Shown: positions 1 to 64,000 of the stretch, piece after piece
How the letters are laid out: each line of letters opens with the position of its first letter
Numbering within the stretch: the first letter of the stretch is position 1
NCBI RefSeq assembly: GCF_000723465.1
Contig: NZ_HF545616.1
Span: 248,001 to 312,000, forward strand
Direction: 5' to 3'
DNA: 64,000 bases
From: Ruminococcus bicirculans (ex Wegman et al. 2014)
GTDB lineage: Bacteria > Bacillota > Clostridia > Oscillospirales > Ruminococcaceae
Position numbers and translations under genes: made by a program
The notes under the pieces: model-generated
The model's database searches: none
The model's input: the letters and a program-made list of their open reading frames with translations, nothing else
What the model was told of the DNA's origin: nothing

Positions 1-375
1 TCTGTTCCACTATAGACCTTAGCAATGGTCTTTGCTTTGTTTCTACCACGGCTTATATTGGAATAAGATTGTTCAAAAACTGCGTAAAAGTAAACTTTGT
101 AGTGCCTCTGCCGTTTATTGAACTCCAGGTAAAACCGCTTTTCTTTTGAAATTCCTGTGTTATAGTTATTTTGTTCGTAATACCTAACTATCCTGTAACA
201 ACACTTCTGCATTTTAGCATTGTAACCTAAACTGCCAAAGCTGTGCTGACATTGCTTGTGTATTTGTCATATGTAGAAATATCAGCGGCAAACACACTTT
301 TTGAAAAAACTCCTTTTGAAAATCTACTATTAAACTCTGTATTACCCGTTTCAATAATACATAACAACACTGGAG
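1..375 (-). pseudogene. broken gene for a small secreted protein
   Basis: No open frame spans this stretch, but translating the minus strand in three frames gives consecutive pieces of one protein. First comes the end of a signal peptide and a mature start (FAADISTYDKYTSNVS). Then KITITQEFQKKSGFTWSS appears after stops. Last, in another frame that runs off the window edge, comes AKTIAKVYSGT. From memory, small exported Firmicutes proteins carry a similar ITITQ-LQKKSGSSWS...KTVAKVYSG pattern. The frame changes and internal stops show decay. The 3' end lies outside the window. The family is not named and the function is unknown; the call rests on my reading of a pattern. Confidence 0.45.
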
Positions 376-409
376 GCGTATTTCTGACATTTTTTTAGAT
401 TACTACTTA

Positions 410-1095
410 TCATTCTACCTTTTGCACAAATTCAATTGTAATTCTTAGTCTATTTTTACTAACATTTGAGTTTATCATAATAATATACTCACTATTATTC
501 CATATGTAATAATTAAATCTACGATTATCTGTGAACGATATGCTTTCTTTTTCTGTAATATCTTTGAACGTTATCTCAGCACTTTCCGTTTTTAATCTTA
601 TATTAAACATATCTTTTGTTCATTATTGAGAAATTCCAAGTATATAATATGCCTTTAAAGATCGGATCTGTCATTGAAAATTATACTGTAGTCACTAAGA
701 TTATAATATATTTCATAAAACTCATTGATCGTATTGGAATATGAATTGTCAGATATATCTGCCGTTACGTCAGAATGATCTGAGAATATATTCATTAAAA
801 ACTTTCTTGAATGCACGTTTCTATGCATCCACACTCACCACAATCGAAAATGAAACAATCAGTACCACATCGATTATGGACGCCATTCGTCTTGAGGTAG
901 TGCTGATAAATTTGTGATAAGGTTGTCTTTGCCTTTTTATCAATTTATCCATATTTTTTATTAAATTCATCAGAAGAAATATTGTCACACCCGTGTTTTG
1001 AAATCGTTTCAGCACATTCTTCGTCTAATGTATCAGCAATAGCGTCGAGAATTTATTATTCAATAATCTCGCATTCCTCAAAATATATATTTTTT
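410..1095 (-). pseudogene. degraded DUF4367/DUF4179-like anti-sigma type membrane protein
   Basis: Minus-strand pieces in different frames fit one protein. A cytosolic start (LIKRQRQPYHKF at about 860-930) is followed by one membrane helix (SIIDVVLIVSFSIVVSVDA). A run of stops follows, then a 66-residue open C-terminal piece (410-610) with NYYIWNNSEYIIMINSNVSKN. The order of short N-terminus, one TM and a beta-rich extracellular domain ending in a '..YIF.L.SNL.KN..' strand is typical of DUF4367-type proteins encoded next to sigma factors. The neighbouring sigma-like remnant at 1119-1340 supports this. It is clearly non-functional. The family assignment is inference. Confidence 0.35.
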
Positions 1096-1118
1096 AACAT
1101 TCTGACTCTGGAAATTCT

Positions 1119-1340
1119 TTAATAGACATTTGTATTTGATATATCAAGCAAATCCGAAATCTCTTTAGCAGATAAATCTTTTGTGTAGTATAAATGAATG
1201 ACATCCATATAGTCTTGTGGCAGCTTTTTTATAGCCAGCCTTAATATAGCATTATCATTTTCATTATCAATCACGTTGTCAAATTGCTGACAAAGATTCA
1301 CAGCAAATGGACGATAGAAGCACGCAGAGGGTTCCAACAA
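1119..1340 (-). pseudogene. remnant of an ECF-type sigma factor
   Basis: A 73-residue frame contains a sigma region 4 signature: LAIKKLPQDYMDVIHLYY, followed by the helix-turn-helix KEISDLLDISNTNVY. ECF sigma factors are usually 160-190 residues. Here region 2 and most of the rest are missing and the frame stops right after the recognition helix, with plausible C-terminal residues continuing in another frame. It lies directly upstream (same strand) of the degraded DUF4367-like gene, the usual sigma/anti-sigma order. Probably dead. Confidence 0.5.
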
Positions 1341-1931
1341 TATAACGCAATGATGAAATTAAAAGACTGGAACAAAGGTAAACTATTCAAAGGAGTATAA
1401 CAAAGTCCGTAATTAGAGAAACGAACACCTTAAAAATGCAACTTAGATTATTGGTGCGATTCTGTTGAATGCTCAATATCTGATGTTAATTTGAGAATGC
1501 TTGTCAAACTAATTCTTATTCATCAGAAAGAAGATAAGAAACTCGACATAAGATTTGAGACAAACAAAAGTTAAACGATACCGTCAGTGTATTTATCAAT
1601 TAGAAAGTGCGTTGCGTGAGGATTAACAAAAAAAATGCAGATTCTTTATTCTTATATAATCATATTAAACGACAGACTAACTACATATTACAATGAACCT
1701 TAGAATAAAATCTATTTTACTCATCAGATATTGCTACCAAATTTATTATAGTAAAAGAAAAGAGCCCGATAAAATCGAGCCTTTCATGTAATATCGTTAT
1801 CAAAAAAATTATTTATACGCAAGATAAAAACTTAAAGCCATCAAATATCTAATGTGACATTCTCAAAAAAGTCAACCCTACAATAAATTCGCCTGAACTA
1901 TAATGGCTCGAATTTCAACAAATGAGTAGAT
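1341..1931. other. gene-free decayed stretch with one terminator
   Basis: No credible complete gene. On the plus strand 1446-1574 reads as a 44-residue piece (NLRMLVKLILIHQKEDKKLDIRF) that weakly resembles the C-terminal end of large serine recombinases, but it is too short to call. The only clear signal is the hairpin at 1757-1788. Confidence 0.4.
1757..1792 (-). terminator. rho-independent terminator downstream of the HD-domain gene
   Basis: On the minus strand GGCTCGAT-ttt-ATCGGGCTC forms a stem (one mismatch) followed by TTTTCTTTT. It sits about 140 nt past the stop of the HD-domain gene at 1932, so it probably ends that operon. Confidence 0.6.
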
Positions 1932-3578
1932 TTAAGGTACGTAGATTATATTAGAATGTGCTTTATCATAAAGATATTCTAAAAACTTCTTTGGATCAAT
2001 TTTCTTGCTTGAGTAAAGATAGAAAAAACTATAACGCTTGTCTAAAGCTCCTTTGTCCTCTCCCTCTAGTTTTTTATAGGTAGTATAATTTTGAGAAACA
2101 TTTCCAAATCGTATATATAACTTATCCGCATCTATACGAGCATAAAATGTATTTTTAGCGGGTAATATTACATACGACGTATCCGGGTGATACTCCAACA
2201 AAACATTAATAAGATTTTGAACAGTCTCTTTATCCTGCCTTTCATTTAACGAATCATCCAGAAGGATTTTACTATCAATCTGACGCAAATCTGTAATATC
2301 ATCAACATTATTGAAAAAATTTATCAGCGGTGCCATATATTCAGCTACCTCTGCCGCCTTATCCTCATTAGAATCTAAACAATATAAAAATTCTTCGCTT
2401 GATTTCCACACGGGACTTTTTCTTTCATCTCTAGAAAAATATTCTGATACAACAGAATACTCCATGTGAGATTTCATCAAATTCAATATTTCAACATCAG
2501 ATAATAGCCTAAATTTTCCACCGAAATATTGGTGCCCTTCCTTTGATAATGAAGCCGAAGAAAAAATAAAGTTTATTATTTCATCGGAAGAAAGCACAAC
2601 GTTATCTGTATTCCGTAGGCCTGAATTCGCTAAGGATATTCCAATCGCTTTGCATAGCAAATATGCTTCATATATTACAACGGGGTGATTTATAATCCAT
2701 TTTGCTTGAGAGTTCTTCGCAATGACAACATTGTTTAATACGCTCAGAGCTCCTTTTCCAAAAGCCGGATAATATATTCCATCATTGTCAACTATACAAA
2801 CATTATCCAAAAGTCGCTTGTTATCTAGCACAATACTATCATAACCTGACATCTGCGTATCTCTTGCTATGTAATCCAATTTGTCAACATCAACAGTCGA
2901 TGAATTAAGCAACCTTATCAAACAGTTTTTTATCCCTAGTTCAAGCCGTTTATCTTCGTCATCAGTTCGTTTGTAGGAATAACAACAACCTATTATAGAA
3001 CGAACTATAAGATCCAAGTTTAAAGAATTTATATTTTCGCTTTCAAAGAATTTATTATAATCACCAAATTTCCTGCAAGTGATAATGGAACTCATAATTT
3101 CATGAGGTGCAGGCGGATTCTTCATTATAAGACTGAAGTAATCCTTCTCAAAAACATGATAAGCCGGATCATCAAGATGAGATTTAATTTCTGCAAGAAG
3201 TTCCTTATTAATCTTTGAATTTTTATTGTTAATCTTTTCCTTATAACTAAAAAGATTTTCACACGTGTGAGAAAACGGTGCATGACCTATATCATGCAGC
3301 AGGCAGGCCAAAAGGAATGAATATTTATATTTTTTTACTATTTCTGCATCTTTATCATCACAGTTATTCAAAAATCCTTGAATCGCTTTTTGACCTAGAT
3401 GATAAACGCCAATAGAATGAATAAATCTATCATGTCTTGCAGATGGATATAAAACTCGATAGCTGGTCTGTTCTATCCATTTTAACCTTTGAAATTCTGC
3501 CGTATCAATTATTTTCCAAAACGGTTCTTCCAAACGTATGTAACCATGTATAGCATCTTTTATACTTTTTACCTTCAA
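1932..3578 (-). CDS. HD-domain phosphohydrolase (COG1078/SAMHD1-like)
   Basis: This 548-residue protein has the metal-binding HD layout: RFIHSIGVYHLG (His54), LLHDIGHAPFSH (His95-Asp96, then two more His), and the later Asp in VDVDKLDYIARD. That last motif is characteristic of COG1078 proteins, the bacterial relatives of the dNTPase SAMHD1. The likely activity is hydrolysis of dNTPs or another phosphoester, in the cytosol. The C-terminal ~200 residues match nothing I recognise. Its start overlaps the stop of the upstream 118-residue gene by 4 nt, so the two are translationally coupled. A truncated dGTPase and a dCTP-deaminase-like fragment lie just upstream, suggesting an antiviral nucleotide-depletion context (inference). 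It looks intact. Confidence 0.85.
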   Translation of the reverse strand: MKVKSIKDAIHGYIRLEEPFWKIIDTAEFQRLKWIEQTSYRVLYPSARHDRFIHSIGVYHLGQKAIQGFLNNCDDKDAEIVKKYKYSFLLACLLHDIGHAPFSHTCENLFSYKEKINNKNSKINKELLAEIKSHLDDPAYHVFEKDYFSLIMKNPPAPHEIMSSIITCRKFGDYNKFFESENINSLNLDLIVRSIIGCCYSYKRTDDEDKRLELGIKNCLIRLLNSSTVDVDKLDYIARDTQMSGYDSIVLDNKRLLDNVCIVDNDGIYYPAFGKGALSVLNNVVIAKNSQAKWIINHPVVIYEAYLLCKAIGISLANSGLRNTDNVVLSSDEIINFIFSSASLSKEGHQYFGGKFRLLSDVEILNLMKSHMEYSVVSEYFSRDERKSPVWKSSEEFLYCLDSNEDKAAEVAEYMAPLINFFNNVDDITDLRQIDSKILLDDSLNERQDKETVQNLINVLLEYHPDTSYVILPAKNTFYARIDADKLYIRFGNVSQNYTTYKKLEGEDKGALDKRYSFFYLYSSKKIDPKKFLEYLYDKAHSNIIYVP

Positions 3579-3931
3579 ATTCTATCCTCCAACACTTTTT
3601 GTGAAACAGTTTGCATCTCATTTATTACGACCTTTGGTAATCCCATTTTAAAATATCTGCTGAGTTTGTTTGATAATACATATTGGTCATAGGAATCAGT
3701 CATACATACATTGATTTCGTTCACAGACTTTACAAAAAAAGGATAGTCCTCTGCGAAATCCAATATATTCATATAGTTTAAACAGGTAAAATAATTAAGA
3801 TGATTCAAATTTGAACCTAAAAGAGATTCAAACATAAATAACTTATCAACATTAATTCGATCATCTCCCTTTTCCAAAGCCGCAAGGAGAAAGTTCCCGA
3901 TTATTGATTCGCTACTAATCATTTTACACAT
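3575..3931 (-). CDS. small hypothetical protein coupled to the HD phosphohydrolase
   Basis: 118 residues, mostly helical by composition, with no motif I recognise. Its stop overlaps the start of the HD-domain gene (4-nt overlap) and a strong promoter lies 39 nt upstream, so it is the first gene of a two-gene operon. Such coupling often marks a regulator or partner of the downstream enzyme; that is inference only. The start could be ATG 3931 (a GGAG lies 11 nt upstream) or ATG 3922. Confidence 0.7.
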   Translation of the reverse strand: MCKMISSESIIGNFLLAALEKGDDRINVDKLFMFESLLGSNLNHLNYFTCLNYMNILDFAEDYPFFVKSVNEINVCMTDSYDQYVLSNKLSRYFKMGLPKVVINEMQTVSQKVLEDRI

Positions 3932-3969
3932 AGTTCTATAAGCTCCATTCTTAAAATATCGATATATAT

Positions 3970-3998
3970 ATCATAACACTTTTCCATAATAATGTCAA
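3970..3998 (-). promoter_or_regulatory. sigma-A promoter of the HD operon
   Basis: Minus strand: TTGACA (3993-3998), 17-nt spacer, TATGAT (3970-3975). The -35 is perfect consensus and the -10 has one mismatch. It lies 39 nt upstream of the 118-residue gene. Confidence 0.8.
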
Positions 3999-4129
3999 CA
4001 TATTTTTATGTAAATTTTACAATTCCCATGAATTAATCCGTACTAATTTTGATAAAAAGTATGAACAATACGCACAAATTCCATTGTTTGTCATTTCACA
4101 TTCAATTCTGCCAGAGCACAATTCTCAAA

Positions 4130-4405
4130 TCAATTGCAAATAAAAAACGACAACCTATTGTCGAAAGCTGTCGTTTTTACTGTATAGAGAATACGATATT
4201 CATGAGCATCATATGAATCATCGCCTTGAAATCCAGGCTGTGGAAGATGAAACTCTTCAAAGGGAAGTTCTAGAATCTCCGCAACTTCAGATACACCTGA
4301 TCCCACCTTACCACAAAGGCCTAGAACTATAAATTCCTTTTGCACATTATATAAATGTTCATTAATTTTATATGACGCAGATTCTTTAAAATCAAAAATA
4401 CTCAT
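4130..4405 (-). pseudogene. truncated P-loop protein, N-terminus like an anti-phage dCTP deaminase
   Basis: The 91-residue frame starts with a lead-in and a Walker A-like loop, VLGLCGKVGSGVSEVAEIL. From memory, a kinase-like P-loop of this sort (GLxGxxGSGxS) opens the long defensive dCTP/dCMP deaminases. After about 60 residues the frame runs straight through a transcription terminator (TTAFDNRLSFF is encoded by the hairpin), so the middle and C-terminus, including any deaminase domain, have been lost by deletion. ATG 4405 follows AGAAAGG. It is not functional as a deaminase. An unrelated small P-loop protein cannot be excluded. Confidence 0.5.
4142..4179 (-). terminator. terminator overlapping the end of the truncated P-loop gene
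   Basis: Minus strand: AAAACGACA...TTGTCGTTTTTT, with an alternative inner pairing CGACAA/TTGTCG. It ends in a T-run. It now lies inside the open frame, evidence of a deletion joining the 5' part of the gene to its old terminator. Confidence 0.65.
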
Positions 4406-4590
4406 AATAACATCTGCCTTTCTATTACAAATAGTAACTATGCAATTAATATACTACAATACTTTTTATCCGCACTTTTCTGCATTCTAACCATCTTCAC
4501 GAGGAATATATTTCCTAACTTTTGGTAAGACAGCAAGAAAAAGTTACAAATAACAATCTAACTTTTTTAGTATAGATATAACGTCAATTA

Positions 4591-5637
4591 TTAACTTAAA
4601 TCTATTGAAATAAATTGATCAAGTGAGTAATTATCTCGTTTAAGTTTTGTATGCTTAAGCATACCCTCCAATGTCTGATAACTTAAGTCCATGCCACATA
4701 TTTCTGTATATTCTTCTTCAAGCAAAGTAGCGACCCTTATTGATTGATAATTGTGTTTAAAACCTCCAAATGACAAATCTCCAGTAAACGATCCAACATT
4801 TTTAATTATGTTAAACTTTCCCTGTAGAATGCTATCGAGGGTCCTTTCGCCCTGATGTCCGAAAGGCGTATGACCTATATCGTGACCCAATGCAATAGCC
4901 TCAGTTAGATACATATTTAGTCCTAACCCCTCCGCTATTCCACGAGCAATCTGTGAAACAGCTTGAGTATGAGTCATTCTCGTTCTATAATAATCTCCTT
5001 TAGAAGCACTAAAGACCTGCGCTTTATCTACCATTCGCCTAAAAGCCTTTGAATGAACTATGCGTTCATAGTCACGCTGAAATTCCCCCCTATGCTGCAT
5101 TGGTGCACGAAGATTATATGCCCTTTCACAATACTCGTTTCTTTGAGCCAAGACAGCAAGACCATTCTCTGAGTCTATATTTTCATATCTTTGTCCTTTG
5201 GATTTTTCTTCAAACGGTTTGTTAATTATAAAATCTATTTGTTTGGCAATTAACTCCGATTCTTCTTTTAGCACATATTCATCTTTTCCAAAGTCATCAG
5301 AAAGGCTTAATTCAGACAATTTGCAAATATTCTTGATTGCCGTTCCATAATTGAGTTTTGATTTAATGTTAAATTTTATACTAAATCCCTTATCATTATG
5401 AGATATTGTTCCCGTGCCAAGATACGAATAAATAATTTTATCATTGTCGTGTATTAGGGCAATTAAAAAATAACTGCTATCAATACAAGCTTTACTGATT
5501 TCTAGCTCATTTTCAGCATTAGAACTCAAATTATAATAATAATTCTTTCTCTCATCAAAAGAGTTTCTAAAATATTCAATAGGTTTGCAACCTTCTTTTA
5601 GTTTTATATAAATAATTTTATTGCCCATAAAATCCAC
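4591..5637 (-). pseudogene. C-terminally truncated dGTP triphosphohydrolase-like protein
   Basis: The 348-residue frame carries the conserved first half of a COG0232 dGTPase: RDYERIVHSKAFRRMVDKAQVF (about 188-209), MTHTQAVSQIARGIAEGL (His223), and LGHDIGHTPFGHQGERTLDSI with the HD pair at 252-253. Family members continue a further 150-250 residues with the remaining metal ligand and substrate residues. Here the frame ends soon after GMLKHTKLKRDN, so the catalytic core is incomplete. The first ~145 residues are an unusual N-terminal extension with no known motif. SD at 5640-5650 is weak. Probably inactive, though a shortened product may still be made. Confidence 0.75.
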
Positions 5638-5894
5638 CTATTCTTCACTATATTTCCCATTTCAAAAATATAAACGAGCGTGCTGCAATGTATAAACTTT
5701 CCACACAAAGATGATTTACAAAATTTGTGAATGTCCTTTAGAAATATGCTCTAATTTTCACCTTTAAACCAAAGATAGAGGTGTTTTGAAACTATAAATA
5801 GAGCAATATATCGCATATTCATCTTAGCTTAATTTTATCATAATATGACAACTTAAAATATAAATAGTAAAAATAAGTGCTCATAATGTCAAAA
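5638..5894. other. intergenic gap, probable left junction region of the ICE
   Basis: No gene seen. Base composition and gene content change here: the AT-rich decayed flank lies to the left, and ICE-type genes with strong SD sites lie to the right. I searched by eye for the right-end sequence (caagtatg/gcacaagtatg) and did not find a convincing copy, so the left attachment site is not located. Confidence 0.3.
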
Positions 5895-6146
5895 TTATGA
5901 CTTTAAGTCAATAAACTTCCCCTCACAGTCAATATAATCTTTCGCCAACTGCTTCGCCTCAGCCAAACTGTTCTCCAGTATCTCAAAACCCACAGCCGCA
6001 GAAAAGTTGTCGATCTCAATACGTTCGGTCTCGTCAGCGAAAACCTGTATCAAAAATCCCTCACAGAGAATATCTCTGCCTTTCTTGTCAACTCTGGGGA
6101 TATATTTGTCTGGCGTAATTCTCACATAAAAATCCTTGTATCTCAT
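5895..6146 (-). CDS. small hypothetical protein of the amidoligase cassette
   Basis: 83 residues, beginning MRYKDFYVRITPDKYIPRV and ending in a short helix (LAEAKQLAKDYID). No Cys pairs, membrane segment or known motif. It is the last gene of a tight minus-strand run with the gamma-glutamylcyclotransferase (14-nt gap) and amidoligase genes, so a role linked to them is possible. Function unknown. Confidence 0.65.
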   Translation of the reverse strand: MRYKDFYVRITPDKYIPRVDKKGRDILCEGFLIQVFADETERIEIDNFSAAVGFEILENSLAEAKQLAKDYIDCEGKFIDLKS

Positions 6147-6159
6147 TTGACCACGCTCC

Positions 6160-6648
6160 TTAAAGTTTCATCTGAAAATCATCATCTTCGTCAAATTCCT
6201 CGTCCATATCTTCATCAAAATACTGTTCGCAACCCGACCTTTCAAGTGCCGCCCTCAGATAGCTAGTATCCATATCGTTCGCCTCATATCCCTGATTTAT
6301 GACGTTGTAATAATAACTGGTCGGCGGCGATATCTGTCCTTTGTTCATCAAGTACGCCATGCACTCTTTCTTTTCTCCGTCTACCTCTATCTCAAACAGC
6401 TCCTTGCGGTAAAGATTCGGAAAGCCCTCATATTTGTCAAGACTGTACTCATCTCGTCCGTCTATCTCCCATATGAGTACGGGAACTTCCGATTTATCAT
6501 TCGGCACGATCGTCGCAACACCTCTGAATTCAAGCTCGTATCCTTTCAGCATCTCCTTGCTTACGATCTTTGAATTTGGACAGCGGTATGCCATTTGTTC
6601 AAGATTGATGTTACTTCCATAGGCGATATATAATCTTCTGTATTCCAT
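6160..6648 (-). CDS. gamma-glutamylcyclotransferase-like (AIG2/GGCT fold) protein
   Basis: 162 residues with the family's N-terminal substrate loop LYIAYGSNINLEQMAYRCP, and LDKYEGFPNLYRKE, whose Glu is the expected catalytic acid. Members release 5-oxoproline from gamma-glutamyl amines or act on related isopeptide bonds in the cytosol. The C-terminal tail is unusually acidic (DEDMDEEFDEDDDF). The gene follows an amidoligase gene. GGCT-like and amidoligase genes are known to co-occur in mobile elements, and have been proposed to make and unmake gamma-glutamyl or peptide amide links. A strong SD (AAAGGAG) precedes ATG 6648. Confidence 0.85.
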   Translation of the reverse strand: MEYRRLYIAYGSNINLEQMAYRCPNSKIVSKEMLKGYELEFRGVATIVPNDKSEVPVLIWEIDGRDEYSLDKYEGFPNLYRKELFEIEVDGEKKECMAYLMNKGQISPPTSYYYNVINQGYEANDMDTSYLRAALERSGCEQYFDEDMDEEFDEDDDFQMKL

Positions 6649-6666
6649 AAAAACTCCTTTGCAATT

Positions 6667-6830
6667 TTACATACTCATTTCAAGTTCCTCTTCAACGCCC
6701 TCACATTGGCTCTCTGTGGGCTCGTTGTTTTCTTCGGGTACATTTTCGGCTTGTGTGCTGTTGCCGCTTACAGGCTCGGCACGCCGCTCACGAGCCGCTT
6801 GTTTTTCAAGCTCTCGTTTTTTTTTAGCCT
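6667..6830 (-). other. out-of-frame C-terminal tail of the amidoligase, reachable by -1 frameshift
   Basis: The -1 frame relative to the amidoligase stays open past the end of that gene. It encodes a basic stretch (KRELEKQAARERRAEPV) followed by an acidic tail ending EEELEMSM just before the next gene's SD. The switch point is a nine-A run (T9 on the plus strand at 6817-6825) containing A-AAA-AAC in the zero frame. The same kind of acidic Met-rich ending occurs in both DUF4314 proteins of this window, suggesting this tail is the real C-terminus. Programmed slippage, a recent indel or an assembly error would all fit. Confidence 0.55.
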
Positions 6831-7757
6831 TGCCCTTGCAGCAATGCCGTCCTCCGGGTGCCTCCATGCAATATCGCCTTCCAGATGTTTCAGCAAGTGA
6901 GATCTGCAATTCTTGAATTCTTCACCTATCAGCCCCAGATTCAATAGCCATACCCGAAAGCTATACCGCATATTATCACTTTGAGAAACGTGAGGAGAAC
7001 AGTATTTCTTTGTCATTGCCGCATTGCTTATGGCTAATGCAAGCACGATCTGACTTCTTACCTCACCGGCATGAAGTGAACCATTATACGCTCTTATCTC
7101 GTAATGTCCGTGCTGAAAAAAGCTGTGAAGATTGCAAATAACATATCGGCTGTTCGAGTAATGCTGAAACTGCTCGCTCATTCTGCCGTGATACCAAAGC
7201 CGCTTTATCGTTTCCATATCGGTAGGTTTCTTTTGGTTTATCTCTTTGATAAATTCCTTGTCCATTTTGCGACAGTAACTTTCACGAGCGGTCGAAACCT
7301 GCAAAGCGTCCCACAGAAAATCTTCTTTGCTTGCAAATATGTTTACTAGGTTTCGTATCTGTTGAGGTGTGTAATCGTCCGCTGAAATATGGATATGTGT
7401 TCCTGCACAGTACCGAGGACCTGTTACCCCGCCTGCACGGCGTAACGCTCTGACAACTTCCTGCAAAAGCGGAATATCCTCATATTCCAGCACAGGAGAA
7501 TTCATTTCCACGCTGTAAGACTTGGACGCTCTGTCTCCGTTTGAGTTATAGCAGTTGATACTTCCGTCATAAACTACAGCCCACTTTCTGTTCTTGGCGT
7601 CTGTTACAACGTATTTATCATAGCTTCCACCCTCGTGTTCAACACGCCCGTCAAGGACATTTGCCATAGCCTTTGCCGCCTGACTTCGTGTAAGTCCTGT
7701 CATTTCTATCTCTATACCGAATTTTCTTGTTTTTATGCCTTCAAAGTTTTTGGACAA
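6768..7757 (-). CDS. amidoligase-family protein (glutamine synthetase-like fold)
   Basis: The protein shows the amidoligase_2 pattern: an N-terminal acidic strand RKFGIEIEMTGLT, a central GTHIHISAD (metal/ATP site), and YEIRAYNGSLHAGEVRSQI near residue 225. These enzymes are predicted ATP-dependent ligases that form amide bonds, perhaps on peptides. The best start is TTG 7757, preceded by GGGAGGTG at normal spacing; the frame is open further upstream without an SD. In the zero frame the protein ends at 6768, but a -1 shift at A9 would add about 50 residues. The next gene is a GGCT-like protein. The substrate is unknown. Confidence 0.8.
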   Translation of the reverse strand: MSKNFEGIKTRKFGIEIEMTGLTRSQAAKAMANVLDGRVEHEGGSYDKYVVTDAKNRKWAVVYDGSINCYNSNGDRASKSYSVEMNSPVLEYEDIPLLQEVVRALRRAGGVTGPRYCAGTHIHISADDYTPQQIRNLVNIFASKEDFLWDALQVSTARESYCRKMDKEFIKEINQKKPTDMETIKRLWYHGRMSEQFQHYSNSRYVICNLHSFFQHGHYEIRAYNGSLHAGEVRSQIVLALAISNAAMTKKYCSPHVSQSDNMRYSFRVWLLNLGLIGEEFKNCRSHLLKHLEGDIAWRHPEDGIAARARLKKNESLKNKRLVSGVPSL

Positions 7758-7815
7758 TGCTGCACCTCCCAACAAAAAAATAGCCTGTGGATATTCCGCA
7801 AGCCGTTCTCTAATA

Positions 7816-9432
7816 TTACTCTATTTCCGTTCTGACCTCATACCCACCTTTAAAAATCACCAGTATCTCCGTCTTGCTCAGAACCTTCACACATTCTATC
7901 AGCTTTCTGATAAGCACATTATCAAAGGTTTCCAACTCAAACTTTTCATGCTCTATCATATCTATTATCTTATCAAGCTTGGCTTGAGTTTCGGCGGAAG
8001 TTTGATTTTTTGATTTCAGCATTGCAAGTCTTTCACTCAGGCTTTGCTCTTCCTCATACAGCTTTTCAAACTCGCTGTCCAGCTTGTCCTCATCACAGCC
8101 GCCTGTTGCTATGAGACTTATCAGATCACTTCTTGCCTTGTCGATCTTTTTAAGCCTTTTTTCGATCGCTGCGATCTCTTCCAGCCCATGACATTCAAGC
8201 ACATTGCTGATATTCGCTTTTAAGATCTTTTCAACGTCGTTCCCACAAGAGTAGTAGTTATTTATCGCTCGTATTATAGCTTTGTGGAGCTGTTCTTCCT
8301 TTATCGTGGGAGAATCTGGGCAATATCTTTTGCCGTGTTCCAGCCGGCTTATACACCGCCAGACTATTAACTTTTTCCTTCTTGAAGTCCACGTTGTACG
8401 GCGGTAAGGCGTGCCGCATTTTCCGCAGATAAGCAGTTCGGTAAGAGCATATTTACTGCTGTATTTTCCTTGCTCGGTAGTAGTTTTATCGCTGATTTTA
8501 CGCTTAGAACTTCGCCTTGCAAGCTCCTGCTGAACTCTATTGTATGTGTCACGGTCGATTATGGGTTCATGATGATCTGTCACAAGATACATCGGGCGTT
8601 CGCCGTGATTTTTAACTATCTTGTGAGTGATACAATCTGAGGTAAAAGTCTTTTGCAGAAGTGCGTCGCCTGCATACTTTTCGTTTTTCAAAATGCTGCG
8701 GATAAGTGATTCGTTCCATACTTTATTTCCCTGTGAAGTCAAAATACCTTTGTTCTCGAGGAGCTTTTTTATCCTGCTCATGCTGTATCCGTCGAGAAAC
8801 AGCGTATATATCAGCCTTACTGTTTCAGCCTCTTCGGGTACTATCTCCGGTTTTCCGTCTGCTCCTTTTTTATACCCAAGCAGATATTTATACTGGAACT
8901 GCACCTTGCCCTCACGGTAGGCTTTTCCTTTGCCCCAGCTTACGTTTTTACTTATGGATTCTGATTCTGCCTGAGCAAAACTTCCATACAGAGCTATCAT
9001 AAATTCCGATGTCATAGTTAAGGTGTTTATGTTCTCTTTTTCAAAAATAACTCCGATACCCAAGTCTTTAAGTTGTCTGACATATTCAAGACAATCCACG
9101 GTATTTCGTGCAAATCTTGATATTGATTTGGTGATCACAAGATCTATCTTTTTGTTCCTGCACATTCTTATCATGCGGTTAAACTCGGTTCTTTTCTTCG
9201 TCTGAGTTCCGCTTATACCCTCATCTGCAAATATCCCCGCAAGCGTCCATTCCTTTTTTCTGTTGATAAGATCGGTGTAATATGCGATCTGGACCTGATA
9301 GCTGTTCTGCTGTTCTTCCTGAGCCGTAGATACTCGGCAGTATGCGGCAACTCTTAACTGGTGGTATTTATCCCTGCTTTCCGCTGTTTGCACTTTCGCA
9401 GGAATTATCGTTACATTCGGCGCTGTGGACAT
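7816..9432 (-). CDS. large serine recombinase (third of three)
   Basis: About 538 residues: an N-terminal resolvase domain with AAYCRVST (catalytic Ser), DEGISGTQTKKRTEF and KSISRFARNT; a recombinase domain (LLGYKKGADG onward); a zinc ribbon (CGKCG...C); and a C-terminal coiled coil. Such enzymes cut and rejoin att sites during excision and integration. An ATG at 9432 with AAGGA nine bases upstream is the best start. This gives a 65-nt overlap with the end of the preceding recombinase gene, so the two are co-translated. It appears complete. Confidence 0.9.
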   Translation of the reverse strand: MSTAPNVTIIPAKVQTAESRDKYHQLRVAAYCRVSTAQEEQQNSYQVQIAYYTDLINRKKEWTLAGIFADEGISGTQTKKRTEFNRMIRMCRNKKIDLVITKSISRFARNTVDCLEYVRQLKDLGIGVIFEKENINTLTMTSEFMIALYGSFAQAESESISKNVSWGKGKAYREGKVQFQYKYLLGYKKGADGKPEIVPEEAETVRLIYTLFLDGYSMSRIKKLLENKGILTSQGNKVWNESLIRSILKNEKYAGDALLQKTFTSDCITHKIVKNHGERPMYLVTDHHEPIIDRDTYNRVQQELARRSSKRKISDKTTTEQGKYSSKYALTELLICGKCGTPYRRTTWTSRRKKLIVWRCISRLEHGKRYCPDSPTIKEEQLHKAIIRAINNYYSCGNDVEKILKANISNVLECHGLEEIAAIEKRLKKIDKARSDLISLIATGGCDEDKLDSEFEKLYEEEQSLSERLAMLKSKNQTSAETQAKLDKIIDMIEHEKFELETFDNVLIRKLIECVKVLSKTEILVIFKGGYEVRTEIE

Positions 9433-10309
9433 TTTTCTCATTCCTTTCCGTAATATTCTTAATACGTATTCCGTTAATAAGCTCAACCTCTATGACACAA
9501 AAATGGCTTATCCAAATTCGTGAAACACACGCTTTAAATAAGCCAATATCGAGTGTATTTAATTGTTTGTGATTCTCAAGCAAAGCCTTGATTTCCTCTG
9601 TTTTCTGCGGGCTGTCATTGTAAGTGCAGCAATCATATTTCATCTCGGCAAGTTTGAAAATTTCGGATTTTACTCTGTCAAAATCCACTTGCGGAGAATC
9701 TGTCATCTGATTGATCTCATTCTGTTTTCGTATCACATCCGCAGTAGGTGAATATGTGCTTATCTCGCCGCCCGATTCCAACAGACTTGGATTTGCTATT
9801 GCCGAATTAATAACATTAAGTACAGCACCTATGATCATTTGATCTGTAATCCGATATTCAAGCTTGTAACAATCGTGATTTTTGCAATCCCAATGCTCAT
9901 ACTTTGAATTGCCGCCTATCCTTGAAAGTTTGTGACCGCATTCGGCGCAGTATGTAACATTTCTAATTTCCTGTAAATCATCGGATATCAGATTAAGCGT
10001 GGTTGCTTTTTTAACCCGCTTTTCATTTGCTTGTCTGAAAATGTCCTCGGCGATCAATTGCGGATATTTCTCAGTTCCAAGATATCTCTCATTTTCGATT
10101 ATTCGCTTGACCATGTTTTTGTTCCACTTATCCGAAATAGCATTGTAACGAATTTTCTCTGACTGCATAAGCTTTGCAATCTCAGACAAACTTCTGCCTT
10201 TCAGATACTCGTCAAATATTGCAACAACGGCGTATACTTCTTTTGGCTCGGTTGTTATCTCACCGTTTTTCATACAGTATCCGAACGGGATTGTACGATT
10301 CTTTGGCAT
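9368..10309 (-). CDS. recombinase-like protein lacking the catalytic resolvase domain
   Basis: About 313 residues that begin directly in the DNA-binding recombinase domain (IPFGYCMKNGEI, then VVAIFDEYLKGRSLSEIAKL and NERYLGTEKYP). A zinc-ribbon (CAECGHKLS...C..HDC) and a coiled coil follow. There is no YxRVS catalytic motif, so it cannot cut DNA. Similar catalytically empty partners are found with two full-length serine recombinases in clostridial elements and may act as directionality or synapsis factors (inference). Start chosen at ATG 10309, eight bases after GGAG; GTG 10318 is the alternative. Confidence 0.85.
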   Translation of the reverse strand: MPKNRTIPFGYCMKNGEITTEPKEVYAVVAIFDEYLKGRSLSEIAKLMQSEKIRYNAISDKWNKNMVKRIIENERYLGTEKYPQLIAEDIFRQANEKRVKKATTLNLISDDLQEIRNVTYCAECGHKLSRIGGNSKYEHWDCKNHDCYKLEYRITDQMIIGAVLNVINSAIANPSLLESGGEISTYSPTADVIRKQNEINQMTDSPQVDFDRVKSEIFKLAEMKYDCCTYNDSPQKTEEIKALLENHKQLNTLDIGLFKACVSRIWISHFCVIEVELINGIRIKNITERNEKNVHSAECNDNSCESANSGKQG

Positions 10310-10376
10310 TATTTTCACTCCTTTCAGACTACAATAATATCACATTTTCTTCTCAAAAGCTATTACCAATAGCAAC

Positions 10377-10412
10377 AAAAAAATGCCTTGCAATTTTACC
10401 TGCAAAGCATTT
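10377..10412 (-). terminator. terminator after the toxin-antitoxin pair
   Basis: Minus strand: AAATGCTTTGCA-ggtaaaat-TGCAAGGCATTT followed by TTTTG. It lies immediately after the toxin stop and separates the toxin-antitoxin operon from the downstream recombinase genes. Confidence 0.8.
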
Positions 10413-10420
10413 AGATTCAG

Positions 10421-10729
10421 TTATAACAACTTTTCATAATCTCGTCCGGAATACACAACTCTCGCTATCGTTACAAGCTTTTTATCTTCGTCTATCCAGT
10501 AAAACATAATATAATTATGAACTATAAGCTTACGATACTCATGCTTCAAAGGCTTGACCGGAATATACATCGGACACTTATACGGCATATTTGCCAAATC
10601 TTCGGCAGATTCAACCATTTTCTCCGCAAGTCTTTCAGCGGCATCCGGATTTGCAAGCTTTACGCCGATATATTTTGCAATATCGACCATATCGCGTCTG
10701 GCAATCGGTAAATATTCAATCGTATACAT
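10421..10729 (-). CDS. ParE/RelE-family toxin
   Basis: 102 residues with the RelE/ParE fold signature: an N-terminal MYTIEYLPIARRDMVDIAKYI strand-helix, a middle ...YRKLIVHNYIMFYWIDEDKK, and IARVVYSGRDYEKLL at the end. The last pattern (R-D-Y) is common in ParE-like proteins, which poison gyrase, while RelE relatives cleave mRNA; I cannot tell which. The upstream antitoxin gene ends at the toxin start (1-nt contact), so they form an operon. The pair sits inside the recombinase cluster, where it could penalise element loss. Confidence 0.85.
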   Translation of the reverse strand: MYTIEYLPIARRDMVDIAKYIGVKLANPDAAERLAEKMVESAEDLANMPYKCPMYIPVKPLKHEYRKLIVHNYIMFYWIDEDKKLVTIARVVYSGRDYEKLL

Positions 10730-11004
10730 TATTCTCCTCTCGCCGCCGCTTTCATTGCGCTGAGAACATCCTTTGAAGAAAAACGTTCGCCTGTTTCCTC
10801 AGCTTCTCTTTCGGCTTCTGCAAGCTTGAAATACACGTCGCTTTCAAACTGCATTTTCTCAAAAGCCTCCATACTCATGACAACCATATCACCGTAACCG
10901 TTTTTGGTAAGGAAAACGGGTTGTGCTGTTTCATGAACGGTTTTTGAAATATCCGCAAAATTGTTTCTTAGATCCGAAACGGGTCTTATCATATTCATGT
11001 CCAT
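10729..11004 (-). CDS. Phd/YefM-family antitoxin
   Basis: About 91 residues. It starts MDMNMIRPVSDLRNNFADI, the DNA-binding N-terminus of Phd/YefM antitoxins, followed by PVFLTKNGYGDMVVMSMEAFEKM. The C-terminal half is charged and presumably wraps the toxin. AGGAGG gives best spacing to ATG 11004; ATG 11010 is possible but only two bases from the SD. These proteins repress their own promoter and neutralise the cognate toxin. Confidence 0.85.
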   Translation of the reverse strand: MDMNMIRPVSDLRNNFADISKTVHETAQPVFLTKNGYGDMVVMSMEAFEKMQFESDVYFKLAEAEREAEETGERFSSKDVLSAMKAAARGE

Positions 11005-11059
11005 GCTCATCGCCTCCTAAATATATTTTATCATAATTATGCTAAATTGTCAATGCGTT

Positions 11060-12586
11060 TTATATATTTTCTTTAAACTTTATTCCGCCTATCAAGTGAA
11101 ACTCCAACTCATGCTGATCTATAACCACGATCTTCTCAACTATACTTTCAAATGCCGATTCTTCAAACTCGGTTATCGGCTTATCACGCCTTTCAAAAAA
11201 GTCTATTAACATTTCGATCTGATCCAGAGTTTCGTCCTCGTCGTCTAAGCGTGTAAGCTTTTTCAGTTCTGCTTGCAGCTTATTGATCTTTGCCGTAAGC
11301 TCAGTAGTCTGCTCAATATACTTAGCCTCGTCCAGAAAACCTTTAGTTTTCAGTCTTGCAAGGACGTGAGTTTGTTCTCGAAGCTTGGCGATTTCTTTGT
11401 GAATGTCCATTACTTGTGTTTTACCGTTGAACTTTTTAAGTTTCAAATCCTGCAATGATGTTTGAAGAGGTACAAGAATTTGCTTATAATTGAATAATAG
11501 TTTGTTGTATAGTCTTATAAAACTTTGCTTGATAAACTTTTCCTCAACTCGTTTATTCATGCACAATTCTGCTAAATTATCGTGTTTGCGGCAAACCCAG
11601 TATATTTTATTTCTACTATCTTTGCGTTTGTATTTTGTTCCACAGTTGGCACATATCAGTTTTCCTCTGAACGGTGATTCAGACACTATATTTTTATGTT
11701 TTCTGCTTTCAATCAATTTTTGAGCTTTTTCAAATATTTCTATCGAAATTATTGCTTCATGAGTATTCTGAATACAATATTTGTTTAATTGTCCATTGTT
11801 TTGAATCTTTCTATATGGAAGATTATTTGTTGTAAATGTTTTTTGATAGACTGAATCGCCAATATATTTTTCGTTGGAAAGAATATATCGAATGCCGTAA
11901 TAACTAAATTTATCTTTATACACTTTGTACTTGCTCTGACAGATTTCTGAAATTCGCTGATAACCAATACCATTCAAAAACATATCAAAAATTTCTTCCA
12001 CAATCTGAGCTTGAATTTTGTCAATAATCAATGCGCCATTATTTAACTTAAAACCAAATGGTGCAGAAAAAACATTTACAATTCCTTTTTCAAATCTTTT
12101 TTGATAACTCCATTTCAAGTTTTTTGAAATGGATACCGATTCCTCCTGAGCCAGACCGCCCATAATGGTTATCATCATTTCATCAGTCAGTTTTGCGGTA
12201 TCAATGTTTTCTTTCTCAAAGAATACTGTTATTCCAAGGCTTTTAAGCTCCCTTATATTTTTCAGACAATCCTTAGTGTTTCGGGCAAATCGGCTGATAG
12301 ACTTTGTGTATATCCTGTCTATCTTACCTTTCCGACAGTCGCTTATCATTCGCTGAAACTCATCACGCTTGTCCTCACGAGTACCTGTTATTCCCTCATC
12401 TGCATATATGTCAACAAGCTGTTCTCTGTCAGACTTTTCGAAAGCTTTCTCGTAATATCTTGTCTGAGCCATAAAGGAATTAAGCTGATCTTCGCTGTTT
12501 GATGACACACGGCAGTATGCCGCACAGCGGAGCTTATGGTTTTGTTCTTCTGATATTGTCGGCTGTATTATCGTTACCGTTGTCAT
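11060..12586 (-). CDS. large serine recombinase (first of three)
   Basis: 508 residues: a resolvase domain with CAAYCRVSSNSEDQ (catalytic Ser), ADEGITGTREDKRDEF and KSISRFARNTKDCL; a recombinase domain (FGFKLNNGAL...); a zinc ribbon CANCGTKYKRK...CRKHD; and a C-terminal coiled coil. GGAGGTGAGAAA ATG gives a clear start. It leads the recombinase operon and is separated from the other two recombinases by a toxin-antitoxin pair. An imperfect palindrome lies 26 nt upstream and may be its operator or a recombination site. Complete. Confidence 0.9.
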   Translation of the reverse strand: MTTVTIIQPTISEEQNHKLRCAAYCRVSSNSEDQLNSFMAQTRYYEKAFEKSDREQLVDIYADEGITGTREDKRDEFQRMISDCRKGKIDRIYTKSISRFARNTKDCLKNIRELKSLGITVFFEKENIDTAKLTDEMMITIMGGLAQEESVSISKNLKWSYQKRFEKGIVNVFSAPFGFKLNNGALIIDKIQAQIVEEIFDMFLNGIGYQRISEICQSKYKVYKDKFSYYGIRYILSNEKYIGDSVYQKTFTTNNLPYRKIQNNGQLNKYCIQNTHEAIISIEIFEKAQKLIESRKHKNIVSESPFRGKLICANCGTKYKRKDSRNKIYWVCRKHDNLAELCMNKRVEEKFIKQSFIRLYNKLLFNYKQILVPLQTSLQDLKLKKFNGKTQVMDIHKEIAKLREQTHVLARLKTKGFLDEAKYIEQTTELTAKINKLQAELKKLTRLDDEDETLDQIEMLIDFFERRDKPITEFEESAFESIVEKIVVIDQHELEFHLIGGIKFKENI

Positions 12587-12611
12587 TTTCTCACCTCCGT
12601 TTTACCAACAA

Positions 12612-12642
12612 TGATACCACAAATCTTTATGGAATGGTATCA
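12612..12642. repeat. inverted repeat upstream of the first recombinase
   Basis: TGATACCA, 15-nt centre, TGGTATCA: perfect 8-bp arms, 26 nt before the recombinase start codon. Spacing fits either an operator for a dimeric regulator or a serine-recombinase half-site pair. Confidence 0.5.
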
Positions 12643-12657
12643 CTATACTTGATAAAA

Positions 12658-12777
12658 TTACTTATCCGAATCTGTGCAGTTTTCACGTTTGTCGGCTTGT
12701 CCTGCGGTTATGCACAAAGCCATTGCAAATACGCCGACTGTACCGCCTATGATTAATCCGATAATAAATCCTAACAT
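12658..12777 (-). CDS. DUF3789-like small membrane protein
   Basis: A 39-residue protein, too short for many ORF callers. MLGFIIGLIIGGTVGVFAM forms one glycine-zipper-like membrane helix, then a short polar tail. AAGGAGAAATTGAAATG gives a clear SD. DUF3789 proteins of this size and pattern are common in clostridial conjugative elements; their role is unknown. It follows the 52-residue gene by 12 nt. Confidence 0.75.
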   Translation of the reverse strand: MLGFIIGLIIGGTVGVFAMALCITAGQADKRENCTDSDK

Positions 12778-12789
12778 TTCAATTTCTCC

Positions 12790-12948
12790 TTAAGCTGCGT
12801 CTTTTGATGACGCAAATTCTTTGTATATATCTTCTGTATTTCTGTTGATGTAATTATGCTTTTCGCTTTCTTTAAGAAGTTTATCAAGCTTATCTGCGAA
12901 TATCCTTGCCATAAAGTCGTTATACTCTGCCTGTCCGAACTTAGTCAT
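12790..12948 (-). CDS. small hypothetical protein overlapping the MazF-type gene
   Basis: 52 residues (MTKFGQAEYNDFMARIFAD...), helical and highly charged. Its start overlaps the end of the MazF-like gene by 8 nt (ATGACTAA), so it is translated by coupling. A short charged helical protein after a MazF toxin could be an antitoxin in reversed order, but no known antitoxin motif is visible. Confidence 0.65.
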   Translation of the reverse strand: MTKFGQAEYNDFMARIFADKLDKLLKESEKHNYINRNTEDIYKEFASSKDAA

Positions 12949-13288
12949 CAAAATCCACTCCTATGCTTATTTTCATCGCTTTTTCTACTTTTTCCATAAG
13001 TTCAAGATCAACCGAACCCACATAATTTTTCAGACGATATCTGTCTATGGTCCGTATCTGCTCTGCAAGAACGATCGAATCTTTGGGCAATGCTTTTGAA
13101 CCCTTGATATGGATATGCGTGGGAAGATGATTCTTTTGGGCTGTGGACAGCGGAAGAACCACGAGGGTGGGGCTGTACTTGTTTCCCACATTATTCTGCA
13201 CTATCAGCACAGGCCGTATACCTCCTTGTTCCGAACCGACAACGGGATCAAGGTCTGCGTAAAAGATATCACCTCGTTTGATCAGCAT
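12941..13288 (-). CDS. MazF/PemK-family endoribonuclease toxin
   Basis: 115 residues with the full MazF pattern: KRGDIFYADLDPVVGSEQGG at the start, RPVLIVQNNVGNKYSPTLVV, a central THIHI, and SIVLAEQIRTIDRYRLK. These proteins cleave mRNA and are normally paired with a MazE-type antitoxin encoded just upstream. Here the upstream gene (overlapping by 20 nt) encodes a Cys-rich 78-residue protein instead, and the downstream overlapping gene is 52 residues. The true antidote is therefore not obvious. Complete. Confidence 0.9.
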   Translation of the reverse strand: MLIKRGDIFYADLDPVVGSEQGGIRPVLIVQNNVGNKYSPTLVVLPLSTAQKNHLPTHIHIKGSKALPKDSIVLAEQIRTIDRYRLKNYVGSVDLELMEKVEKAMKISIGVDFDD

Positions 13289-13505
13289 TTTCCTTCACCT
13301 TTTTCTTTAGAGTTTCAAAAACTTTCTTATTCCTTATACAGCTATGAAACGGACAGAACAGCACATTTGTATCTCTGACATACCACACGCAGCCGCAGCA
13401 TGGATGCTTGTCCGATAATCTGATTGTAGGAGCAGGAATATATACTCCAAATTTATTATATTCGTACCGAAAATCTGATTTTTCAGGCTTAACTTTTTCG
13501 CTCAT
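13269..13505 (-). CDS. small Cys-rich, probably zinc-binding protein
   Basis: 78 residues with a CCGCVW motif and CPFHSC about 15 residues later. Together they could bind one zinc ion or iron-sulfur cluster. The N-terminus is polar with no recognisable domain. Its stop lies 20 nt inside the mazF-like gene, so the two are co-expressed. It may be the partner of the toxin or an unrelated element protein. Confidence 0.65.
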   Translation of the reverse strand: MSEKVKPEKSDFRYEYNKFGVYIPAPTIRLSDKHPCCGCVWYVRDTNVLFCPFHSCIRNKKVFETLKKKVKENADQTR

Positions 13506-13963
13506 ATATCAGCCTCCTGACTTTTGTTAATTTATATGTAACAGGCGGTCTGCAAAAGTGTGCAAACCGCCTTTAATTCGTTTTGCCTTCGTCCGATCCA
13601 TTTTGTTTCGGACGTTTTCCGCAATATTTATCCCCGATACCCGTTGCGGCGGAACTCTGCAGGCAATCGACAGCGTATCGATCTCATGGGCGTTTCACCC
13701 GCTCTTTTAGCCCCTACTGGGAAGTATCATTATCCTCACACGTTTCATCGCCTTTTCGGAAAGCTGTTCCGAATTTTGAAACGTCACATTTATCGCTCAT
13801 CCTTTCGGAGTCTTGGCGTGTGGTTTCTTTGGCTGCCGAGATTTCATACCAGCCGTGTGATCAACGTACTTGCAGAGTTGATATTCTATTGTCAAGTTAC
13901 TTGGAGCTTTTATTCTCCTTACACTTGTATAGGGGTAGAAGTCTGGTATTTAACAACCGTTTT
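13506..13963 (-). ncRNA. possible structured RNA or leader between sigma-like gene and zinc protein gene
   Basis: 458 bp without a convincing protein gene. It has two strong hairpins: AGGCGGT...ACCGCCT (13543-13572, with an inner TGCA/TGCA pair) and CGTCCGA...TCGGACG (13590-13614). On the minus strand a 28-codon frame (13714-13800, MSDKCDVSKFGTAF..., ending DTSQ) might be translated. A TTGACA-like box occurs near 13890. The large plus-strand frames here have no SD and look spurious. Could be a regulatory RNA, a leader or decayed sequence. Confidence 0.35.
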
Positions 13964-14398
13964 TTATTGTGATCTCAAAAGTTTGTTAAGCTTGCACAAA
14001 ATCCTACGTTTCTTTTTGTGAATATTTTGCTGAGTGGTATGTAGAAAACAAGCGACCTCGTTTTCCGTTTTATTTTCAAAATATATTGCAAAGATCAACC
14101 TTCGTTCATCCTCTGAAAGTTCATTCAGACAGCTATACAGCTTTTCGCATTTAATATTTTGTATCACTCTTCTTTCGACGTCGTCATTTTCTGTTCGGAA
14201 CTCCTGAAAGTTTTCAAGTTCTCCGTTAATGTTTCCTTTCAACGCAGAGAACTGGATCTCGTGCTTATAGAACGATTTATTGTTGTCATCAATATTCCAT
14301 TGGGTTCTATTGTAATATGTGCGGATCTTTTCGCTTACTTCAATTTCAACGTATCTTTTGGTTATAGTGTCATAAACACTTACTATGTTTTTGCTCAT
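13964..14398 (-). CDS. sigma-70-like factor (region 4 type) of the mobile element
   Basis: 144 residues. The C-terminal third is a sigma region 4: LYSCLNELSEDERRLIFAIYF, then helix-turn-helix TENEVACFLHTTQQNIHKKK, then RRILCKLNKLL. The first half has no clear region 2. Such short sigma-like proteins are common in clostridial conjugative elements and probably control element genes rather than act as full sigma factors (inference). Start ATG 14398 follows GGAGGAATAAAAA. Confidence 0.75.
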   Translation of the reverse strand: MSKNIVSVYDTITKRYVEIEVSEKIRTYYNRTQWNIDDNNKSFYKHEIQFSALKGNINGELENFQEFRTENDDVERRVIQNIKCEKLYSCLNELSEDERRLIFAIYFENKTENEVACFLHTTQQNIHKKKRRILCKLNKLLRSQ

Positions 14399-14499
14399 TT
14401 TTTATTCCTCCGTTTTGATTTTCTTGTTCTGAATCAAAACGAAGGCTTATGGATATTTGGCTATGTATTGCTGCCAGTATTTAAAAATGGGCATAAAAA

Positions 14500-14534
14500 A
14501 ACTCCATTTCTGCTCTTAAAGCAAAAATGGAGTT
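14500..14534 (-). terminator. terminator of the zinc-ribbon gene
   Basis: Minus strand: AACTCCATTTTTGCT-ttaag-AGCAGAAATGGAGTT followed by TTTTT. It lies 57 nt beyond the stop of the 70-residue zinc-ribbon gene. Confidence 0.8.
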
Positions 14535-14590
14535 AACAAAAATAAAAAAATAGAAACCGACACTAGCTTTAAAAGCTACTTGTCAGGCTT

Positions 14591-14803
14591 CTACTCCGAT
14601 TTTAAACAAACGTGTGATGCTTGTACTAAGTAATTAATATTATTTAATGGTTTTAACGTTATTGTTTCTCGGCATTTCCAACACTTGATCATAACTGCAA
14701 AGTTTGTACCGAAATAACTATTCTCGCCTTTTCCTGTTATTACATCAAAAAGTCTGCCACCACATATTGGGCAGCGTATATGATGTATATTATCTATTGT
14801 CAA
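14591..14803 (-). CDS. small Com-like zinc-ribbon protein
   Basis: 70 residues with CPICGGRLFDV and, 30 residues later, IKCWKCRET: four Cys of a zinc ribbon, spaced as in Mu Com-like proteins (CxxC...IKCxxC). Com regulates translation of a phage methylase gene; here the target is unknown. A strong terminator follows. Start ATG 14803 follows a GGAGG-like site. Confidence 0.7.
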   Translation of the reverse strand: MTIDNIHHIRCPICGGRLFDVITGKGENSYFGTNFAVMIKCWKCRETITLKPLNNINYLVQASHVCLKSE

Positions 14804-14883
14804 TCTATCAATCCTCCGACGTTTAGCTGGTAAGCTAAACTGATGCTAAATAAATTTGCGGCATAAACCGCAAAATTATTTGT

Positions 14884-15246
14884 TCATTTTTGAAGTTGGT
14901 CTATGAAATCAAGCCAATCTTTTTCTGTTGCACTATTTTCCTGTGCTTTACGAATCGCTTTTGTTACAATATTATTGCTCTTTAGATATGTAATAATGTC
15001 CGGACTAATTGTATCATTTGATGCTGCATAGAGATCATATATTTTATGTGTTTCCGCTTCGTCCAAGTGCAATTTATTAATCATTCGGTCAAGCACTTCA
15101 ATAGTTGGATTGCTTCTTGCTCCGCTTTCAAGTTGACTGAGATATGCTGTAGATATCCCAATCTGTCTTGCGAGTTCTTGCTTGGTCATAGAGTGTTGTA
15201 TTCGTTTCTCGGATATGAACTGACCGAATCTGAGTTTGTCAGTCAT
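14884..15246 (-). CDS. XRE-family transcriptional regulator
   Basis: 120 residues. The helix-turn-helix is RLQ-type: SMTKQELARQIGISTAYLSQLESGARSNPTIEVLDRM (about 19-54), a standard Cro/C1 fold. The C-terminal half is helical. It probably controls the switch between quiescent and excised element states, or the neighbouring small genes. A 34-residue gene with a good SD lies 12 nt upstream. Confidence 0.85.
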   Translation of the reverse strand: MTDKLRFGQFISEKRIQHSMTKQELARQIGISTAYLSQLESGARSNPTIEVLDRMINKLHLDEAETHKIYDLYAASNDTISPDIITYLKSNNIVTKAIRKAQENSATEKDWLDFIDQLQK

Positions 15247-15258
15247 GTTTTGTGTTCT

Positions 15259-15363
15259 TTACTGAACTACGATTTTAAAAACAGAAACACCTGCAAAATC
15301 GTACAATTCAGTATATTGATCAAAATTTTTTACATTTGAAGCTCTCCAAGCATTTATAGTCAT
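15259..15363 (-). CDS. 34-residue small protein upstream of the XRE regulator
   Basis: MTINAWRASNVKNFDQYT continues to ...VSVFKIVVQ and stop. A good SD (AAGGAGAATTTTT ATG) supports translation. The stop lies 12 nt before the XRE regulator start, suggesting coupling. No known family. It may be a leader peptide or a small antirepressor. Confidence 0.45.
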   Translation of the reverse strand: MTINAWRASNVKNFDQYTELYDFAGVSVFKIVVQ

Positions 15364-15572
15364 AAAAATTCTCCTTATTAAATTTCATATGATGCATGAG
15401 TCTTATTTAATTATACGTTTTACATTATCGATGTCAACAAAATTGGCATAAGGTGAAGATGTTTAGCACGAAATGCAAAGATCAGAAAACTAACATAATA
15501 TGCTTGACCTTGTTGTTTTATTATGGTAAAATAAAAAAGAACCCTGATACAAATTCAGAGTTCTAAATTGAA

Positions 15573-15968
15573 TTATTTTTTTGACTTTCCTATAACCTCA
15601 ATGAAATACGCTAAATGCTCACGTTCTGCGTTGTCCATCTTTGCCATTATTTCTACAGCGTCGCCTATAGTCATTTTATTTGTTAGCTTTATTGCATAAG
15701 TGTCATTAAGATTTGTCCTGCTTGCACTTTTGCCGAGAATATAATCTGTAGTAACGTTATAAAAGTCGGCAAGTCGATACACAACTTCTGTAGGTGGGAC
15801 AGTTAAACCTTTTTCATAGTGAGAAATAGTGCTGGAAAACAGATGAAGCTGCTTTGCTATATCTGTTTGTGTTAAGAAATTGAGTTCTCGCAGATTGATC
15901 AATGTTTTAGCTATAATGCGTTTTTGCTTTTCGCCAAAAACATTTGAACTTTTTACTTGCTTTTTCAT
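15573..15968 (-). CDS. XRE-family transcriptional regulator
   Basis: 131 residues with a Cro/C1 helix-turn-helix (LTQTDIAKQLHLFSSTISHYEKGLTVPPTEVVYRLADFYNVTTDYILG), the common phage/ICE repressor pattern, preceded by a basic N-terminus. It is divergent from the plus-strand agr genes, so the 167-bp gap could carry operators for both. The inverted repeat ATCACAA...TTGTTGTGAT at 16083-16106 in that gap is a candidate site. Confidence 0.85.
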   Translation of the reverse strand: MKKQVKSSNVFGEKQKRIIAKTLINLRELNFLTQTDIAKQLHLFSSTISHYEKGLTVPPTEVVYRLADFYNVTTDYILGKSASRTNLNDTYAIKLTNKMTIGDAVEIMAKMDNAEREHLAYFIEVIGKSKK

Positions 15969-16135
15969 AATATATGCTCCGCCTCTCTTTCCGGTTCCAA
16001 CACTTTTATTATAGTATAAATATAGTCCGAAGTCATAAATCTGTATTATTTATAAAAATCAGCGAATTTTGTCGTAAAATTATATCACAAATACAATTGT
16101 TGTGATTTATACTACATTTTAAGGAGGAAATACAT

Positions 16136-16864
16136 ATGCTCAGAGTGGCAATATGTGATGATAATAACGTATTTGTTAATAAAATGTCACAAGCTGTAAA
16201 ATCTGAATTTACAAGGCAGAATAATGAAGATATTGAGTTAGAGACCTATGTTTCAAGCGAATTAATGTTCCAGCACCACTTAATAAAGCCATTTGATGTG
16301 ATTTTTCTCGATATTGATATGCCGGAGCTCGACGGATTTCAATTAGCGGCTAAGATTTCCGGTTCAAACGACTGCTACATAATTTTTGTTACCAGTCATC
16401 CCGAGTTGGTTTATGATAGTCTTTATTTCCGACCACTTAATTTTATTACCAAAAGCAATGATTCTTTTTTCACAGATAAACTGCACAGTGTTGTTAATCA
16501 GCTTTACAATGAAATGAAACAAAACACAATTATTATTTTGGAAAATAAAGAAGTCGGAAGAGTTCCGCTGCAAATAAAGAGCATTTATTATATTGAGAGC
16601 AGTAAACATTATGTTATCTATCATTCAGAACATAACGAACCGATAAAGATCAGAGGTAATATTGGTGAATTGGAGATTCATTTTTCTCAATATGATTTTG
16701 CTCGGATACACAAGAGTTTTCTAGTTAATCTTCGTCACATTTTTAATATAGATAGAAATAAAGACGAGATAATTTTTAAGCAAGGCTTTAGATTAAATAT
16801 GAGTAAAAACTACAAACAAACTGTTGATGAGAAATTAACACAGTATTTGAGGAAGACAAAATGA
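16136..16864 (+). CDS. LytTR response regulator, AgrA-type
   Basis: 242 residues. The receiver domain carries the acidic pocket ICDDN and the phospho-acceptor Asp59 in VIFLDIDMPELDG. A C-terminal LytTR DNA-binding domain follows (IYYIESSKHYVIYHS ... ARIHKSFLVNLRHI). It would be phosphorylated by the next gene's kinase and activate the agrBD-type promoter at 18239 and perhaps the exporter genes. SD AAGGAGG precedes ATG 16136. Its stop overlaps the kinase start by 4 nt. Confidence 0.92.
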   Translation: MLRVAICDDNNVFVNKMSQAVKSEFTRQNNEDIELETYVSSELMFQHHLIKPFDVIFLDIDMPELDGFQLAAKISGSNDCYIIFVTSHPELVYDSLYFRPLNFITKSNDSFFTDKLHSVVNQLYNEMKQNTIIILENKEVGRVPLQIKSIYYIESSKHYVIYHSEHNEPIKIRGNIGELEIHFSQYDFARIHKSFLVNLRHIFNIDRNKDEIIFKQGFRLNMSKNYKQTVDEKLTQYLRKTK

Positions 16865-18168
16865 AGAACTTGCTATGGAAATGCTTTGAGCTTGTGATTA
16901 ATTATTATCAGGGCTTTATTATGACATGGTTTGTGTATAGATTTCTAAATCCTAAATCTCTCAAACAGGCAAAAACATTTCTTTCGATTTTTAGTATCAT
17001 ATTTGGAACAACCATAACCCTGTTAAATCACATCACTTTATATGAGGGATTTACAAGTACTTTATATTTAGTTATATTGTTGGTATATGCCATTATTGCC
17101 TTTAACGACAGTATTATTAAAAAACTACTATCAACGATCATTCCCAATATTATTCTGCTGCTTATCACTTCTGTTGAACTTAATTTATTATCATCTCTAA
17201 ATAGAATAAGCGTCAAGGACTTGATTACAAATGATAATAGCGTAAGATTCATGACTTTGATTGTAATCCAGATTTCTCTTTGGATCTCCTTGAAAATTAT
17301 AATCAAGCTGTTCAAATTCTCTGACAGTTATACAATATCAGATTGGTCTCCGATTATCACAGTATTAATATCTTCCTTTATTCTAGTATCACTTCTCCAT
17401 GTACTTTCACTCAATGCGGATGATACGCAAAGAATATACATCAATTTATCATACCTGGTTATCATTATACTGAATTTCCTAATGTTTTACGTTATTTATT
17501 CACTCTTCTTCAAGAATGCTCAGATAAAGAATATGAAGGTACTATCCGTAAAAGAACAGTATATGGAACAGTATGTTAATAATGCGGAGACTCAATACGA
17601 GATGATCAGAAAAATAAGGCACGATATAAAGGATCAACTTACCACCGTTTATGAATTGCTCACAAGTGGCAAAACCGAAGATGCTTTGGAATTTATTGAA
17701 CAATCCAACGGCATTGTTAAAGCTACAATGACATTTGTTCAAACCAATAATCCAGTTGCAAATGCAATAATCAACTCTAAATTGTCTACTGCATCAACTT
17801 TAGGAATAAAGGTGTCATGTATTACGGTAAATGACTTTGTAGGTATCAATGAGCTTGATCTATGTGACTTATTGAGCAATACTTTGGAAAATGCGATCAC
17901 AGCCTGTGAAGCTATGCCGCCAGATTTAAACAAGTTTATCTATTTGGAAATCAGTAAAGAAAACAACATTTATACATTTATAGTGAAAAATTCTCTAGAT
18001 AAGTCTGTTATTAGCGAAAATCCAAAATTAAAAACCACAAAGAAAGATATCATAAACCATGGACTTGGCACTTCTATTATTAGGGACATAGTAAATAAAT
18101 ACAGTGGAAGATATGATTACTATGAAATTGACAATGCTTTCTGCTGCTCTATAATCTTAGAAACTTAA
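16861..18168 (+). CDS. GHKL-type sensor histidine kinase, AgrC-type
   Basis: 435 residues. The first ~215 residues form six or seven membrane helices. A short coiled coil leads to the phospho-accepting His near 253 in IRKIRHDIKDQL, and a GHKL ATPase domain follows (LCDLLSNTLENAITACE; HGLGTSIIRDIV). This is the AgrC layout: a membrane receptor for a cyclic peptide feeding a LytTR regulator. It overlaps the regulator by 4 nt and is followed by a terminator before agrB. Confidence 0.92.
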   Translation: MKNLLWKCFELVINYYQGFIMTWFVYRFLNPKSLKQAKTFLSIFSIIFGTTITLLNHITLYEGFTSTLYLVILLVYAIIAFNDSIIKKLLSTIIPNIILLLITSVELNLLSSLNRISVKDLITNDNSVRFMTLIVIQISLWISLKIIIKLFKFSDSYTISDWSPIITVLISSFILVSLLHVLSLNADDTQRIYINLSYLVIIILNFLMFYVIYSLFFKNAQIKNMKVLSVKEQYMEQYVNNAETQYEMIRKIRHDIKDQLTTVYELLTSGKTEDALEFIEQSNGIVKATMTFVQTNNPVANAIINSKLSTASTLGIKVSCITVNDFVGINELDLCDLLSNTLENAITACEAMPPDLNKFIYLEISKENNIYTFIVKNSLDKSVISENPKLKTTKKDIINHGLGTSIIRDIVNKYSGRYDYYEIDNAFCCSIILET

Positions 18169-18178
18169 CTCATATGAT

Positions 18179-18207
18179 AGCTCGGCTTATGCCGAGTTAT
18201 TTTTTTG
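18179..18207 (+). terminator. terminator after the kinase gene
   Basis: AGCTCGGC-ttat-GCCGAGTT followed by ATTTTTTT. It separates the regulator/kinase operon from agrBD. Confidence 0.9.
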
Positions 18208-18238
18208 TGCCTGAAAACTGCACAATATGCCAAAACGC

Positions 18239-18267
18239 TTGACGAAAGATATTTTATATTGTAAAAT
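18239..18267 (+). promoter_or_regulatory. promoter of the agrB-agrD genes
   Basis: TTGACG (18239-18244), 17-nt spacer, TAAAAT (18262-18267), 23 nt before agrB. The upstream AT-rich stretch to the terminator is where an AgrA-type dimer would bind. Confidence 0.6.
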
Positions 18268-18290
18268 TCAAAAAAAGCAAGGTGAAAATT

Positions 18291-18866
18291 ATGAATTACT
18301 TGGTATCTCAGATTGTTAATTTTATTACGGAACAAGATGTAATCAGTGATGAATCAGATGTACAAGACTTTTATAGATATGGAATAGAAATAAGTATTTC
18401 ATCGTTACTTAACATAGTTCTTGTTGTAATAGCAGGTATCCTTATTCATCATATAATCGAAAGTATTGTTTTTCTTACACTATTTATACTTATCAGATCA
18501 TTCACCGGAGGCTATCATGCCGACACATACTTTAGGTGCAATCTATTGATGTGTACTACATTCATATTAACCGCTTTAGCCAATAGTATATTTTCTAATA
18601 AATTCTCCCTATTGATTATTATTGTTTTAATCTGTGTTACTGAACTGATAGTTTCTATCTTGGGTCCTATAGAGAATAAGAATAAACCAATTGATGATTC
18701 GAAAAGAATAAAGCTTAAAATAATAGGGATAGTTATAACTTTAATAATTAATTGTACCGGATTGTTTCTTTCGAGAAGTTATCTAGGTACAATGATTATA
18801 TTAACAACTTTTTTAATTGCCTTGCTCATGATTGCAGCAAAGATTAAAGAGAGAGGAAGTGATTAA
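18291..18866 (+). CDS. agrB: AgrB-like peptide-processing membrane protease
   Basis: 191 residues with multiple membrane helices and the family's catalytic dyad: RSFTGGYHADTYFRC (His76 and Cys83). AgrB cleaves the AgrD precursor and forms its thiolactone ring while passing it across the membrane. ATG 18291 has AAGGTG seven bases upstream; GTG 18282 is an in-frame alternative. The AgrD gene begins 1 nt after the stop. Confidence 0.92.
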   Translation: MNYLVSQIVNFITEQDVISDESDVQDFYRYGIEISISSLLNIVLVVIAGILIHHIIESIVFLTLFILIRSFTGGYHADTYFRCNLLMCTTFILTALANSIFSNKFSLLIIIVLICVTELIVSILGPIENKNKPIDDSKRIKLKIIGIVITLIINCTGLFLSRSYLGTMIILTTFLIALLMIAAKIKERGSD

Positions 18867-18867
18867 T

Positions 18868-19002
18868 GTGAAAAGTTTAAAAAAACTACTAGCTGAAATG
18901 ATTCAGAAGATTGCAAAACATACAGCAATTTTGGCTTGTGGAGCAGCTTCGGCATACGGTGGATATCAGACTAAAGAGCCAAAGAACATCTACAAGAGAT
19001 AA
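18868..19002 (+). CDS. agrD: AgrD-like cyclic lactone autoinducer precursor
   Basis: 44 residues starting with GTG. It has an amphipathic N-terminal helix (MKSLKKLLAEMIQKIAKHT), a central region with the single Cys (AILACGAASAYGGY, Cys24), and a charged tail with the family's K-E-P signature (QTKEPKNIYKR). The ring would form between Cys24 and a residue of the AASAYGGY stretch; its size is uncertain, and the glycine-rich core differs from the bulky hydrophobic rings of staphylococci. Position right after agrB supports the call. The mature signal would be sensed by the upstream kinase. Confidence 0.85.
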   Translation: MKSLKKLLAEMIQKIAKHTAILACGAASAYGGYQTKEPKNIYKR

Positions 19003-19265
19003 GCATCAAAAAACACAATTCAAAAGATTGGCATATTCGACTATTACGATCTACACTAGTATAGTTTTGAGCTGAATTAATCATTTTGTGCAGGAAGAAG
19101 ATTGATTCAAAGGTTTTCAAAGTACTGTAATACTTGTCATAGCAAGTATAGAAATTGTCTTTTACTTTGCTTAAAGATGGTTTTTTTAGAATACAGACTT
19201 TAGGTCGGGAGTATTGCGTTTGTCTTATGATGAAAGCAATAAAAAATTTCAAGGAGGTTTTCAAT

Positions 19266-19670
19266 ATGAAACTTAAGAAGAAAATTGCGGCTATGGGTGC
19301 TGCTGTTATGATAATGGCTTCTATGAGTGCTATAGGTGCTAGTGCGTATCAAGCATCATATGAGGATAGTTATCGAATTATACTTGCATATACGTCTTAT
19401 ACTCCAAGCGAGACAGATTCAGTGGGAACGGTAACGAATCTTTCAACTACAAAAACAAATTACTCTGTACAGTCAACCCTTTATTACAAGACTTCTGCAG
19501 CAAAAATCGGTTCTTATACTCCTTCTGGATGGAAAAAAGGTACGCTGTCCAAAGGTCAGCTTTTGAAAGCAACAACAACCCATAACCGTAATACTAGTTA
19601 TAAGTATTCTGCCAGAACTCTAGTCATGAAAGATAATAGAGTTTTTAAGGATATTCAGTCTGATTACTAA
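19266..19670 (+). CDS. secreted small protein, candidate quorum-controlled effector
   Basis: 134 residues. A textbook signal peptide (MKLKKKIAAMGAAVMIMASM, cleavage after GASA) precedes a mature part of about 107 residues. That part is Tyr-, Ser- and Thr-rich and has no Cys (e.g. SVQSTLYYKTSAAKIGSYT; SYKYSARTLVMKDNRVF). SD AAGGAGG precedes ATG 19266; longer frames upstream lack an SD. It lies between agrD and a three-gene ABC exporter. That layout resembles lactococcin 972-type bacteriocin loci, although I do not see that family's sequence pattern. Function unknown. Confidence 0.8.
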   Translation: MKLKKKIAAMGAAVMIMASMSAIGASAYQASYEDSYRIILAYTSYTPSETDSVGTVTNLSTTKTNYSVQSTLYYKTSAAKIGSYTPSGWKKGTLSKGQLLKATTTHNRNTSYKYSARTLVMKDNRVFKDIQSDY

Positions 19671-19684
19671 TATATAACCCTGAG

Positions 19685-19770
19685 GAGCTAAAGCTCCTGC
19701 GGCAAGCTTGCTTCGTCGCAGCCGATGAAAAGCTACGCTTACATCGGGCTTTGCTCCGAATTAAATATGC
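19685..19770 (+). terminator. stem-loop cluster after the secreted protein gene
   Basis: Three consecutive short stems (AGGAGCT/AGCTCCT, a GCGGC...GTCGC stem, CCGATG...CATCGG) follow the stop within 90 nt. There is no long T-run, so this may be an attenuator or an mRNA-stability element rather than a simple terminator. Confidence 0.35.
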
Positions 19771-19810
19771 ATTAAAGAAATTTTAATAAAAATCAATTGA
19801 ACATTTTACA

Positions 19811-19854
19811 AAGGCAATGCATTATCTGAATAACATCAGATAATGCATTGCCTT
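19811..19854. repeat. perfect 19-bp inverted repeat before the exporter operon
   Basis: AAGGCAATGCATTATCTGA, 6-nt loop, then its exact reverse complement, ending 22 nt before the exporter's first start codon. Without a flanking T-run it is more likely an operator, an mRNA hairpin that hides the SD region, or the scar of a small element. Confidence 0.7.
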
Positions 19855-19876
19855 AATGGGTTTGAAGGAGGAAAGA

Positions 19877-21022
19877 ATGTACACGCTGAAAAATCTTAGA
19901 AATATGATGAAAAATCATACCGGTATGCTGGTTCTACTTGTGATTTCTATGTTTGTTTCATTCGGGGTTTTGTTTTTCGGTGTTGGATTGTACTATCAGT
20001 ACAGCAAAAATATTGAGGACGGCGAAATTGACAGCTATGCTGTCGGTTTTTCCATAAATGACATTATTACAAAAAAAAATTTTTGTGAGTTTGTGAAGAA
20101 TATGCCGAATAAGCTTATGGGTGATGTTTCATATATTACCTGTTTTTCGTCCACGCAGGTAAGCGGAATTGATGAGGAAATACCTGTCGCATTCTATCTT
20201 CAGTATTCTGAAGGAAAATTTGAATATTCCGATAAAGTATTTCAGCCAATGATTGATGACCTTGTAATTAAGGACGGCAGTTTTTTCACGCAGGAGCAAT
20301 ATTCAAACGGAGAAAAAAAGGCTGTTGTAATGGGCAGCGGAAATGTAAATCAGCCGACTTCAGCACCCGAATATACAAATTCGGTTACAGCATTCGGTCA
20401 GAGCTATGATGTTATCGGCACAATAAACCCTGCTAACAGCAGCTATTTTTTTTACAGTATCTATGTTCCGTTCAGCTCAGTCCCCGACGATACAATTATG
20501 AACGACGGGGTTTATCTTGCACTCAACAATAAAATCACTAAATCTGAATATGATGATTTTACCGCATATATCAGCGAATTTTTCAAAGATAAAATCACTC
20601 TTTATGAACCGGCATTCGACTTGGCATCAAACACTTCCTACTACATAACAGTTGTACTGATTTCGGTAATCATTGCCATTCTTTCGGCATTGAACATTTC
20701 CATTCTGTATAATTACATCATTATCAGCAGAACAAGACAACTGACCATTATGCGTATCTGCGGAGGGTTAACCTCAAATCTGAGCATATCAACCGCAAAT
20801 GAGATTATTCTTATTATGCTTCCTGTAAGCATTATTTCAGCTTTGTGCTATGATAAATTTATTCTTACTGTACTTTCAGCTAAATTTCCGCTTATGAAAG
20901 CTGCATATAATCCATATGTTTACGCAGAAATAATTTTGATTTACTCTGCAATATCGTATCTTCTTAATCTGTTTTTGCTTCATCATAATCTCGGCAAAAA
21001 AATTAAGGAGGGATTGAAATGA
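19877..21022 (+). CDS. ABC exporter permease (FtsX/MacB-like), first subunit
   Basis: 381 residues. One N-terminal membrane helix, a ~220-residue extracytoplasmic domain and three C-terminal helices (YYITVVLISVIIAILSALNI onward) give the FtsX-like permease layout. The SD GGAGGAAAG points to ATG 19877. The stop overlaps the next permease by 4 nt. Partner of the second permease and ATPase below. Such trios export or extract peptides, or protect against them. Confidence 0.85.
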   Translation: MYTLKNLRNMMKNHTGMLVLLVISMFVSFGVLFFGVGLYYQYSKNIEDGEIDSYAVGFSINDIITKKNFCEFVKNMPNKLMGDVSYITCFSSTQVSGIDEEIPVAFYLQYSEGKFEYSDKVFQPMIDDLVIKDGSFFTQEQYSNGEKKAVVMGSGNVNQPTSAPEYTNSVTAFGQSYDVIGTINPANSSYFFYSIYVPFSSVPDDTIMNDGVYLALNNKITKSEYDDFTAYISEFFKDKITLYEPAFDLASNTSYYITVVLISVIIAILSALNISILYNYIIISRTRQLTIMRICGGLTSNLSISTANEIILIMLPVSIISALCYDKFILTVLSAKFPLMKAAYNPYVYAEIILIYSAISYLLNLFLLHHNLGKKIKEGLK

Positions 21023-22347
21023 GAATTAAGTTATACGGCAGGGTTATCGGTATATTCCTGAAAAAGCACTCGTTTATCAATGTTTTAATAAGCCTCCAGC
21101 TGATTGCTGTTTTTGTTATCGGAATAATTATGACATCGATAATAGACGAAAAGGCTTCCTCATATGAGGCTGTCAAACCGCTGCTTAATGGCGAGGGATT
21201 GTATTGTGGTGGATATTTTTTGAAAGATAATGAAAATGGCGGACTTTTGGAAAACACAGATGAAATCAAAACTCAGCTGAAAGATGTTGATTTTATCTCG
21301 TCTGTAAACTTTGCGTCCCTGCAAACAGGCGTTGATACACAAACTAACGAGGTTAAGACCGCATATGCACTTGTATATGATGATTATTCTGCAAATCTTT
21401 TTCGCCCGACAATAGAAAAAGGTTCGTGGATAACTGATTCCAAGCAATCCGATGATATACCGCAGGCTGTAATTACCCGAAATTATCAAGGCTATAATGT
21501 TAATGATATTGCTGAATTTGAAACTGAAAATGGAACGTTGAAGGTCAGAATAATCGGTGTAATTGGTGATAATGAAAAATACCTTGGAGCAAACTCGGAA
21601 TATGAATCAAATGAACCATCCTATCAGTTAATGCTTTCTACACATTTCAACTGTCTGAATGACCAGCTTAAAAACAAAGGCTTTACAAACGAGGAGATTG
21701 CTTTGAAACTCGAATCTCTTGGGTATTCAGCGGACAGCATTGTATATAATGAACCTGTATTGTTTTTTACAGATAAGGAGTGGAATAAAACCGATTTGGA
21801 TTCAGTAATGTCAGACTCCCTTTTTATAAAGTACAACCGGAATATTTCCGATGATGAAAAGCTTTACAACAGAAAATATATCAACGAGAATCTTTCTGTA
21901 TTATCATTTGCGATACAGTTTTCTCAGTTGAACAACAACAGTCAGACCATTGTTTATAGAGAGTTGTACACATTGATGCCAATAATGTGTGCAATATACC
22001 TGCTTGTACTGATTGCGTCAGTGAGCGTTAATGCGATTAACTGCAAAAATAATATAAGAAACGAAGCCATACTGTATTTGGGTGGTGCAAAAAGAAAACA
22101 GTTGCTTACAATCAATGTAATTTACAATGGGCTGATTTGCATTGTGTCTTTGATAATTTCAATAGCAGGATCGTTGATTTTCTACAAGGCAGGATTGTTC
22201 AGCAAAACAGTAATTACATTGGGCTGGAAACCGATCACCATTTGCCTGATTGTGTGTGCTGTATATATCTTGGTATCCTGTATCATTTCCTGCATTATCC
22301 TCACACCAAAGGCTTTGAAAAAAGCAATAATATTATCGGAGGAATAG
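21019..22347 (+). CDS. ABC exporter permease (FtsX/MacB-like), second subunit
   Basis: 442 residues. N-terminal helix, large external domain and three C-terminal helices (YTLMPIMCAIYLLVLIASVSV onward). It is related in layout, though not closely in sequence, to the first permease. A strong SD (AAGGAGGG) gives the start. It resembles the bacteriocin-associated membrane proteins found with small secreted peptides. Likely forms a heterodimer with the first permease. Confidence 0.85.
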   Translation: MRIKLYGRVIGIFLKKHSFINVLISLQLIAVFVIGIIMTSIIDEKASSYEAVKPLLNGEGLYCGGYFLKDNENGGLLENTDEIKTQLKDVDFISSVNFASLQTGVDTQTNEVKTAYALVYDDYSANLFRPTIEKGSWITDSKQSDDIPQAVITRNYQGYNVNDIAEFETENGTLKVRIIGVIGDNEKYLGANSEYESNEPSYQLMLSTHFNCLNDQLKNKGFTNEEIALKLESLGYSADSIVYNEPVLFFTDKEWNKTDLDSVMSDSLFIKYNRNISDDEKLYNRKYINENLSVLSFAIQFSQLNNNSQTIVYRELYTLMPIMCAIYLLVLIASVSVNAINCKNNIRNEAILYLGGAKRKQLLTINVIYNGLICIVSLIISIAGSLIFYKAGLFSKTVITLGWKPITICLIVCAVYILVSCIISCIILTPKALKKAIILSEE

Positions 22348-22349
22348 TA

Positions 22350-23021
22350 ATGGTAAAACTTAATAACATAGTAAAAATATATAATTCAAAGAAAGCCAAC
22401 GAATTCAAGGCTCTCCACGGTGTTTCGGCAGAAATTCGGGACGGTGAGCTTATTGCGATTATCGGAAAATCGGGTGCAGGAAAATCAACGCTTCTGCATA
22501 TTTTAGCCTGCATTGACAACTATCAGGAGGGCGAATACTACATTGATGATGTGCTTGTGAAAGACCTTTCCGAAAGTCAGTATGCAAAAATCAGAAACGA
22601 GAAAATCGGGATGGTTATGCAGGATTTTGCACTGGTTGAGGATTTCACGGCACTGGAAAACGTGATGATACCGCTGAATTTTTCCAAAAAGAAAGTCAGT
22701 GACAAGAAAGAAAAAGCCCTTGCGGCACTGAAATCGGTAGGCATTGAGGAGCTTGCCAAAAAGCTATGCAGCAAACTTTCGGGCGGACAGAAGCAGCGTG
22801 TGGCAATTGCCAGAGCGATAGTCAATGAACCGTCAATGATTTTGGCGGACGAACCGACGGGAGCGCTGGACACAAAGACTTCCGCTGAGATTATGGAGCT
22901 TTTCAAGTCCCTGAACAAACAGGGCAGGACGGTTGTTATAGTTACCCACGACCCGAAGATTGCGGAGCAATGCGGCAGGGTTATTGAGATTAGTGACGGG
23001 AATATTGTTACAGCAAAATAA
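22350..23021 (+). CDS. ABC exporter ATP-binding protein (LolD/MacB-type)
   Basis: 223 residues. Walker A IIGKSGAGKSTLLHIL, Q-loop VMQDFALVEDFTALENV, signature KLSGGQKQRVAIARA and Walker B MILADEPTGALD are followed by the H-loop VTHD. These are the features of a MacB/LolD-type ATPase serving FtsX-like permeases. SD GGAGGAATAGTA precedes ATG 22350; the frame is open upstream but those starts lie inside the permease gene. Complete. Confidence 0.92.
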   Translation: MVKLNNIVKIYNSKKANEFKALHGVSAEIRDGELIAIIGKSGAGKSTLLHILACIDNYQEGEYYIDDVLVKDLSESQYAKIRNEKIGMVMQDFALVEDFTALENVMIPLNFSKKKVSDKKEKALAALKSVGIEELAKKLCSKLSGGQKQRVAIARAIVNEPSMILADEPTGALDTKTSAEIMELFKSLNKQGRTVVIVTHDPKIAEQCGRVIEISDGNIVTAK

Positions 23022-23038
23022 ATTGTGGAGTGAAAACA

Positions 23039-23905
23039 ATGAAAATTACCGATTATGTAGATCTGTTCTATCCGTCGGCGGAGGCTGAGGAGTATGCAAA
23101 AAAGCGGCAGAAAAAATATGAAAATTATCCGCAGGATTTTATGGTCAATCTTGAAACGGATAACATAGCAAAACTTATTGCACCTATGAATTTTGCTGTC
23201 GCAACATCTAAAATGAAAGAGTTTACAGATGACATTGAAACCCTTGATTACAGGCTGGATTGTCTTGAGGACTTTATGAATGTCCCCGAACTTAACGGAA
23301 GATTTCGACAGCTGATAAATGAACTCGCAGGAAACAGAATTGACTTTTCAGATGTTGATTGTGTCAACTCGTTTATGCAGATTAAGACCCATATGGACAG
23401 CCTTGAAGAATTTCTCGGCTGCATTGAAAACATCAACAGGTTCTTTGCAAAGTATAATCACGCAATTAAGTCGGTAGCGGTAAAAAGGCTTGCACAGTTT
23501 TTTGAAAAACTGCCAAAAAGCGAGAACATTTTCGAAATAGCATACAGCATTTCACAGCTGAAAGATACCTTTTCAAAAACCATACGGAGCGTAAAAATCG
23601 GTGTTAATTTTGATTCGGCTATGAATCCCGACAGTGCAGGACTGCTTGAAATCGGATATGACAAAATTTATCCCAAGGGAAATATTCTTGAAAAGCTTGT
23701 GTTCAAAAGTTTTGCAGGCAGAGAGCAGTTTATTGGCGAGGAGCATTTCAACTCGGCAACAAGGCACACTCCTATTGATATAGACACTGCCCTTTTCCGT
23801 GAACTGAGCAAATACACAAAGGAGTTCGCCCTGCGGATTGCCGCAGCACTTAAAAGCTATCGTTCCTCGGTTTTTTCAGACCTTTCGGAGCTGGAATCAC
23901 AGTAT
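23039..23905 (+). pseudogene. MutS-like protein, 5' part, interrupted by an IS3-family element
   Basis: About 289 residues that match the core/lever region of MutS-like proteins (ETLDYRLDCLEDFMNVPEL... IETLD, helical connector with LAQFFEKLP). The frame ends four codons into an IS3-family element. The ATPase half resumes at 25237, and joining 23905 to 25237 restores one reading frame (...ESQY-IQLDFYGG...). The whole protein would be about 560 residues and lack the mismatch-binding domain, so it was probably not a classical mismatch-repair MutS. It sits directly behind the exporter ATPase (17 nt), which is unusual company. Confidence 0.8.
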
Positions 23906-23988
23906 AATGTACCCTAGAAACTGAACACAAAATTGCCAAAACATCGTGACAGTGGTATAATAAAAGAAAGAAACAGGAGGACACGATA

Positions 23989-24327
23989 ATGGCGAAGAGG
24001 AACACATACACACCGGAGTACAAGGCAAAAATCGTAATAGAAATACTGGAGGGAGAGCAGACGATCAGCGAGATAGCAAGTCGTGAAGGAATCAACGTCA
24101 ATCAGCTGAAAAATTGGAAAAAGGAATTTCTTGAGAATGCATCCCGTGCCTTTAATGGTTCAAAATCAGAAAAGGAAGCAAAAAGAGCAGCTGAGAACTC
24201 AAAAAAGCGGGAAGAAAAGCTTATGCAGAAAATCGGTCACCTGACAGTTCAGGTGGACTGGCTCAAAAAAAAATCTGAAGAAGTGCTCGGACCTGACTGG
24301 AAGGAAAAGTCTGGTTATGAAGAATGA
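23989..24327 (+). CDS. IS3-family OrfA, helix-turn-helix protein
   Basis: 112 residues. The HTH (YTPEYKAKIVIEILEGEQTI, then REGINVNQLKNWKKEF) and the C-terminal leucine-zipper-like helix are typical of IS3 OrfA, which binds the terminal repeats. It overlaps orfB by 11 nt. SD AGGAGG precedes ATG 23989. Confidence 0.92.
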   Translation: MAKRNTYTPEYKAKIVIEILEGEQTISEIASREGINVNQLKNWKKEFLENASRAFNGSKSEKEAKRAAENSKKREEKLMQKIGHLTVQVDWLKKKSEEVLGPDWKEKSGYEE

Positions 24328-25150
24328 TAGGCTGAACATTAAGGAACAGTGTGAACTGCTTGAAATCAACCGCACTTCGATGTACTATCAGCCTGTTGAA
24401 CCGGCAGAAAAAGCCTTGGAGCGTGAGGAATACATCAAATCACGTATTGACTACTGGCACACAAAATTCTGCTACATTGGTCATCGGAAAATCAAAGAAA
24501 AGCTTGTACAGGAAGACGGGATTGCAATCGGCAGAAAGCTTGTCAGACGTTATATGGCGGAAATGAATATCTGTCCGGTTTATCCGAAATCCAATCTTTC
24601 AAAGCCCGGAAAGAACAGTTTAAAATTTCCGTATCTGCTGAAAAATCTAAAAATTGACCGACCAAATCAGGTATGGTCAATTGACATCACCTATATCAAA
24701 ATGGGGCGTAGCCATATGTATCTGACAGCGATTATTGATTGGTACAGCCGTTTTATCGTGGGCTATGAATTGTCTGATACGCTGGATACTGCACCGGTTT
24801 TAGCAGCAGTCACAAATGCCATGGAACAATACGGCAATCCTGAAATTATCAATTCTGATCAGGGCAGCCAGTTTACAAGCAATGACTATATTGAATTTCT
24901 GAAAGCGAAGAATATCCGCCAGAGTATGGACGGAAAAGCTAGATGGGTGGATAATGTGGTAATTGAACGCTGGTTTCGCAGCTTGAAAACGGAGTTGATT
25001 TATATCAATGAATACAGCAATCCCAGAGAGCTGCGCCAGCAGATTGGTAGTTACATCAAGGATTACAACAACGAAAGACCCCATCAGGCGCTTGGCTACA
25101 AGTTGCCTGTGCAGGTTTACCAAGCCAAGTCTGTATGCAATGCTGCATAA
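24317..25150 (+). CDS. IS3-family OrfB, DDE transposase
   Basis: 277 residues with an HTH_21 region (KIKEKLVQEDGIAIGRKLVRRYM) and an rve integrase core: first Asp in QVWSIDITYIKMG, second in IINSDQGSQFTS, and Glu in NVVIERWFRSLKTE. It ends NNERPHQALGYKLPVQVY, the usual family finish. All catalytic residues are present. Its frame is +1 relative to orfA, so translation is by re-initiation or slippage on the A-rich stretch upstream. Confidence 0.93.
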   Translation: MKNDRLNIKEQCELLEINRTSMYYQPVEPAEKALEREEYIKSRIDYWHTKFCYIGHRKIKEKLVQEDGIAIGRKLVRRYMAEMNICPVYPKSNLSKPGKNSLKFPYLLKNLKIDRPNQVWSIDITYIKMGRSHMYLTAIIDWYSRFIVGYELSDTLDTAPVLAAVTNAMEQYGNPEIINSDQGSQFTSNDYIEFLKAKNIRQSMDGKARWVDNVVIERWFRSLKTELIYINEYSNPRELRQQIGSYIKDYNNERPHQALGYKLPVQVYQAKSVCNAA

Positions 25151-25236
25151 ATTTTGCTTACGTTTTTTGGATGGCTATACAAAGTTTTCGCTGTCACGAT
25201 AATTTTTTTCATTTGTGTCTTGACAAGGGGGACATT

Positions 25237-26040
25237 ATACAGCTTGACTTCTATGGCGGAGCGGCACAGTTTATATCAAGTGTTAGGGCAAGGGGAATGA
25301 AAATGTGCCGACCGAAATTTCTCCCCTCTGAGAAGCGTGTTACAAGGCTGAAAAACGTCTTTGACCTCAACTTCTACAGGCAGCTTGTTACGCAAAATCC
25401 GCAGGAAATTCTGACCGAAAAAATTGTTGCAAACGATATTGATATGTCAGATTACGCACGGTTTTATATGGTGACGGGAGCAAACAACGGCGGAAAAACC
25501 ACTTTCGCAAGAGCGGTGGGAGTATGTCATTTAATGGCACAAATGGGATTGTACGTTCCTGCGGAAAGTGCAGAGATTTCCCCTGCCGATTACATATTCA
25601 CCCATTTTCCAAAGGAAGAAGCTGTCGGAATAAATTCAAGCCGATTTACCACGGAAATCAAGGAGCTGAAAAAAATCTGCGAATATATGACCGACAGAAG
25701 TCTTGTTATTCTCAACGAATCCATTCAGTCAACCACGCCAGTTGAGTGCTTAAACATTGCAAAAATTCATCTTGAAATTATAGCGGCAGTGGGGGTAAGG
25801 GGATTTTATGTCACTCATCTAACAGAACTTTATAATGAAATTCAGCGGATAAACAACAAAAACTATCCCACAAAGGTGGGAAGTCTGGTATCCTGCACAG
25901 ACAGTGAGGGCAAGCGTATGTACAAGATGAAAGCCGCAAAGCCGCCTATTGAAAGTCTTGCATACACGGTTTACGAAAAATTCGGAGCAAAGCTTGAAGA
26001 CGTACTTGCAAAGTCGGGTGATAAGAATGGACAAGCGTGA
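25237..26040 (+). pseudogene. MutS-like protein, 3' ATPase part
   Basis: About 267 residues of a MutS ATPase domain: QLDFYGGAAQFISSVRARG, Walker A TGANNGGKTTFARAVG, the SRFTTEIKELKKI segment, and a Walker B-like SLVILNESIQSTTP with the composite His later (FYVTHLTELYNEI). It belongs with 23039-23905. It has no start of its own, so it is a gene fragment while the IS is present. MutS-family ATPases without the mismatch domain act on branched DNA or are of unknown role. Confidence 0.85.
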
Positions 26041-26629
26041 AAACCTTTTGCAGTTTCTTGATTACGGTGGAAACGAGCTGTTTTCAAGCCTTATGGAAAG
26101 TGACAGCGACAGACCGCAGGCGTTGGACAGAATGTGCATTTTACTTCGCAAGGCTGTGATTTTCGGGAAACTGAAAGGCAGAGCTGCGGCATACCAATAT
26201 ATGATTTCAAAGGCAAACCAAATGGGATTTATAAAGTCAAAAAAAATACATGCCTACAGGCTGACAGCTGCCGAACGGGAGCGGATTACAGAAAAAGTCT
26301 GCAAGTCAACAGGTGCGAAATATTTTTTCAAAAAGTATGGAAAGAACGTGATAATTTATTCTGCACTGCTTGGGGCGGCTGTGATTTTGGTTGTGCTGAT
26401 ATATAATTATATGCACTCGGAAAAATATCTGAAAAGAATGTACCAGGCGGCTGAGGAAACTGTAATTATAGAGTCGGCATACAAAACCGATTACGGCATA
26501 AAGCTTACCATACACAACAATTCACTTGCGGACTATTACATCTGCGATTTGCCGACCTTGAAATATACTGACGAATATGATGACCGGGCAATCGGAACAT
26601 ATTATCATTGTAAAAATGCAAAACTTTAA
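26027..26629 (+). CDS. hypothetical single-pass membrane protein after the MutS-like gene
   Basis: 200 residues from ATG 26027 (14-nt overlap with the MutS-like frame). A helical cytosolic N-terminal part contains AAAYQYMISKANQMGFI. One membrane helix (VIIYSALLGAAVILVVLIYNY, about 112-132) and a short outer domain (AYKTDYGIKLTIHNNSLADYY) follow. No known family. Overlap with mutS suggests it needs upstream translation and is probably silenced with it by the IS. It ends just before IS256 debris, so it may be truncated. Confidence 0.65.
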   Translation: MDKRENLLQFLDYGGNELFSSLMESDSDRPQALDRMCILLRKAVIFGKLKGRAAAYQYMISKANQMGFIKSKKIHAYRLTAAERERITEKVCKSTGAKYFFKKYGKNVIIYSALLGAAVILVVLIYNYMHSEKYLKRMYQAAEETVIIESAYKTDYGIKLTIHNNSLADYYICDLPTLKYTDEYDDRAIGTYYHCKNAKL

Positions 26630-26752
26630 GATTGTGTTATATACAAGTTTGACAAAAAATGACCTGATTCTAAATTCTGTATAGCTGCGGAATGGCATAT
26701 CAAAATTAAAGAGCAAATCTATTTGATGAGATCGTCGAAACCACCGTCGGTC

Positions 26753-27298
26753 TTATCTGCATATTTTCATAAAAGTATTCTGTGCAAGATACAGCATTTT
26801 GAACAGTCTCTCATCGGTTGGAAATAACGACTTTGTTTTGGTGACCTTTCGCAGCTTACTGTTAATTCCCTCAATCGCATTGGTAGTGTAAGTCAGCTTT
26901 CTCAGTTCCTGCAGAAACTTGAAGTAAGTGCTTAGATTCGCCCGATTTTCATACCATGACTTTGAAATCTTTGGATACTTCTTGTCCCATATTGATGCAA
27001 ATTCGTCAATGGCATCATGCGCAGAAGGCACATCAACAGCGGGATAAACACATTTTAAATCAGCCATAAGTTCTTTCTGACACGCTCAGACCTAAATATT
27101 GCGGATATGCTCTTCAATGTCAGCAGTTGACACACCTTTTGCGTAACATTGAGATGATTTTATTCTCCATGTCCGAAGAAATTTTGGGCTGATTTTTCCA
27201 AATAAGCTGCAGCTCTGGCCCTGCGAAAAAATCTCTGTAAATTCAACAACAGTGATAAAAAACGATATTGTGGAGCGGCTTGAAAAACAGCCGCTCAT
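26753..27298 (-). pseudogene. IS256-family transposase remnant (first copy)
   Basis: Two disconnected frames: 26753-27067 gives the C-terminal part (KFLQELRKLTYTTNAIEGIN, TKSLFPTDERLFKMLYLA), and 27092-27298 gives scraps of the N-terminal half (YAKGVSTADIEEHIRNI). The DDE core is missing. A dead fragment. Confidence 0.8.
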
Positions 27299-27303
27299 TT
27301 TTT
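27271..27303 (+). terminator. plus-strand terminator, probably original end of the cargo operon
   Basis: GAGCGGCT-tgaaaaac-AGCCGCTC followed by ATTTTTTT. The only plus-strand genes upstream are the exporter/MutS block, so IS256 debris probably separated them from their terminator. Confidence 0.6.
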
Positions 27304-27346
27304 TACAGTATACAATAAATACCGTAATTTGTCAAGGTTCTTCAAC

Positions 27347-27393
27347 AGTCAGTCTGCTGGAATGGAGCGTAGCGGAATGGAAGCAGACTGACT
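27347..27393. repeat. 13-bp inverted repeat between the two IS256 remnants
   Basis: CAGTCAGTCTGCT ... AGCAGACTGACTG with a 21-nt centre, directly next to the end of the second IS256 copy. Possibly a terminator-like hairpin or an element end. Confidence 0.5.
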
Positions 27394-27401
27394 GTGCCGG
27401 C

Positions 27402-28265
27402 TCAGCTTAGCCTGTCGAGATACATGATCTCCAGCTCGCCAAGAACTATGCCCCAGTTTCTCAGCGGTATAGTCCATTTTTTCGCTATTTCATGCGTTGC
27501 AAGATACAGTACCTTCAGGAGCGCCGTATCGCTCGGAAATACGCTTCTCTGCTTGTTCAGACGACGATAGCCGCTGTTAAGGCTTTCGATCGCAATGGTG
27601 GTGTAAATGACCTTTCTCACATCAGCGGAAAACTTGAAGATCGGTGAGATCACATCCCAGTTTTTGTACCAGCTCTTCATGGCGTTTGGATAATCTTTCT
27701 CCCACTTCTCCGTCACACGCTCAAGCTGTTCAAGCGCAGCGTCCTCAGACGGTGCGTGATAAATGGTTTTCAAATCGTTGGAAAATTCTTTCTTGTTTTT
27801 TGCACCAACATATTTCAGCGTGTTTCTTACTTGATGAACGATACAACGCTGTAATTCTGTCTGTGGAAATGCCGTATTTACGGCTTCTTTCATACCCGAA
27901 AGACCATCGGCACATATCACGAGGACATCCTTTACGCCGCGATTTTTCAGCTCATTCAGGACTCCAAGCCAATATTTTGCACTTTCGTTTTCTCCGATAT
28001 GTATGGATAAAACTTCCTTGTGACCTGTCAAACTTACTGCAAGGATTACATATGCTGCAAGTTTTTTATCTGTCCGTTTTCTCGTACAGAAAAATGTACA
28101 GCATCAATAAATACAATGAGATAAACCTCGCCCAGAGGACGTTTCTGCCAGTCCTCTATCTGCGGAAGAAGGCGGTCTGTGATATCGGATATCATACTCC
28201 TCGATCAGCTCTGCGATGATATTCTTCTTCCCCTCGCTCATTGGTTCTCTTTTTCTTCTTGCCAT
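27402..28265 (-). pseudogene. IS256-family transposase pseudogene (second copy)
   Basis: The start (MARRKREPMSEGKKN..., ATG 28265) is followed by a large internal deletion. One frame then gives ITDRLLPQIEDWQKRPLGEV and LIVFIDAVHFSVR with the first catalytic Asp. A frameshift leads to the 209-residue C-terminal frame (VKDVLVICADGLSGMKEAV, IVHQVRNTLKYV, FPSDTALLKVLYLA). Several frameshifts and the missing ~100 residues make it inactive. Confidence 0.88.
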
Positions 28266-28431
28266 AAAAAATCAGCCTCCTGTGTTATTTATATTTTACC
28301 ATAGTTGACTGCGTTTTTACAGACTTTTTTTCGGTGGGTCTCAGCTCTTTTATTATACACTACTTTGGAGATTTACACAACATATGGGAGAAAACCTATC
28401 TTTTCTTTGAATATAGCTTTTAAGATATTTC

Positions 28432-31302
28432 TTAGTTAGTCATATTTTGTTCTTCTCTGATGCCAATTCCTGACTTTCTCTTTTGTATCATTTTTCTGAG
28501 CTTTCTATCAGTTTGTATTTTTAAAGAACACTGCTTCTGCGAATAATTATCCTCAATACAGCGACTTAAATTCACAAACAATCCCATAACAGTATTTCTA
28601 AGCAGCATATTTTCAAAATCATCAATATTGTTAAGCATATTCTGAACGTACTCATTACCATCATGTGCGGACTTTGTGAGCCACTCCACAGCCTTTTCCT
28701 TATCCTTTTCAAGTTCATCTGCTCCGAAAAGATAAAGCCTGCCGAGCTGATAGCTTGACCACATATTTTTATCAGACGACCGCTTAAAATAGTCCACCGC
28801 CCTTTGAATATCATACTTTTCTTCCTGCAAATACAACTTCCCAAAAGCATACTGTGTGAATTCGTTATCCTCTGCAAGCAGCAAATATTTCTCTGCTCTT
28901 TCTAAATCCTGCGTGACAATTTCACCTTTCAAATAAAACTGACCCAACTGAAAACAAGCAAAACTGTCACCCTTATCTGCACATTCTGTCAACATAAATA
29001 GTCCTTTTTCAATATCTTGTGAAAAATATTCACCCGAAATATATTCCAATGCAAAAAAACGCTTTGCATTGGAATTTTTAAGTTTCATTGCTTTTTCAAT
29101 ACACTCCAAACCCTTATTTAAATCAGCCTCAATGTATTTTCCTTGAATTAATGTTTTGCCATATTCATACAGACCATTCTTGTTATTCATCTCAGCGGAA
29201 CGTTTGAAGTAATCAATGGCTTTTGAAATATCAGCTTCCGTTCCAAGTCCGTTTTTGTACATAACTCCAATTTTATAAAATAGGTTATCGTCCGCCTGAT
29301 CTTTGCTTTCAAGTTCAAGGAAACCAGATAATGCGACCTTGTAATATCTTTGTGCGGTTTCTTCACTTTGACTTACATATTCGCCTTTATCGTACATTTG
29401 AGCAACAGCGTATGGGGCATAAGGCTGTCCCTGTTCAGATGATTTGCGATACCACAAAAACGCCTGCGACAAGTCTTTTTCCACACCGTTGCCGTAGTAA
29501 TATAAATTGGCGAGACTGTATTGTGCGAATTTGTTGCCCTCCTGAGCTGACTTCAAAAACCATTCAAATGCCTTTTCATAATCTTGTTCCGTTCCCAGAC
29601 CATAGCAATGCATTTTTCCGATTCTATACCAAACGTAAGAACGCATATCCACGGGTTTCATGACCTGCCCTTTGTATTTTGGTTCATATGGAAACATAAA
29701 ATCTGAGTCCGGCTCGATCTCCATAAAACCCTGAAATGCTTCTTCGTAGAATGAAAAAGACTTTTTTTCATCTTTTTCGCCGAGTTTATCAGTAGAATAG
29801 AGTTTGCCCAGATCTTGAATAGCAAGAACATTACCTGCCCCTGATTCGTTAAGCAAAAGCTGCTCCGCTTTTTGAAAATCTTCAAGCTTTGATCGCTTGT
29901 TATAAATCAGCTTGCAGGCTTCTTTGTAGGAACTACTCCACTTGAGGTAATATTTGCTTTTCGGAGCGTCATCAACATCGACTGTTACCGCATTTTCACC
30001 ACTCCAAATGAAATCTTCGGCTGTCAGATCATCGTTATTTGAAAATGTCACTTTATCATTTTCGGATTGCTCAGATTCATCGAACTGTGGAGAAATATCA
30101 ACATAAAAGTCATCATTCGCAAATTGTTCTGTTGGTTCGGGTTCTTCAATTTCTACATCAATGACAGGATAATTCATGTCAAGCACAGTTCTGATTATCA
30201 TATTCCGCACAGGCTGAAAAACTTTGTTATCAACCAATGGCGGCAGTTCTTTTTCCTTTTGCGTATAGCTCTTGTATTTCAAGCTCTCCAAACTGCACCA
30301 TTTTTCATAAAGCTGACGGATATTATTGTCTTTTGCAAGTTCTGAAAAAATACTGTTGACCGTTTCTTTGACATCAGGCGGAAGGTACCCATATACTTTT
30401 TTGCCTTTAACATTCTGTAACTGAGAATATAGTTTGCGGATAAGATTTTCAAGCTGCGGATTTTCAAAACCGCCTTGCTGAACTTTTCTGACAATACTTT
30501 TAAACTCCGTTTTTGATACAGCTTTCAATTCGTCACGGCTTAACGTCTGCTCCTGATATATGGACTGCAAATCGTCCTTAAATATATCGTTTGCAAAAGC
30601 TGAACGAATCTTATTAATTCCCTCGTTTGTTAAGAATCCTTCCTTTGTATTTTCGGAATAAACAAGCAGATGAATATGCGGATGATGAGTAGTGTCATGA
30701 AATGCGGCGTACCATTTTAAATTGCATAATGAAATTTTCTGATTTTTTGCAATATCTGAAATGTGACGCATAACAAGCTGCCGCCACGCTTCCGAATTAT
30801 CGTAACCAAGTCTAATTGCATCTTCACGACGAAGTGAAATTACGTGGGACCAGACATTGCCTTTGTGATTTGCTATTTCGTTAGCTACCCTGTCAAGAAT
30901 TATCGGTTCATCTTTTTCATTGAAAAGACCATGAGAACCTCTTTTCTGAACTCCCGGACGCATAGCCATGTAACCGACAAAATTCTGACGATTACCAATG
31001 ACGTCAGCGTTACGCTCAATGATCGTACTGATTAGTTCCGAAGCGTTTTCTACAGTAGGGTTCACAGTGTAGTCCTCATATTCCAAATATTTTTTAGCTT
31101 CGGGAAAATCTGAAAGCAGATCGTTTAAAAGCTGTTCTTGATTCTTTGTAGCGTTATCATTTCTATCCATAATGTTTTGGTCACGGACTTCAACTGTTTC
31201 ACGGGTTGCGATGTACTTTGTGTAGTTTCTGCGCTTGTTTTTACTTTTCTGTGTACCGCTTTTTAGGTAGCGGCTTGTTACGATAATTTGAGATAAAGTC
31301 AT
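28432..31302 (-). CDS. MobP3/MobL-type relaxase fused to Sel1 repeats
   Basis: 956 residues. The first ~300 residues carry relaxase features: NFVGYMAMRPGVQKRGSHGL and the metal-binding HDTTHHPHIHLLVYS (three-His motif around 207-215). The relaxase nicks oriT and leads the strand into the recipient. A linker rich in Asp/Glu leads to about ten Sel1-type repeats (MHCYGLGTEQDYEKAFEWFLKSA-like units, ~470-900). These form a helical solenoid for protein contacts. Such fusions occur in ruminococcal elements. GGGGGTGAT precedes ATG 31302. Accessory RHH gene and candidate oriT lie upstream. Confidence 0.88.
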   Translation of the reverse strand: MTLSQIIVTSRYLKSGTQKSKNKRRNYTKYIATRETVEVRDQNIMDRNDNATKNQEQLLNDLLSDFPEAKKYLEYEDYTVNPTVENASELISTIIERNADVIGNRQNFVGYMAMRPGVQKRGSHGLFNEKDEPIILDRVANEIANHKGNVWSHVISLRREDAIRLGYDNSEAWRQLVMRHISDIAKNQKISLCNLKWYAAFHDTTHHPHIHLLVYSENTKEGFLTNEGINKIRSAFANDIFKDDLQSIYQEQTLSRDELKAVSKTEFKSIVRKVQQGGFENPQLENLIRKLYSQLQNVKGKKVYGYLPPDVKETVNSIFSELAKDNNIRQLYEKWCSLESLKYKSYTQKEKELPPLVDNKVFQPVRNMIIRTVLDMNYPVIDVEIEEPEPTEQFANDDFYVDISPQFDESEQSENDKVTFSNNDDLTAEDFIWSGENAVTVDVDDAPKSKYYLKWSSSYKEACKLIYNKRSKLEDFQKAEQLLLNESGAGNVLAIQDLGKLYSTDKLGEKDEKKSFSFYEEAFQGFMEIEPDSDFMFPYEPKYKGQVMKPVDMRSYVWYRIGKMHCYGLGTEQDYEKAFEWFLKSAQEGNKFAQYSLANLYYYGNGVEKDLSQAFLWYRKSSEQGQPYAPYAVAQMYDKGEYVSQSEETAQRYYKVALSGFLELESKDQADDNLFYKIGVMYKNGLGTEADISKAIDYFKRSAEMNNKNGLYEYGKTLIQGKYIEADLNKGLECIEKAMKLKNSNAKRFFALEYISGEYFSQDIEKGLFMLTECADKGDSFACFQLGQFYLKGEIVTQDLERAEKYLLLAEDNEFTQYAFGKLYLQEEKYDIQRAVDYFKRSSDKNMWSSYQLGRLYLFGADELEKDKEKAVEWLTKSAHDGNEYVQNMLNNIDDFENMLLRNTVMGLFVNLSRCIEDNYSQKQCSLKIQTDRKLRKMIQKRKSGIGIREEQNMTN

Positions 31303-31329
31303 AACATATCACCCCCATTTTTATGTGAT

Positions 31330-31806
31330 TTAATCTAACCGTTGATACCTCACAGCCTTCTCAAAATTAATAACACCGTTAATGCGTTTAACCTCATCTA
31401 TACACATAGCCCTCAGTTTAATCATCGTATCATCATCAATCTCATGTACCGCCGCAAGCATATGAGTAACTGCACCAAGTTCAACTGCAATTTTAAATAA
31501 GGCACGGGACAACCTCTGTTCCGTGCCTTTGACTATTCCTTCCGCCATTGCCGTTAGCTGCGGGGCAATAAATTCCGTTGCCGTATGCTCCTTGTTCAAA
31601 AGATACCCGCAATAAAAACGCACAGCCTTTTCAATAAATTCCGAGCGTGATTTACAATTATCGTGCTTAAAAAGAGTGTCCACTATTTCCAAAGTTTCGG
31701 GAAAAATCTTTAGTCCAAATCTTTGCTTTTTATACTCAGATGTGACCTCGCAAACCTCTGTTTTTTCGGCTTTTTCTTCTGTATTTTTAATTTTATCCGA
31801 CTGCAA
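31330..31806 (-). CDS. ribbon-helix-helix relaxosome accessory protein
   Basis: About 158 residues. KKQRFGLKIFPETLEIVDTL followed by NCKSRSEFIEKAVRFYCGY is a ribbon-helix-helix DNA-binding fold of the MobC/accessory type. The C-terminal half is helical. GGAGG stands nine bases before TTG 31806, making this the best start; ATG 31851 has no SD. It lies between the relaxase gene and the candidate oriT, the classic place for a protein that helps the relaxase load. Confidence 0.8.
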   Translation of the reverse strand: MQSDKIKNTEEKAEKTEVCEVTSEYKKQRFGLKIFPETLEIVDTLFKHDNCKSRSEFIEKAVRFYCGYLLNKEHTATEFIAPQLTAMAEGIVKGTEQRLSRALFKIAVELGAVTHMLAAVHEIDDDTMIKLRAMCIDEVKRINGVINFEKAVRYQRLD

Positions 31807-31851
31807 TTTGCAAAACCTCCATTCTATGCGACTGCACGTCAAAGTTTTCAA

Positions 31852-32090
31852 AACTCCGCAAATTCGGCGAGCTTTGCTCGACGATGTGTCTGTTTGGTCG
31901 CTTCAAGCGACCAAACTTTAACCTGCAATATATTAAATGCCCCTCAAACCCACCCGAAATCATCTGATTTCTTCCAATCTAATTTCTGCGACAAACGTCC
32001 CACATTCGCCCCGACTGCCTTTAGGGTAAAGTTACCCCACCCATGCTCTGAAAACGCCACACGAGGGCACACGGTGCGAACCGTGGCGAA
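31852..32090. other. candidate origin of transfer
   Basis: A 239-bp gap between the RHH accessory gene and the next transfer gene holds clustered inverted repeats: GTTTGGTCGCTT-c-AAGCGACCAAAC (31892-31916, perfect 12-bp arms), CGAGC-ttt-GCTCG (about 31867-31880), and GGGTAA-ct-TTACCC on the minus strand (about 32028-32041). GC-richer than its surroundings. Position next to relaxase genes plus such repeats is typical of oriT. The nic site cannot be assigned. Confidence 0.5.
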
Positions 32091-32327
32091 TTACTGCTCG
32101 GACAGCTTTTCCGTTTCGGCAGAAGCAGTGATCTTCTGCTTTCTCGCAGGCTTTCTATCTGACATCATATCAATAAAATCTCTCACATTCTGCGGAACGA
32201 CCTTGCCGTAAAGCTGATCCGCATACTTTTCAAGCTCAGCCGCAAGAGTTGTGTTCTTCTGCTCCAGATACATTTCTATCGCCGAGAGCTTTTTCTCGTT
32301 TACATTTACCGTAACTGATTTTTTCAA
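32091..32327 (-). CDS. DUF6103-like small transfer-region protein
   Basis: About 78 residues, MKKSVTVNVNEKKLSAIEMYL, then a helical ELEKYADQLYGKVVPQNVRDFI and a basic/acidic tail. From memory this pattern matches DUF6103, usually found in clostridial conjugation operons. TTG 32327 has GGAGTG at normal spacing; TTG 32342 lacks one. Function unknown; the N-terminal strand plus helix could be an RHH-like DNA-binding unit. Confidence 0.7.
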   Translation of the reverse strand: MKKSVTVNVNEKKLSAIEMYLEQKNTTLAAELEKYADQLYGKVVPQNVRDFIDMMSDRKPARKQKITASAETEKLSEQ

Positions 32328-32347
32328 CCTATCACACTCCAATAAAA

Positions 32348-33328
32348 TTAATTTTCTGATGAGCTGTCCTCATTCACACTTTGAATAGCGTCAGTCACCT
32401 CCTGAGGATAAGTCACTCCATCATAGGTACACCAACTTGTCCAGCTGCCATTTGAAACAGGCTCTTTTGTGACATAACCAACACTTTCAGAACTGTAAAC
32501 AACTTCTCCGTTTCCAACATATATTCCGTGCTTACTTCCGTCGAACAATCCCAGCCCTGCGACCTTTGGCATGGTATCAAGACTTCCTTGTTCTGTGTAA
32601 ATAAGAGTACTGTGATCACAACCGAACACTCTATCGGTCGGGCTGTAGTTCAGATACCCCAGCACAAGCCCTGCATTATCCGCATAACGTATCCTGTCTG
32701 TTTCATTTCTTTCACCGATAAACCCGTTCATATATCCCCAGCCTGAGATGTAAGCATTATCAGCCCAAGCCGCAAGATCAGCACAGTTTTTCGTGCTTGT
32801 ATCAGTAAACATAAACGCATTTATGGTGCTGTTCATTACAAAAGTGTATGTGCGGACAAATTCGTCATAGTCAATATCCAAACCGTAAGTCGAGTTTATC
32901 GCTGAGATCAGATCGCTGTCATTCTGAGCAGTAGCAAAGAGATCAGCATATGACTCAGCATTAAAATTCTGAACATCTTCAAAGTAAGACATATATATCA
33001 GCTGAGCCTTTATGGTCTGAACCTTGACACCCTTTTCGTCCATAGCGTTTGCAATGTCATTACCTGCTGATCGGATATCATCGAGCCTTTGCCTGCTTTC
33101 ACTGTCAAGAGAGCTGTAAAAATCATCGGCATTAATGTGAAGTTCAGGCACTTGAGCTTCCTCGCCGACCTCCCCAAGAGAAGAAAGCATCACCGCAGGA
33201 GCACACAGCAAAAGGAGCAGACCCACCGCAGTACTAAGCACCACAGTCATAAGCTGGCCTCGCTTTTTTTCATCACCAAGAATATATACGGCTGCCTTTT
33301 TAAGAGCCGCCGCAACTGTCGCAGACAT
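32348..33328 (-). CDS. membrane-anchored NlpC/P60-like cell-wall hydrolase of the transfer system
   Basis: 326 residues: a cytosolic start, one membrane helix (LMTVVLSTAVGLLLLLCAPAV, about 26-46), a helical region, and a C-terminal NlpC/P60-like part. The last shows the nucleophile region KNCADLAAWADNAYISGWGY and LGLFDGSKHGIYVGNGEVVY with the His. It probably opens peptidoglycan for the transfer channel, like VirB1/CwlT-type proteins. It follows VirB4 by 4 nt. Confidence 0.8.
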   Translation of the reverse strand: MSATVAAALKKAAVYILGDEKKRGQLMTVVLSTAVGLLLLLCAPAVMLSSLGEVGEEAQVPELHINADDFYSSLDSESRQRLDDIRSAGNDIANAMDEKGVKVQTIKAQLIYMSYFEDVQNFNAESYADLFATAQNDSDLISAINSTYGLDIDYDEFVRTYTFVMNSTINAFMFTDTSTKNCADLAAWADNAYISGWGYMNGFIGERNETDRIRYADNAGLVLGYLNYSPTDRVFGCDHSTLIYTEQGSLDTMPKVAGLGLFDGSKHGIYVGNGEVVYSSESVGYVTKEPVSNGSWTSWCTYDGVTYPQEVTDAIQSVNEDSSSEN

Positions 33329-33332
33329 TACA

Positions 33333-35186
33333 TCACCTTCCTCCTACCGAACCAAACAACGCAGCCTTGTAAGCAGGAGCAATGACCTGCAGCAGATACC
33401 TCTCATTACCACACCGATACAGGCAAGTACCTCGTTCGGGATACTTGATAAGACTGTACTCTGACTCTTCCAACTGTAAGGTGTCAATGAATGCCGTCGG
33501 CGAGATATTTCCCGGATTGAACAGAAAATGATGTACAGGAATAGAAAACAGCGGCTTTGTGAACTCCTTTATCTCAGGCAGCAGAAAGTCCTCGATATTC
33601 TGACTTGCCAGAATAAACGAGGACTCTTTCTTACGCACACGTTTCATACCGTTACGAATATATTCTATCGCCGTCATATTAGTGAGGAATAAATACAGCT
33701 CATCAACTGCCGCAACAGTATTTCCTTTGCCTAAAAGCTGATCAGACATATATGACAAGATGTTGAACAGCAGAGTATCTTTCAGCCGCTTGTTCGTATC
33801 CATAAGACCCTTTACGCCGAAACAGATAAACTCACCGTCCTTGATGTTTGTTCTGCCGTTGAAATATTTCGACTCTGCACCCTTGCACATTGAGTGCAAT
33901 CCCAAACAGATATTCTGCAATATTTCTTCGGTGTAGAGGTGTTTTTTAGCATTATCAAACGCCATAAATTCTTTTTCAACTAACTCATACAGGTCTGACA
34001 TTACAGGATAGTCACAGCTTTCCAGCTTATCGAGATCTGTAAGATCGTCAATTCCGAAACGTGCATACAGCTTCATAAGCATTATCTCTATTGTGTCGAT
34101 CTCTGCGTCTGTGAAGTCTTTGTATGCTCTGAAAAAGTCTTTTAGATAGCTGATGTGCTGACTTAAACGGGTTACTTTTCGGAATGTTTCAGGGCTGTCA
34201 CCGGTTTCCTTTTCTTGATTTTCAGGGCGAGAACTTTCTGACCACGCTTTGGGCTCAAGCGGATTTATCATAAACTCGCCCGACATCATATCAATGTATG
34301 TTCCGCCAAGGTTATTGCACAGGTCCTCATATTCGTGTTCAGGGTCTAAGCACAGTATAGATTTGCCTGATTCACGCTGATTGCACAACAGCAGTTTCAT
34401 AAGATAAGATTTGCCCTGACCGCTGTTGCCAAGTATCAAAATGTTCGAGTTGGTTTTGTCCTCGGTTCGCTTGTCAAAGTCAACAAGAATGTTAGTTCCA
34501 AACTTGTCACGGCCAATATATATGCCTTTTTCGTCAGTCTTACCTGAATAGTTCAGCGGATAAAGATCAGCCACAGAGCTTGCAGGCAGCACTCTTTCAA
34601 ACTGACTTGCAAACACGTTATTGCCCGCAGGATGAACAGACAAGAATCCCTCTTTCTGTCGTAACAGCAGTCTGTCAACGGATATTTTGGAACGTGTCAG
34701 TTCCATTTGAATATCAGCCTGCAGTTCTTTCAGCTTATCCTCAGTACTTGCTTTTAGCTCGATAAACACGGCTGTATGCAGGAGCGGCTCTTTATTCCTT
34801 CTAAGCTCCGACAGCAGTTCTACCACATCGTCAATGTTGTTCTGAGCCTTTATGCTCTCGTTGACGTCATTTGTGGTGGTCATCATATGGTTTTTCCTCA
34901 TTGCCTGCTGAACGATCTTCCTTTGCTCCATGCTTGTAACAAGTCGGTTGTAGATACGGAGCGTTACACCGTTCCTGTCCGCAAGGTGAGCAAGTATAGC
35001 CGTTTCTTCCGTACTTGGCGGATACTCCGTCACCGCCCAGCAGGACTTGTAGAAGTTTCCGCAGATGTAGTGGTCGGTGTAAAAGCGGATCACGCCCGGC
35101 ATGGTGCGGTCGAAAAAGTCCTTTGCTTCCACTATCTCAAGCTGCTCATCAGACAGTTCTTTTTTCTTCTGCTTTTTAGTTCTCAT
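33333..35186 (-). CDS. VirB4-family conjugation ATPase
   Basis: 617 residues from ATG 35186 (GGAGG seven bases upstream; longer in-frame starts overlap the previous gene more). Walker A is ILGNSGQGKSYLMKLLL and Walker B-like residues occur in VAAVDELYLFLTNM, followed by SFILASQNIEDFLLP. The N-terminal part is the CagE/TrbE-like region. VirB4 powers substrate movement and pilus/channel assembly at the inner face of the membrane. Overlaps the upstream gene by 11 nt. Confidence 0.92.
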   Translation of the reverse strand: MRTKKQKKKELSDEQLEIVEAKDFFDRTMPGVIRFYTDHYICGNFYKSCWAVTEYPPSTEETAILAHLADRNGVTLRIYNRLVTSMEQRKIVQQAMRKNHMMTTTNDVNESIKAQNNIDDVVELLSELRRNKEPLLHTAVFIELKASTEDKLKELQADIQMELTRSKISVDRLLLRQKEGFLSVHPAGNNVFASQFERVLPASSVADLYPLNYSGKTDEKGIYIGRDKFGTNILVDFDKRTEDKTNSNILILGNSGQGKSYLMKLLLCNQRESGKSILCLDPEHEYEDLCNNLGGTYIDMMSGEFMINPLEPKAWSESSRPENQEKETGDSPETFRKVTRLSQHISYLKDFFRAYKDFTDAEIDTIEIMLMKLYARFGIDDLTDLDKLESCDYPVMSDLYELVEKEFMAFDNAKKHLYTEEILQNICLGLHSMCKGAESKYFNGRTNIKDGEFICFGVKGLMDTNKRLKDTLLFNILSYMSDQLLGKGNTVAAVDELYLFLTNMTAIEYIRNGMKRVRKKESSFILASQNIEDFLLPEIKEFTKPLFSIPVHHFLFNPGNISPTAFIDTLQLEESEYSLIKYPERGTCLYRCGNERYLLQVIAPAYKAALFGSVGGR

Positions 35187-35757
35187 TTGTTTTCGCCTCC
35201 AAATCAAATTCGGTTTCTCCCTCGATATCGGGTATCTCATCGCCTGAAATACTCGTTCCGAAATACAGTGCCAGCATACGCTTGATCTCAGGCTTAGTCA
35301 TTCTCCTAGCCGCAAAACCGTGCTCCGATATTGCCTTATCCACACGATTCAGCGTGCTGAATATCTGCTCGTCCTTTTCACGTCTGAACCGCACAGCAAA
35401 CATAAACTGCCTTGCCGTGGACATCTCAATCTGTATCTCATCAAGAAAATCATAGTCAGCTTGCAGCAGTTTTCTGACCGCCTCGTTCTGCTCTTTTTCA
35501 AGCCTTTTCCTGAGATGATTTTTATTGCTGTCAAAACACTCGCAGGAGTCCAATGCCAGTATTTCTAGGTCAGGTATGGTACTCAATAACATCATAAGAT
35601 GATGTATTTTGACATCGATATTAGCTGCTGACAGAACAGAAATATTGGTAGGTTCTACGTTGAAAAAAGCAAGCTCGGCTTTGTCGGTCTTTACACCGAA
35701 ACGAGTAAAGCGTTCAAGACCTATCAAGCCCTGAACGCTGTTTTTGTTCTTTGTCAT
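35176..35757 (-). CDS. conserved transfer protein upstream of VirB4
   Basis: 193 residues starting MTKNKNSVQGLIGLERFTRFG and with a strongly charged central helix (KNHLRKRLEKEQNEAVRKLL). No membrane segment. In Gram-positive elements a protein of this type precedes VirB4 and resembles its N-terminal domain (split or partner protein). The acidic tail (DEIPDIEGETEFDLEAK) is notable. Its stop overlaps VirB4's start by 11 nt and its start meets the PrgI-like gene's stop. Confidence 0.75.
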   Translation of the reverse strand: MTKNKNSVQGLIGLERFTRFGVKTDKAELAFFNVEPTNISVLSAANIDVKIHHLMMLLSTIPDLEILALDSCECFDSNKNHLRKRLEKEQNEAVRKLLQADYDFLDEIQIEMSTARQFMFAVRFRREKDEQIFSTLNRVDKAISEHGFAARRMTKPEIKRMLALYFGTSISGDEIPDIEGETEFDLEAKTNEN

Positions 35758-36024
35758 TTAAAATTTCCTCCATAAATACAATTGCTGTGAAGTCAGAAAA
35801 AACTTCACAGCGTTAAAAATATAGTCTATGATCGAAGTTTCGTCAGCTCTCAGGCTAAGAAATGCATAAGATGTTGTTGCCGCTATGGGAAGAACGTTCC
35901 ACAGATTCACAAGCACGACCACCGACAGGATCAGCCCTGTGCAGATAATGATAAAGTCACGGACGTTCCAGAACCACAGTTTGACGTTAGCTTTTAGGTT
36001 TTCGGGATAGATGTAGGTTTTCAT
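35758..36024 (-). CDS. PrgI/VirB3-like small membrane protein
   Basis: 88 residues. N-terminal YIYPENLKANVKLWFWNVRD is followed by two close membrane helices (FIIICTGLILSVVVLVNLW and a second at about 48-66). This is the layout of PrgI/VirB3-like channel proteins encoded just before VirB4. SD AGGAGG precedes ATG 36024. A strong terminator lies 16 nt upstream of the start, so this gene begins a new transcript or relies on read-through. Confidence 0.75.
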   Translation of the reverse strand: MKTYIYPENLKANVKLWFWNVRDFIIICTGLILSVVVLVNLWNVLPIAATTSYAFLSLRADETSIIDYIFNAVKFFLTSQQLYLWRKF

Positions 36025-36039
36025 TTTATCAGACCTCCT

Positions 36040-36074
36040 AAAAAAAGAACTCCGAAATTGCTTTCAGAGTTCTT
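36040..36074 (-). terminator. strong terminator just upstream of the PrgI-like gene
   Basis: Minus strand: AAGAACTC-tgaaagcaatttcg-GAGTTCTT followed by TTTTT. It directly follows a tRNA-like 3' half ending in CCA. Confidence 0.85.
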
Positions 36075-36166
36075 GGTGAGATGCAAGGGATTCGAACCCT
36101 TGATGGCACTTATATATAATAATTTCAATAAAACATCATACTTGGTACATTCACAAGAATCATCTC
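36074..36166 (-). other. degenerate tRNA-like sequence ending in CCA
   Basis: Minus strand: the T-arm AAGGG-TTCGAAT-CCCTT is perfect and is followed by GCATCTC, A and CCA. An upstream GAGATGA pairs with six of seven acceptor bases, and CTTG...CAAG could be a D-stem, giving a 93-nt class II size. There is no canonical anticodon arm and no GG in the D-loop, so it is not a working tRNA. It may be a tRNA 3' fragment captured from an old attachment site. Confidence 0.5.
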
Positions 36167-36211
36167 AAAAGTGCCACTTATAGCCTTTCTTAGAAATGCT
36201 TTAAATCCCAT
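36125..36211 (-). CDS. possible 28-residue peptide
   Basis: MGFKAFLRKAISGTFEMILV continuing to NVPSMMFY and stop, with a perfect GGAGG six bases before ATG 36211. Amphipathic and hydrophobic; small hydrophobic peptides often sit here in transfer operons. It overlaps the tRNA-like sequence, so one of the two readings may be chance. Confidence 0.4.
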   Translation of the reverse strand: MGFKAFLRKAISGTFEMILVNVPSMMFY

Positions 36212-36384
36212 ATTACCGCCTCCGATAAAATCAAGATCAAATAAACTCAATATACTTACCATTAACGAAATAATATCTATTGGAATTTCCAGTGTGCTGA
36301 TGCTAAAAATTGAAATTATTACTATCCAAACATATTGTACCACATTAAATCATAGAAAGCAATATAAAAATATGAATTTAAGTT

Positions 36385-37320
36385 TTATGCATTATGTTTC
36401 AGCATACCGACCGCTTTAGCTCCAATAGAAACCGTATGGCTAACAGACATCATATTGACTCTCACACTGGTATCCAATCCATACATCTGAGCTATCCTCG
36501 GCACTTCAGTAGCTGACAGGCAAATGCCCACTGCAATAAGAGGGTGCTGAGTGTAAGTCAGCAATCCTAGATAAAGTATCACAGTCTGCAAAAAGGCTGT
36601 AAGACAGGTCGCTATCACTTGTTTGCACCAGCTTGAAAAGCCGTCTGTAAAGCCTCTGGGAATGCCTATCATATATATACTTCCCACTGCTATCTGACAC
36701 AGCATTATGCCGCCTCGCTTGATGTTCGCAAACACGACCTTTACCGTGCAGTAACCGAAAAGTATGATAAAAAACAGGCTGAAAAGTGAAACGTCAGATG
36801 CAAGAACATACAGCACAGAAAGCCCCGAATCGGCTATAGTGCTGTATGTGTCAGACAAAAACACCCCAAGCAGATCATAGGAAAATGAACCCTGCAAAGC
36901 TATGCACAGCTCGTAAAGCCGCTGTGGGACTACCGCAAAGAGAGCCGCCGCCATAAAGCCTTTTATCACATTCACACAGGTCTGCCTGATGTTAGCCGCT
37001 CCCGACTCGTATGCCATAGCAGTGTCAAAAACCGCCATGACAAGACCGCAGACAAAAAGCATCCAACCGAGAGCCTGAAACAGACTGACAAAGGTCCTCA
37101 CCCAGGCAAGAGAGAACAGATCGGTTGCCGACTGATCTATGAACATAAAAAGCTCTGCCACCGCACCGTAGACCTTGTTGAAAAGCCACTCGAACATAAT
37201 GTCCCACACAGCGTCGGATATTGCGTCTACCGCTCCGCCTATGGTGCTGTCCCACAAGCTTGATATCCCGTCGCCTATCCAGTCGATAGCGTCAGATATC
37301 CAATCAAACAAGCTTATCAC
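36385..37320 (-). CDS. VirB6/TrbL-like polytopic transfer protein
   Basis: 311 residues. An amphipathic repeat-like N-terminus rich in Asp-Ala-Ile-Asp (DWISDAIDWIGDGISSLWDS) precedes six or so membrane helices (VRTFVSLFQALGWMLFVCGL and others). It fits VirB6/TrbL channel proteins of Gram-positive type IV secretion. It overlaps the end of the HTH gene by 17 nt. Complete. Confidence 0.82.
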   Translation of the reverse strand: MISLFDWISDAIDWIGDGISSLWDSTIGGAVDAISDAVWDIMFEWLFNKVYGAVAELFMFIDQSATDLFSLAWVRTFVSLFQALGWMLFVCGLVMAVFDTAMAYESGAANIRQTCVNVIKGFMAAALFAVVPQRLYELCIALQGSFSYDLLGVFLSDTYSTIADSGLSVLYVLASDVSLFSLFFIILFGYCTVKVVFANIKRGGIMLCQIAVGSIYMIGIPRGFTDGFSSWCKQVIATCLTAFLQTVILYLGLLTYTQHPLIAVGICLSATEVPRIAQMYGLDTSVRVNMMSVSHTVSIGAKAVGMLKHNA

Positions 37321-37609
37321 CTCGTTTCTCGGATCGATTTGTATTAGTTATCTCTCCCTTTATGCGGTACAGAGAACTCCGCCGACCGCCTTGTGGGTGA
37401 TAACGGGGGAAACGCTCTAACGATCCGCTTTCTTCAAGCTCGTTAAAAGCACGAAACACCGTGCTTTTTGAAATGCTCAGATCTTCCGCTATTCTTCTCA
37501 CAGATGGAAAACATTCGCCGTTTTTGTCGGCGCGGTTTGCCAGATAGCAGTAAATGGACACAGCTTTGTGGCTAAGTCCCAAATCGTAGATCCTTCTCGG
37601 TAATATCAA
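37304..37609 (-). CDS. winged-helix (HTH_36-like) DNA-binding protein
   Basis: 101 residues. LSHKAVSIYCYLANRADKNG and CFPSVRRIAEDLSISKSTVFRAFNELEESG form a winged helix-turn-helix like those in replication initiator N-domains and HTH_36 proteins. It lies between the coupling protein and VirB6 genes and may control the transfer operon. The tail is basic. Confidence 0.8.
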   Translation of the reverse strand: MILPRRIYDLGLSHKAVSIYCYLANRADKNGECFPSVRRIAEDLSISKSTVFRAFNELEESGSLERFPRYHPQGGRRSSLYRIKGEITNTNRSEKRGDKLV

Positions 37610-37624
37610 TAAACATCACTCCTT

Positions 37625-39415
37625 TTATGTCTTGACATTGGTCTTTTTCTTTGGCTCTTCCTCAAATTCCACAGGCAGCATATCTTTTTTCTTCTGAGGA
37701 TATTTGATTTCAATATCACGAATAAGCTCGTCACGCTCCTTGTATGAAACATTTCTTGCGGTCTTATCGGGAAGTTTGTATTCTTCTTCAAACTTGATAC
37801 CCCATTTGAAGAACAGTTTTAATTTGCTTATCATCGGGTGTGTTCCTGTTTTCATAACGATAAACTGTCCTTTAGGCATGGACTTTAATTCGTCCACAGT
37901 CATAAGCGGTCTGCCTATCATCTGCAATGACTGAGATCTGTCCCTGCCGTTTGATATAGAACCGCTTAATACCGTCTGTTCGCCCAAAGCTTTTGAAAGC
38001 ACCTCTGCACTCTGGCTGTTTGGTGCAAATCCGCCGAACACAGTAAGCTGAGTGTTGTCAGTTATTATCTCCATACCCTGTTTCCCGTAGTTCTGTTCAA
38101 GCTGTGCAAAGGACTGTATTATCGCCACAATGGATATTTTTCTTGAACGTCCTGCGGAGAACATAGATTCAGCACCCTCTATCTTAGGAAAAGTTCCAAA
38201 CTCGTCGCAGTAGAACATAACTCTGTTTTTAAGCTTTCCGCCGTTTTCATCTGCAATGACTAATATCTCACGGTATAGCTGTTGGATCAAAAGTGAAACC
38301 ATAAAATATTTGCTCGTATCTTCTTCGGGAAGAACAATAAAAATAGCAGACTTTTCATTGCAGAACTTCTCGGCGTCTATCGCCGTTCCAAAACACAGCA
38401 TTTGTTCAAGTTCAGAATCAAGAAAACTGTTGAGCCTTGAAAGTGCAGTCGACATTACAGAAAGCATAGACTGGTCGGACGCATTCAGAGCCGCTCCTGC
38501 AAGCCATTTGGCTTTGTGTTCGCTTGGAAGCTTGTCCATAAGCTTTGAAAAATACATTTTAGGTTTTGCTTTCGGGTCTGGCTGATACTTTGCCAAAAGG
38601 TCCTGTATCAGCTTGAACACCGAAACGATGTGACGTTCGTTCTTTTCGCCGAACTCCGCAAGTAAAAGAATAACGGAAGCAAGCAGACCCTCAGCCGCAT
38701 CGTAGAAAAAAGCGTTTTGTCCGTAGCTGTGGCTGTCACCGCCGCCGATGTTGATTATTGTTTTTGCTGTGATCTTAGCATATTTCTCAGCCTTTGCTTT
38801 CGCTGAAAGATTGTTTTTATCGGACAGATAAATGTCCATATACTTGTTTACAAGATGCAGGATATTGTTTTCGTCTGAGCGTGTAGGGTTACGCAGATCA
38901 AGCACAGAAACATTGTAGCCGTAATACTTGCTTGCGATAGTACCATAATTTCGTGCCACATCTCCCTTTGTATCCGTCGAGATAAACGACATTCCGCTTG
39001 CACAAGCGAGTTCGATGTTAGGGTACAAGAAGTATGCGGTCTTGCCGACTCCTGCCGCTCCTATCATAAGCGTATGGACATCACCGGTATCCACAAGTGC
39101 AACAGTTTTCTTTCCTGAACCTCTGCACCCGACCACAGTTCCCTGAATAACATCTCCGTTAGAGCTTTGCGGAAGATTTTCTCCCTTACGCCATTTATCA
39201 GGCTCGAATGGCAGAGGGATAAAAGTACGTTTTATCTCAGCTTTTGTCGCCCACCTCGCAGTTCCGTGCTGTCCATTGCCGACTTTTTTTGCCTTTATTC
39301 CGTTAAGCGATTTGTTGTCAAGCAGATTTACTACCACTAAAAAGGCAATGAAAATTACAACAAGTACGCCTATTAAAAACATTTGTCTATCATTCAATTT
39401 CTCACTTCCGATCAT
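37625..39415 (-). CDS. VirD4/TraG-type coupling protein
   Basis: 596 residues: an N-terminal membrane helix (MFLIGVLVVIFIAFLVVVNL), then GNGQHGTARWATKAEI typical of TraG proteins, Walker A MIGAAGVGKTAYFLYP, Walker B VMFYCDEFGTFPK, and IIQSFAQLEQNYG. This ATPase hands the relaxosome to the secretion channel. The SD before ATG 39415 is weak; a TTG 18 nt downstream is better spaced but would remove little. Downstream HTH gene follows by 15 nt. Confidence 0.93.
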   Translation of the reverse strand: MIGSEKLNDRQMFLIGVLVVIFIAFLVVVNLLDNKSLNGIKAKKVGNGQHGTARWATKAEIKRTFIPLPFEPDKWRKGENLPQSSNGDVIQGTVVGCRGSGKKTVALVDTGDVHTLMIGAAGVGKTAYFLYPNIELACASGMSFISTDTKGDVARNYGTIASKYYGYNVSVLDLRNPTRSDENNILHLVNKYMDIYLSDKNNLSAKAKAEKYAKITAKTIINIGGGDSHSYGQNAFFYDAAEGLLASVILLLAEFGEKNERHIVSVFKLIQDLLAKYQPDPKAKPKMYFSKLMDKLPSEHKAKWLAGAALNASDQSMLSVMSTALSRLNSFLDSELEQMLCFGTAIDAEKFCNEKSAIFIVLPEEDTSKYFMVSLLIQQLYREILVIADENGGKLKNRVMFYCDEFGTFPKIEGAESMFSAGRSRKISIVAIIQSFAQLEQNYGKQGMEIITDNTQLTVFGGFAPNSQSAEVLSKALGEQTVLSGSISNGRDRSQSLQMIGRPLMTVDELKSMPKGQFIVMKTGTHPMISKLKLFFKWGIKFEEEYKLPDKTARNVSYKERDELIRDIEIKYPQKKKDMLPVEFEEEPKKKTNVKT

Positions 39416-39493
39416 ATAATATTCTTTCTTTTGTATTTAATAAGATAGTTAGTTTGTTATCTTCAAGGTATTGCGCTGTGAGGCGGAGGGTAT

Positions 39494-39519
39494 AGCAATA
39501 GCCGCAAACGGCTATTGCT
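39494..39519. repeat. hairpin between primase-like and coupling-protein genes
   Basis: AGCAATAGCCG-caaa-CGGCTATTGCT, perfect 11-bp arms in the 163-bp gap. A second stem GAGGACT/AGTCCTC lies at 39533-39548. No long T-run on the minus side; could be an attenuator or processing site. Confidence 0.6.
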
Positions 39520-39578
39520 GCAAGTTTTTCTTAGAGGACTAAGTCCTCTATTTTGCTTTACAAAACCAAAAAACTTGA

Positions 39579-40979
39579 TCAGCTGAATTCCATACAAGGT
39601 TCGGGTTCGGGAACAATATCAATATCCTCATTCTGCTCCTGAATGGAAACGCTTAAAGTTTCCTCAACCGATAATCTGACAGCCCTATCCGCAAGCTGAT
39701 ACAGCAGTTTTGCCGTATTTACCGATTGCTCACGGGTACGAGCTGTTTGTCTTAGATCTTTCATTACTTCAGTAACACATTCCTGCAAATTTCTTTGCTT
39801 AGCGGCTGCTTTGCCTTTATCTGTGTACGGCTTGTACTCTGCTTTCAGCTTGGCTCTGAGCTTTGCAAACATATCCTTTTCACAGCTTTTATCAATAAAA
39901 AACGCCGAGCCTGCAAGTGCATACTCGGCGAGATATTTGTATTGTTCGTTTTTGAAGGCCGCATAGATCTGAGACGTCAGCTTATCCGGACGGCATTTGA
40001 GATACTGCAGATTTTCCGCCTGACAATGATATTCTTCCTTATGCTTGTTTGGTACAGCAGGCAAAGCATAAACGCCATTCTTCTCCTTTAGCACCTCGTT
40101 CCAATCTTTGTACGGCGGTGCAAGGCGTTTTACGTTTGAATATCCGTTCTCATTTAGGATATCCCTTAGACGGTCAGCAGCCTCGATACCGCCCTCGTCA
40201 TTATCAACGCAGAGAATGACTTCTGACAGGTTAGAATGGTTCTTTAAAGCCGTTAAAACAGCATTTTCATAAACGCCGTTCATAGCGATGTAGCTGTGTT
40301 TCTGCCATTCTTTCGGATACAGCGTCAGAAAGCTCAGCATATCAATGGGAGCTTCAAATACATAAAGTCTTTTGCTTTCACCGAAATGTGCAAAGCTGTA
40401 TCTTGTGTCAGAACCTTGACAAGTGATCCTGAAACTATTGCCGTAAGAATTTGTTGAACGCTTGCTTGCCTGCCTTGGAACGCCGTTCTCATCAATTCCT
40501 ACAAACACGGCATTGTGATGTTCTTTATCCTCGTAAAGTGTGTGTTGCTTTGCAAAATGAGTTATGACCTCGGGAGCGATAAACCTCTGTTTTATGAGGT
40601 AGGCATAGACTCTGTGCATATTTGTGTTTGCTTGGGGCAGTCTGAACTCTTTCTTTTCTTCCTTTGCGATAGCTTTCGGCGGACTGTGGGACAGCGGAGT
40701 TACCCTCTGTCCCAGCAGTTCCTGAACGGCTGTCTGAAAGTCCATATCATAGAATTCCTGCATAAATTTTATTGCACCACCGCCAACCTGATTTTTATGG
40801 TCGAACCATTTTGACCCACGGATAGTTATACTGTCGTGCTTGCCTGAGCTGTCGTAATATATGAGCTTATGCTCTATGCCGACACGCTCAAGCTTTTCAC
40901 CTCGCACACGCAGGTATTCTGCCAAGTCTACGCTGTTAGCAAGCTGTTTTTGTTCGTCTGTGAATGGAATGTAGGGCAT
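39579..40979 (-). CDS. DUF3991/TOPRIM primase-like protein
   Basis: 466 residues. The N-terminal zinc-less primase-like part has WFDHKNQVGGGAIKFMQEFY and VYAYLIKQRFIAPEVITHFA. The TOPRIM part has LYVFEAPIDMLSFLTLYP and the acidic motif VILCVDNDEGGIEAADRL. Such proteins prime the transferred strand in the recipient. The C-terminal ~150 residues are charged and helical. GGCGGTGATG precedes ATG 40979. Confidence 0.88.
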   Translation of the reverse strand: MPYIPFTDEQKQLANSVDLAEYLRVRGEKLERVGIEHKLIYYDSSGKHDSITIRGSKWFDHKNQVGGGAIKFMQEFYDMDFQTAVQELLGQRVTPLSHSPPKAIAKEEKKEFRLPQANTNMHRVYAYLIKQRFIAPEVITHFAKQHTLYEDKEHHNAVFVGIDENGVPRQASKRSTNSYGNSFRITCQGSDTRYSFAHFGESKRLYVFEAPIDMLSFLTLYPKEWQKHSYIAMNGVYENAVLTALKNHSNLSEVILCVDNDEGGIEAADRLRDILNENGYSNVKRLAPPYKDWNEVLKEKNGVYALPAVPNKHKEEYHCQAENLQYLKCRPDKLTSQIYAAFKNEQYKYLAEYALAGSAFFIDKSCEKDMFAKLRAKLKAEYKPYTDKGKAAAKQRNLQECVTEVMKDLRQTARTREQSVNTAKLLYQLADRAVRLSVEETLSVSIQEQNEDIDIVPEPEPCMEFS

Positions 40980-40991
40980 TACATCACCGCC

Positions 40992-41690
40992 TTAATACTT
41001 TACATTTTCCACAAACTGACTCATCAGCTGCGAAAAACTCTGCCTCTCCATCATATCCGTACTGAGAAAAGCACCCGACACAACGGTCAGCTTGTTTTCA
41101 CTCAGCACAGCGTAGGTTTCCGTGTATCCGAACTGCGTCGCCATACCATCGGATTTCTGAACAGAGCCGTACTGCTGATACTTGCCCTTTGAAACAACAC
41201 TGCTTGTCATTCGGTAACTCGAAACAAAGTCATCTTCGGTGATACCGCTCATCTGTGCGGAGGTCTGTCCGAAGTAATAATCTCCGAAGTTTTCAAGGAT
41301 ATATTCCATATCGTGATCAAGATCACTCTGACTTAGATCAATACACAGAACATCGATCATACCGCCGCCGTTTGAGCCTTTCAAAGTAATTTTATTCACA
41401 CCGTTTGAGTTATCAATTTCGTTCTCAAAGGAACTGCCTTTCATTGCTTCTGTTACCAATGCGCTTATATCTGCAAAGCATATATTTGAATCGAAAAACT
41501 CCGCAATAAAGGTATCATATTTTACCTGTTCTTCATCGACGGTACTTTCAGCCTCCGAAGAGGCAGCCGCACTTACTGTCGGAGCGGCTGTTGTGACCGT
41601 TGTCTGCTCGGCTTTGAACGGCGGCGAGATATTTCCGCAGCCTGTAAGGATCACCGCAGACAGTACGGCGAATATAAGAATATTCTTCAT
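40992..41690 (-). CDS. lipoprotein of the transfer operon
   Basis: 232 residues with a lipoprotein signal (MKNILIFAVLSAVILTGC, Cys18 lipidated). A Thr/Ala/Glu-rich linker (TTVTTAAPTVSAAASSEAES) and a globular extracytoplasmic domain of unknown family follow. It is placed between the VirB2-like and primase genes. The C-terminal half resembles DUF4358-like lipoproteins in layout, but I cannot confirm it. Confidence 0.75.
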   Translation of the reverse strand: MKNILIFAVLSAVILTGCGNISPPFKAEQTTVTTAAPTVSAAASSEAESTVDEEQVKYDTFIAEFFDSNICFADISALVTEAMKGSSFENEIDNSNGVNKITLKGSNGGGMIDVLCIDLSQSDLDHDMEYILENFGDYYFGQTSAQMSGITEDDFVSSYRMTSSVVSKGKYQQYGSVQKSDGMATQFGYTETYAVLSENKLTVVSGAFLSTDMMERQSFSQLMSQFVENVKY

Positions 41691-41703
41691 TTGTCATACC
41701 TCC

Positions 41704-42039
41704 TTACACAATGGACCAGATATACAGCGGAGCGGTAAGTGTGAATATGAGGCAGGCGAAGATTATCGCAACAGGAGTCCATTCTATCTGTCCGTGCTTG
41801 CGGTAGTCCATATACATCGCACCTATCTTCACAAACAGCAATACCGCAAGGATAACATCAAGGCACGGAAAAACAACATTGTTCACCACCGACACTATCT
41901 GCGATCTGGCTGTGTTCCAAGTGCTTGTGACCGCTCCCGCAACATCGCCCGAAGCGTAGGCGGTGGTCGTAGGCATTGCGGCAAAGCAAAAAGCCCCTGC
42001 AAATGCCGCAGCCATTCTCTTTGTTTTGGCTCTTCTCAT
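41704..42039 (-). CDS. DUF3852/VirB2-like membrane protein
   Basis: 111 residues: an N-terminal signal-like helix with AYAS cleavage site, then two membrane helices (VVFPCLDVILAVLLFVKIGA and WTPVAIIFACLIFTLTAPLY). This is the VirB2-like pilin/channel layout seen in Gram-positive elements. ATG overlaps the adhesin stop (TAATG). Confidence 0.78.
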   Translation of the reverse strand: MRRAKTKRMAAAFAGAFCFAAMPTTTAYASGDVAGAVTSTWNTARSQIVSVVNNVVFPCLDVILAVLLFVKIGAMYMDYRKHGQIEWTPVAIIFACLIFTLTAPLYIWSIV

Positions 42040-45000
42040 TACACATCATTCCTTTCATTATTCTTTCTGCTTGCAAATATTAAGGACAAAAGCATTACAG
42101 AGCCGATCATAAGATAGATACATATGCCATTGTCTGGTGACACACCTGTGTGAGGGTTGTCTGTTGTGACTGTGTGAGGCGTGTCAGGCAAGCTTGGCTT
42201 AGCCTCGTCCACCATTATGACTATGGGCGTGCCGTCTTCAGCAATCACTGCCGCATCTGCATTTTCTACGGTAACATTGCCGTAAACATCAACGCTGAAC
42301 TTAATGTCCGCAGCGATAACATAACCGTCGGGTGCGGCAATTTCTTTAAGCACATATTCACCCGCACCAAGCTTTGAAACAACATGATTTGTGCCGTCGG
42401 AAACCCATTCATCAACTACATTATCCTCAGAGTCAATAAGCTGCATTTCTGCGCCGATAAGTTCCTCGCCGTAAACATTGACCTTTGAGATCTCGATTGT
42501 GATTGGCTTGTTGACAGCAGTTATTTCAACCACATCGCCGTCCTCAGAAACAGTAACAGGATAGCTCTCATCACTAAAAATATATCCTGTGGGAGTTTCG
42601 ATTTCATGAATAATATACTCGCCATAGGGGATTTCGTCGAACACAAAATATCCGTTTTCATCTGAAGCGGCAGTCATTACTGCAGTATCTCTGCTGAACT
42701 TCACGCAATCGGCAGTAAACAGCCCGAACACCGCATTTTCAAGAGGTTCGCTCTTGTCATCTACCTTGTGACCCTCTATCCTGCCACGCTTGAGAAGATT
42801 TACGAATTGTCCGCAGTCAATATCCACAGTCTGAATGTCCTGTCCCATATATTCGAAGTTTACAAGATACTTTTCGCCGCTGAGAACATAGTGTTCATCG
42901 GTTGCAATTTCCTGAACATAATACCTGCCGAAAGGTATCTGTACATCAAATTTTGCGGTCATATTTTCATCAAGTGAAACTTCTGAAATCATTCCGTCCG
43001 CAGGAATAACCGTACCGTCAGCGGCAGTAATATCTTCTGCGGTGAATAGCCCGAAACGAACGCTCGTATAGTAGTCCTTGCCGTAGATCCCGAACAGTTC
43101 ATCACTTTCCATAACCTTAGAAAGCGATATCCTCACGCTCTGATACTCATTTTCAAAAGCTGTATTCACAGTATCTCTCACCTCAAATTCCTGCCCTGCA
43201 TATGTCAGCTCAACATCTTTAGGCTTATTGTTCAACACATAACCGTATGGAGCTTTGGTCTCTCTGACCTCATACTTGCCGAGATAAAGCGGCTCGGTTT
43301 CGGCATAGCCGTTTTCGTCTGTCGTGATCTCCGAAACAACATCTCCTGCATAAGCTCTTGTTGTACCGTCGAGTGTAACGATATCCTCTACAGCGATCAC
43401 CTGAAATACTGCGTCGCTGAGATCTCCGTCTGCAAACACGGGAGTGTAAGTTGTTGGATTCACGATCATTTCACCGTTTTCATTGGTGTATGCGGAGGAA
43501 GCCGTTGCCACGCTTGTGAAAATATCGCCTGTTTTCCGAACGCTGATTTTTCCTTTCTGAGCGGTGTTTTCTTTGCGGACTTTAATAACCGTCAGGGCAT
43601 TTTCTTCCTCTGCGTTATCAGCAGAAACTGTGAAAGACACAGGCGTACTGTCCAGAACATAACCCACAGGAGCCTGAACCTCAACAAGCGAATATTCACC
43701 GTAGGGAAGAACTTCGGGAGTGATCAGATAGCCCTCGCTGTTTGTGTAGAAAGTGTCGATTGTGGTTGGGGTAGGGTATGCAAAAGTCATTGAGATCTTC
43801 TGACCGTTTGAATCATAGATCTCAAAGCCTGCACCCTCGTAAGGAATGGTTTTTCCCGTTTCGGAATCCACTTTTACTACCTTGATATAGCTTTTAAATT
43901 CTGCATTGTTGATGAGGTAGCGATAGGTCTGACCGTCAGCCGAAATTTTCACATCAAAATCAGCCATAAACTCAGTACCTTCCCAGCCCTTGGTCTGATG
44001 CACGGTGTAAATTCCGTATGGCATATCCTTGGTTTGTGCAAATCCGTTTTCATCGCACGTCAGGTAATCACGTTCTGTTTCAACAGCATTTGCATAAGAC
44101 CCCGAAGATTTCAGATACACCTCAAATTCAGCTCCCACTTCGGGAGTTTCTATCTGAGTAGAGCCGTCATCGGAATGCTTGATCATTGCGATATTTCCCT
44201 TGATAACGTCCTCAGTCACTGTCATAGAAAGTGGGTTATGCTCAATGAAATAATTCTCAGCTTCTGCACCAACTGAGTAAACTGTTTCATCAAGCAGATA
44301 GCCCTCGCTTGGCGAAATTTCCTGAACAGTGTAGTTTCCGCAGACATACTCTTTTGTCTTGAAATATCCGTTTTCATCGGTCGTATAGGTATCTACGAGC
44401 TCGCCGTCCTTGTACAGTCCGTAAACTGCTCCTGCAAGCGTTCCATTGCCCTGTGCTGATGCTGTTTTGGAATCCTGCTTTTTCACCTCTACAGTAAATT
44501 TCTTGAGGATATTTTTGAATGTCTTAGTTGTGGTTGCGTCAGCAGTAAGAGTTGCTGTCTGATCCGCAGGAACTACATATCTTATTGGAACATTTTTCTC
44601 GGAAATGGTGTACACGATCTTCTCGTTTCTGCTGTTGTAAACGGGAATATCGGAAAGAATTGCAACACCGTCCGAACCTGTTTTAATTGTGTAGGTCTTA
44701 CCGTTGCCCGTAATAGTGAACTCCCTATCACCGTTCTGATTATCCTCAGACTGCTTATTTATCTTTATCGAGCCCGTTTTAAGTTGATTGTTGAACTTTA
44801 CATTCACAGTCAGATCAACATCTCCGCTTGTAAGCGTAACATTCTGAGCCTTAGGAACTTCGTATCTTGTATCTACATTGATCTCGGATACGGTGTAGGT
44901 GATCGCTTTGCCCGTAGATGTGTTGTATACCTTTAATCCGTTAAATTCGGCAACGCCGTTTGCATTGGTTTTCTTGGTGTAACTGCTGCCGTCGTTTCCT

Positions 45001-46142
45001 GTGACCTTGAACTCTCTGCCGCTTACGATTCCATCTTCGGCGGTCTTGTTGACCTTAATTGTGCCTCTCGTAAAATCTTCGGTCACAAATATATTTTCGT
45101 CAGCCTTTAATGCGAACACTTCTTCAGAGATACTGTAACCTGTCGGTGCGGAGATCTCCTTAACGTAATACTGCTTTTCGGGTAACTGAATGGAGCCTGT
45201 TCCGTCCTTGCCGATAGTGATCTCGCCGACCTTGTTTTTACAAGCCTTATCGGTATATACTCCGTATTTTGCAACCGTGCCGTCCACCTTGCTTGTACCT
45301 GAAATTTTAACCGTTTTGTCCGAAGCAAGAACCTTGGTTATTTCAAATTTCACATCATTTTTTGTGATCCTGAACGCCGACATATTCATAGCGGTAGCGG
45401 TCTTACCGTCAGTCTTGTTGTTGATAACAACGCCCTCAGAACCGTTTGATTCGATTCTCCAGTGTGTACCTCCTGCGCCTGTGCCGTCCCCGACTGTTTT
45501 GGAATTGATAAGACTTTCCGAAACGCCGATAGACTTAAGGTAGCTTACCACATCGTTTCTTGAATCAAATTCGCCCATATATATCCAAGCGTGATCCTCA
45601 CCACTCGGATTCTGAGCGACCACCACAGAACCTGCTGTAATAACCGAACCATCAGCACACTCCCAATATGGGCGGTCTGTTGTTTTGATGTTTTTCTTTT
45701 CGACTTCAACCTTTGAAGTCTTTCCGTCGTAAGTTATGGTGCAGTTATCATTGACTGTAAGCCAATGATCTGTGTCAACAGGCACAGGGTTGTTCCATGA
45801 AAATCCCGAAGTTTTGTATCCGAGCTGTGTAAGCGTGTAGTATACAAGACCCGAACAGTCGATGCCAAGATTATTTATTGTTTCGACCGACAGCGGAGTG
45901 TACTGTCCCTGATTGTATGCGTACCAGTAGCCTTTGTTTCCAAAGGTATACGGCGAGCCGAGCAAGGTTGCCGCTTTTGCAATCACCGTATCTGCCGACG
46001 GAAAAGCTGAGTTTTCAGTCGAAGTACTTGCCGCATTCGCTGTGATAACTCCGCTCATAGATGAGCCGAGCATAGAAAAAGCGCAGAGTCCTGCCATGAA
46101 CCCTGCACCGAGTTTCTTTAATATTTTCGATTTTTTGAACAT
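42039..46142 (-). CDS. giant surface adhesin: NlpC/P60 domain plus SpaA/CnaB repeats, NPHTG anchor
   Basis: About 1367 residues. After a signal peptide (MFKKSKILKKLGAGFMAGLC, then ANAAS) comes an NlpC/P60-like domain with GIDCSGLVYYTLTQLGY (nucleophile Cys) and EDHAWIYMG (His). About ten prealbumin-like CnaB/SpaA repeats follow, each ending in a motif such as GEYSLVEVQAPVGYVLDST or GEYIIHEIETPTGYIF; these often form internal isopeptide bonds. The C-terminus has NPHTG, a membrane helix and a basic tail, a sortase-type signal. It probably grips recipient cells or remodels wall during mating. Start ATG 46142; ATG 46151 is equally possible. Confidence 0.9.
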   Translation of the reverse strand: MFKKSKILKKLGAGFMAGLCAFSMLGSSMSGVITANAASTSTENSAFPSADTVIAKAATLLGSPYTFGNKGYWYAYNQGQYTPLSVETINNLGIDCSGLVYYTLTQLGYKTSGFSWNNPVPVDTDHWLTVNDNCTITYDGKTSKVEVEKKNIKTTDRPYWECADGSVITAGSVVVAQNPSGEDHAWIYMGEFDSRNDVVSYLKSIGVSESLINSKTVGDGTGAGGTHWRIESNGSEGVVINNKTDGKTATAMNMSAFRITKNDVKFEITKVLASDKTVKISGTSKVDGTVAKYGVYTDKACKNKVGEITIGKDGTGSIQLPEKQYYVKEISAPTGYSISEEVFALKADENIFVTEDFTRGTIKVNKTAEDGIVSGREFKVTGNDGSSYTKKTNANGVAEFNGLKVYNTSTGKAITYTVSEINVDTRYEVPKAQNVTLTSGDVDLTVNVKFNNQLKTGSIKINKQSEDNQNGDREFTITGNGKTYTIKTGSDGVAILSDIPVYNSRNEKIVYTISEKNVPIRYVVPADQTATLTADATTTKTFKNILKKFTVEVKKQDSKTASAQGNGTLAGAVYGLYKDGELVDTYTTDENGYFKTKEYVCGNYTVQEISPSEGYLLDETVYSVGAEAENYFIEHNPLSMTVTEDVIKGNIAMIKHSDDGSTQIETPEVGAEFEVYLKSSGSYANAVETERDYLTCDENGFAQTKDMPYGIYTVHQTKGWEGTEFMADFDVKISADGQTYRYLINNAEFKSYIKVVKVDSETGKTIPYEGAGFEIYDSNGQKISMTFAYPTPTTIDTFYTNSEGYLITPEVLPYGEYSLVEVQAPVGYVLDSTPVSFTVSADNAEEENALTVIKVRKENTAQKGKISVRKTGDIFTSVATASSAYTNENGEMIVNPTTYTPVFADGDLSDAVFQVIAVEDIVTLDGTTRAYAGDVVSEITTDENGYAETEPLYLGKYEVRETKAPYGYVLNNKPKDVELTYAGQEFEVRDTVNTAFENEYQSVRISLSKVMESDELFGIYGKDYYTSVRFGLFTAEDITAADGTVIPADGMISEVSLDENMTAKFDVQIPFGRYYVQEIATDEHYVLSGEKYLVNFEYMGQDIQTVDIDCGQFVNLLKRGRIEGHKVDDKSEPLENAVFGLFTADCVKFSRDTAVMTAASDENGYFVFDEIPYGEYIIHEIETPTGYIFSDESYPVTVSEDGDVVEITAVNKPITIEISKVNVYGEELIGAEMQLIDSEDNVVDEWVSDGTNHVVSKLGAGEYVLKEIAAPDGYVIAADIKFSVDVYGNVTVENADAAVIAEDGTPIVIMVDEAKPSLPDTPHTVTTDNPHTGVSPDNGICIYLMIGSVMLLSLIFASRKNNERNDV

Positions 46143-46174
46143 AAAGTGCATTTCTCCTTTCCATTTTTGCAAAG

Positions 46175-46203
46175 AAAAAGAGCCGGATTTCGGCTCTTTT
46201 TTT
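46175..46203 (-). terminator. terminator after the XRE-TPR regulator gene
   Basis: AAAAAGAGCCG-gattt-CGGCTCTTTTTT, T-runs on both strands; it follows the regulator stop at 46207 on the minus strand and insulates the adhesin operon. Confidence 0.85.
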
Positions 46204-46206
46204 ATC

Positions 46207-47304
46207 TTATTTATCACAATGTTCTTTTGCTTTCAAATAGATTTCCTGAAACATCTCCGTATCTCTTATTTCATCATACACACTCCAATTCAGATAGCCC
46301 AGAAGTTCTTTGCAGCATAACGTGGGCGATGAAACACTTATGTCATACATATCATATATAAGCTTGTTTACCGCAAGCGAGGTGTATGGCTTTCTCTCAG
46401 GCAGTTCATCAACGGCAATGGAATAATTCAAGGCTTTTCTCAGATTTTCAAATGCCTCATCGTAGTCCTTTGCCCGTACTGCAACCGCAGCAATGTGAGT
46501 GCATACCAAACACATAAGCCTGTAATGGAAATTATAATCTTTATTTTCAAATATCACCTCAGATACATCAACGATCTTGTTCAGAATTTTTAACCTGTCT
46601 GTATCTTCAAGCTGCGGATCATTCTCACAGTTCACATCAGCTCTGGTAAGCAGAGAATAGCAAAGCTCCTGCAAATGAAGGATAATATTTTTCTGAGAAA
46701 GCACCATTTTTTCATCACCTGCTAAAAGAAATTCTTTGACCGTATTTTTTTCAGCAGCAGGCAACTCCTCAGCACGCTTCAACGCCTTTTCCTTGTTCCC
46801 TGCCCAATAGTAGTAATAGCATATATCCACTCTCATCCAGTCAGTGATCTTTCTGTCAGTACAATTTGCCAGAATATATTCCGCAATTTCAGCAGCCTCC
46901 GACGATCTCGTCTTGCTTGTTTCTTCGCCCTTACTCTCAAGACAAAACAAATTTGCCGCAAGCTTGGCTGACATCATATAGTTATTCGGAAATCTTTTCA
47001 CCGCCTCGTGCAGCAATGCTACATTTTCCGCACGCAGACCCTTGCTCTCGTTCTCATCGACCTGTGCTAATATTTTTTCAGCCTCTTCGTTGCTGCATAT
47101 TTTCTGCATACCCACCAGCTCATCAAGGGACACGCCAAATATCTGAGCAATCGAAGGCAGCATTACGATATCGGGATAACCATCTCCGCACTCCCATTTA
47201 GACACCGCCTGAAAAGACACATTCAAACGTTCAGCCAGCTGCTCCTGCGTAAGACCCTTTTCTTTACGAAGCCGTTTCAAGTTTTCACCTATAAATAAAT
47301 TCAT
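46207..47304 (-). CDS. XRE regulator with TPR-like C-terminal domain
   Basis: 365 residues. The N-terminal helix-turn-helix (LKRLRKEKGLTQEQLAERLN, then VSFQAVSKWECGDGYPDI) precedes a long helical repeat region (e.g. LLHEAVKRFPNNYMMSAKLA; DYDEAFENLRKALNYSI) like TPR sensor domains of RRNPP-type and Rgg-like regulators. Such proteins may bind a peptide or partner protein. SD GGAGG precedes ATG 47304, and a consensus promoter with flanking repeats lies upstream. Likely a switch for the adhesin/transfer genes. Confidence 0.85.
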   Translation of the reverse strand: MNLFIGENLKRLRKEKGLTQEQLAERLNVSFQAVSKWECGDGYPDIVMLPSIAQIFGVSLDELVGMQKICSNEEAEKILAQVDENESKGLRAENVALLHEAVKRFPNNYMMSAKLAANLFCLESKGEETSKTRSSEAAEIAEYILANCTDRKITDWMRVDICYYYYWAGNKEKALKRAEELPAAEKNTVKEFLLAGDEKMVLSQKNIILHLQELCYSLLTRADVNCENDPQLEDTDRLKILNKIVDVSEVIFENKDYNFHYRLMCLVCTHIAAVAVRAKDYDEAFENLRKALNYSIAVDELPERKPYTSLAVNKLIYDMYDISVSSPTLCCKELLGYLNWSVYDEIRDTEMFQEIYLKAKEHCDK

Positions 47305-47316
47305 AATAACCTCCTG

Positions 47317-47409
47317 ATATTCAAATAATATTCAACAGTACTGCTATGATTTTATTATAAAGGAGAACCGCCGAAAAATCAATAAACCGGTATTTGAATA
47401 TTGTTCAAC
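47317..47409 (-). promoter_or_regulatory. promoter and paired operator-like repeats of the XRE-TPR gene
   Basis: Minus strand: TTGATT (47377-47382), 17-nt spacer, TATAAT (47354-47359). The two flanks carry related boxes: 47317-47336 (ATATTCAAATAATATTCAAC) and 47391-47409 (TATTTGAATATTGTTCAAC). One lies downstream of the start site and one upstream of -35, as expected for autoregulation by the XRE protein. Confidence 0.65.
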
Positions 47410-47436
47410 GTAAGGTTGAAATTTTCGATAATACGT

Positions 47437-47709
47437 TTAATTTTGTTTCAGAACCTCACTTTCACAATACTCTTTCAGCGGACAATCGCCGCAGTCATCA
47501 AACATTGCACAGGTACGCTGTATCTCCTCTTCGGATATCCCACAGTCAAAATGCTGCTTTTTCTGCTCGTCCTGCCACACGATAAGTGAAACACCGTTGC
47601 TGTCACGTTCGACCTCCACTATTACAGCATTTCCGTGCCTGTCATAAAGCCCTGAAAATTCTGTTTTGCCTTTTGCTGTTAAAACCTGTGCCAATATTAT
47701 CTTCTTCAT
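47437..47709 (-). CDS. small Cys-rich hypothetical protein
   Basis: 90 residues with a beta-rich first half (KGKTEFSGLYDRHGNAVIVE). A C-terminal Cys cluster (CAMFDDCGDCPLKEYC) could bind a metal or iron-sulfur cluster. It follows the adenine methylase gene by 9 nt with SD AGGAGG. No family recognised. Confidence 0.65.
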   Translation of the reverse strand: MKKIILAQVLTAKGKTEFSGLYDRHGNAVIVEVERDSNGVSLIVWQDEQKKQHFDCGISEEEIQRTCAMFDDCGDCPLKEYCESEVLKQN

Positions 47710-47718
47710 AAAAACCTC

Positions 47719-48537
47719 CTAATCAAAAAGCGAAAGCTGTTTGATAGCTTTCGCACGTTCGCTTGTGTCATAATTTGATATGAGCAACTCTGCATACTGA
47801 CAGCCGCCGTCATACCGCTGTGCCAAATTGTTCAGCCTACTTATCTCTTCAATGTGAATGTTTGGTTTATGCCATATCTCACGGATCTCAGGGCAATCGT
47901 TATACGAAACCAAAAATCTGCCTTTGATGTCAAGCAGAGCGTCACGCAGTCTGATATGGTCTTTTGCAGTAAAACCTACGTCCTTGTAGTAATTTTCAGT
48001 CGCAAAATACGGCGGATCACAGTAAAAAAAGCTGACGGGTCTGTCATACTGCCTGATAAGCCTTTCAAAATCCTTGTTCTCAACAACTACTTTCTGTAAT
48101 CTTCTTGCGGCAAGGTCGATCATAGGGAAGTCCGACCACATCGAATGTGGCTGACTTCCAAAGCTGTCAAGACCGCTTGCATAGCTGTAACGTATAAGCT
48201 GATAAAACTTAGCCGCTCTGTCAACATCACGAAATCTGCTGAACAGACCTCGCTTGTGCAGACTTGCGATCCAGTCAAAATCCTCACGGGAATTGAGGAC
48301 ATACCGCAACTTGTATTTCAGCTTATTCGGTTTATCCCGCACACACCGATAAAGATTTGAGAGATTTCCGTTAAAATCGTTATACACCTCAAAATCCATA
48401 CCCGGCGGTTTATGAAACAGCACCCAGCCTGCTCCGCCGAAAACCTCTATATACCTTTCATAGTAAGGTGGAAATCTTGCAAGAACCTCGTCACGAAGAT
48501 TCTTCTTTCCCCCTACCCATGACATAAAACTGTTCAT
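47719..48537 (-). CDS. D12-class adenine-specific DNA methyltransferase
   Basis: 272 residues from ATG 48537. SAM-binding SWVGGKKNLRDEVLARFPP and EVFGGAGWVLFHKPP, and catalytic FYCDPPYFATENYY (DPPY), define a Dam-like N6-adenine methylase. No restriction partner is adjacent, so it is probably a stand-alone methylase protecting the element from host restriction. In-frame codons upstream (to 48615) lack a good SD. Confidence 0.9.
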   Translation of the reverse strand: MNSFMSWVGGKKNLRDEVLARFPPYYERYIEVFGGAGWVLFHKPPGMDFEVYNDFNGNLSNLYRCVRDKPNKLKYKLRYVLNSREDFDWIASLHKRGLFSRFRDVDRAAKFYQLIRYSYASGLDSFGSQPHSMWSDFPMIDLAARRLQKVVVENKDFERLIRQYDRPVSFFYCDPPYFATENYYKDVGFTAKDHIRLRDALLDIKGRFLVSYNDCPEIREIWHKPNIHIEEISRLNNLAQRYDGGCQYAELLISNYDTSERAKAIKQLSLFD

Positions 48538-48650
48538 GTTTTTCCTTTCTGCCGTTAGAACCAACAGCAGAAAAGTCGCTTTGCAAGCACCAGATTTTTG
48601 ATCTGCTGTTGGCAAAACGACCTTAATAAATATTAGATTTTACGCTGTTT

Positions 48651-48848
48651 TCAGCCCTTGATTATCGGGTCAACATAGCTGAATATTATGCGTTTCTGTT
48701 CAAGGTAGCCGTCGGCTTTGTTTACCTCATTACACAGCTCCTTGTATTGCTTTTCCGAAAGCACAGGCTTTGTTGCTCTCAGCATTGCAGGAATATTACC
48801 CATACAGAACTTGAAGTCTACTTTCGCTTTAACTCTGTTTGTGTGCAT
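48651..48848 (-). CDS. small hypothetical element protein
   Basis: 65 residues from ATG 48848 (MHTNRVKAKVDFKFCMGNIP ... ELCNEVNKADGYLEQKRII), preceded by GGAGG. Basic N-terminus and helical C-terminus; no family known. It overlaps the 46-residue membrane-protein gene by 20 nt, in a tight run of small genes. Confidence 0.6.
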   Translation of the reverse strand: MHTNRVKAKVDFKFCMGNIPAMLRATKPVLSEKQYKELCNEVNKADGYLEQKRIIFSYVDPIIKG

Positions 48849-48969
48849 CTTTGACCTCCTTATCAAGACGTGCGATCTCTTTTTCCGCAAACTTAAAAGC
48901 AACGGCAAGAGAACCTATCGTTGTTCCGATGATAACGCCTATCATCATTCCAATGAACAAATACGTCAT
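48829..48969 (-). CDS. 46-residue single-pass membrane protein
   Basis: MTYLFIGMMIGVIIGTTIGS forms a Gly-rich membrane helix, then a charged helical tail (EKEIARLDKEVKDAHKQS). It resembles the DUF3789-like protein at 12658 in layout. Its start overlaps the 78-residue gene's stop (ATGTAAATGACG context), so it is coupled. Confidence 0.65.
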   Translation of the reverse strand: MTYLFIGMMIGVIIGTTIGSLAVAFKFAEKEIARLDKEVKDAHKQS

Positions 48970-49206
48970 TTACATCATCTCCATTTCAAAATCTTCGGTT
49001 TCTTCCTCATCAACCGAAGTAATTTCCACGTACTCGTCAATAATACTCAGCGCCTCATCATAGCTTCCCGAAGAGGTGATTCGGCTGCACATTTCCTTGG
49101 ATTCATTCGACATACCATTTCTTTTCAGTGTTCTTGAAGCAATGCCCATAAGATTAAAGATATTTCCGTTCTGACCTATGAGCGGACATTTTGGCTTTTC
49201 GTACAT
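48970..49206 (-). CDS. small hypothetical protein with acidic Met-rich tail
   Basis: 78 residues: CPLIGQNGNIFNLMGIASRTLKR in the first half, a helix (SYDEALSIIDEYVEI), then a very acidic end EEETEDFEMEMM. The start of this pattern is common in ruminococcal element proteins of unknown role. The tail echoes the ends of DUF4314 and the frameshifted amidoligase. SD AAAGGAG. Confidence 0.65.
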   Translation of the reverse strand: MYEKPKCPLIGQNGNIFNLMGIASRTLKRNGMSNESKEMCSRITSSGSYDEALSIIDEYVEITSVDEEETEDFEMEMM

Positions 49207-49967
49207 TACGCAAGCTCCTTTCCGTAATACTTTTTCAGCAATGATATAACGAAGAGCTGCCCCTTTCCGGTCACAAACGTCTGCTGATAGGTCTTTTTCA
49301 TGCCGTCAACCTCAAACACTGATTCCTTAACTGCAAAATATCCTCGGTCGATATATCTCTGATACGGCAGATTGTTTGACATAAGCACTCCCATTTCTTT
49401 CAGCCAGCGAAACAGTCTTGTTCTGCCGATATTGAAATTTTTATCAGCCGCAAGCTTTGCCATAGCATTCATATCTATGAGATCCTCGCTGTCGGCAACG
49501 TGCAGAGCGAAATCCACGAGTGGCTTATCATTTCTGATCCGTTCATTCAATTTGCTGATAAACGTCATCTGCAGACGGAAAAGATTTTTGTACGGTTCGT
49601 CGAGGAAGGGCAGGTAGTTTTCAATAAACATTTCTTCGTTTGAAACATAGCCGCCTGTTCTGCGGATAGTTGGGAGGATATCATCAAATATCCAGCTTTC
49701 AAATTTTTCAGCAGAGGGAAGTCTGGAGTGGGATATAAGGCGGTACACATCACCTTCGGATATCATTTTCATTTCCTGTGCACCGCCATTTGTAAGGAGG
49801 CGGCGTTTTACAGCCCCCTTACAATGAGCATTTATCGCATCTTTTGGCCTTCTGTACCCTAATGCCTTTGCAACATCAGAGCCGCAGAAAAGTATTTTCC
49901 CGTTTTCCTCGATAGTTCTCACCGAGCCAAACTCCTCATTCACAAATGTTTTCACCATATTATCCAT
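49206..49967 (-). CDS. phage-type antirepressor (Bro-N domain)
   Basis: 253 residues. N-terminal Bro-N domain: FGSVRTIEENGKILFCGSDVAKALGYRRPKDAI ... SEGDVYRLISHSRLPSAEKF and IFDDILPTIRRTGGYV. The C-terminal ANT/KilA-C-like part (YQQTFVTGKGQLFVISLLKKYYG) is typical of phage antirepressors, which bind and inactivate repressors. Start ATG 49967 has GGAG seven bases upstream. Overlaps the dcm end by 8 nt. Confidence 0.88.
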   Translation of the reverse strand: MDNMVKTFVNEEFGSVRTIEENGKILFCGSDVAKALGYRRPKDAINAHCKGAVKRRLLTNGGAQEMKMISEGDVYRLISHSRLPSAEKFESWIFDDILPTIRRTGGYVSNEEMFIENYLPFLDEPYKNLFRLQMTFISKLNERIRNDKPLVDFALHVADSEDLIDMNAMAKLAADKNFNIGRTRLFRWLKEMGVLMSNNLPYQRYIDRGYFAVKESVFEVDGMKKTYQQTFVTGKGQLFVISLLKKYYGKELA

Positions 49968-51231
49968 TCGCATTCTCCTTATCAATGTCTAAAATATACT
50001 TTGCCAGAGCCTCAATAACATTAGTTGTCACCGCATTTCCTGCTTGCTTGTACAGCTGTGCATCGGACATTCCTGTGGCTTTCACCCTTTCAAACTGCTC
50101 ATCTGTAAAGCCCTGCAGCCGCCAGCATTCCAACGGCATAAGCTTTCTGATATACCCGCAGTACACAACGCCGTGTCTGTCGGTAACGGTCAAAGTAAAC
50201 ATCGGCTCGTTGGGAAGTTTAAATCTTCTGCCTTGCTGACGGACTTTTTCCTTTTCGGGAGTAAGCACGGCTATCGGGTCTGTTATGAGGACAACTCCGG
50301 ATTTTTCGCCTTTGTGATGACCAATACCGCTGTCCTGCCTTGCGGTGATACATCTTGCAAGCTCTGTGACTTTCGGCTCGGGATTCATATCTATCCCCAA
50401 TGCGTAATATCCCTGATTACAGCTTGTTGTAAGGGTATGGGCTATCTCCTTGCCCACTCTTCCACGCCTTGAATTCATATCGGGATAGGCAAGATCTATG
50501 CTGTCGCCCGGCAAGGCAATCTGATAGCCTGTTTTGGTTTTGACCTTTATAGGCAGTCCTAAAATTTCATAAAGCCCTGTTTTTCCGCCGAAACCTCCTG
50601 CCTGGCTTGTAAGCGTTATGCTCAGTCCCTCAACGGAGTAGACTCGGTTTCCTTCCTTTCCGGGAATTCTTTGGACAAGAGTTTTTGGATTTGCTTCTGT
50701 GAAAGACAATACTTTTCCGGAACACTTTTCTCTATGAAATCCGACAATGAACACTCTTTTTCTTGACTGGGCAACTCCAAAATTTGCGCTGTTAAGCACC
50801 TGCCATTCGACATCGTACCCCAGTTCATCCAATGTACCGAGGATGGTCGCAAACGTCCTGCCGCCGTCATGCGATAACAGTCCGGGAACGTTCTCAAGCA
50901 GCAGATATTTAGGTTTTTTGACGGCAGCAATTCTGGCAATTTCAAAGAAGAGAGTTCCTCTTGCATCGTCAAAGCCGCCCCTTTTTCCAGCGATTGAAAA
51001 GCTTTGACAAGGGAATCCTCCGCAAATAAGGTCGAGATCGGGCAGTTCGTTTGGGTCAATTTTTCTTGCGTCATCGTAATACACCTCGTTTTCCGTATCA
51101 TACAACGTTTCGTATGCTTTTTTAGCATACTTATCTATTTCGCAGTATCCGACGCACTGAAAGCCGCCTGCTTTTTCAAGTCCTGAGCGAAATCCGCCGA
51201 TACCTGCGAAAATATCAAAATATTTTATCAT
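49960..51231 (-). CDS. C5-cytosine DNA methyltransferase
   Basis: 423 residues. Motif I FDIFAGIGGFRSGLEKAGG, catalytic GGFPCQSFSIAGKRGGF (Cys75), ENV motif LLLENVPGLLSHDGG, QSRKRVFIVGF, a variable target-recognition region, and C-terminal QAGNAVTTNVIEAL. It is complete and probably self-protective. A second, truncated copy of its 5' part lies at 57655-58146. Confidence 0.93.
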   Translation of the reverse strand: MIKYFDIFAGIGGFRSGLEKAGGFQCVGYCEIDKYAKKAYETLYDTENEVYYDDARKIDPNELPDLDLICGGFPCQSFSIAGKRGGFDDARGTLFFEIARIAAVKKPKYLLLENVPGLLSHDGGRTFATILGTLDELGYDVEWQVLNSANFGVAQSRKRVFIVGFHREKCSGKVLSFTEANPKTLVQRIPGKEGNRVYSVEGLSITLTSQAGGFGGKTGLYEILGLPIKVKTKTGYQIALPGDSIDLAYPDMNSRRGRVGKEIAHTLTTSCNQGYYALGIDMNPEPKVTELARCITARQDSGIGHHKGEKSGVVLITDPIAVLTPEKEKVRQQGRRFKLPNEPMFTLTVTDRHGVVYCGYIRKLMPLECWRLQGFTDEQFERVKATGMSDAQLYKQAGNAVTTNVIEALAKYILDIDKENANG

Positions 51232-51255
51232 TTACCACGTTCCTTTCTGCAATAA

Positions 51256-51294
51256 AAAAAACGGCCAAGCTTTTTTCAAAACTTGACCGTCACA
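51256..51294 (-). terminator. terminator between DUF4314 and dcm genes
   Basis: Minus strand: ACGGTCAAG-ttttgaaaaaag-CTTGGCCGT followed by TTTTTTT. It lies after the DUF4314 stop and before the dcm gene. A matching hairpin exists in the second copy near 58165-58203. Confidence 0.8.
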
Positions 51295-51595
51295 TTGATA
51301 TATTCATTTCTTCAGATTCTTCAATATCCTCAGTTTCCGTAATTTCTTCTGTTTGCTCATCGGTCTGAGTCTGTTCCTGATCAATTTTATGGAACTTATC
51401 CACATCGGGAATAACTCCGAGCGTTCTTCCGTTATCGAATTTGCAATGGAGAGTACCTGCATCATCCACAAACTCAACCGTACAACAGGTTCCGCTTTCA
51501 ATGGGACAGTAGTCGTCCATCGAGTCAACGCAGATCCTTGTTCCTTCCGGATATCTCTGTCTCAGTATTTCTACCTTGTTTTGGTTGTATATCAT
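51290..51595 (-). CDS. DUF4314 protein with acidic tail
   Basis: 101 residues. The N-terminal ~70 residues (LRQRYPEGTRICVDSMDD, then GTLHCKFDNGRTLGVIP) form the SH3-like DUF4314 domain. A Glu/Thr-rich tail ends SEEMNISM. DUF4314 is common in clostridial elements; its role is unknown. A paralog occurs at 58200-58466 with a shorter tail ending EEEMNMSM. Confidence 0.85.
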   Translation of the reverse strand: MIYNQNKVEILRQRYPEGTRICVDSMDDYCPIESGTCCTVEFVDDAGTLHCKFDNGRTLGVIPDVDKFHKIDQEQTQTDEQTEEITETEDIEESEEMNISM

Positions 51596-51676
51596 ATTGC
51601 CTCCTGTTGAATTAATTTTTGCTCTCTTTTAATGGTATACCTGCCACATTGGAATCACCCTCTCTCTTGTGCTAAC

Positions 51677-51958
51677 AAAAAAGACTGTTTCGTTTAACAT
51701 CACATTAATTCGTGATATTAGACAAAACAGCCTTTAAAACTTTGTGAATTTTTTTCATAACAAAACGGCAGGCTCAGAGCAAAATCTGCTCAAAGTCTGC
51801 CGTTTTGTTTGACGATGTTTAATTGTTGAGGGTTCAGATCCTTTTTTAACGAAAAAGCATCTACCGTTTTACACCTGAAATTTTTACCCTCAAAACGCAA
51901 AAAAAGCTCGTAAATACGAGCTTTTCGAGGTGTGCATCTATTTTATTGCACAAGTATG
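51677..51958. repeat. element right-end direct repeat, copy 1
   Basis: About 282 bp nearly identical to 58494-58776. It contains three stem-loops (the AACGGCAGA...CTGCCGTT stem, AAAAGCTCG/CGAGCTTTT, and a CAC/GTG stem near 51700-51720) and ends GCACAAGTATG at 51958. The second copy ends at the same base inside the tRNA-Tyr CCA. This marks the original right end of the ICE. Confidence 0.88.
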
Positions 51959-52038
51959 AACTGTCTGTACGAAATTGACTGCGTGAGAAAAATAGATTAA
52001 GAAAGCCGCATCATGGGATTGTTATCTGATGCGGCATT

Positions 52039-53547
52039 TCATTGTAATTCTGATAAATTTAAATGCCGATTCCGTAAGTAATTGTCATACATTAACTGCG
52101 GATCAAGCATGCGTACTTCAACGACACCAAGACCGAGTTGTTTTAATATGTCTATTTTTACAAATCCCGGGATTTTATCTTCGCCTTTGCGTTTGGGCAT
52201 CAAGAAGTAATTTCTTACTTCGCTAACCTTATATCTTTCCAATACATCTCGGTAGGCAAGATAATATAAATATTGTTTTGAAACATCTTCAACGCTCGGT
52301 TGCCCTGAAATTGAATCATCTGTCCAATTTGGACAATAGTACTTAGCATCAAGGATATAAAAAACATAGTAATCGGGATTTGCTTTGCGTTCAAAGCGCA
52401 GATAATCTGGTTTAAATGTGTCTTTTGGAATTCCGCTAGCACCTTTACGATATCTTTTCCATATAGGTTGTTTTATTAGTTCAACTAGGGTAGGGGTCTT
52501 ACCCTTGAAATTTTTGTTTATCATTGAGTGATCAATGTAAGGTTCGATCTTGTTTAGAGAATCATTTTTTTGGCTTGTAAATACTTTCGCACAAACTTCT
52601 TCCCATATAGTTTCAAAAGATCGCGTACCAATAAGTTGTAGTTCATTTTCTCCAAGCAAGACTTTTCCGCTGTTGAAATATAATTTCAATGCTGTAAGCA
52701 CCGAAAGTTTTCTATCATCGAATGTTTGCGATATTGTGCTTTCAAGCACATTTAAAATCTGTTCTTCATCTCCAAATGCACTCTCATCTTCATCAGAAAC
52801 ATAAACGGATGGAAGGCTAAAGAAATTTGTTAGCGAAGTTTTTTCTATTTCTTGAGAACATTTTGTAATAACGAACTCATGTAGACGTTTTAAATAATCG
52901 AAATCATTATTAACATTTCTGCGAGTGTATAGTTCTACATAATATGGTCTGTTGTTAGATAGTATGGGATAAGTCTCATCAATTGTTTTTTGCCAAAGGA
53001 TTTCGTCGCTTCCGTTAATTTCAATTATTGTCTCATCCGTTTCGTATGCACCATTTGATGCATAATCTTCCAAAAGAAAGAGCATGACTGAAAGAAGTTT
53101 GTCTCGATTATGATTTCCTTCATCAGCAAAAAGGTCTATGTTATAGATATCCTGTTTTGATTTCTCTCTACTGTACTTTTCAATTACTCTAAGAACCTGT
53201 GCCAATTCTCTTTGCGGATTATATGAAGGGAGCTTTTGGTTTTCACCAATATATTTTGGGTACACATAAATAAGCCTATTATGACAGATAACTATACCAA
53301 CAAATGTAAATTTATATACCGCATTTAAATAGGTTTTGTCATTATAATTATTGAAATCAACATCTTCGTCTTCATCGACATCATTATCCAATTTGCTCTT
53401 GAGTTTTATGATTTTTCGTGCAAGTAAATCCTTAACGAATCTAACAAAACTATCTTCATCACTTTCAAATGAAAACATATTCTTGCTTCTTAGATCGGTA
53501 GCAGGATATAGCCAGTCCTCTCTAACGTAAGCGGATATAATACTCAT
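52039..53547 (-). CDS. LlaJI/McrC-like restriction endonuclease subunit
   Basis: 502 residues. An N-terminal region typical of the McrC/LlaJI nuclease subunit (VGIVICHNRLIYVYPKYIGE) is followed by a helical middle. A C-terminal PD-(D/E)XK nuclease core follows: KPDYLRFERK, then FYILDAKYYCP (Asp, Lys). It would act with the McrB-like AAA+ protein encoded just upstream (19-nt gap), which moves on DNA and activates cutting. Genes for this pair and an adenine methylase form one operon. Complete. Confidence 0.85.
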   Translation of the reverse strand: MSIISAYVREDWLYPATDLRSKNMFSFESDEDSFVRFVKDLLARKIIKLKSKLDNDVDEDEDVDFNNYNDKTYLNAVYKFTFVGIVICHNRLIYVYPKYIGENQKLPSYNPQRELAQVLRVIEKYSREKSKQDIYNIDLFADEGNHNRDKLLSVMLFLLEDYASNGAYETDETIIEINGSDEILWQKTIDETYPILSNNRPYYVELYTRRNVNNDFDYLKRLHEFVITKCSQEIEKTSLTNFFSLPSVYVSDEDESAFGDEEQILNVLESTISQTFDDRKLSVLTALKLYFNSGKVLLGENELQLIGTRSFETIWEEVCAKVFTSQKNDSLNKIEPYIDHSMINKNFKGKTPTLVELIKQPIWKRYRKGASGIPKDTFKPDYLRFERKANPDYYVFYILDAKYYCPNWTDDSISGQPSVEDVSKQYLYYLAYRDVLERYKVSEVRNYFLMPKRKGEDKIPGFVKIDILKQLGLGVVEVRMLDPQLMYDNYLRNRHLNLSELQ

Positions 53548-53566
53548 AAGACTATACCTCTACAGA

Positions 53567-55195
53567 TTAACATTCTTTTTCCATTTTTGCGGCATCACGC
53601 TCTGCTATCTGATTTGCATATTCTCTTGATCTGAAATCTGAACCAAATATAGCAAGACCTCTTGATTTAAACTCTGCACAAATGTAAGAAAAACGATTTA
53701 ATTTATCGCTATCGCACCCTTCAAAAAGTTCCTTATGTTTTGTCTTTGCTGCATCCTCAAATAAATACATAATAACTTTTTCACAGAATAGTGTACTGAA
53801 TTCTTCATCCTCATGACCTAGTGTGAATAAACACGTTCCGGTAGAATCTTGTGTTTTCATAAAAAATGGTCCCATCAGCTTATCTTCATGAGCTTTTATT
53901 CTGTCATTTGACAACTTAGCATTTATCGCACGACGTAAAACATTCCACTCAACGGCTCCGTCGGCAAGATTAAACGTTCCACTTTGACATTCTGTAGCAG
54001 TTTTTACACCAGTTGAGGGATCAATATTTACCTTGAATTCTTCATCATCAATGCCAATATAATTAAAGTTCCACCTACGCTTAAATGCTGTATCCATTGG
54101 GAATACACCCTGATCCGCACTATTCATAGTTGCGAAAATATACATATTATTTGGAATCGCCAATTTGGAATAAGCGGAAGCTGCACCGCCAAAGTGTTCA
54201 GCTAAATATGCCCGTATATCCTCACTTGCGTTTATTGAGTATTCACTTCTTCCGGTATCATCCCTGTCGAGCAATTGAAACATATCGCCAAAAACAGCCG
54301 CAGCCTTAGCTCGGTTTAATTCTTCAATAATAAGATAATGTTTGTGAGGGGCTGTGGTTGAAGCATTTTCCAACGCCGCGACAAGCGTTCGCATAAATGG
54401 ACCAGGAACGAATTTATAAGTTATCATACCACCAACGTCTACTGGCTTATATGTTCCTATAAACTGCGAATACGAATAATCTGAATAAAAGGTTACTCGT
54501 TCATAATCATCAGATGAAACATGATGTTCATCTAAGTATTTCTTAAAAAAGTAGCTTTTGCCAGTTCCTGGAGCCCCGAAAGCAATCACATTGCGCTTGT
54601 CCCTTTCGTCAAGAGGGGTATAATTAAATGTCACTAATGACGGGATAAAATACGGTCGCATATCAAAAATATTTAGATAATCTGTTACTTCTGCAGGAAT
54701 TATAGCAGTACCACCATTTGATATTCTGAGAAAAGATGCCTGATATATGCCACAAGCATGATCACCATTATTACAACGAATACAATTAATGGGCGCAGAG
54801 GATGCTGCAACTTTCCCATCTAGCCACTCATACATGCTTCTTATGTCCATGCGTCCAGATATAGATGAGACATTGGTTTCAAGCGAAACAATGTACTCAG
54901 AGGGGGTTATATGTCCCAAATAAGAAACATACGCTGCTGCCTTACTATATATGGTAAGGAAAAAGAATCGTTTTTTCTCGCTTCGAGCAATGTGATATCC
55001 ATTTGTAGCGTTATCAGTAAATATCCTAATCTGAGGTCGAGCTCGCTCCGTTCCAGTGATTGAGATATCAGCATATGAAATAATTATTGTTTCTGTTGAG
55101 GGTAGTGTAACCTCATCTATGTCCCCAGCTCGATTTACTCTGGGATAGTGAAGTTGATTATCAATATAATTGCGAATAATTTCTGTAGAATTCAT
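53567..55195 (-). CDS. McrB-like AAA+ NTPase of the restriction system
   Basis: 542 residues. N-terminal DNA/target-binding region, then Walker A IAFGAPGTGKSYFFKKYL (about 208-225), Walker B YLIIEELNRAKAAAVFGDMF, sensor FATMNSADQGVFPMD and arginine finger AFKRRWNF. These match McrB GTPases and the LlaJI R1 subunit. It would form a ring that drives the nuclease subunit. SD AAGGAG precedes ATG 55195. Confidence 0.9.
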   Translation of the reverse strand: MNSTEIIRNYIDNQLHYPRVNRAGDIDEVTLPSTETIIISYADISITGTERARPQIRIFTDNATNGYHIARSEKKRFFFLTIYSKAAAYVSYLGHITPSEYIVSLETNVSSISGRMDIRSMYEWLDGKVAASSAPINCIRCNNGDHACGIYQASFLRISNGGTAIIPAEVTDYLNIFDMRPYFIPSLVTFNYTPLDERDKRNVIAFGAPGTGKSYFFKKYLDEHHVSSDDYERVTFYSDYSYSQFIGTYKPVDVGGMITYKFVPGPFMRTLVAALENASTTAPHKHYLIIEELNRAKAAAVFGDMFQLLDRDDTGRSEYSINASEDIRAYLAEHFGGAASAYSKLAIPNNMYIFATMNSADQGVFPMDTAFKRRWNFNYIGIDDEEFKVNIDPSTGVKTATECQSGTFNLADGAVEWNVLRRAINAKLSNDRIKAHEDKLMGPFFMKTQDSTGTCLFTLGHEDEEFSTLFCEKVIMYLFEDAAKTKHKELFEGCDSDKLNRFSYICAEFKSRGLAIFGSDFRSREYANQIAERDAAKMEKEC

Positions 55196-55207
55196 AATGT
55201 TCTCCTT

Positions 55208-56053
55208 TTAGTAGTTTGTAACAACAATATGGGAGGCATCTCCTGTAAATCTATTTCTAATATTTACCGAATATCTAATTGGATATTCAGCCACCACATT
55301 TTGCCCATAGAGTTCTGTAGTAAGAGGTGTTCTACTAATTACCATTAGTGCTCGACAATTCAAATTATAGAACGCTCCTGCTAACCGTCGTTGTTCAGCT
55401 TCATTGAAATCATCTGTTAAATTTCCATATTCATGAAACGTACAATCATATGGTGGGTCTAAGAAAATAAAATCATTCGTTTGTGCCAAGTTGAATACAT
55501 TCTCAAAATCATCGTTTAGAATGTGCGTTCTTTGGAGCAGATCTCTGTGACCTTCGGTAATAATGTTTACATTAAAATGCTTGTATCGCCCATATGGTAC
55601 ATTATATTGCCCTTGAGCATTAAAACGTAACATTCCCGAATAAGCTGTCTTATTAATGAAATAATATAATGTTGCAGGCAAATATTCCGAAGGGATAATG
55701 CTGTTATACATATCTCTTAATCTGTAATAGAGTGGTTCGTTCCCATTTTCTATTCTAATTTCTGGATTGCGCATTTTTTTTGTACTGTATACATCTTCAT
55801 TATGCTCATAGATTTCATGCAGAGTTTGTAATTCATCCATAACTCGATCATACTGAGTTGCCAGCTGCCTATAGAAATTTATAAGAGGTTCATTTATATC
55901 ATTGATAATGGCATTGTTGGGTTCCTGTTGAAAAAAGACAGCGCCTCCACCAAGAAAAGGCTCAATGTAAGTATCGTAATCAGCGGGAATAAAATTTATG
56001 AATTGGGGGATTTCCCTTCGTTTCCCTCCACGGTATTTGATAATAGCATCCAT
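55208..56053 (-). CDS. DNA adenine methyltransferase of the restriction system
   Basis: 281 residues: motif I KYRGGKRREIPQFINFIP, FLGGGAVFFQQEP, and catalytic FIFLDPPYDCTFHEYG (DPPY). A D12-class N6-adenine methylase. It is first in the operon with the McrB- and LlaJI-like genes (12-nt gap), so it probably protects the host site. Classic LlaJI uses cytosine methylases, so this is a variant combination. SD TAGGAG precedes ATG 56053. Confidence 0.9.
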   Translation of the reverse strand: MDAIIKYRGGKRREIPQFINFIPADYDTYIEPFLGGGAVFFQQEPNNAIINDINEPLINFYRQLATQYDRVMDELQTLHEIYEHNEDVYSTKKMRNPEIRIENGNEPLYYRLRDMYNSIIPSEYLPATLYYFINKTAYSGMLRFNAQGQYNVPYGRYKHFNVNIITEGHRDLLQRTHILNDDFENVFNLAQTNDFIFLDPPYDCTFHEYGNLTDDFNEAEQRRLAGAFYNLNCRALMVISRTPLTTELYGQNVVAEYPIRYSVNIRNRFTGDASHIVVTNY

Positions 56054-56071
56054 TGATATTGCTCCTAATTA

Positions 56072-56233
56072 CTATTCTTTTAATTCATTATCATGAACCG
56101 ACTGGTTTGGCTCTGGTAAAAACTCTACGATATCATCTATCTTACAGTTTAGCACCTGACATATTTTTTCAATCGAATCGAGGGACACATACTCATCACG
56201 GTGCATACGTGTTGAAATATTAGTGCCATACAT
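56072..56233 (-). pseudogene. truncated XRE controller protein of the restriction operon
   Basis: 53 codons giving only the second half of an HTH_26-type regulator: GTNISTRMHRDEYVSLDSIE, then KICQVLNCKIDDIVEFLPE. The first helices are missing and a 25-bp tandem duplication lies right at the truncated start. It is 18 nt upstream of the methylase start, where a controller gene is expected. It may be non-functional, or the missing part may be supplied by another start I cannot see. Confidence 0.6.
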
Positions 56234-56276
56234 ACATTATATCATATCTTTCATACATACATTATATCATATCTTT
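56227..56276. repeat. perfect 25-bp tandem repeat carrying -10 boxes
   Basis: Two exact copies (56227-56251, 56252-56276), each with TATAAT on the minus strand (56236-56241 and 56261-56266). The duplication moved or doubled the promoter of the restriction operon. Confidence 0.85.
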
Positions 56277-56289
56277 GTCGAAAAAGCAA
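56261..56289 (-). promoter_or_regulatory. promoter of the restriction-modification operon
   Basis: Minus strand: TTGCTT (56284-56289), 17-nt spacer, TATAAT (56261-56266). The extra -10 at 56236 has no comparable -35. Confidence 0.6.
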
Positions 56290-56506
56290 CCTCAATCCCC
56301 GATTTTACGCTATTTCAAACTTCGACTCCACTGGAATCAAAGTACCTCTCAAAAAAGAAAAGAGCCAAGCAGCAAATTCCTCAGCTCCATAATCTTATTC
56401 TATCCCCGTAAACATCACCTGATAATTCAGCCCTAATCCTGTATAATAAAACTTGACACATACAAGACAATCAAAGTATAATAAAAAACAAAGGAGTGTG
56501 TCATCA

Positions 56507-56700
56507 ATGGGAACAGGAAAACAATATGATGAAGAGTTTAAAAAGCGGGCAATAAAGCTCGCAAGCTTCAGGCAGCAAACAAGCGGATCAAAGAGCTCGA
56601 AAAGAAAAACCGTGAGCTTGAAGAGCTTAATGAATTTCTGGAGGAAGCATCTGCTTTTTTCGCTGCGAACCGTCGGAAGTCAGGAAAGAAGAACGGTTAA
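56507..56700 (+). pseudogene. IS3-family OrfA, internally deleted
   Basis: Starts MGTGKQYDEEFKKRAIKLAS with a good SD (AAAGGAG). It then jumps frame; the coiled-coil end (KRIKELEKKNRELEELNEFL) is in another frame. About half the HTH domain is missing, so OrfA cannot bind ends normally. Confidence 0.85.
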
Positions 56701-57617
56701 AGTTCATTTCCAAAAAGACTGATGACGGTAGGATCACAGGAAGGATCAGTTTTTACTGCAAGGCTTTAGAGGTTACAAGACAAGCATTTTACGATCATCT
56801 CAGCCATAAAAACGCCCCCTGGAAGTATCAGGCACTTGCAGATGAAATGATGAAGATCCACGAAGAAGACCAATATAATGACTGCTACGGCAGAGAGCGT
56901 ATGTATCTTGCATTGCAGCAGAGAAAGGATGCCGGGAAAACTGACATTGACATTCCATGTGAAACTACTGTACGCAAGGTCATGGTGCAGATAGGATTGA
57001 TACACAAGCCTCGCAGAAAGCCAAACGGGATAACCAAAGCTGATCGGCTTGCTCAAAAATCGGATGATCTTCTCAGACGTGATTTTTACGCAGACAGGCC
57101 TTTGAAAAAAGCTGTGACCGACATGAGCGAGGTGAAGGCAAAGGATGGAAAGCTCTATGTTTCAGCGATATTTGACTGCTTTGATCTGATGCCGCTGGGG
57201 ATAGCTATTGAAGATAATATGAGAGCTTCGCTCTGCTGCCATACTCTTGAAAACGCAAACAAATCATATCCTGATATAAAAGGCTGTATCATACATTCGG
57301 ACAGGGGCAGTCAGTATACAAGCGAAGAGTACCGAGCTGCTGTAAAGAAATATGGGATCATTCAAAGCATGAACAGTGCCGGTGGAAGATGTCATGATAA
57401 TGCACGCTGTGAAAGTATGTGGGCAAGAATGAAAGAAGAGCTGTTCTACAGCCGTGAGGACAAGCCGGAGAACTACACTATGAAAGAGTTGAAGACCATG
57501 ATCTGGAGATATTTTATGAGTTACTGGGCCAACAGAAGAATCTGCACCGCCAACGGTGGTCTGCCTCCGGCAGCCCGAAGAAAGCTCTACTATGATCATA
57601 TCTTTCTCGTTGCATAA
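56694..57617 (+). CDS. IS3-family OrfB, DDE transposase
   Basis: About 300 residues when read from the overlap with orfA (RLKFISKKTDDGRITGRISF...); the first ATG is near 56847. Catalytic residues are all visible: Asp in KKAVTDMSEVKAKDG, Asp in GCIIHSDRGSQYTSEEY, Glu in ARCESMWARMKEELFY. It ends YWANRRICTANGGLPPAARR. It normally needs a frameshift from OrfA, so expression here is doubtful. Confidence 0.88.
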   Translation, partial: RLKFISKKTDDGRITGRISFYCKALEVTRQAFYDHLSHKNAPWKYQALADEMMKIHEEDQYNDCYGRERMYLALQQRKDAGKTDIDIPCETTVRKVMVQIGLIHKPRRKPNGITKADRLAQKSDDLLRRDFYADRPLKKAVTDMSEVKAKDGKLYVSAIFDCFDLMPLGIAIEDNMRASLCCHTLENANKSYPDIKGCIIHSDRGSQYTSEEYRAAVKKYGIIQSMNSAGGRCHDNARCESMWARMKEELFYSREDKPENYTMKELKTMIWRYFMSYWANRRICTANGGLPPAARRKLYYDHIFLVA

Positions 57618-57654
57618 TTCTTGTTCGAATAAAATGTGTCAAGTGATATTGACA

Positions 57655-58146
57655 AAACCAAATATACACTCTTTTTCTGGATTGGGGTACACCAAAATCT
57701 GCGCTGTTAAGCACTTCCCATACGACATCGTACCCCAATTCATCCAACGTACTAAGGATGGTCGCAAACGTCCTGCCTTCGTTATGCGATAGCAGTCCGG
57801 GAACATTTTCAAGGAGCAGATACTTAGGTTTTTTAATGGCGGCAATCCTGGCGATCTCAAAGAAGAGAGTTCCTCGGGTATCGCTGAATCCTTTCCGTTT
57901 TCCAGCGATCGAAAAGCTTTGGCAAGGGAATCCTCCGCATATAAGGTCGAGATCGGGCAGTTCGTTAGGGTCGATCTTTCTTGCATCATCGTAATACACC
58001 TCGTTTCTTGTATCGTACAACGTTTCGTATGCTTTCTTTGCATATTTGTCTATTTCACAATAACCGACGCACTCAAAACCTCCTGCTTTTTCAAGTCCTG
58101 AACGGAATCCGCCGATACCTGCAAAGATATCGAAATATTTTATCAT
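57655..58146 (-). pseudogene. 5' part of a second cytosine methyltransferase gene
   Basis: About 164 codons almost identical to the start of the dcm at 49960-51231: FDIFAGIGGFRSGLEKAGG, GGFPCQSFSIAGKRKGF, LLLENVPGLLSHNEG, VPQSRKRVYI. An IS3-family element interrupts it and the C-terminal 250 residues are gone. It shows the second copy of the ICE right end. Confidence 0.92.
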
Positions 58147-58199
58147 TTACCACGTTCCTTTCTGCAATAAAAAACGGCCAAGCTTTCTTAACTTGACCG

Positions 58200-58466
58200 T
58201 TACATTGACATATTCATTTCTTCTTCCTCGGTTTGTTCCGATCCTTCTCTGATAACGTGAAAATCGTCCACGCCTGGGATCACGCCGAGCGTTCTGCCGT
58301 TGTCAAAGATACAATGCAAAGTGCCGATGTCATCAACGTGATCGACCCTGCCAAGAGTACCAGACTCAACAGGGAATGGATCATCATTCATTCTGTTAAG
58401 GCAGATGCGAGTCCCTTCGGGATACCGTTCTTTCAGCCATTCTACTTTCTTGTGATCGTAATACAT
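58200..58466 (-). CDS. DUF4314 protein, second copy
   Basis: 88 residues, paralog of the protein at 51290-51595 (LKERYPEGTRICLNRMNDD, IGTLHCIFDNGRTLGVIPG). Tail ends EEEMNMSM. Intact, with SD AGGAGG. Located between the dcm remnant and the terminal repeat, as in copy 1. Confidence 0.85.
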   Translation of the reverse strand: MYYDHKKVEWLKERYPEGTRICLNRMNDDPFPVESGTLGRVDHVDDIGTLHCIFDNGRTLGVIPGVDDFHVIREGSEQTEEEEMNMSM

Positions 58467-58493
58467 TATATATTCCTCCTTTTTCTACAAATG

Positions 58494-58776
58494 AAAAAAA
58501 GGCTGTTCTATCATCGTCACTTAAATTCGTGACAATAGACAAAACAGCCTTTAAAACTTTGTGAATTTTTTTCATAACAAAACGGCAGGCTCAGAGCAAA
58601 ATCTGCTCAAAGTCTGCCGTTTTGTTTGACGATGTTTAATTGTTGAGGGTTCAGATCCTTTTTTTACGAAAAAGCATCCACGGTTTTACACCTGAAATTT
58701 TTACCCTCAAAACGCAAAAAAAAGCTCGTAAATACGAGCTTTTCGAGGTGTGCATCTATTTTATTGCACAAGTATG
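58494..58776. repeat. element right-end direct repeat, copy 2
   Basis: About 283 bp matching 51677-51958 with a few substitutions. Ends GCACAAGTATG, of which the last bases are part of the tRNA-Tyr CCA end. Marks the junction of element and chromosome. Confidence 0.88.
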
Positions 58777-58859
58777 GTGGGAGAAGGTGGATTCGAACCA
58801 CCGAAGCTAGAAGCAACAGATTTACAGTCTGCCCCCTTTGGCCACTCGGGAATTCTCCC
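58775..58859 (-). tRNA. tRNA-Tyr (anticodon GTA)
   Basis: 85 nt, class II. Acceptor GGGAGAA/TTCTCCC, anticodon loop CTGTAAA within GACTGTAAATC, long variable arm, T-arm GGTGG-TTCGAAT-CCACC, discriminator A and encoded CCA. The mobile-element repeat begins at its 3' end. Confidence 0.97.
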
Positions 58860-58880
58860 ATATGAATGAAAACAAAATAA

Positions 58881-58956
58881 TGGAGCTGGTGGACGGACTC
58901 GAACCCCCGACCTGCTGATTACAAATCAGCTGCTCTACCAACTGAGCTACACCAGC
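58881..58956 (-). tRNA. tRNA-Thr (anticodon TGT)
   Basis: 76 nt. Acceptor GCTGGTG/CACCAGC, anticodon stem-loop CTGAT-TTGTA-ATCAG region with TGT, T-arm GGGGG-TTCGAGT-C..., discriminator T and CCA. Confidence 0.97.
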
Positions 58957-59054
58957 TTGTATTGCTTGATCTGTCGAACTGACGGTATCTATTATATCAT
59001 ATCTCCAAGCACTTGTCAAGCACTTTTTATTTTGTTTTCATTTTTTTAATAAAG

Positions 59055-59131
59055 TGGTCGAGGCGACAGGACTTGAACCTGCGGCATCTTGGTCCCAAAC
59101 CAAGCACTCTACCAAACTGAGTTACGCCTCG
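59055..59131 (-). tRNA. tRNA-Pro (anticodon TGG)
   Basis: 77 nt. Acceptor CGAGGCG/CGCCTCG, anticodon arm CTTGG-TTTGGGA-CCAAG with TGG, T-arm CAGG-TTCAAGT-CCTG, discriminator A and CCA. First gene of the tRNA operon. Confidence 0.97.
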
Positions 59132-59253
59132 TAGTTGACGTTGCACACGGTGGGGAAAAGTCTCCAGCCACGGAAAAGTTCCAAGCTTTGTGTGCCTTGA
59201 GCTTCATAGATGTTTCTGTGAAGCATTTGTCTGCGTCATCAGACAGCTTAATT

Positions 59254-59282
59254 ATTATACTCCCCAATGCCCGTTTTGTCAA
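59254..59282 (-). promoter_or_regulatory. promoter of the tRNA operon
   Basis: Minus strand: TTGACA (59277-59282), exactly 17 nt, TATAAT (59254-59259). Both boxes match consensus perfectly, as expected for stable RNA genes. The ~120-nt stretch to tRNA-Pro is leader. Confidence 0.92.
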
Positions 59283-59457
59283 TAGGTTTTTTATCACTTT
59301 GTATACTTGCACAATTACACCCTGCTCAAAAGCGACACAAATGTCATTCTTCAACAAATTATACCGTGATATCATACGAAAACATCAAAAATAATGTCCA
59401 TAAAAGAGCCTTTTTTTAAAAGAATGGTATAATTTGATGATATTTTGGTGAAACCTG

Positions 59458-59486
59458 TTGATTTTTAAAATGGTTTGTGTTATCAT
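59458..59486 (+). promoter_or_regulatory. promoter of the zinc-ribbon protein gene
   Basis: TTGATT (59458-59463), 17-nt spacer, TATCAT (59481-59486), 37 nt before ATG 59523. The rest of the 390-bp gap between here and tRNA-Pro shows nothing else besides the tRNA promoter. Confidence 0.55.
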
Positions 59487-59522
59487 TATATTTAACAGAT
59501 AATATTCGGGAGGAAAGTAAAA

Positions 59523-60494
59523 ATGAAAACAAAGGAATGTCCTTTTTGCCATAAGGAAATATCCGAAGAAGCAATACTCTGTAAGTATTGCCATAACCTG
59601 CTTATAGACGAAAGCACGCCTGTTACGGAAGACAGCAAGCAGGAGGAACAGAATTTCACCTCTGCTGACGATGCTGACAGAACAAGAGTGTTCACAAAGC
59701 AGGAGGCACAGGAGTATGAAGAGAAAACAAGAGCCTTTACCGTGCCTAAACAGCCGGAAGAGCCTACAGAGTTTTTCTCCACACCAATAGCTGATAGCCA
59801 TGATAATAATGACGGCTCTGAGAATTATCAGGATAATTATGATAATGGCGGTTATTCTGACGATGAAAACGATTATTCCGATGATGATACAGAGGATAAC
59901 GATGACGCTTCCAGAAAGAAGCTCTTTGCAATTACTGCCACTATCACAGTGGGTATACTTGTGGTGGTCATTCTTGCTATAGTTGCAGGCTATAAGATCT
60001 TCGGTTTTGGCGGAACAAATAATAAGACCACTACTACTACAAAGCCAAAAACAGCTGTTGCCGCTGATGACGACAGTAAGGGAGGCGTGTTCGTCGATAC
60101 CGAGAGCAGTGCAGTTTCTGCTGACACAAATACCACTACCTCACAGCCGGCTGACGAAAGCTCAACACCAGCCACCGAAACTTCTGCACCTGATACAGAA
60201 ACAACGACAACTACCACAACAACTGCCTCAGATACAGAAACTACAACAACTACCACAACTACAGCAGACTCAAAGCCTGACGAAACTACAACAACTACAT
60301 CAGCCGAGAGCGGAGATTCTGCAAAGGCTGTCGCCGCTATCACAGCTCAGATAGACGGCAAGGTGTCTTCATATGAATACAGAACTGAGGACGCAGGCTT
60401 CATGTACTATTACGTCTTTACAGAAGACGGTCATGGCTACAGCGCCGCATATAATAAGGCAGACGGCTCAGTTGTACTTGTACAGAGCTACTGA
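59523..60494 (+). CDS. zinc-ribbon membrane protein with Thr-rich linker
   Basis: 323 residues. An N-terminal zinc ribbon (CPFCHKEISEEAILCKYCH) precedes an acidic cytosolic stretch with two T-R-[VA]-F boxes (ADRTRVFTKQE, EKTRAFTVPK). One membrane helix (LFAITATITVGILVVVILAI, about 138-158), an external linker of repeated Thr blocks (ETTTTTTTT) and a small folded C-terminal domain (YEYRTEDAGFMYYYVFTEDG) follow. The TR-F boxes resemble sites phosphorylated by Ser/Thr kinases and read by FHA domains (inference). Role unknown; common style in Ruminococcus. SD GGGAGG. Confidence 0.8.
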   Translation: MKTKECPFCHKEISEEAILCKYCHNLLIDESTPVTEDSKQEEQNFTSADDADRTRVFTKQEAQEYEEKTRAFTVPKQPEEPTEFFSTPIADSHDNNDGSENYQDNYDNGGYSDDENDYSDDDTEDNDDASRKKLFAITATITVGILVVVILAIVAGYKIFGFGGTNNKTTTTTKPKTAVAADDDSKGGVFVDTESSAVSADTNTTTSQPADESSTPATETSAPDTETTTTTTTTASDTETTTTTTTTADSKPDETTTTTSAESGDSAKAVAAITAQIDGKVSSYEYRTEDAGFMYYYVFTEDGHGYSAAYNKADGSVVLVQSY

Positions 60495-60521
60495 TTTTAA
60501 ATAGAATATCACCGATTTTAC

Positions 60522-60556
60522 AAAGTGCGTTTTCCTTGTGAGAACGCACTTTTTGT
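60522..60556 (+). terminator. terminator after the zinc-ribbon gene
   Basis: AAAGTGCGTT-ttccttgtgag-AACGCACTTT followed by TTGTTT. Confidence 0.88.
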
Positions 60557-60630
60557 TTATACAAAAGTATTTTACATTGTGCATAGCAGTGTAAAGCCCG
60601 TTTTTGTGTGTAAATTCCTTTGCAAACATC

Positions 60631-60674
60631 TTACAATGACTTTACTTTACTTCGGTTACTGATTTTACAATGCT
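60631..60674 (+). promoter_or_regulatory. possible PhoP-type repeats upstream of pstS
   Basis: TTAC-containing boxes recur with an 11-bp period: TTACAATGACT, TTACTTTACTT, CGGTTACTGAT, TTTACAATGCT. Firmicute Pho boxes are 6-bp TT-ACA-like repeats with about 5-bp gaps, so this fits phosphate control of the pst operon. Boundaries are a guess. Confidence 0.4.
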
Positions 60675-60794
60675 GATGTATCATAAGTATATCACCTGAA
60701 TAGAAATAACATGAAGACCTGCACACAGGGTGCAGAGAGAAAAGGTGCAAATCAAAAAGCCCAAAGGGCAAGTATAAGAAAGAGGTTTTATATC

Positions 60795-61664
60795 ATGAAA
60801 ACAAGAACATCAAAACTGGCAGCGATCTTTACATCAGTTGCACTTGCAGCCACAATGCTCGCAAGCTGCGGAGGAAGCTCAGATAAGATCACAGTTATCT
60901 CCCGTGAGGACGGCTCAGGAACAAGAGGCGCATTCATCGAGCTGACAGGTATCGAGGAAAAAGACTCTAACGGCAACAAGACCGATAACACAAAGAAAGA
61001 CGCTCTTATCTGTAAGTCAACAGACGTTGTGCTTACTCAGGTGTCAGGAGATAAGAACGCTATCGGCTATATCTCATTCGGCTCACTGAACGATACAGTA
61101 AAGGCTCTTAAAGTAGAGGGCGTTGAGCCTTCTACGGCAACTATCGAAAGCGGTGATTATAAAATAGTAAGACCTTTCAATATCGCTGTTAAAGACGGAC
61201 TTTCAGACGCCGCTCAGGACTTTGAGAACTATATCCTCAGCTCAGATGGTCAGGATATCATCGAAAAGGCAGGCTATATAAAGATCGACAAGAGCGCAGC
61301 AGCTTACGCTTCAAACAACGCTTCCGGTAAGATAGTAGTCAGCGGTTCATCATCAGTAACACCGGTTATGGAAAAGCTTGCAGAAGCATATCAGAAGGCA
61401 AACACAAACGTAACAGTAGACGTTCAGCAGTCAGACTCCTCAACAGGTATCAAGGATGCTATCAACGGCACATCTGATATCGGTATGGCTTCAAGAGATA
61501 TCTCAGACGACGAGCTTTCACAGGGTATCAAGTCTGTAACTATCGCTCAGGACGCTATCGCAGTTATCGTAAATAAGGATAACGCAGTTGAAGATATCAC
61601 AATGGACGAGATAAAGGCTATCTATACAGGCTCAAAGACAACATGGTCTGACGAAAGCAAATAA
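60795..61664 (+). CDS. pstS: phosphate-binding lipoprotein PstS, halves swapped
   Basis: 289 residues from ATG 60795 (AGAGG upstream). After a lipoprotein signal (TMLASC), the segment usually found in the second half of PstS comes first: ITVISREDGSGTRGAFIELTG, KNAIGYISFGSLNDTVKALK. The usual first half follows: IVVSGSSSVTPVMEKLAEAY, VQQSDSSTGIKDAINGTSDIGMASR, DAIAVIVNKDNAVEDITMDE. The order is thus circularly permuted relative to Bacillus or E. coli PstS but keeps all phosphate-binding loops (SGSSSVTP, QQSDSSTG, EDGSGTR). Such forms occur in Clostridia. It binds phosphate outside the membrane. Confidence 0.92.
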   Translation: MKTRTSKLAAIFTSVALAATMLASCGGSSDKITVISREDGSGTRGAFIELTGIEEKDSNGNKTDNTKKDALICKSTDVVLTQVSGDKNAIGYISFGSLNDTVKALKVEGVEPSTATIESGDYKIVRPFNIAVKDGLSDAAQDFENYILSSDGQDIIEKAGYIKIDKSAAAYASNNASGKIVVSGSSSVTPVMEKLAEAYQKANTNVTVDVQQSDSSTGIKDAINGTSDIGMASRDISDDELSQGIKSVTIAQDAIAVIVNKDNAVEDITMDEIKAIYTGSKTTWSDESK

Positions 61665-61785
61665 GCTATCAAGTTAATTCTCCATAAAGATTTGCACAAG
61701 ACAAAACTTTGGGCGGCACAGCAAATTGTCGCCCCCTTTGTCTGAGCAAAAAACAAGTGAAAAATTTTCAGAGGTGATAATTACG

Positions 61786-62706
61786 TTGACGGAAAACACA
61801 GCGGTGTCAGCGAATACAGCCGCTCAGAAGCCAACAGCAAAACAAAGTTCCCACCTGCTTGAGAAAGCGATGAAAGCATTGTTTTTCCTTTGCGCCTGCG
61901 TTTCAGTTGCGGCAGTAATAGTAATATGTATCTTCATGTTCGCTAAAGGCTGTCCTGCGATCGCAAAAATAGGTGTTGGAAACTTCCTCTTCGGAACAGA
62001 CTGGAGCCCAAGAAACGTCCCTGCTTCATATGGTATCTTCCCTATGATAGTCGGCTCTCTCTACTGCACCGCAGGAGCAATAATGATCGGTGTGCCGATT
62101 GGACTTTTAACAGCGATATTTATGGCAAAATTCTGTCCTAAAAAGCTTTTCAAGTGGCTCATGCCTCCAATAAATCTTCTTGCAGGCATACCGTCCATTG
62201 TATACGGCTTTTTCGGCATGGTAGTTGTAGTTCCTATCATAAGAAACCTTTTCGGCGGAACAGGAAACAGCGTGCTTACAGTTTCCATTATCCTCGGTAT
62301 CATGATACTTCCTACTATCGTGGGCATGAGCGTGAGCGCACTTAAAGCCGTTCCTGACAGTTACTATGAGGGCGCAGTCGCCCTTGGCGCAACACACGAA
62401 AGAGCAGTTGCAACAGTCGTTTTCCCTGCCGCAAAGTCAGGCATACTCGCAAGCGTTATCCTTGCAGTGGGCAGAGCAATAGGCGAAACAATGGCAGTCA
62501 TCATGATAGCAGGAAACTCCACTATCATTCCACACTCCCTCCTGGACAGCGTCCGTACCCTCACAGGCAATATCGTAATCGAAATGAGCTACGCCGAGGG
62601 ACTTCACTATGACGCTCTTATCGGAACAGGCGTTGTGCTGTTCGTGTTCATTCTTCTTCTGAACCTTTGCTTTAACCTTGTCACAAACAGAAAGGATAAA
62701 GGGTGA
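61786..62706 (+). CDS. pstC: phosphate ABC transporter permease PstC
   Basis: 306 residues from TTG 61786, which has GAGGTGAT at good spacing; another TTG 60 nt upstream has none. Six membrane helices; the binding-protein-dependent loop is GALALGATHERAVATVVFPAAKSG-like (YEGAVALGATHERAVATVVF). It forms the membrane channel with PstA. It follows pstS after 121 nt without a terminator. Confidence 0.95.
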   Translation: MTENTAVSANTAAQKPTAKQSSHLLEKAMKALFFLCACVSVAAVIVICIFMFAKGCPAIAKIGVGNFLFGTDWSPRNVPASYGIFPMIVGSLYCTAGAIMIGVPIGLLTAIFMAKFCPKKLFKWLMPPINLLAGIPSIVYGFFGMVVVVPIIRNLFGGTGNSVLTVSIILGIMILPTIVGMSVSALKAVPDSYYEGAVALGATHERAVATVVFPAAKSGILASVILAVGRAIGETMAVIMIAGNSTIIPHSLLDSVRTLTGNIVIEMSYAEGLHYDALIGTGVVLFVFILLLNLCFNLVTNRKDKG

Positions 62707-62711
62707 TAAAA

Positions 62712-63557
62712 ATGTCAGACAGAATGAAAACCTATAAAACACACCCCATGTCATTGGTGTTTAATATCCTAACCAAAATAGCAGTTGTGCTTACCATAAG
62801 CGTGTTCGTTCTTATCGTGGGCTATGTGGTGATAAAGGGCGTTCCTTATCTGAAACCGTCCCTCTTCGCAAAGACCTATACCACCGAGAATGTGTCAATG
62901 CTCCCCGCTATCGTGAACACCTTTGAAATGCTTCTGGTGTCCCTGGCAATAGCCGCACCTCTGGGCATATTCTGCGCAATATATCTCGTTGAGTATGCAA
63001 AGAAAGGCAATAAATTCGTCAGAGTCATAAGACTTACTACAGAAACACTCTCAGGTATCCCGTCCATAGTGTACGGACTTTTCGGAAATATGTTCTTTGT
63101 GCTTGCCCTTAACTGGAAGCTCTCCATGCTCTCAGGCGCTTGCACATTGGCAATAATGGTGCTTCCGCTCATAATCCGTTCTACCGAGGAAGCGCTGAAA
63201 TCTGTAGACGACAGCTTCCGTGAGGGCAGCTACGGACTTGGTGCAGGAAAGCTCAGAACTATCTTCGTTATCGTCCTGCCTCCTTCAATAAGCGGTATCC
63301 TCTCAGGCGTTATCCTTGCAATGGGAAGAATTTTCGGCGAAACAGCCGCCCTTATCTATACCGCAGGAACTATCGCCAAGTATGCAGGCCTTACAGACTC
63401 AGGACGTACCCTTTCTATCCATATGTATTCACTTTCAAACGAGGGACTTTATATGAACGAAGCAAGCGCTACAGCAGTTGTCCTGCTGGCAGTAGTCCTG
63501 CTTCTTAACGGACTTGCGTCCCTTGTTGCCAGAAAGCTTTCCAAAGGAGGAAACTAA
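62712..63557 (+). CDS. pstA: phosphate ABC transporter permease PstA
   Basis: 281 residues from ATG 62712 (AAGGGTGAT upstream; GTG 62703 overlaps pstC and is less likely). Membrane helices and the permease loop FREGSYGLGAGKLRTIFVIV. Partner of PstC. Ends 3 nt before pstB's start region, with the SD AAAGGAGG inside its end. Confidence 0.95.
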   Translation: MSDRMKTYKTHPMSLVFNILTKIAVVLTISVFVLIVGYVVIKGVPYLKPSLFAKTYTTENVSMLPAIVNTFEMLLVSLAIAAPLGIFCAIYLVEYAKKGNKFVRVIRLTTETLSGIPSIVYGLFGNMFFVLALNWKLSMLSGACTLAIMVLPLIIRSTEEALKSVDDSFREGSYGLGAGKLRTIFVIVLPPSISGILSGVILAMGRIFGETAALIYTAGTIAKYAGLTDSGRTLSIHMYSLSNEGLYMNEASATAVVLLAVVLLLNGLASLVARKLSKGGN

Positions 63558-63560
63558 TAA

Positions 63561-64000
63561 ATGATACAGCCAAAATTGCAGGTGAAAAACTGCGATCTCT
63601 TTTATGGAGATTTTCAGGCTCTCAAAAATATAAACTTGTCCATAGCCGAAAAGGAAATAACCGCATTCATAGGCCCTTCAGGCTGCGGAAAATCCACTCT
63701 TCTTAAGTCCCTCAACCGTATGAACGACCTTGTAGAGGGCTGTAAGATAACAGGCGATTTTACCCTTGACGGGGAGAATATCTATAAAGATATGGAAATA
63801 ACCGAGCTTAGAAAGCGTGTGGGAATGGTTTTCCAGAAACCAAACCTCTTCCCGATGTCTATTTACGATAATATCGCATACGGCCCAAGAACTCACGGCA
63901 TAAAGAAAAAAGCCGACCTTGACGAGATAGTCGAAACAACTCTCCGTCAGGCTTCCGTGTGGGACGAAACCAAGGACAGACTTAAAAAGTCCGCCCTGGG
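63561..64000 (+). CDS. pstB: phosphate ABC transporter ATPase PstB (partial)
   Basis: The first 146 codons are in the window: [20 protein letters not shown], Walker [21 protein letters not shown], and Q-loop [20 protein letters not shown]. All are hallmarks of PstB, which drives phosphate import with PstCA. The ABC signature and Walker B lie beyond the window end. SD AAAGGAGG precedes ATG 63561. Confidence 0.96.

Follow-up and report, generated by a model that had tools for sequence, protein, structure and literature searches.

A family of elements in gut bacteria appears able to insert at the CCA tail of many different tRNA genes. In the DNA analyzed here (the window: 64,000 nt of Ruminococcus bicirculans, NZ_HF545616.1 positions 248,001 to 312,000, forward strand), the evidence supports reading the two copies of a duplicated block as the right ends of two members of one ICE family, arranged one after the other behind tRNA-Tyr. 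The analysis showed junctions, sites with and without an insertion, an inverted-repeat attP, a statistical and positional linkage to a trio of serine recombinases, and tandem arrays. The interpretation we favor, and hold to be probable, is a trio-type ICE family with a tRNA-generic attB and tandem accretion at tRNA 3' ends.

Two probable elements behind tRNA-Tyr

A sequence-only reading had proposed that a block made of the 5' part of dcm, a DUF4314 gene, and a non-coding repeat of about 282 bp occurs twice in the same order, and alignment bore this out. The repeats (51677-51958 and 58495-58776) are identical at 268 of 281 aligned bases with 2 gap columns, the dcm 5' blocks (50746-51231 and 57661-58146) at 420 of 486 with 0 gaps, and the DUF4314 genes (51290-51595 and 58200-58466) at 192 of 259 with 55 gap columns. 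Both repeats stop at the identical base, as had been claimed. Copy 2 does reach into the CCA of tRNA-Tyr: it ends in a TG, the CA of the encoded CCA, which overlaps the tRNA gene (58775-58859, minus strand). Copy 1 stops at the same TG, at position 51958. Past the common end, 15 of 60 bases match, which is chance level, confirming that the flank is unrelated; no good second copy of the sequence following 51958 was found elsewhere in this genome. The second dcm is truncated, as proposed; it breaks off at an IS3-type element. The full dcm sits at 49960-51231, not within 51290-51958 as given earlier. The copies differ by about 5% and about 14%, more than a duplication introduced recently in assembly would leave; such an error had been named as a possible source of the pattern.

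Table 1. Features of ICE A, remnant B, and the tRNA-Tyr target, in window coordinates unless prefixed C1
Feature	Position	Strand	Evidence or remark
ICE A, part inside window	1..51958	-	whole element about 53.1 kb; left end at C1:246871
Serine recombinase 1 of trio (Resolvase + Recombinase + Zn ribbon)	7816..9486	-	Pfam; AAYCRVST motif
Middle recombinase-like protein without catalytic Resolvase domain	9368..10318	-	Pfam; similar-length open frames in relatives
Serine recombinase 3 of trio	11060..12586	-	Pfam; AAYCRVSS motif
MobL relaxase with Sel1 repeats	28432..31302	-	Pfam
VirB4/TraG-type P-loop ATPase	33333..35240	-	Pfam
TrbL-type conjugal transfer protein	36385..37320	-	Pfam
VirD4 coupling protein, CD1115 family	37625..39415	-	Pfam, NCBIfam
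Complete C5-cytosine methyltransferase (dcm) of ICE A	49960..51231	-	Pfam, NCBIfam
DUF4314 protein of ICE A	51290..51595	-	Pfam
Right end of ICE A	51677..51958	+	last 61 bases are R-arm hairpin and intrinsic terminator; TG core 51957-51958
Remnant element B, 6.8 kb	51959..58776	.	lies between two right ends
Putative degenerate left end of B joined to right end of A, attP-like	51957..51992	+	left-end matrix score 3.0
LlaJI-type restriction endonuclease in B	52039..53547	-	Pfam
McrB-like AAA protein in B	53567..55195	-	Pfam AAA_5; NCBIfam McrB model below cut-off
Dam-type adenine methyltransferase in B	55208..56053	-	Pfam, NCBIfam
IS3-family element interrupting dcm of B	about 56453..57642	+	NCBIfam; ends by eye, 9-bp inverted TTGACACAT/ATGTGTCAA
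dcm 5' remnant of B	57661..58146	-	420/486 bases identical to ICE A copy
DUF4314 protein of B	58200..58466	-	Pfam
Right end of B	58495..58776	+	extends to CA of encoded CCA, tRNA-Tyr
tRNA-Tyr(gta), target, intact	58775..58859	-	ARAGORN, Rfam

ICE A would classify as an ICE of the Tn1549/CD1115 type, with a relaxase, VirD4, a VirB4-like protein, and an integrase predicted between two located ends; its VirD4 scored 256.9 against the CD1115-family cut-off of 250 (NCBIfam). A looser initial scan for left ends gave an excess of chance matches and was replaced by a motif scan. The site at C1:246871 matched the motif with 1 mismatch (next-best site, 5), the motif having been drawn with this site in view. 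In the fairer leave-one-out test, which like the motif scan covered 444 kb of own-genome stretches, it was still top of the 59,180 TG sites. A 401-aa open frame with an HD domain crosses this proposed end, which is unusual for the end of an element. The left ends of the sister elements on C2 and at C1:1385k were not found in these scans. The left end had been placed near 5.8 kb in the sequence-only reading; that position was rejected, as the GGACT and amidoligase genes there are element-internal in the array of genome G033 (contig C14) too, and the left-end motif match lies 1129 bp outside the window. An excised ICE A circle would join C1:246871 with window position 51958, instead of joining 5.8 kb with 51.96 kb.

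Element B, the outer one, is decayed, as had been said, and carries a LlaJI-type restriction module; a newly arriving element might inherit such defence genes from an older one. The putative left end of B is weakly recognizable, with 360 of the 59,180 TG sites scoring as high. The idea of two tandem elements at one site is supported, with two different right ends standing in a row; the kind of site needs correcting, from tRNA-Tyr to the CCA end of many tRNA genes.

When stretches from relatives with a naive tRNA-Tyr were compared (13 by nucleotide, 10 of these by protein), a chromosomal flank match was found in G001 only, where a gene 3.3 kb behind tRNA-Tyr is correctly oriented and matches C1:205406-205882 (69% over 159 aa). 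This one gene offers a slender hint: if the match reflects synteny, about 100 kb may have accumulated behind tRNA-Tyr in R. bicirculans. The tRNA-Tyr of G003 carries another dcm-bearing element.

Right ends, attachment sites, and the recombinase trio

The repeat had first been noted at tRNA-Tyr; searching other genomes gave ends at the CCA of many tRNA genes. Within R. bicirculans itself the same right end occurs seven times (E 1.1e-44 or better), beside several different tRNAs, and 6 of the 56 tRNA genes carry one. We collected 108 ends: 31 pattern loci (33, less L110 and L127, dropped as likely chance matches without a terminator), 8 from the own genome, 67 covariance-model matches, taken mostly from the top of the matches listed with weaker ones left out, and 2 others. 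Removal of 4 exact duplicates left 104 distinct ends, among which near-duplicates may remain.

Among the matches listed, 68 of these 104 right ends lie directly against the CCA of an entire tRNA gene, with 22 anticodon kinds represented; the sample is biased toward ends at CA, since both the search pattern and the model include CA. Another 15 abut 3' pieces of tRNA genes, the shortest of 23-24 nt, an assignment made partly by eye and including L118, where the contig runs out after 17 nt. The flank could be read for four of the pieces, and two of these lie next to a tyrosine integrase. Eleven ends run directly into a left end; these tandem junctions were likewise assigned partly by eye, those in short contigs may be circles rather than tandems, and the left-end score of L201 is only 5.7. 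The remaining 10, classed as other, include copy 1 of the window, L183, where the contig runs out, and L160, where a complete tRNA-Arg lies 7 nt ahead of the matched end. A tmRNA was considered as the target at L172 and rejected, as ARAGORN detected none. Ten of 14 further matches listed from outside the own genome were read: eight begin at the CA within the CCA of a complete tRNA, with tRNA-Cys as a new target kind, one starts one base past an Ala CCA, and one is without a tRNA.

The insertion point can be read from tRNA genes that exist both with and without an element. In the own genome, the free/occupied pair of tRNA-Asn genes (C1:169990, CCA followed by GAGAGC; C1:967436, CCA followed by TACTTG) diverges exactly after the CCA, and so do the tRNA-Trp copies. 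CCA is encoded by all occupied tRNA genes (66/66) versus 71/102 free ones (p 2.2e-8).

When a right end is joined to a left end, an inverted repeat results, centered on a 2-bp CA/TG core and seen in G033 as CATCTATTTTGTTCCACAAGTATG followed directly by TAACTCTGGAACAAAATAGATG; this is as expected for what a serine-integrase attP would look like. The sites would accordingly be described as serine-integrase sites, judged by a 2-bp core, inverted-repeat attP arms, and an attB that shares the core only. Element sequence starts right after the CCA, which does not fit a tyrosine integrase acting at a tRNA site, where attP and the tRNA 3' end would share a core of several identical base pairs found again at both ends, and a search of C1:188001-332000 for a second tRNA-Tyr 3' end (25 bases) gave none at 6 or fewer mismatches and one at 7. 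The right end supplies the tRNA with a substitute terminator, a short hairpin followed by a predicted intrinsic terminator. Its stem is 96.7% paired and shows 21 two-sided changes; none of 500 shuffles reached this, the structure having been derived from the same alignment on which the pairing was tested.

The three fullest members examined carry a trio of serine recombinases in which the middle protein is without a catalytic domain. The genes are adjacent, on the same strand, and near one end (7816-12586 in the window, with homologues on C2 and in G033:C14); the distance to the left end is 8.9 kb for ICE A and 3.8 kb for G033:C14. The Resolvase domain is not common to all three, as the middle protein has no PF00239 match; its close relatives are open frames of about the same length. 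Among the matches listed, right ends were present in 9 of 10 genomes with a middle-recombinase match of at least 49% identity over most of its length, versus 70 of the 386 others (p 2.9e-6); G285 (51% over only 100 aa), which has no right end either, was excluded from the ten. With matches taken at E 1e-20, the proportions were 22/48 and 57/348 (p 1.1e-5). G313 has a close trio protein and no right end called. At the same threshold, 57 of the 79 right-end-positive genomes (matches listed) are without a middle-recombinase match, which implies that part of the ends belong to remnants or depend on other enzymes. Ten contigs on which a right end and a middle-recombinase match occur together (matches listed) were assessed by hand: seven are compatible with a single element of 40-57 kb, a 75-kb element would be required in G246:C6 and one of 86-91 kb in G408:C4, and in G098:C153 the two are in the wrong order. 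We infer from these associations that the trio is the integrase of the family.

Proposed mechanism and competing explanations

The trio would recombine an attP, built as an inverted repeat of R-arm and L-arm on either side of the CA/TG core, with an attB of which one half is the 3' end of a tRNA gene. In that half the T-loop lies some 24 nt ahead of the end and is followed by CCA, whose CA would serve as the 2-bp core; the other half, downstream of the tRNA, would be arbitrary. Every CCA-encoding tRNA gene has this geometry, so many could be used, and tRNA 3' pieces down to 23-24 nt would also be usable. The tRNA sequence would be left unchanged, with the right-end hairpin and intrinsic terminator replacing the native one. 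Since the tRNA half survives in attR, further elements could be added, and repeated addition would yield right-end/left-end junctions such as that at 51958. We suggest more tentatively, with somewhat less than even confidence, that the tRNA gene as such is the target: the trio would read the fixed T-loop-to-CCA geometry and ignore the other half-site, with the conserved middle protein, devoid of a catalytic domain, as reader of the tRNA half. The trio may thus read the T-arm, which is conserved in all tRNAs and therefore inseparable by sequence from mere tRNA identity.

The tandem reading is backed by right-end/left-end junctions in other genomes, most clearly in G033:C14 behind tRNA-Trp. There, a 45.9-kb tandem element with both ends carries GGACT, amidoligase, trio, MobL, VirB4, TrbL, VirD4, dcm, and DUF4314, in ICE A order where both have the genes. 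An 8-kb tandem element at a tRNA-Ser has two tyrosine integrases and no close trio. The junction at 51958 could also have arisen by homologous recombination between a circle and an integrated element, or by deletion in an older tandem. We consider this rather unlikely. In its favor, A and B have stretches of 86-95% identity in common, such an exchange would also produce an attP-like junction, and B is truncated and contains an IS. Against it, right-end/left-end junctions make up 11 of the 104 ends (matches listed), and the G033:C14 array contains two different right ends; both observations leave room for recombination in the window. Accretion would on balance be the source of the tandems.

It is less likely still that 51959-58776 is old flank with a fossil right end, beside which a CA happened to serve for the insertion of A. 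As a left end, the B side of the junction matches weakly, and the base ahead of the CA is T, not C; yet this side still scores in the top 0.6%, and B closes in a complete right end to which its DUF4314 and dcm stand in register.

The many targets might reflect specificity switching, with each lineage's recombinase fitting one tRNA and repeated evolutionary change between them. Right ends do differ among lineages, and many occupied tRNAs are without a resident trio. Against this, 6 of the 12 genomes whose ends lie at more than one kind of tRNA have ends at least 90% identical at different tRNAs. Identical pairs occur in the own genome (Tyr/Asn, 50/50 nt; Asn/Trp, 70/70), G003 (Gln/Thr), G448 (Pro/Trp), and G244 (Thr-cgt/Thr-ggt), and the Leu/Gln right ends of G028 are 98% identical. 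An integrase that switches target is, moreover, expected to alter its attP arms too. We regard switching as improbable.

A DDE transposase whose insertions have inverted repeats at their termini and duplicate 2 bp of the target would account for the inverted L- and R-arms and the TG at both flanks. It is very improbable: among 39 of the window ORFs of ICE A compared with Pfam, the only DDE matches were an internal IS3-type gene (24317-25150) and a Mutator-type fragment (27402-28031), whereas the serine trio is the enzyme set near the left end common to ICE A, the C2 ICE, and G033:C14. Reading the 61-nt end as nothing more than a native family of tRNA trailers and terminators is scarcely credible, for although it resembles a terminator and tRNA-Arg(cct) at C1:200078 has such a trailer with no element recognized behind it, identical trailers stand at different tRNAs of one genome, free copies of the same tRNA have other trailers, the end is linked to dcm/DUF4314 and the trio, and right-end/left-end junctions occur distant from tRNAs.

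If a many-tRNA enzyme set exists, it would explain right ends at six tRNAs in one gut genome. Some eukaryotic retrotransposons home on tRNA genes, and the present family would be their bacterial counterpart. Should the tRNA as such be the target, each genome would offer dozens of safe harbours, where an element brings its own trailer and terminator and stacking is possible. A terminator that travels with the element hints at how the function of an essential gene is preserved, and tandem arrays may be a route by which defence modules accumulate behind tRNAs. Because natural targets are trimmed to 23-24 nt, the part of the tRNA gene that an integrase reads would become directly testable with such an enzyme set.

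Comparison with known systems

No description of a tRNA-CCA trio-type ICE family was found in the open-licence PMC articles consulted, and the ICE integrases in the literature compared use one site or few. SCC elements use Ccr serine recombinases, insert at the 3' end of a conserved gene, rlmH, and form tandem arrays. The resemblance lies in the serine recombinases, the 3'-end insertion, and the tandems; Ccr model scores here are far below the cut-off (best 130 bits against 900, CcrB, NCBIfam).

Streptococcal ICEs described by Ambroset et al. 2016 (PMC4701971) have a triplet of serine integrases and disrupt their targets mutT, traG, and hsdM. As here, three adjacent co-oriented serine recombinase genes lie near one end, in some cases with other genes between them and the target; direct repeats are very short (2-8 bp there), and some of these ICEs have Tn1549-type conjugation modules. 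Unlike that triplet, of which all members displayed a Resolvase domain according to the same account, the trio has a middle protein without one, and insertion takes place at the CCA end of many tRNAs, none of which is disrupted by it.

Large serine recombinases of the multi-targeting kind (Durrant et al. 2022, PMC10083194) likewise combine one recombinase cluster with many attB sites and a common core dinucleotide, the example given having a TT core and A/T-enriched flanks. The attB here is the 3' end of a tRNA gene, in contrast to that report, in whose main text the word tRNA does not occur. In streptococcal IMEs, the Tyr_8 integrases (Coluzzi et al. 2017, PMC5357655) resemble the present case in that one family uses several tRNA genes with short direct repeats, and elements in accretion are also reported there; those are tyrosine integrases with four different tRNA genes, whereas the probable enzymes here are serine integrases. 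Actinobacterial AICEs (PMC3218068) integrate in tRNA genes too, at which, according to their authors, tyrosine and serine integrases mostly integrate, and related AICE integrases can use different tRNAs. Each AICE integrase group, as presented there, uses particular tRNAs, whereas here one end is found at no fewer than 22 anticodon kinds.

Right ends at tRNA genes

The sequence-only reading had described one repeat present twice in the window with a common last base, and the alignment bears this out. The two copies of the right end, a non-coding block of about 282 bp, are identical at 268 of 281 aligned bases, and the dcm blocks upstream of them at 420 of 486; past the common end, only 15 of 60 bases match. 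Both copies, one closing the larger element ICE A and the other the 6.8-kb remnant B, terminate at the identical base with TG, the complement of the CA in the encoded CCA of tRNA-Tyr.

With the repeat as query, seven places in the window's own genome matched at E <=1.1e-44. Five adjoin a tRNA gene, read in register (Tyr, Asn, Trp, Thr(ggt), and Leu(tag)); of the remaining two, one adjoins a 24-nt tRNA-Leu 3' piece and the other is the first window copy. A pattern of the final 25 bases retrieved 33 stretches from named GTDB genomes, of which 22 have Ruminococcus in the title. For the terminal 61 bases (hairpin and terminator), a covariance model matched 79 of 396 genomes at the family level (E 1e-3) and, with the window's own genome counted in, 13 of 391 at the class level (E 1e-4). 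Among 104 distinct right ends read, 68 adjoin complete, CCA-ending tRNAs of 22 anticodon kinds; 15 adjoin a tRNA 3' piece, 11 pass directly into a left end (the opposite element terminus), and 10 are of other kinds, a class that takes in a contig end and the first window copy. The class-level search listed 14 matches outside the own genome, of which 10 were read: eight begin on the CA in the CCA end of a complete tRNA (tRNA-Cys included), one begins a base past an Ala CCA, and one is without a tRNA. The covariance model reaches into the tRNA no further than CA, so whatever else was read of the adjoining tRNAs is independent of it. At the loci retrieved, 66 of 66 occupied tRNA genes have a terminal CCA, compared to 71 of 102 free ones (p 2.2e-8), a comparison in which the search pattern and model themselves include CA.

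Identical tRNA-Asn genes occur at two places in the own genome, both behind a tRNA-Ala/Ile pair in an rRNA-operon-like setting. In the free copy CCA is followed by GAGAGC and then an apparently native terminator; in the occupied copy CCA is followed by TACTTG, straight into the element end. tRNA-Trp likewise has one free and one occupied copy. Twelve genomes have ends at more than one tRNA kind, and in 6 of these, ends at least 90% identical are found at different tRNAs. This shows the element end to be mobile rather than a native tRNA trailer.

Read outward from the tRNA, the element end is predicted to fold into a short hairpin followed by an intrinsic terminator (fold z -2.3 to -6.3 across six ends; -5.5 at tRNA-Tyr). 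The terminator stem covaries: 96.7% of its cells are paired and 21 changes are two-sided, a level reached in 0 of 500 shuffles, for a structure derived from the same alignment. The element's terminator would stand in for the native one displaced by insertion. Four right ends (L116, L117, L124, and L131) are interrupted within the terminator hairpin by ATAGGGAAC-like sequence, as if another element targeted terminator stem-loops.

Element extent, content, and the recombinase trio

The right-to-left junction on G033:C14, a contig of another genome, reads CATCTATTTTGTTCCACAAGTATG followed by TAACTCTGGAACAAAATAGATG, an inverted repeat with TG at its centre. A left-end motif, drawn with C1:246871 already in view, matched this site with 1 mismatch in the own-genome stretches, the next site having 5; with C1:246871 excluded from the matrix, it was still, with a score of 24.9, the best of the 59,180 TG sites present in 444 kb. 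This match makes ICE A about 53.1 kb long; against this left end, a 401-aa open frame with an HD domain spans it. The site after 51958 scores 3.0 as the left end of B, as high as or lower than 360 of the 59,180 TG sites, and known left ends, when left out, score 5.7 to 36.8; a decayed left end is plausible here.

ICE A encodes a MobL relaxase, a CD1115-family VirD4, TrbL, and a P-loop ATPase for conjugation, and three serine recombinases (the trio), the middle one of which is devoid of a catalytic domain. A sister ICE on C2, at tRNA-Thr, shares this trio and right end. The 45.9-kb element on G033:C14, bounded by the right-to-left junction and tRNA-Trp, holds homologues (42-85% identity) of GGACT, amidoligase, the trio, MobL, VirB4, TrbL, VirD4, dcm, and DUF4314.

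Ten contigs carry a listed right end together with a middle-recombinase match. By distances worked out by hand, seven show the expected order at a spacing of 40-57 kb (G000:C1, G000:C2, G033:C14, G333:C4, G041:C1, G332:C1, and G101:C5); the exceptions are G246:C6 (75 kb), G408:C4 (86-91 kb), and G098:C153 (wrong order). Right ends are present in 9 of 10 genomes with a middle recombinase of at least 49% identity over most of its length, versus 70 of 386 others (p 2.9e-6), and in 22 of 48 genomes with any match to E 1e-20, versus 57 of 348 (p 1.1e-5). No such trio protein (E 1e-20) was found in 57 of the 79 right-end-positive genomes.

The tRNA-like RNA of ICE A (fold z -4.9, terminator included) received no call from ARAGORN and none at the Rfam gathering threshold. 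It sits in a gap of the alignment with the sister ICE, and a search of 100 genomes returned just short T-arm/terminator stretches, in 7 besides the own genome.

Coordinates of features (bare numbers are window positions; C1 and C2 are contigs of the same genome, G-numbers other genomes)
Feature	Position	Strand	Remark
Serine recombinase trio	7816-12586		ICE A
PemK/MazF-like toxin gene	12941-13288		ICE A, close to pemK motif
pemK RNA motif	13684-13733		ICE A
LytTR response regulator, GHKL sensor, AgrB-like genes	16136-18866		ICE A, consecutive; looks like a peptide quorum-sensing cassette
tRNA-like RNA	36040-36190	minus	acceptor stem, D-like arm, long anticodon-side arm, T-arm GGGTTCGAATCCC, CCA, terminator
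Right end, first copy	51677-51958		closes ICE A
Remnant B	51959-58776
Right end, second copy	58495-58776		closes B
tRNA-Tyr	58775-58859
tRNA-Asn, free	C1:169990
Trailer of tRNA-Arg(cct)	C1:200015-200076		diverged element-end copy, no element recognised behind; perhaps a fossil end retained as tRNA terminator
Stretch left of window	C1:237999-246871		between tRNA-Leu 3' piece and proposed ICE A left end; Abi_2, HIRAN, sigma-70 genes
Tyrosine integrase	C1:245328-246725		in the preceding stretch
ICE A, proposed extent	C1:246873-299958
tRNA-Asn, occupied	C1:967436
tRNA-Trp, one free and one occupied	C2:343292 and C1:1591634
Element at tRNA-Trp	G033:C14, 15563-61414
Right ends in a row	G481:C11, 31359, 53834, 119854		right-to-left junctions between; possible array of at least two elements
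Right ends in a row	G333:C4, 554913, 630586		right-to-left junction between; possible array of at least two elements

Tandem elements and attachment

Because attR, the right end joined to the tRNA half, would retain that half, more elements could join. The proposal that the outer element decayed around a restriction module agrees with the content of B, a remnant holding a LlaJI-type restriction module and a dcm cut by an IS3 element. On G033:C14, the element nearer the tRNA retains both ends and the trio, and the distal right end is damaged; in the window the order is opposite, the proximal element being the remnant. Tandems may thus arise via insertion on either side or via homologous recombination. 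A single gene of the naive relative G001 matches near C1:205.9 kb, a hint that native chromosomal flank begins again there; if so, about 100 kb are stacked behind tRNA-Tyr.

A large serine integrase leaves a 2-bp core and inverted-repeat arms with no further identity to the target, and a tyrosine integrase would require a longer shared overlap. Since the former is the pattern seen here, insertion is probably by recombination of the large serine integrase type with a 2-bp core. The shortest tRNA pieces serving as targets are 23-24 nt and start within the T-loop. Four pieces have readable flanks: two adjoin pfkB-type chromosomal genes and two a tyrosine integrase, so some of the pieces, at least, resemble displaced 3' ends that an element of another kind left behind. 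If insertion originally targeted these pieces, no more would be required of the tRNA half than part of the T-loop, one T-stem strand, the acceptor strand, and CCA. The trio may read the bases of this half; our guess is that the middle protein would be the reader.

Comparison with known systems

Searches of open-licence PMC papers returned no description of a tRNA-generic site, a portable terminator, or a middle protein without a catalytic domain. The trio resembles a module of streptococcal ICEs, the serine-integrase triplet, whose targets there are mutT, traG, and hsdM (PMC4701971). Serine recombinases with multiple targets are already known (PMC10083194), and one tyrosine integrase family is described as using four tRNAs (PMC5357655). 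According to an actinobacterial survey, serine integrases, too, use tRNA genes (PMC3218068), so such targeting is not unheard of.
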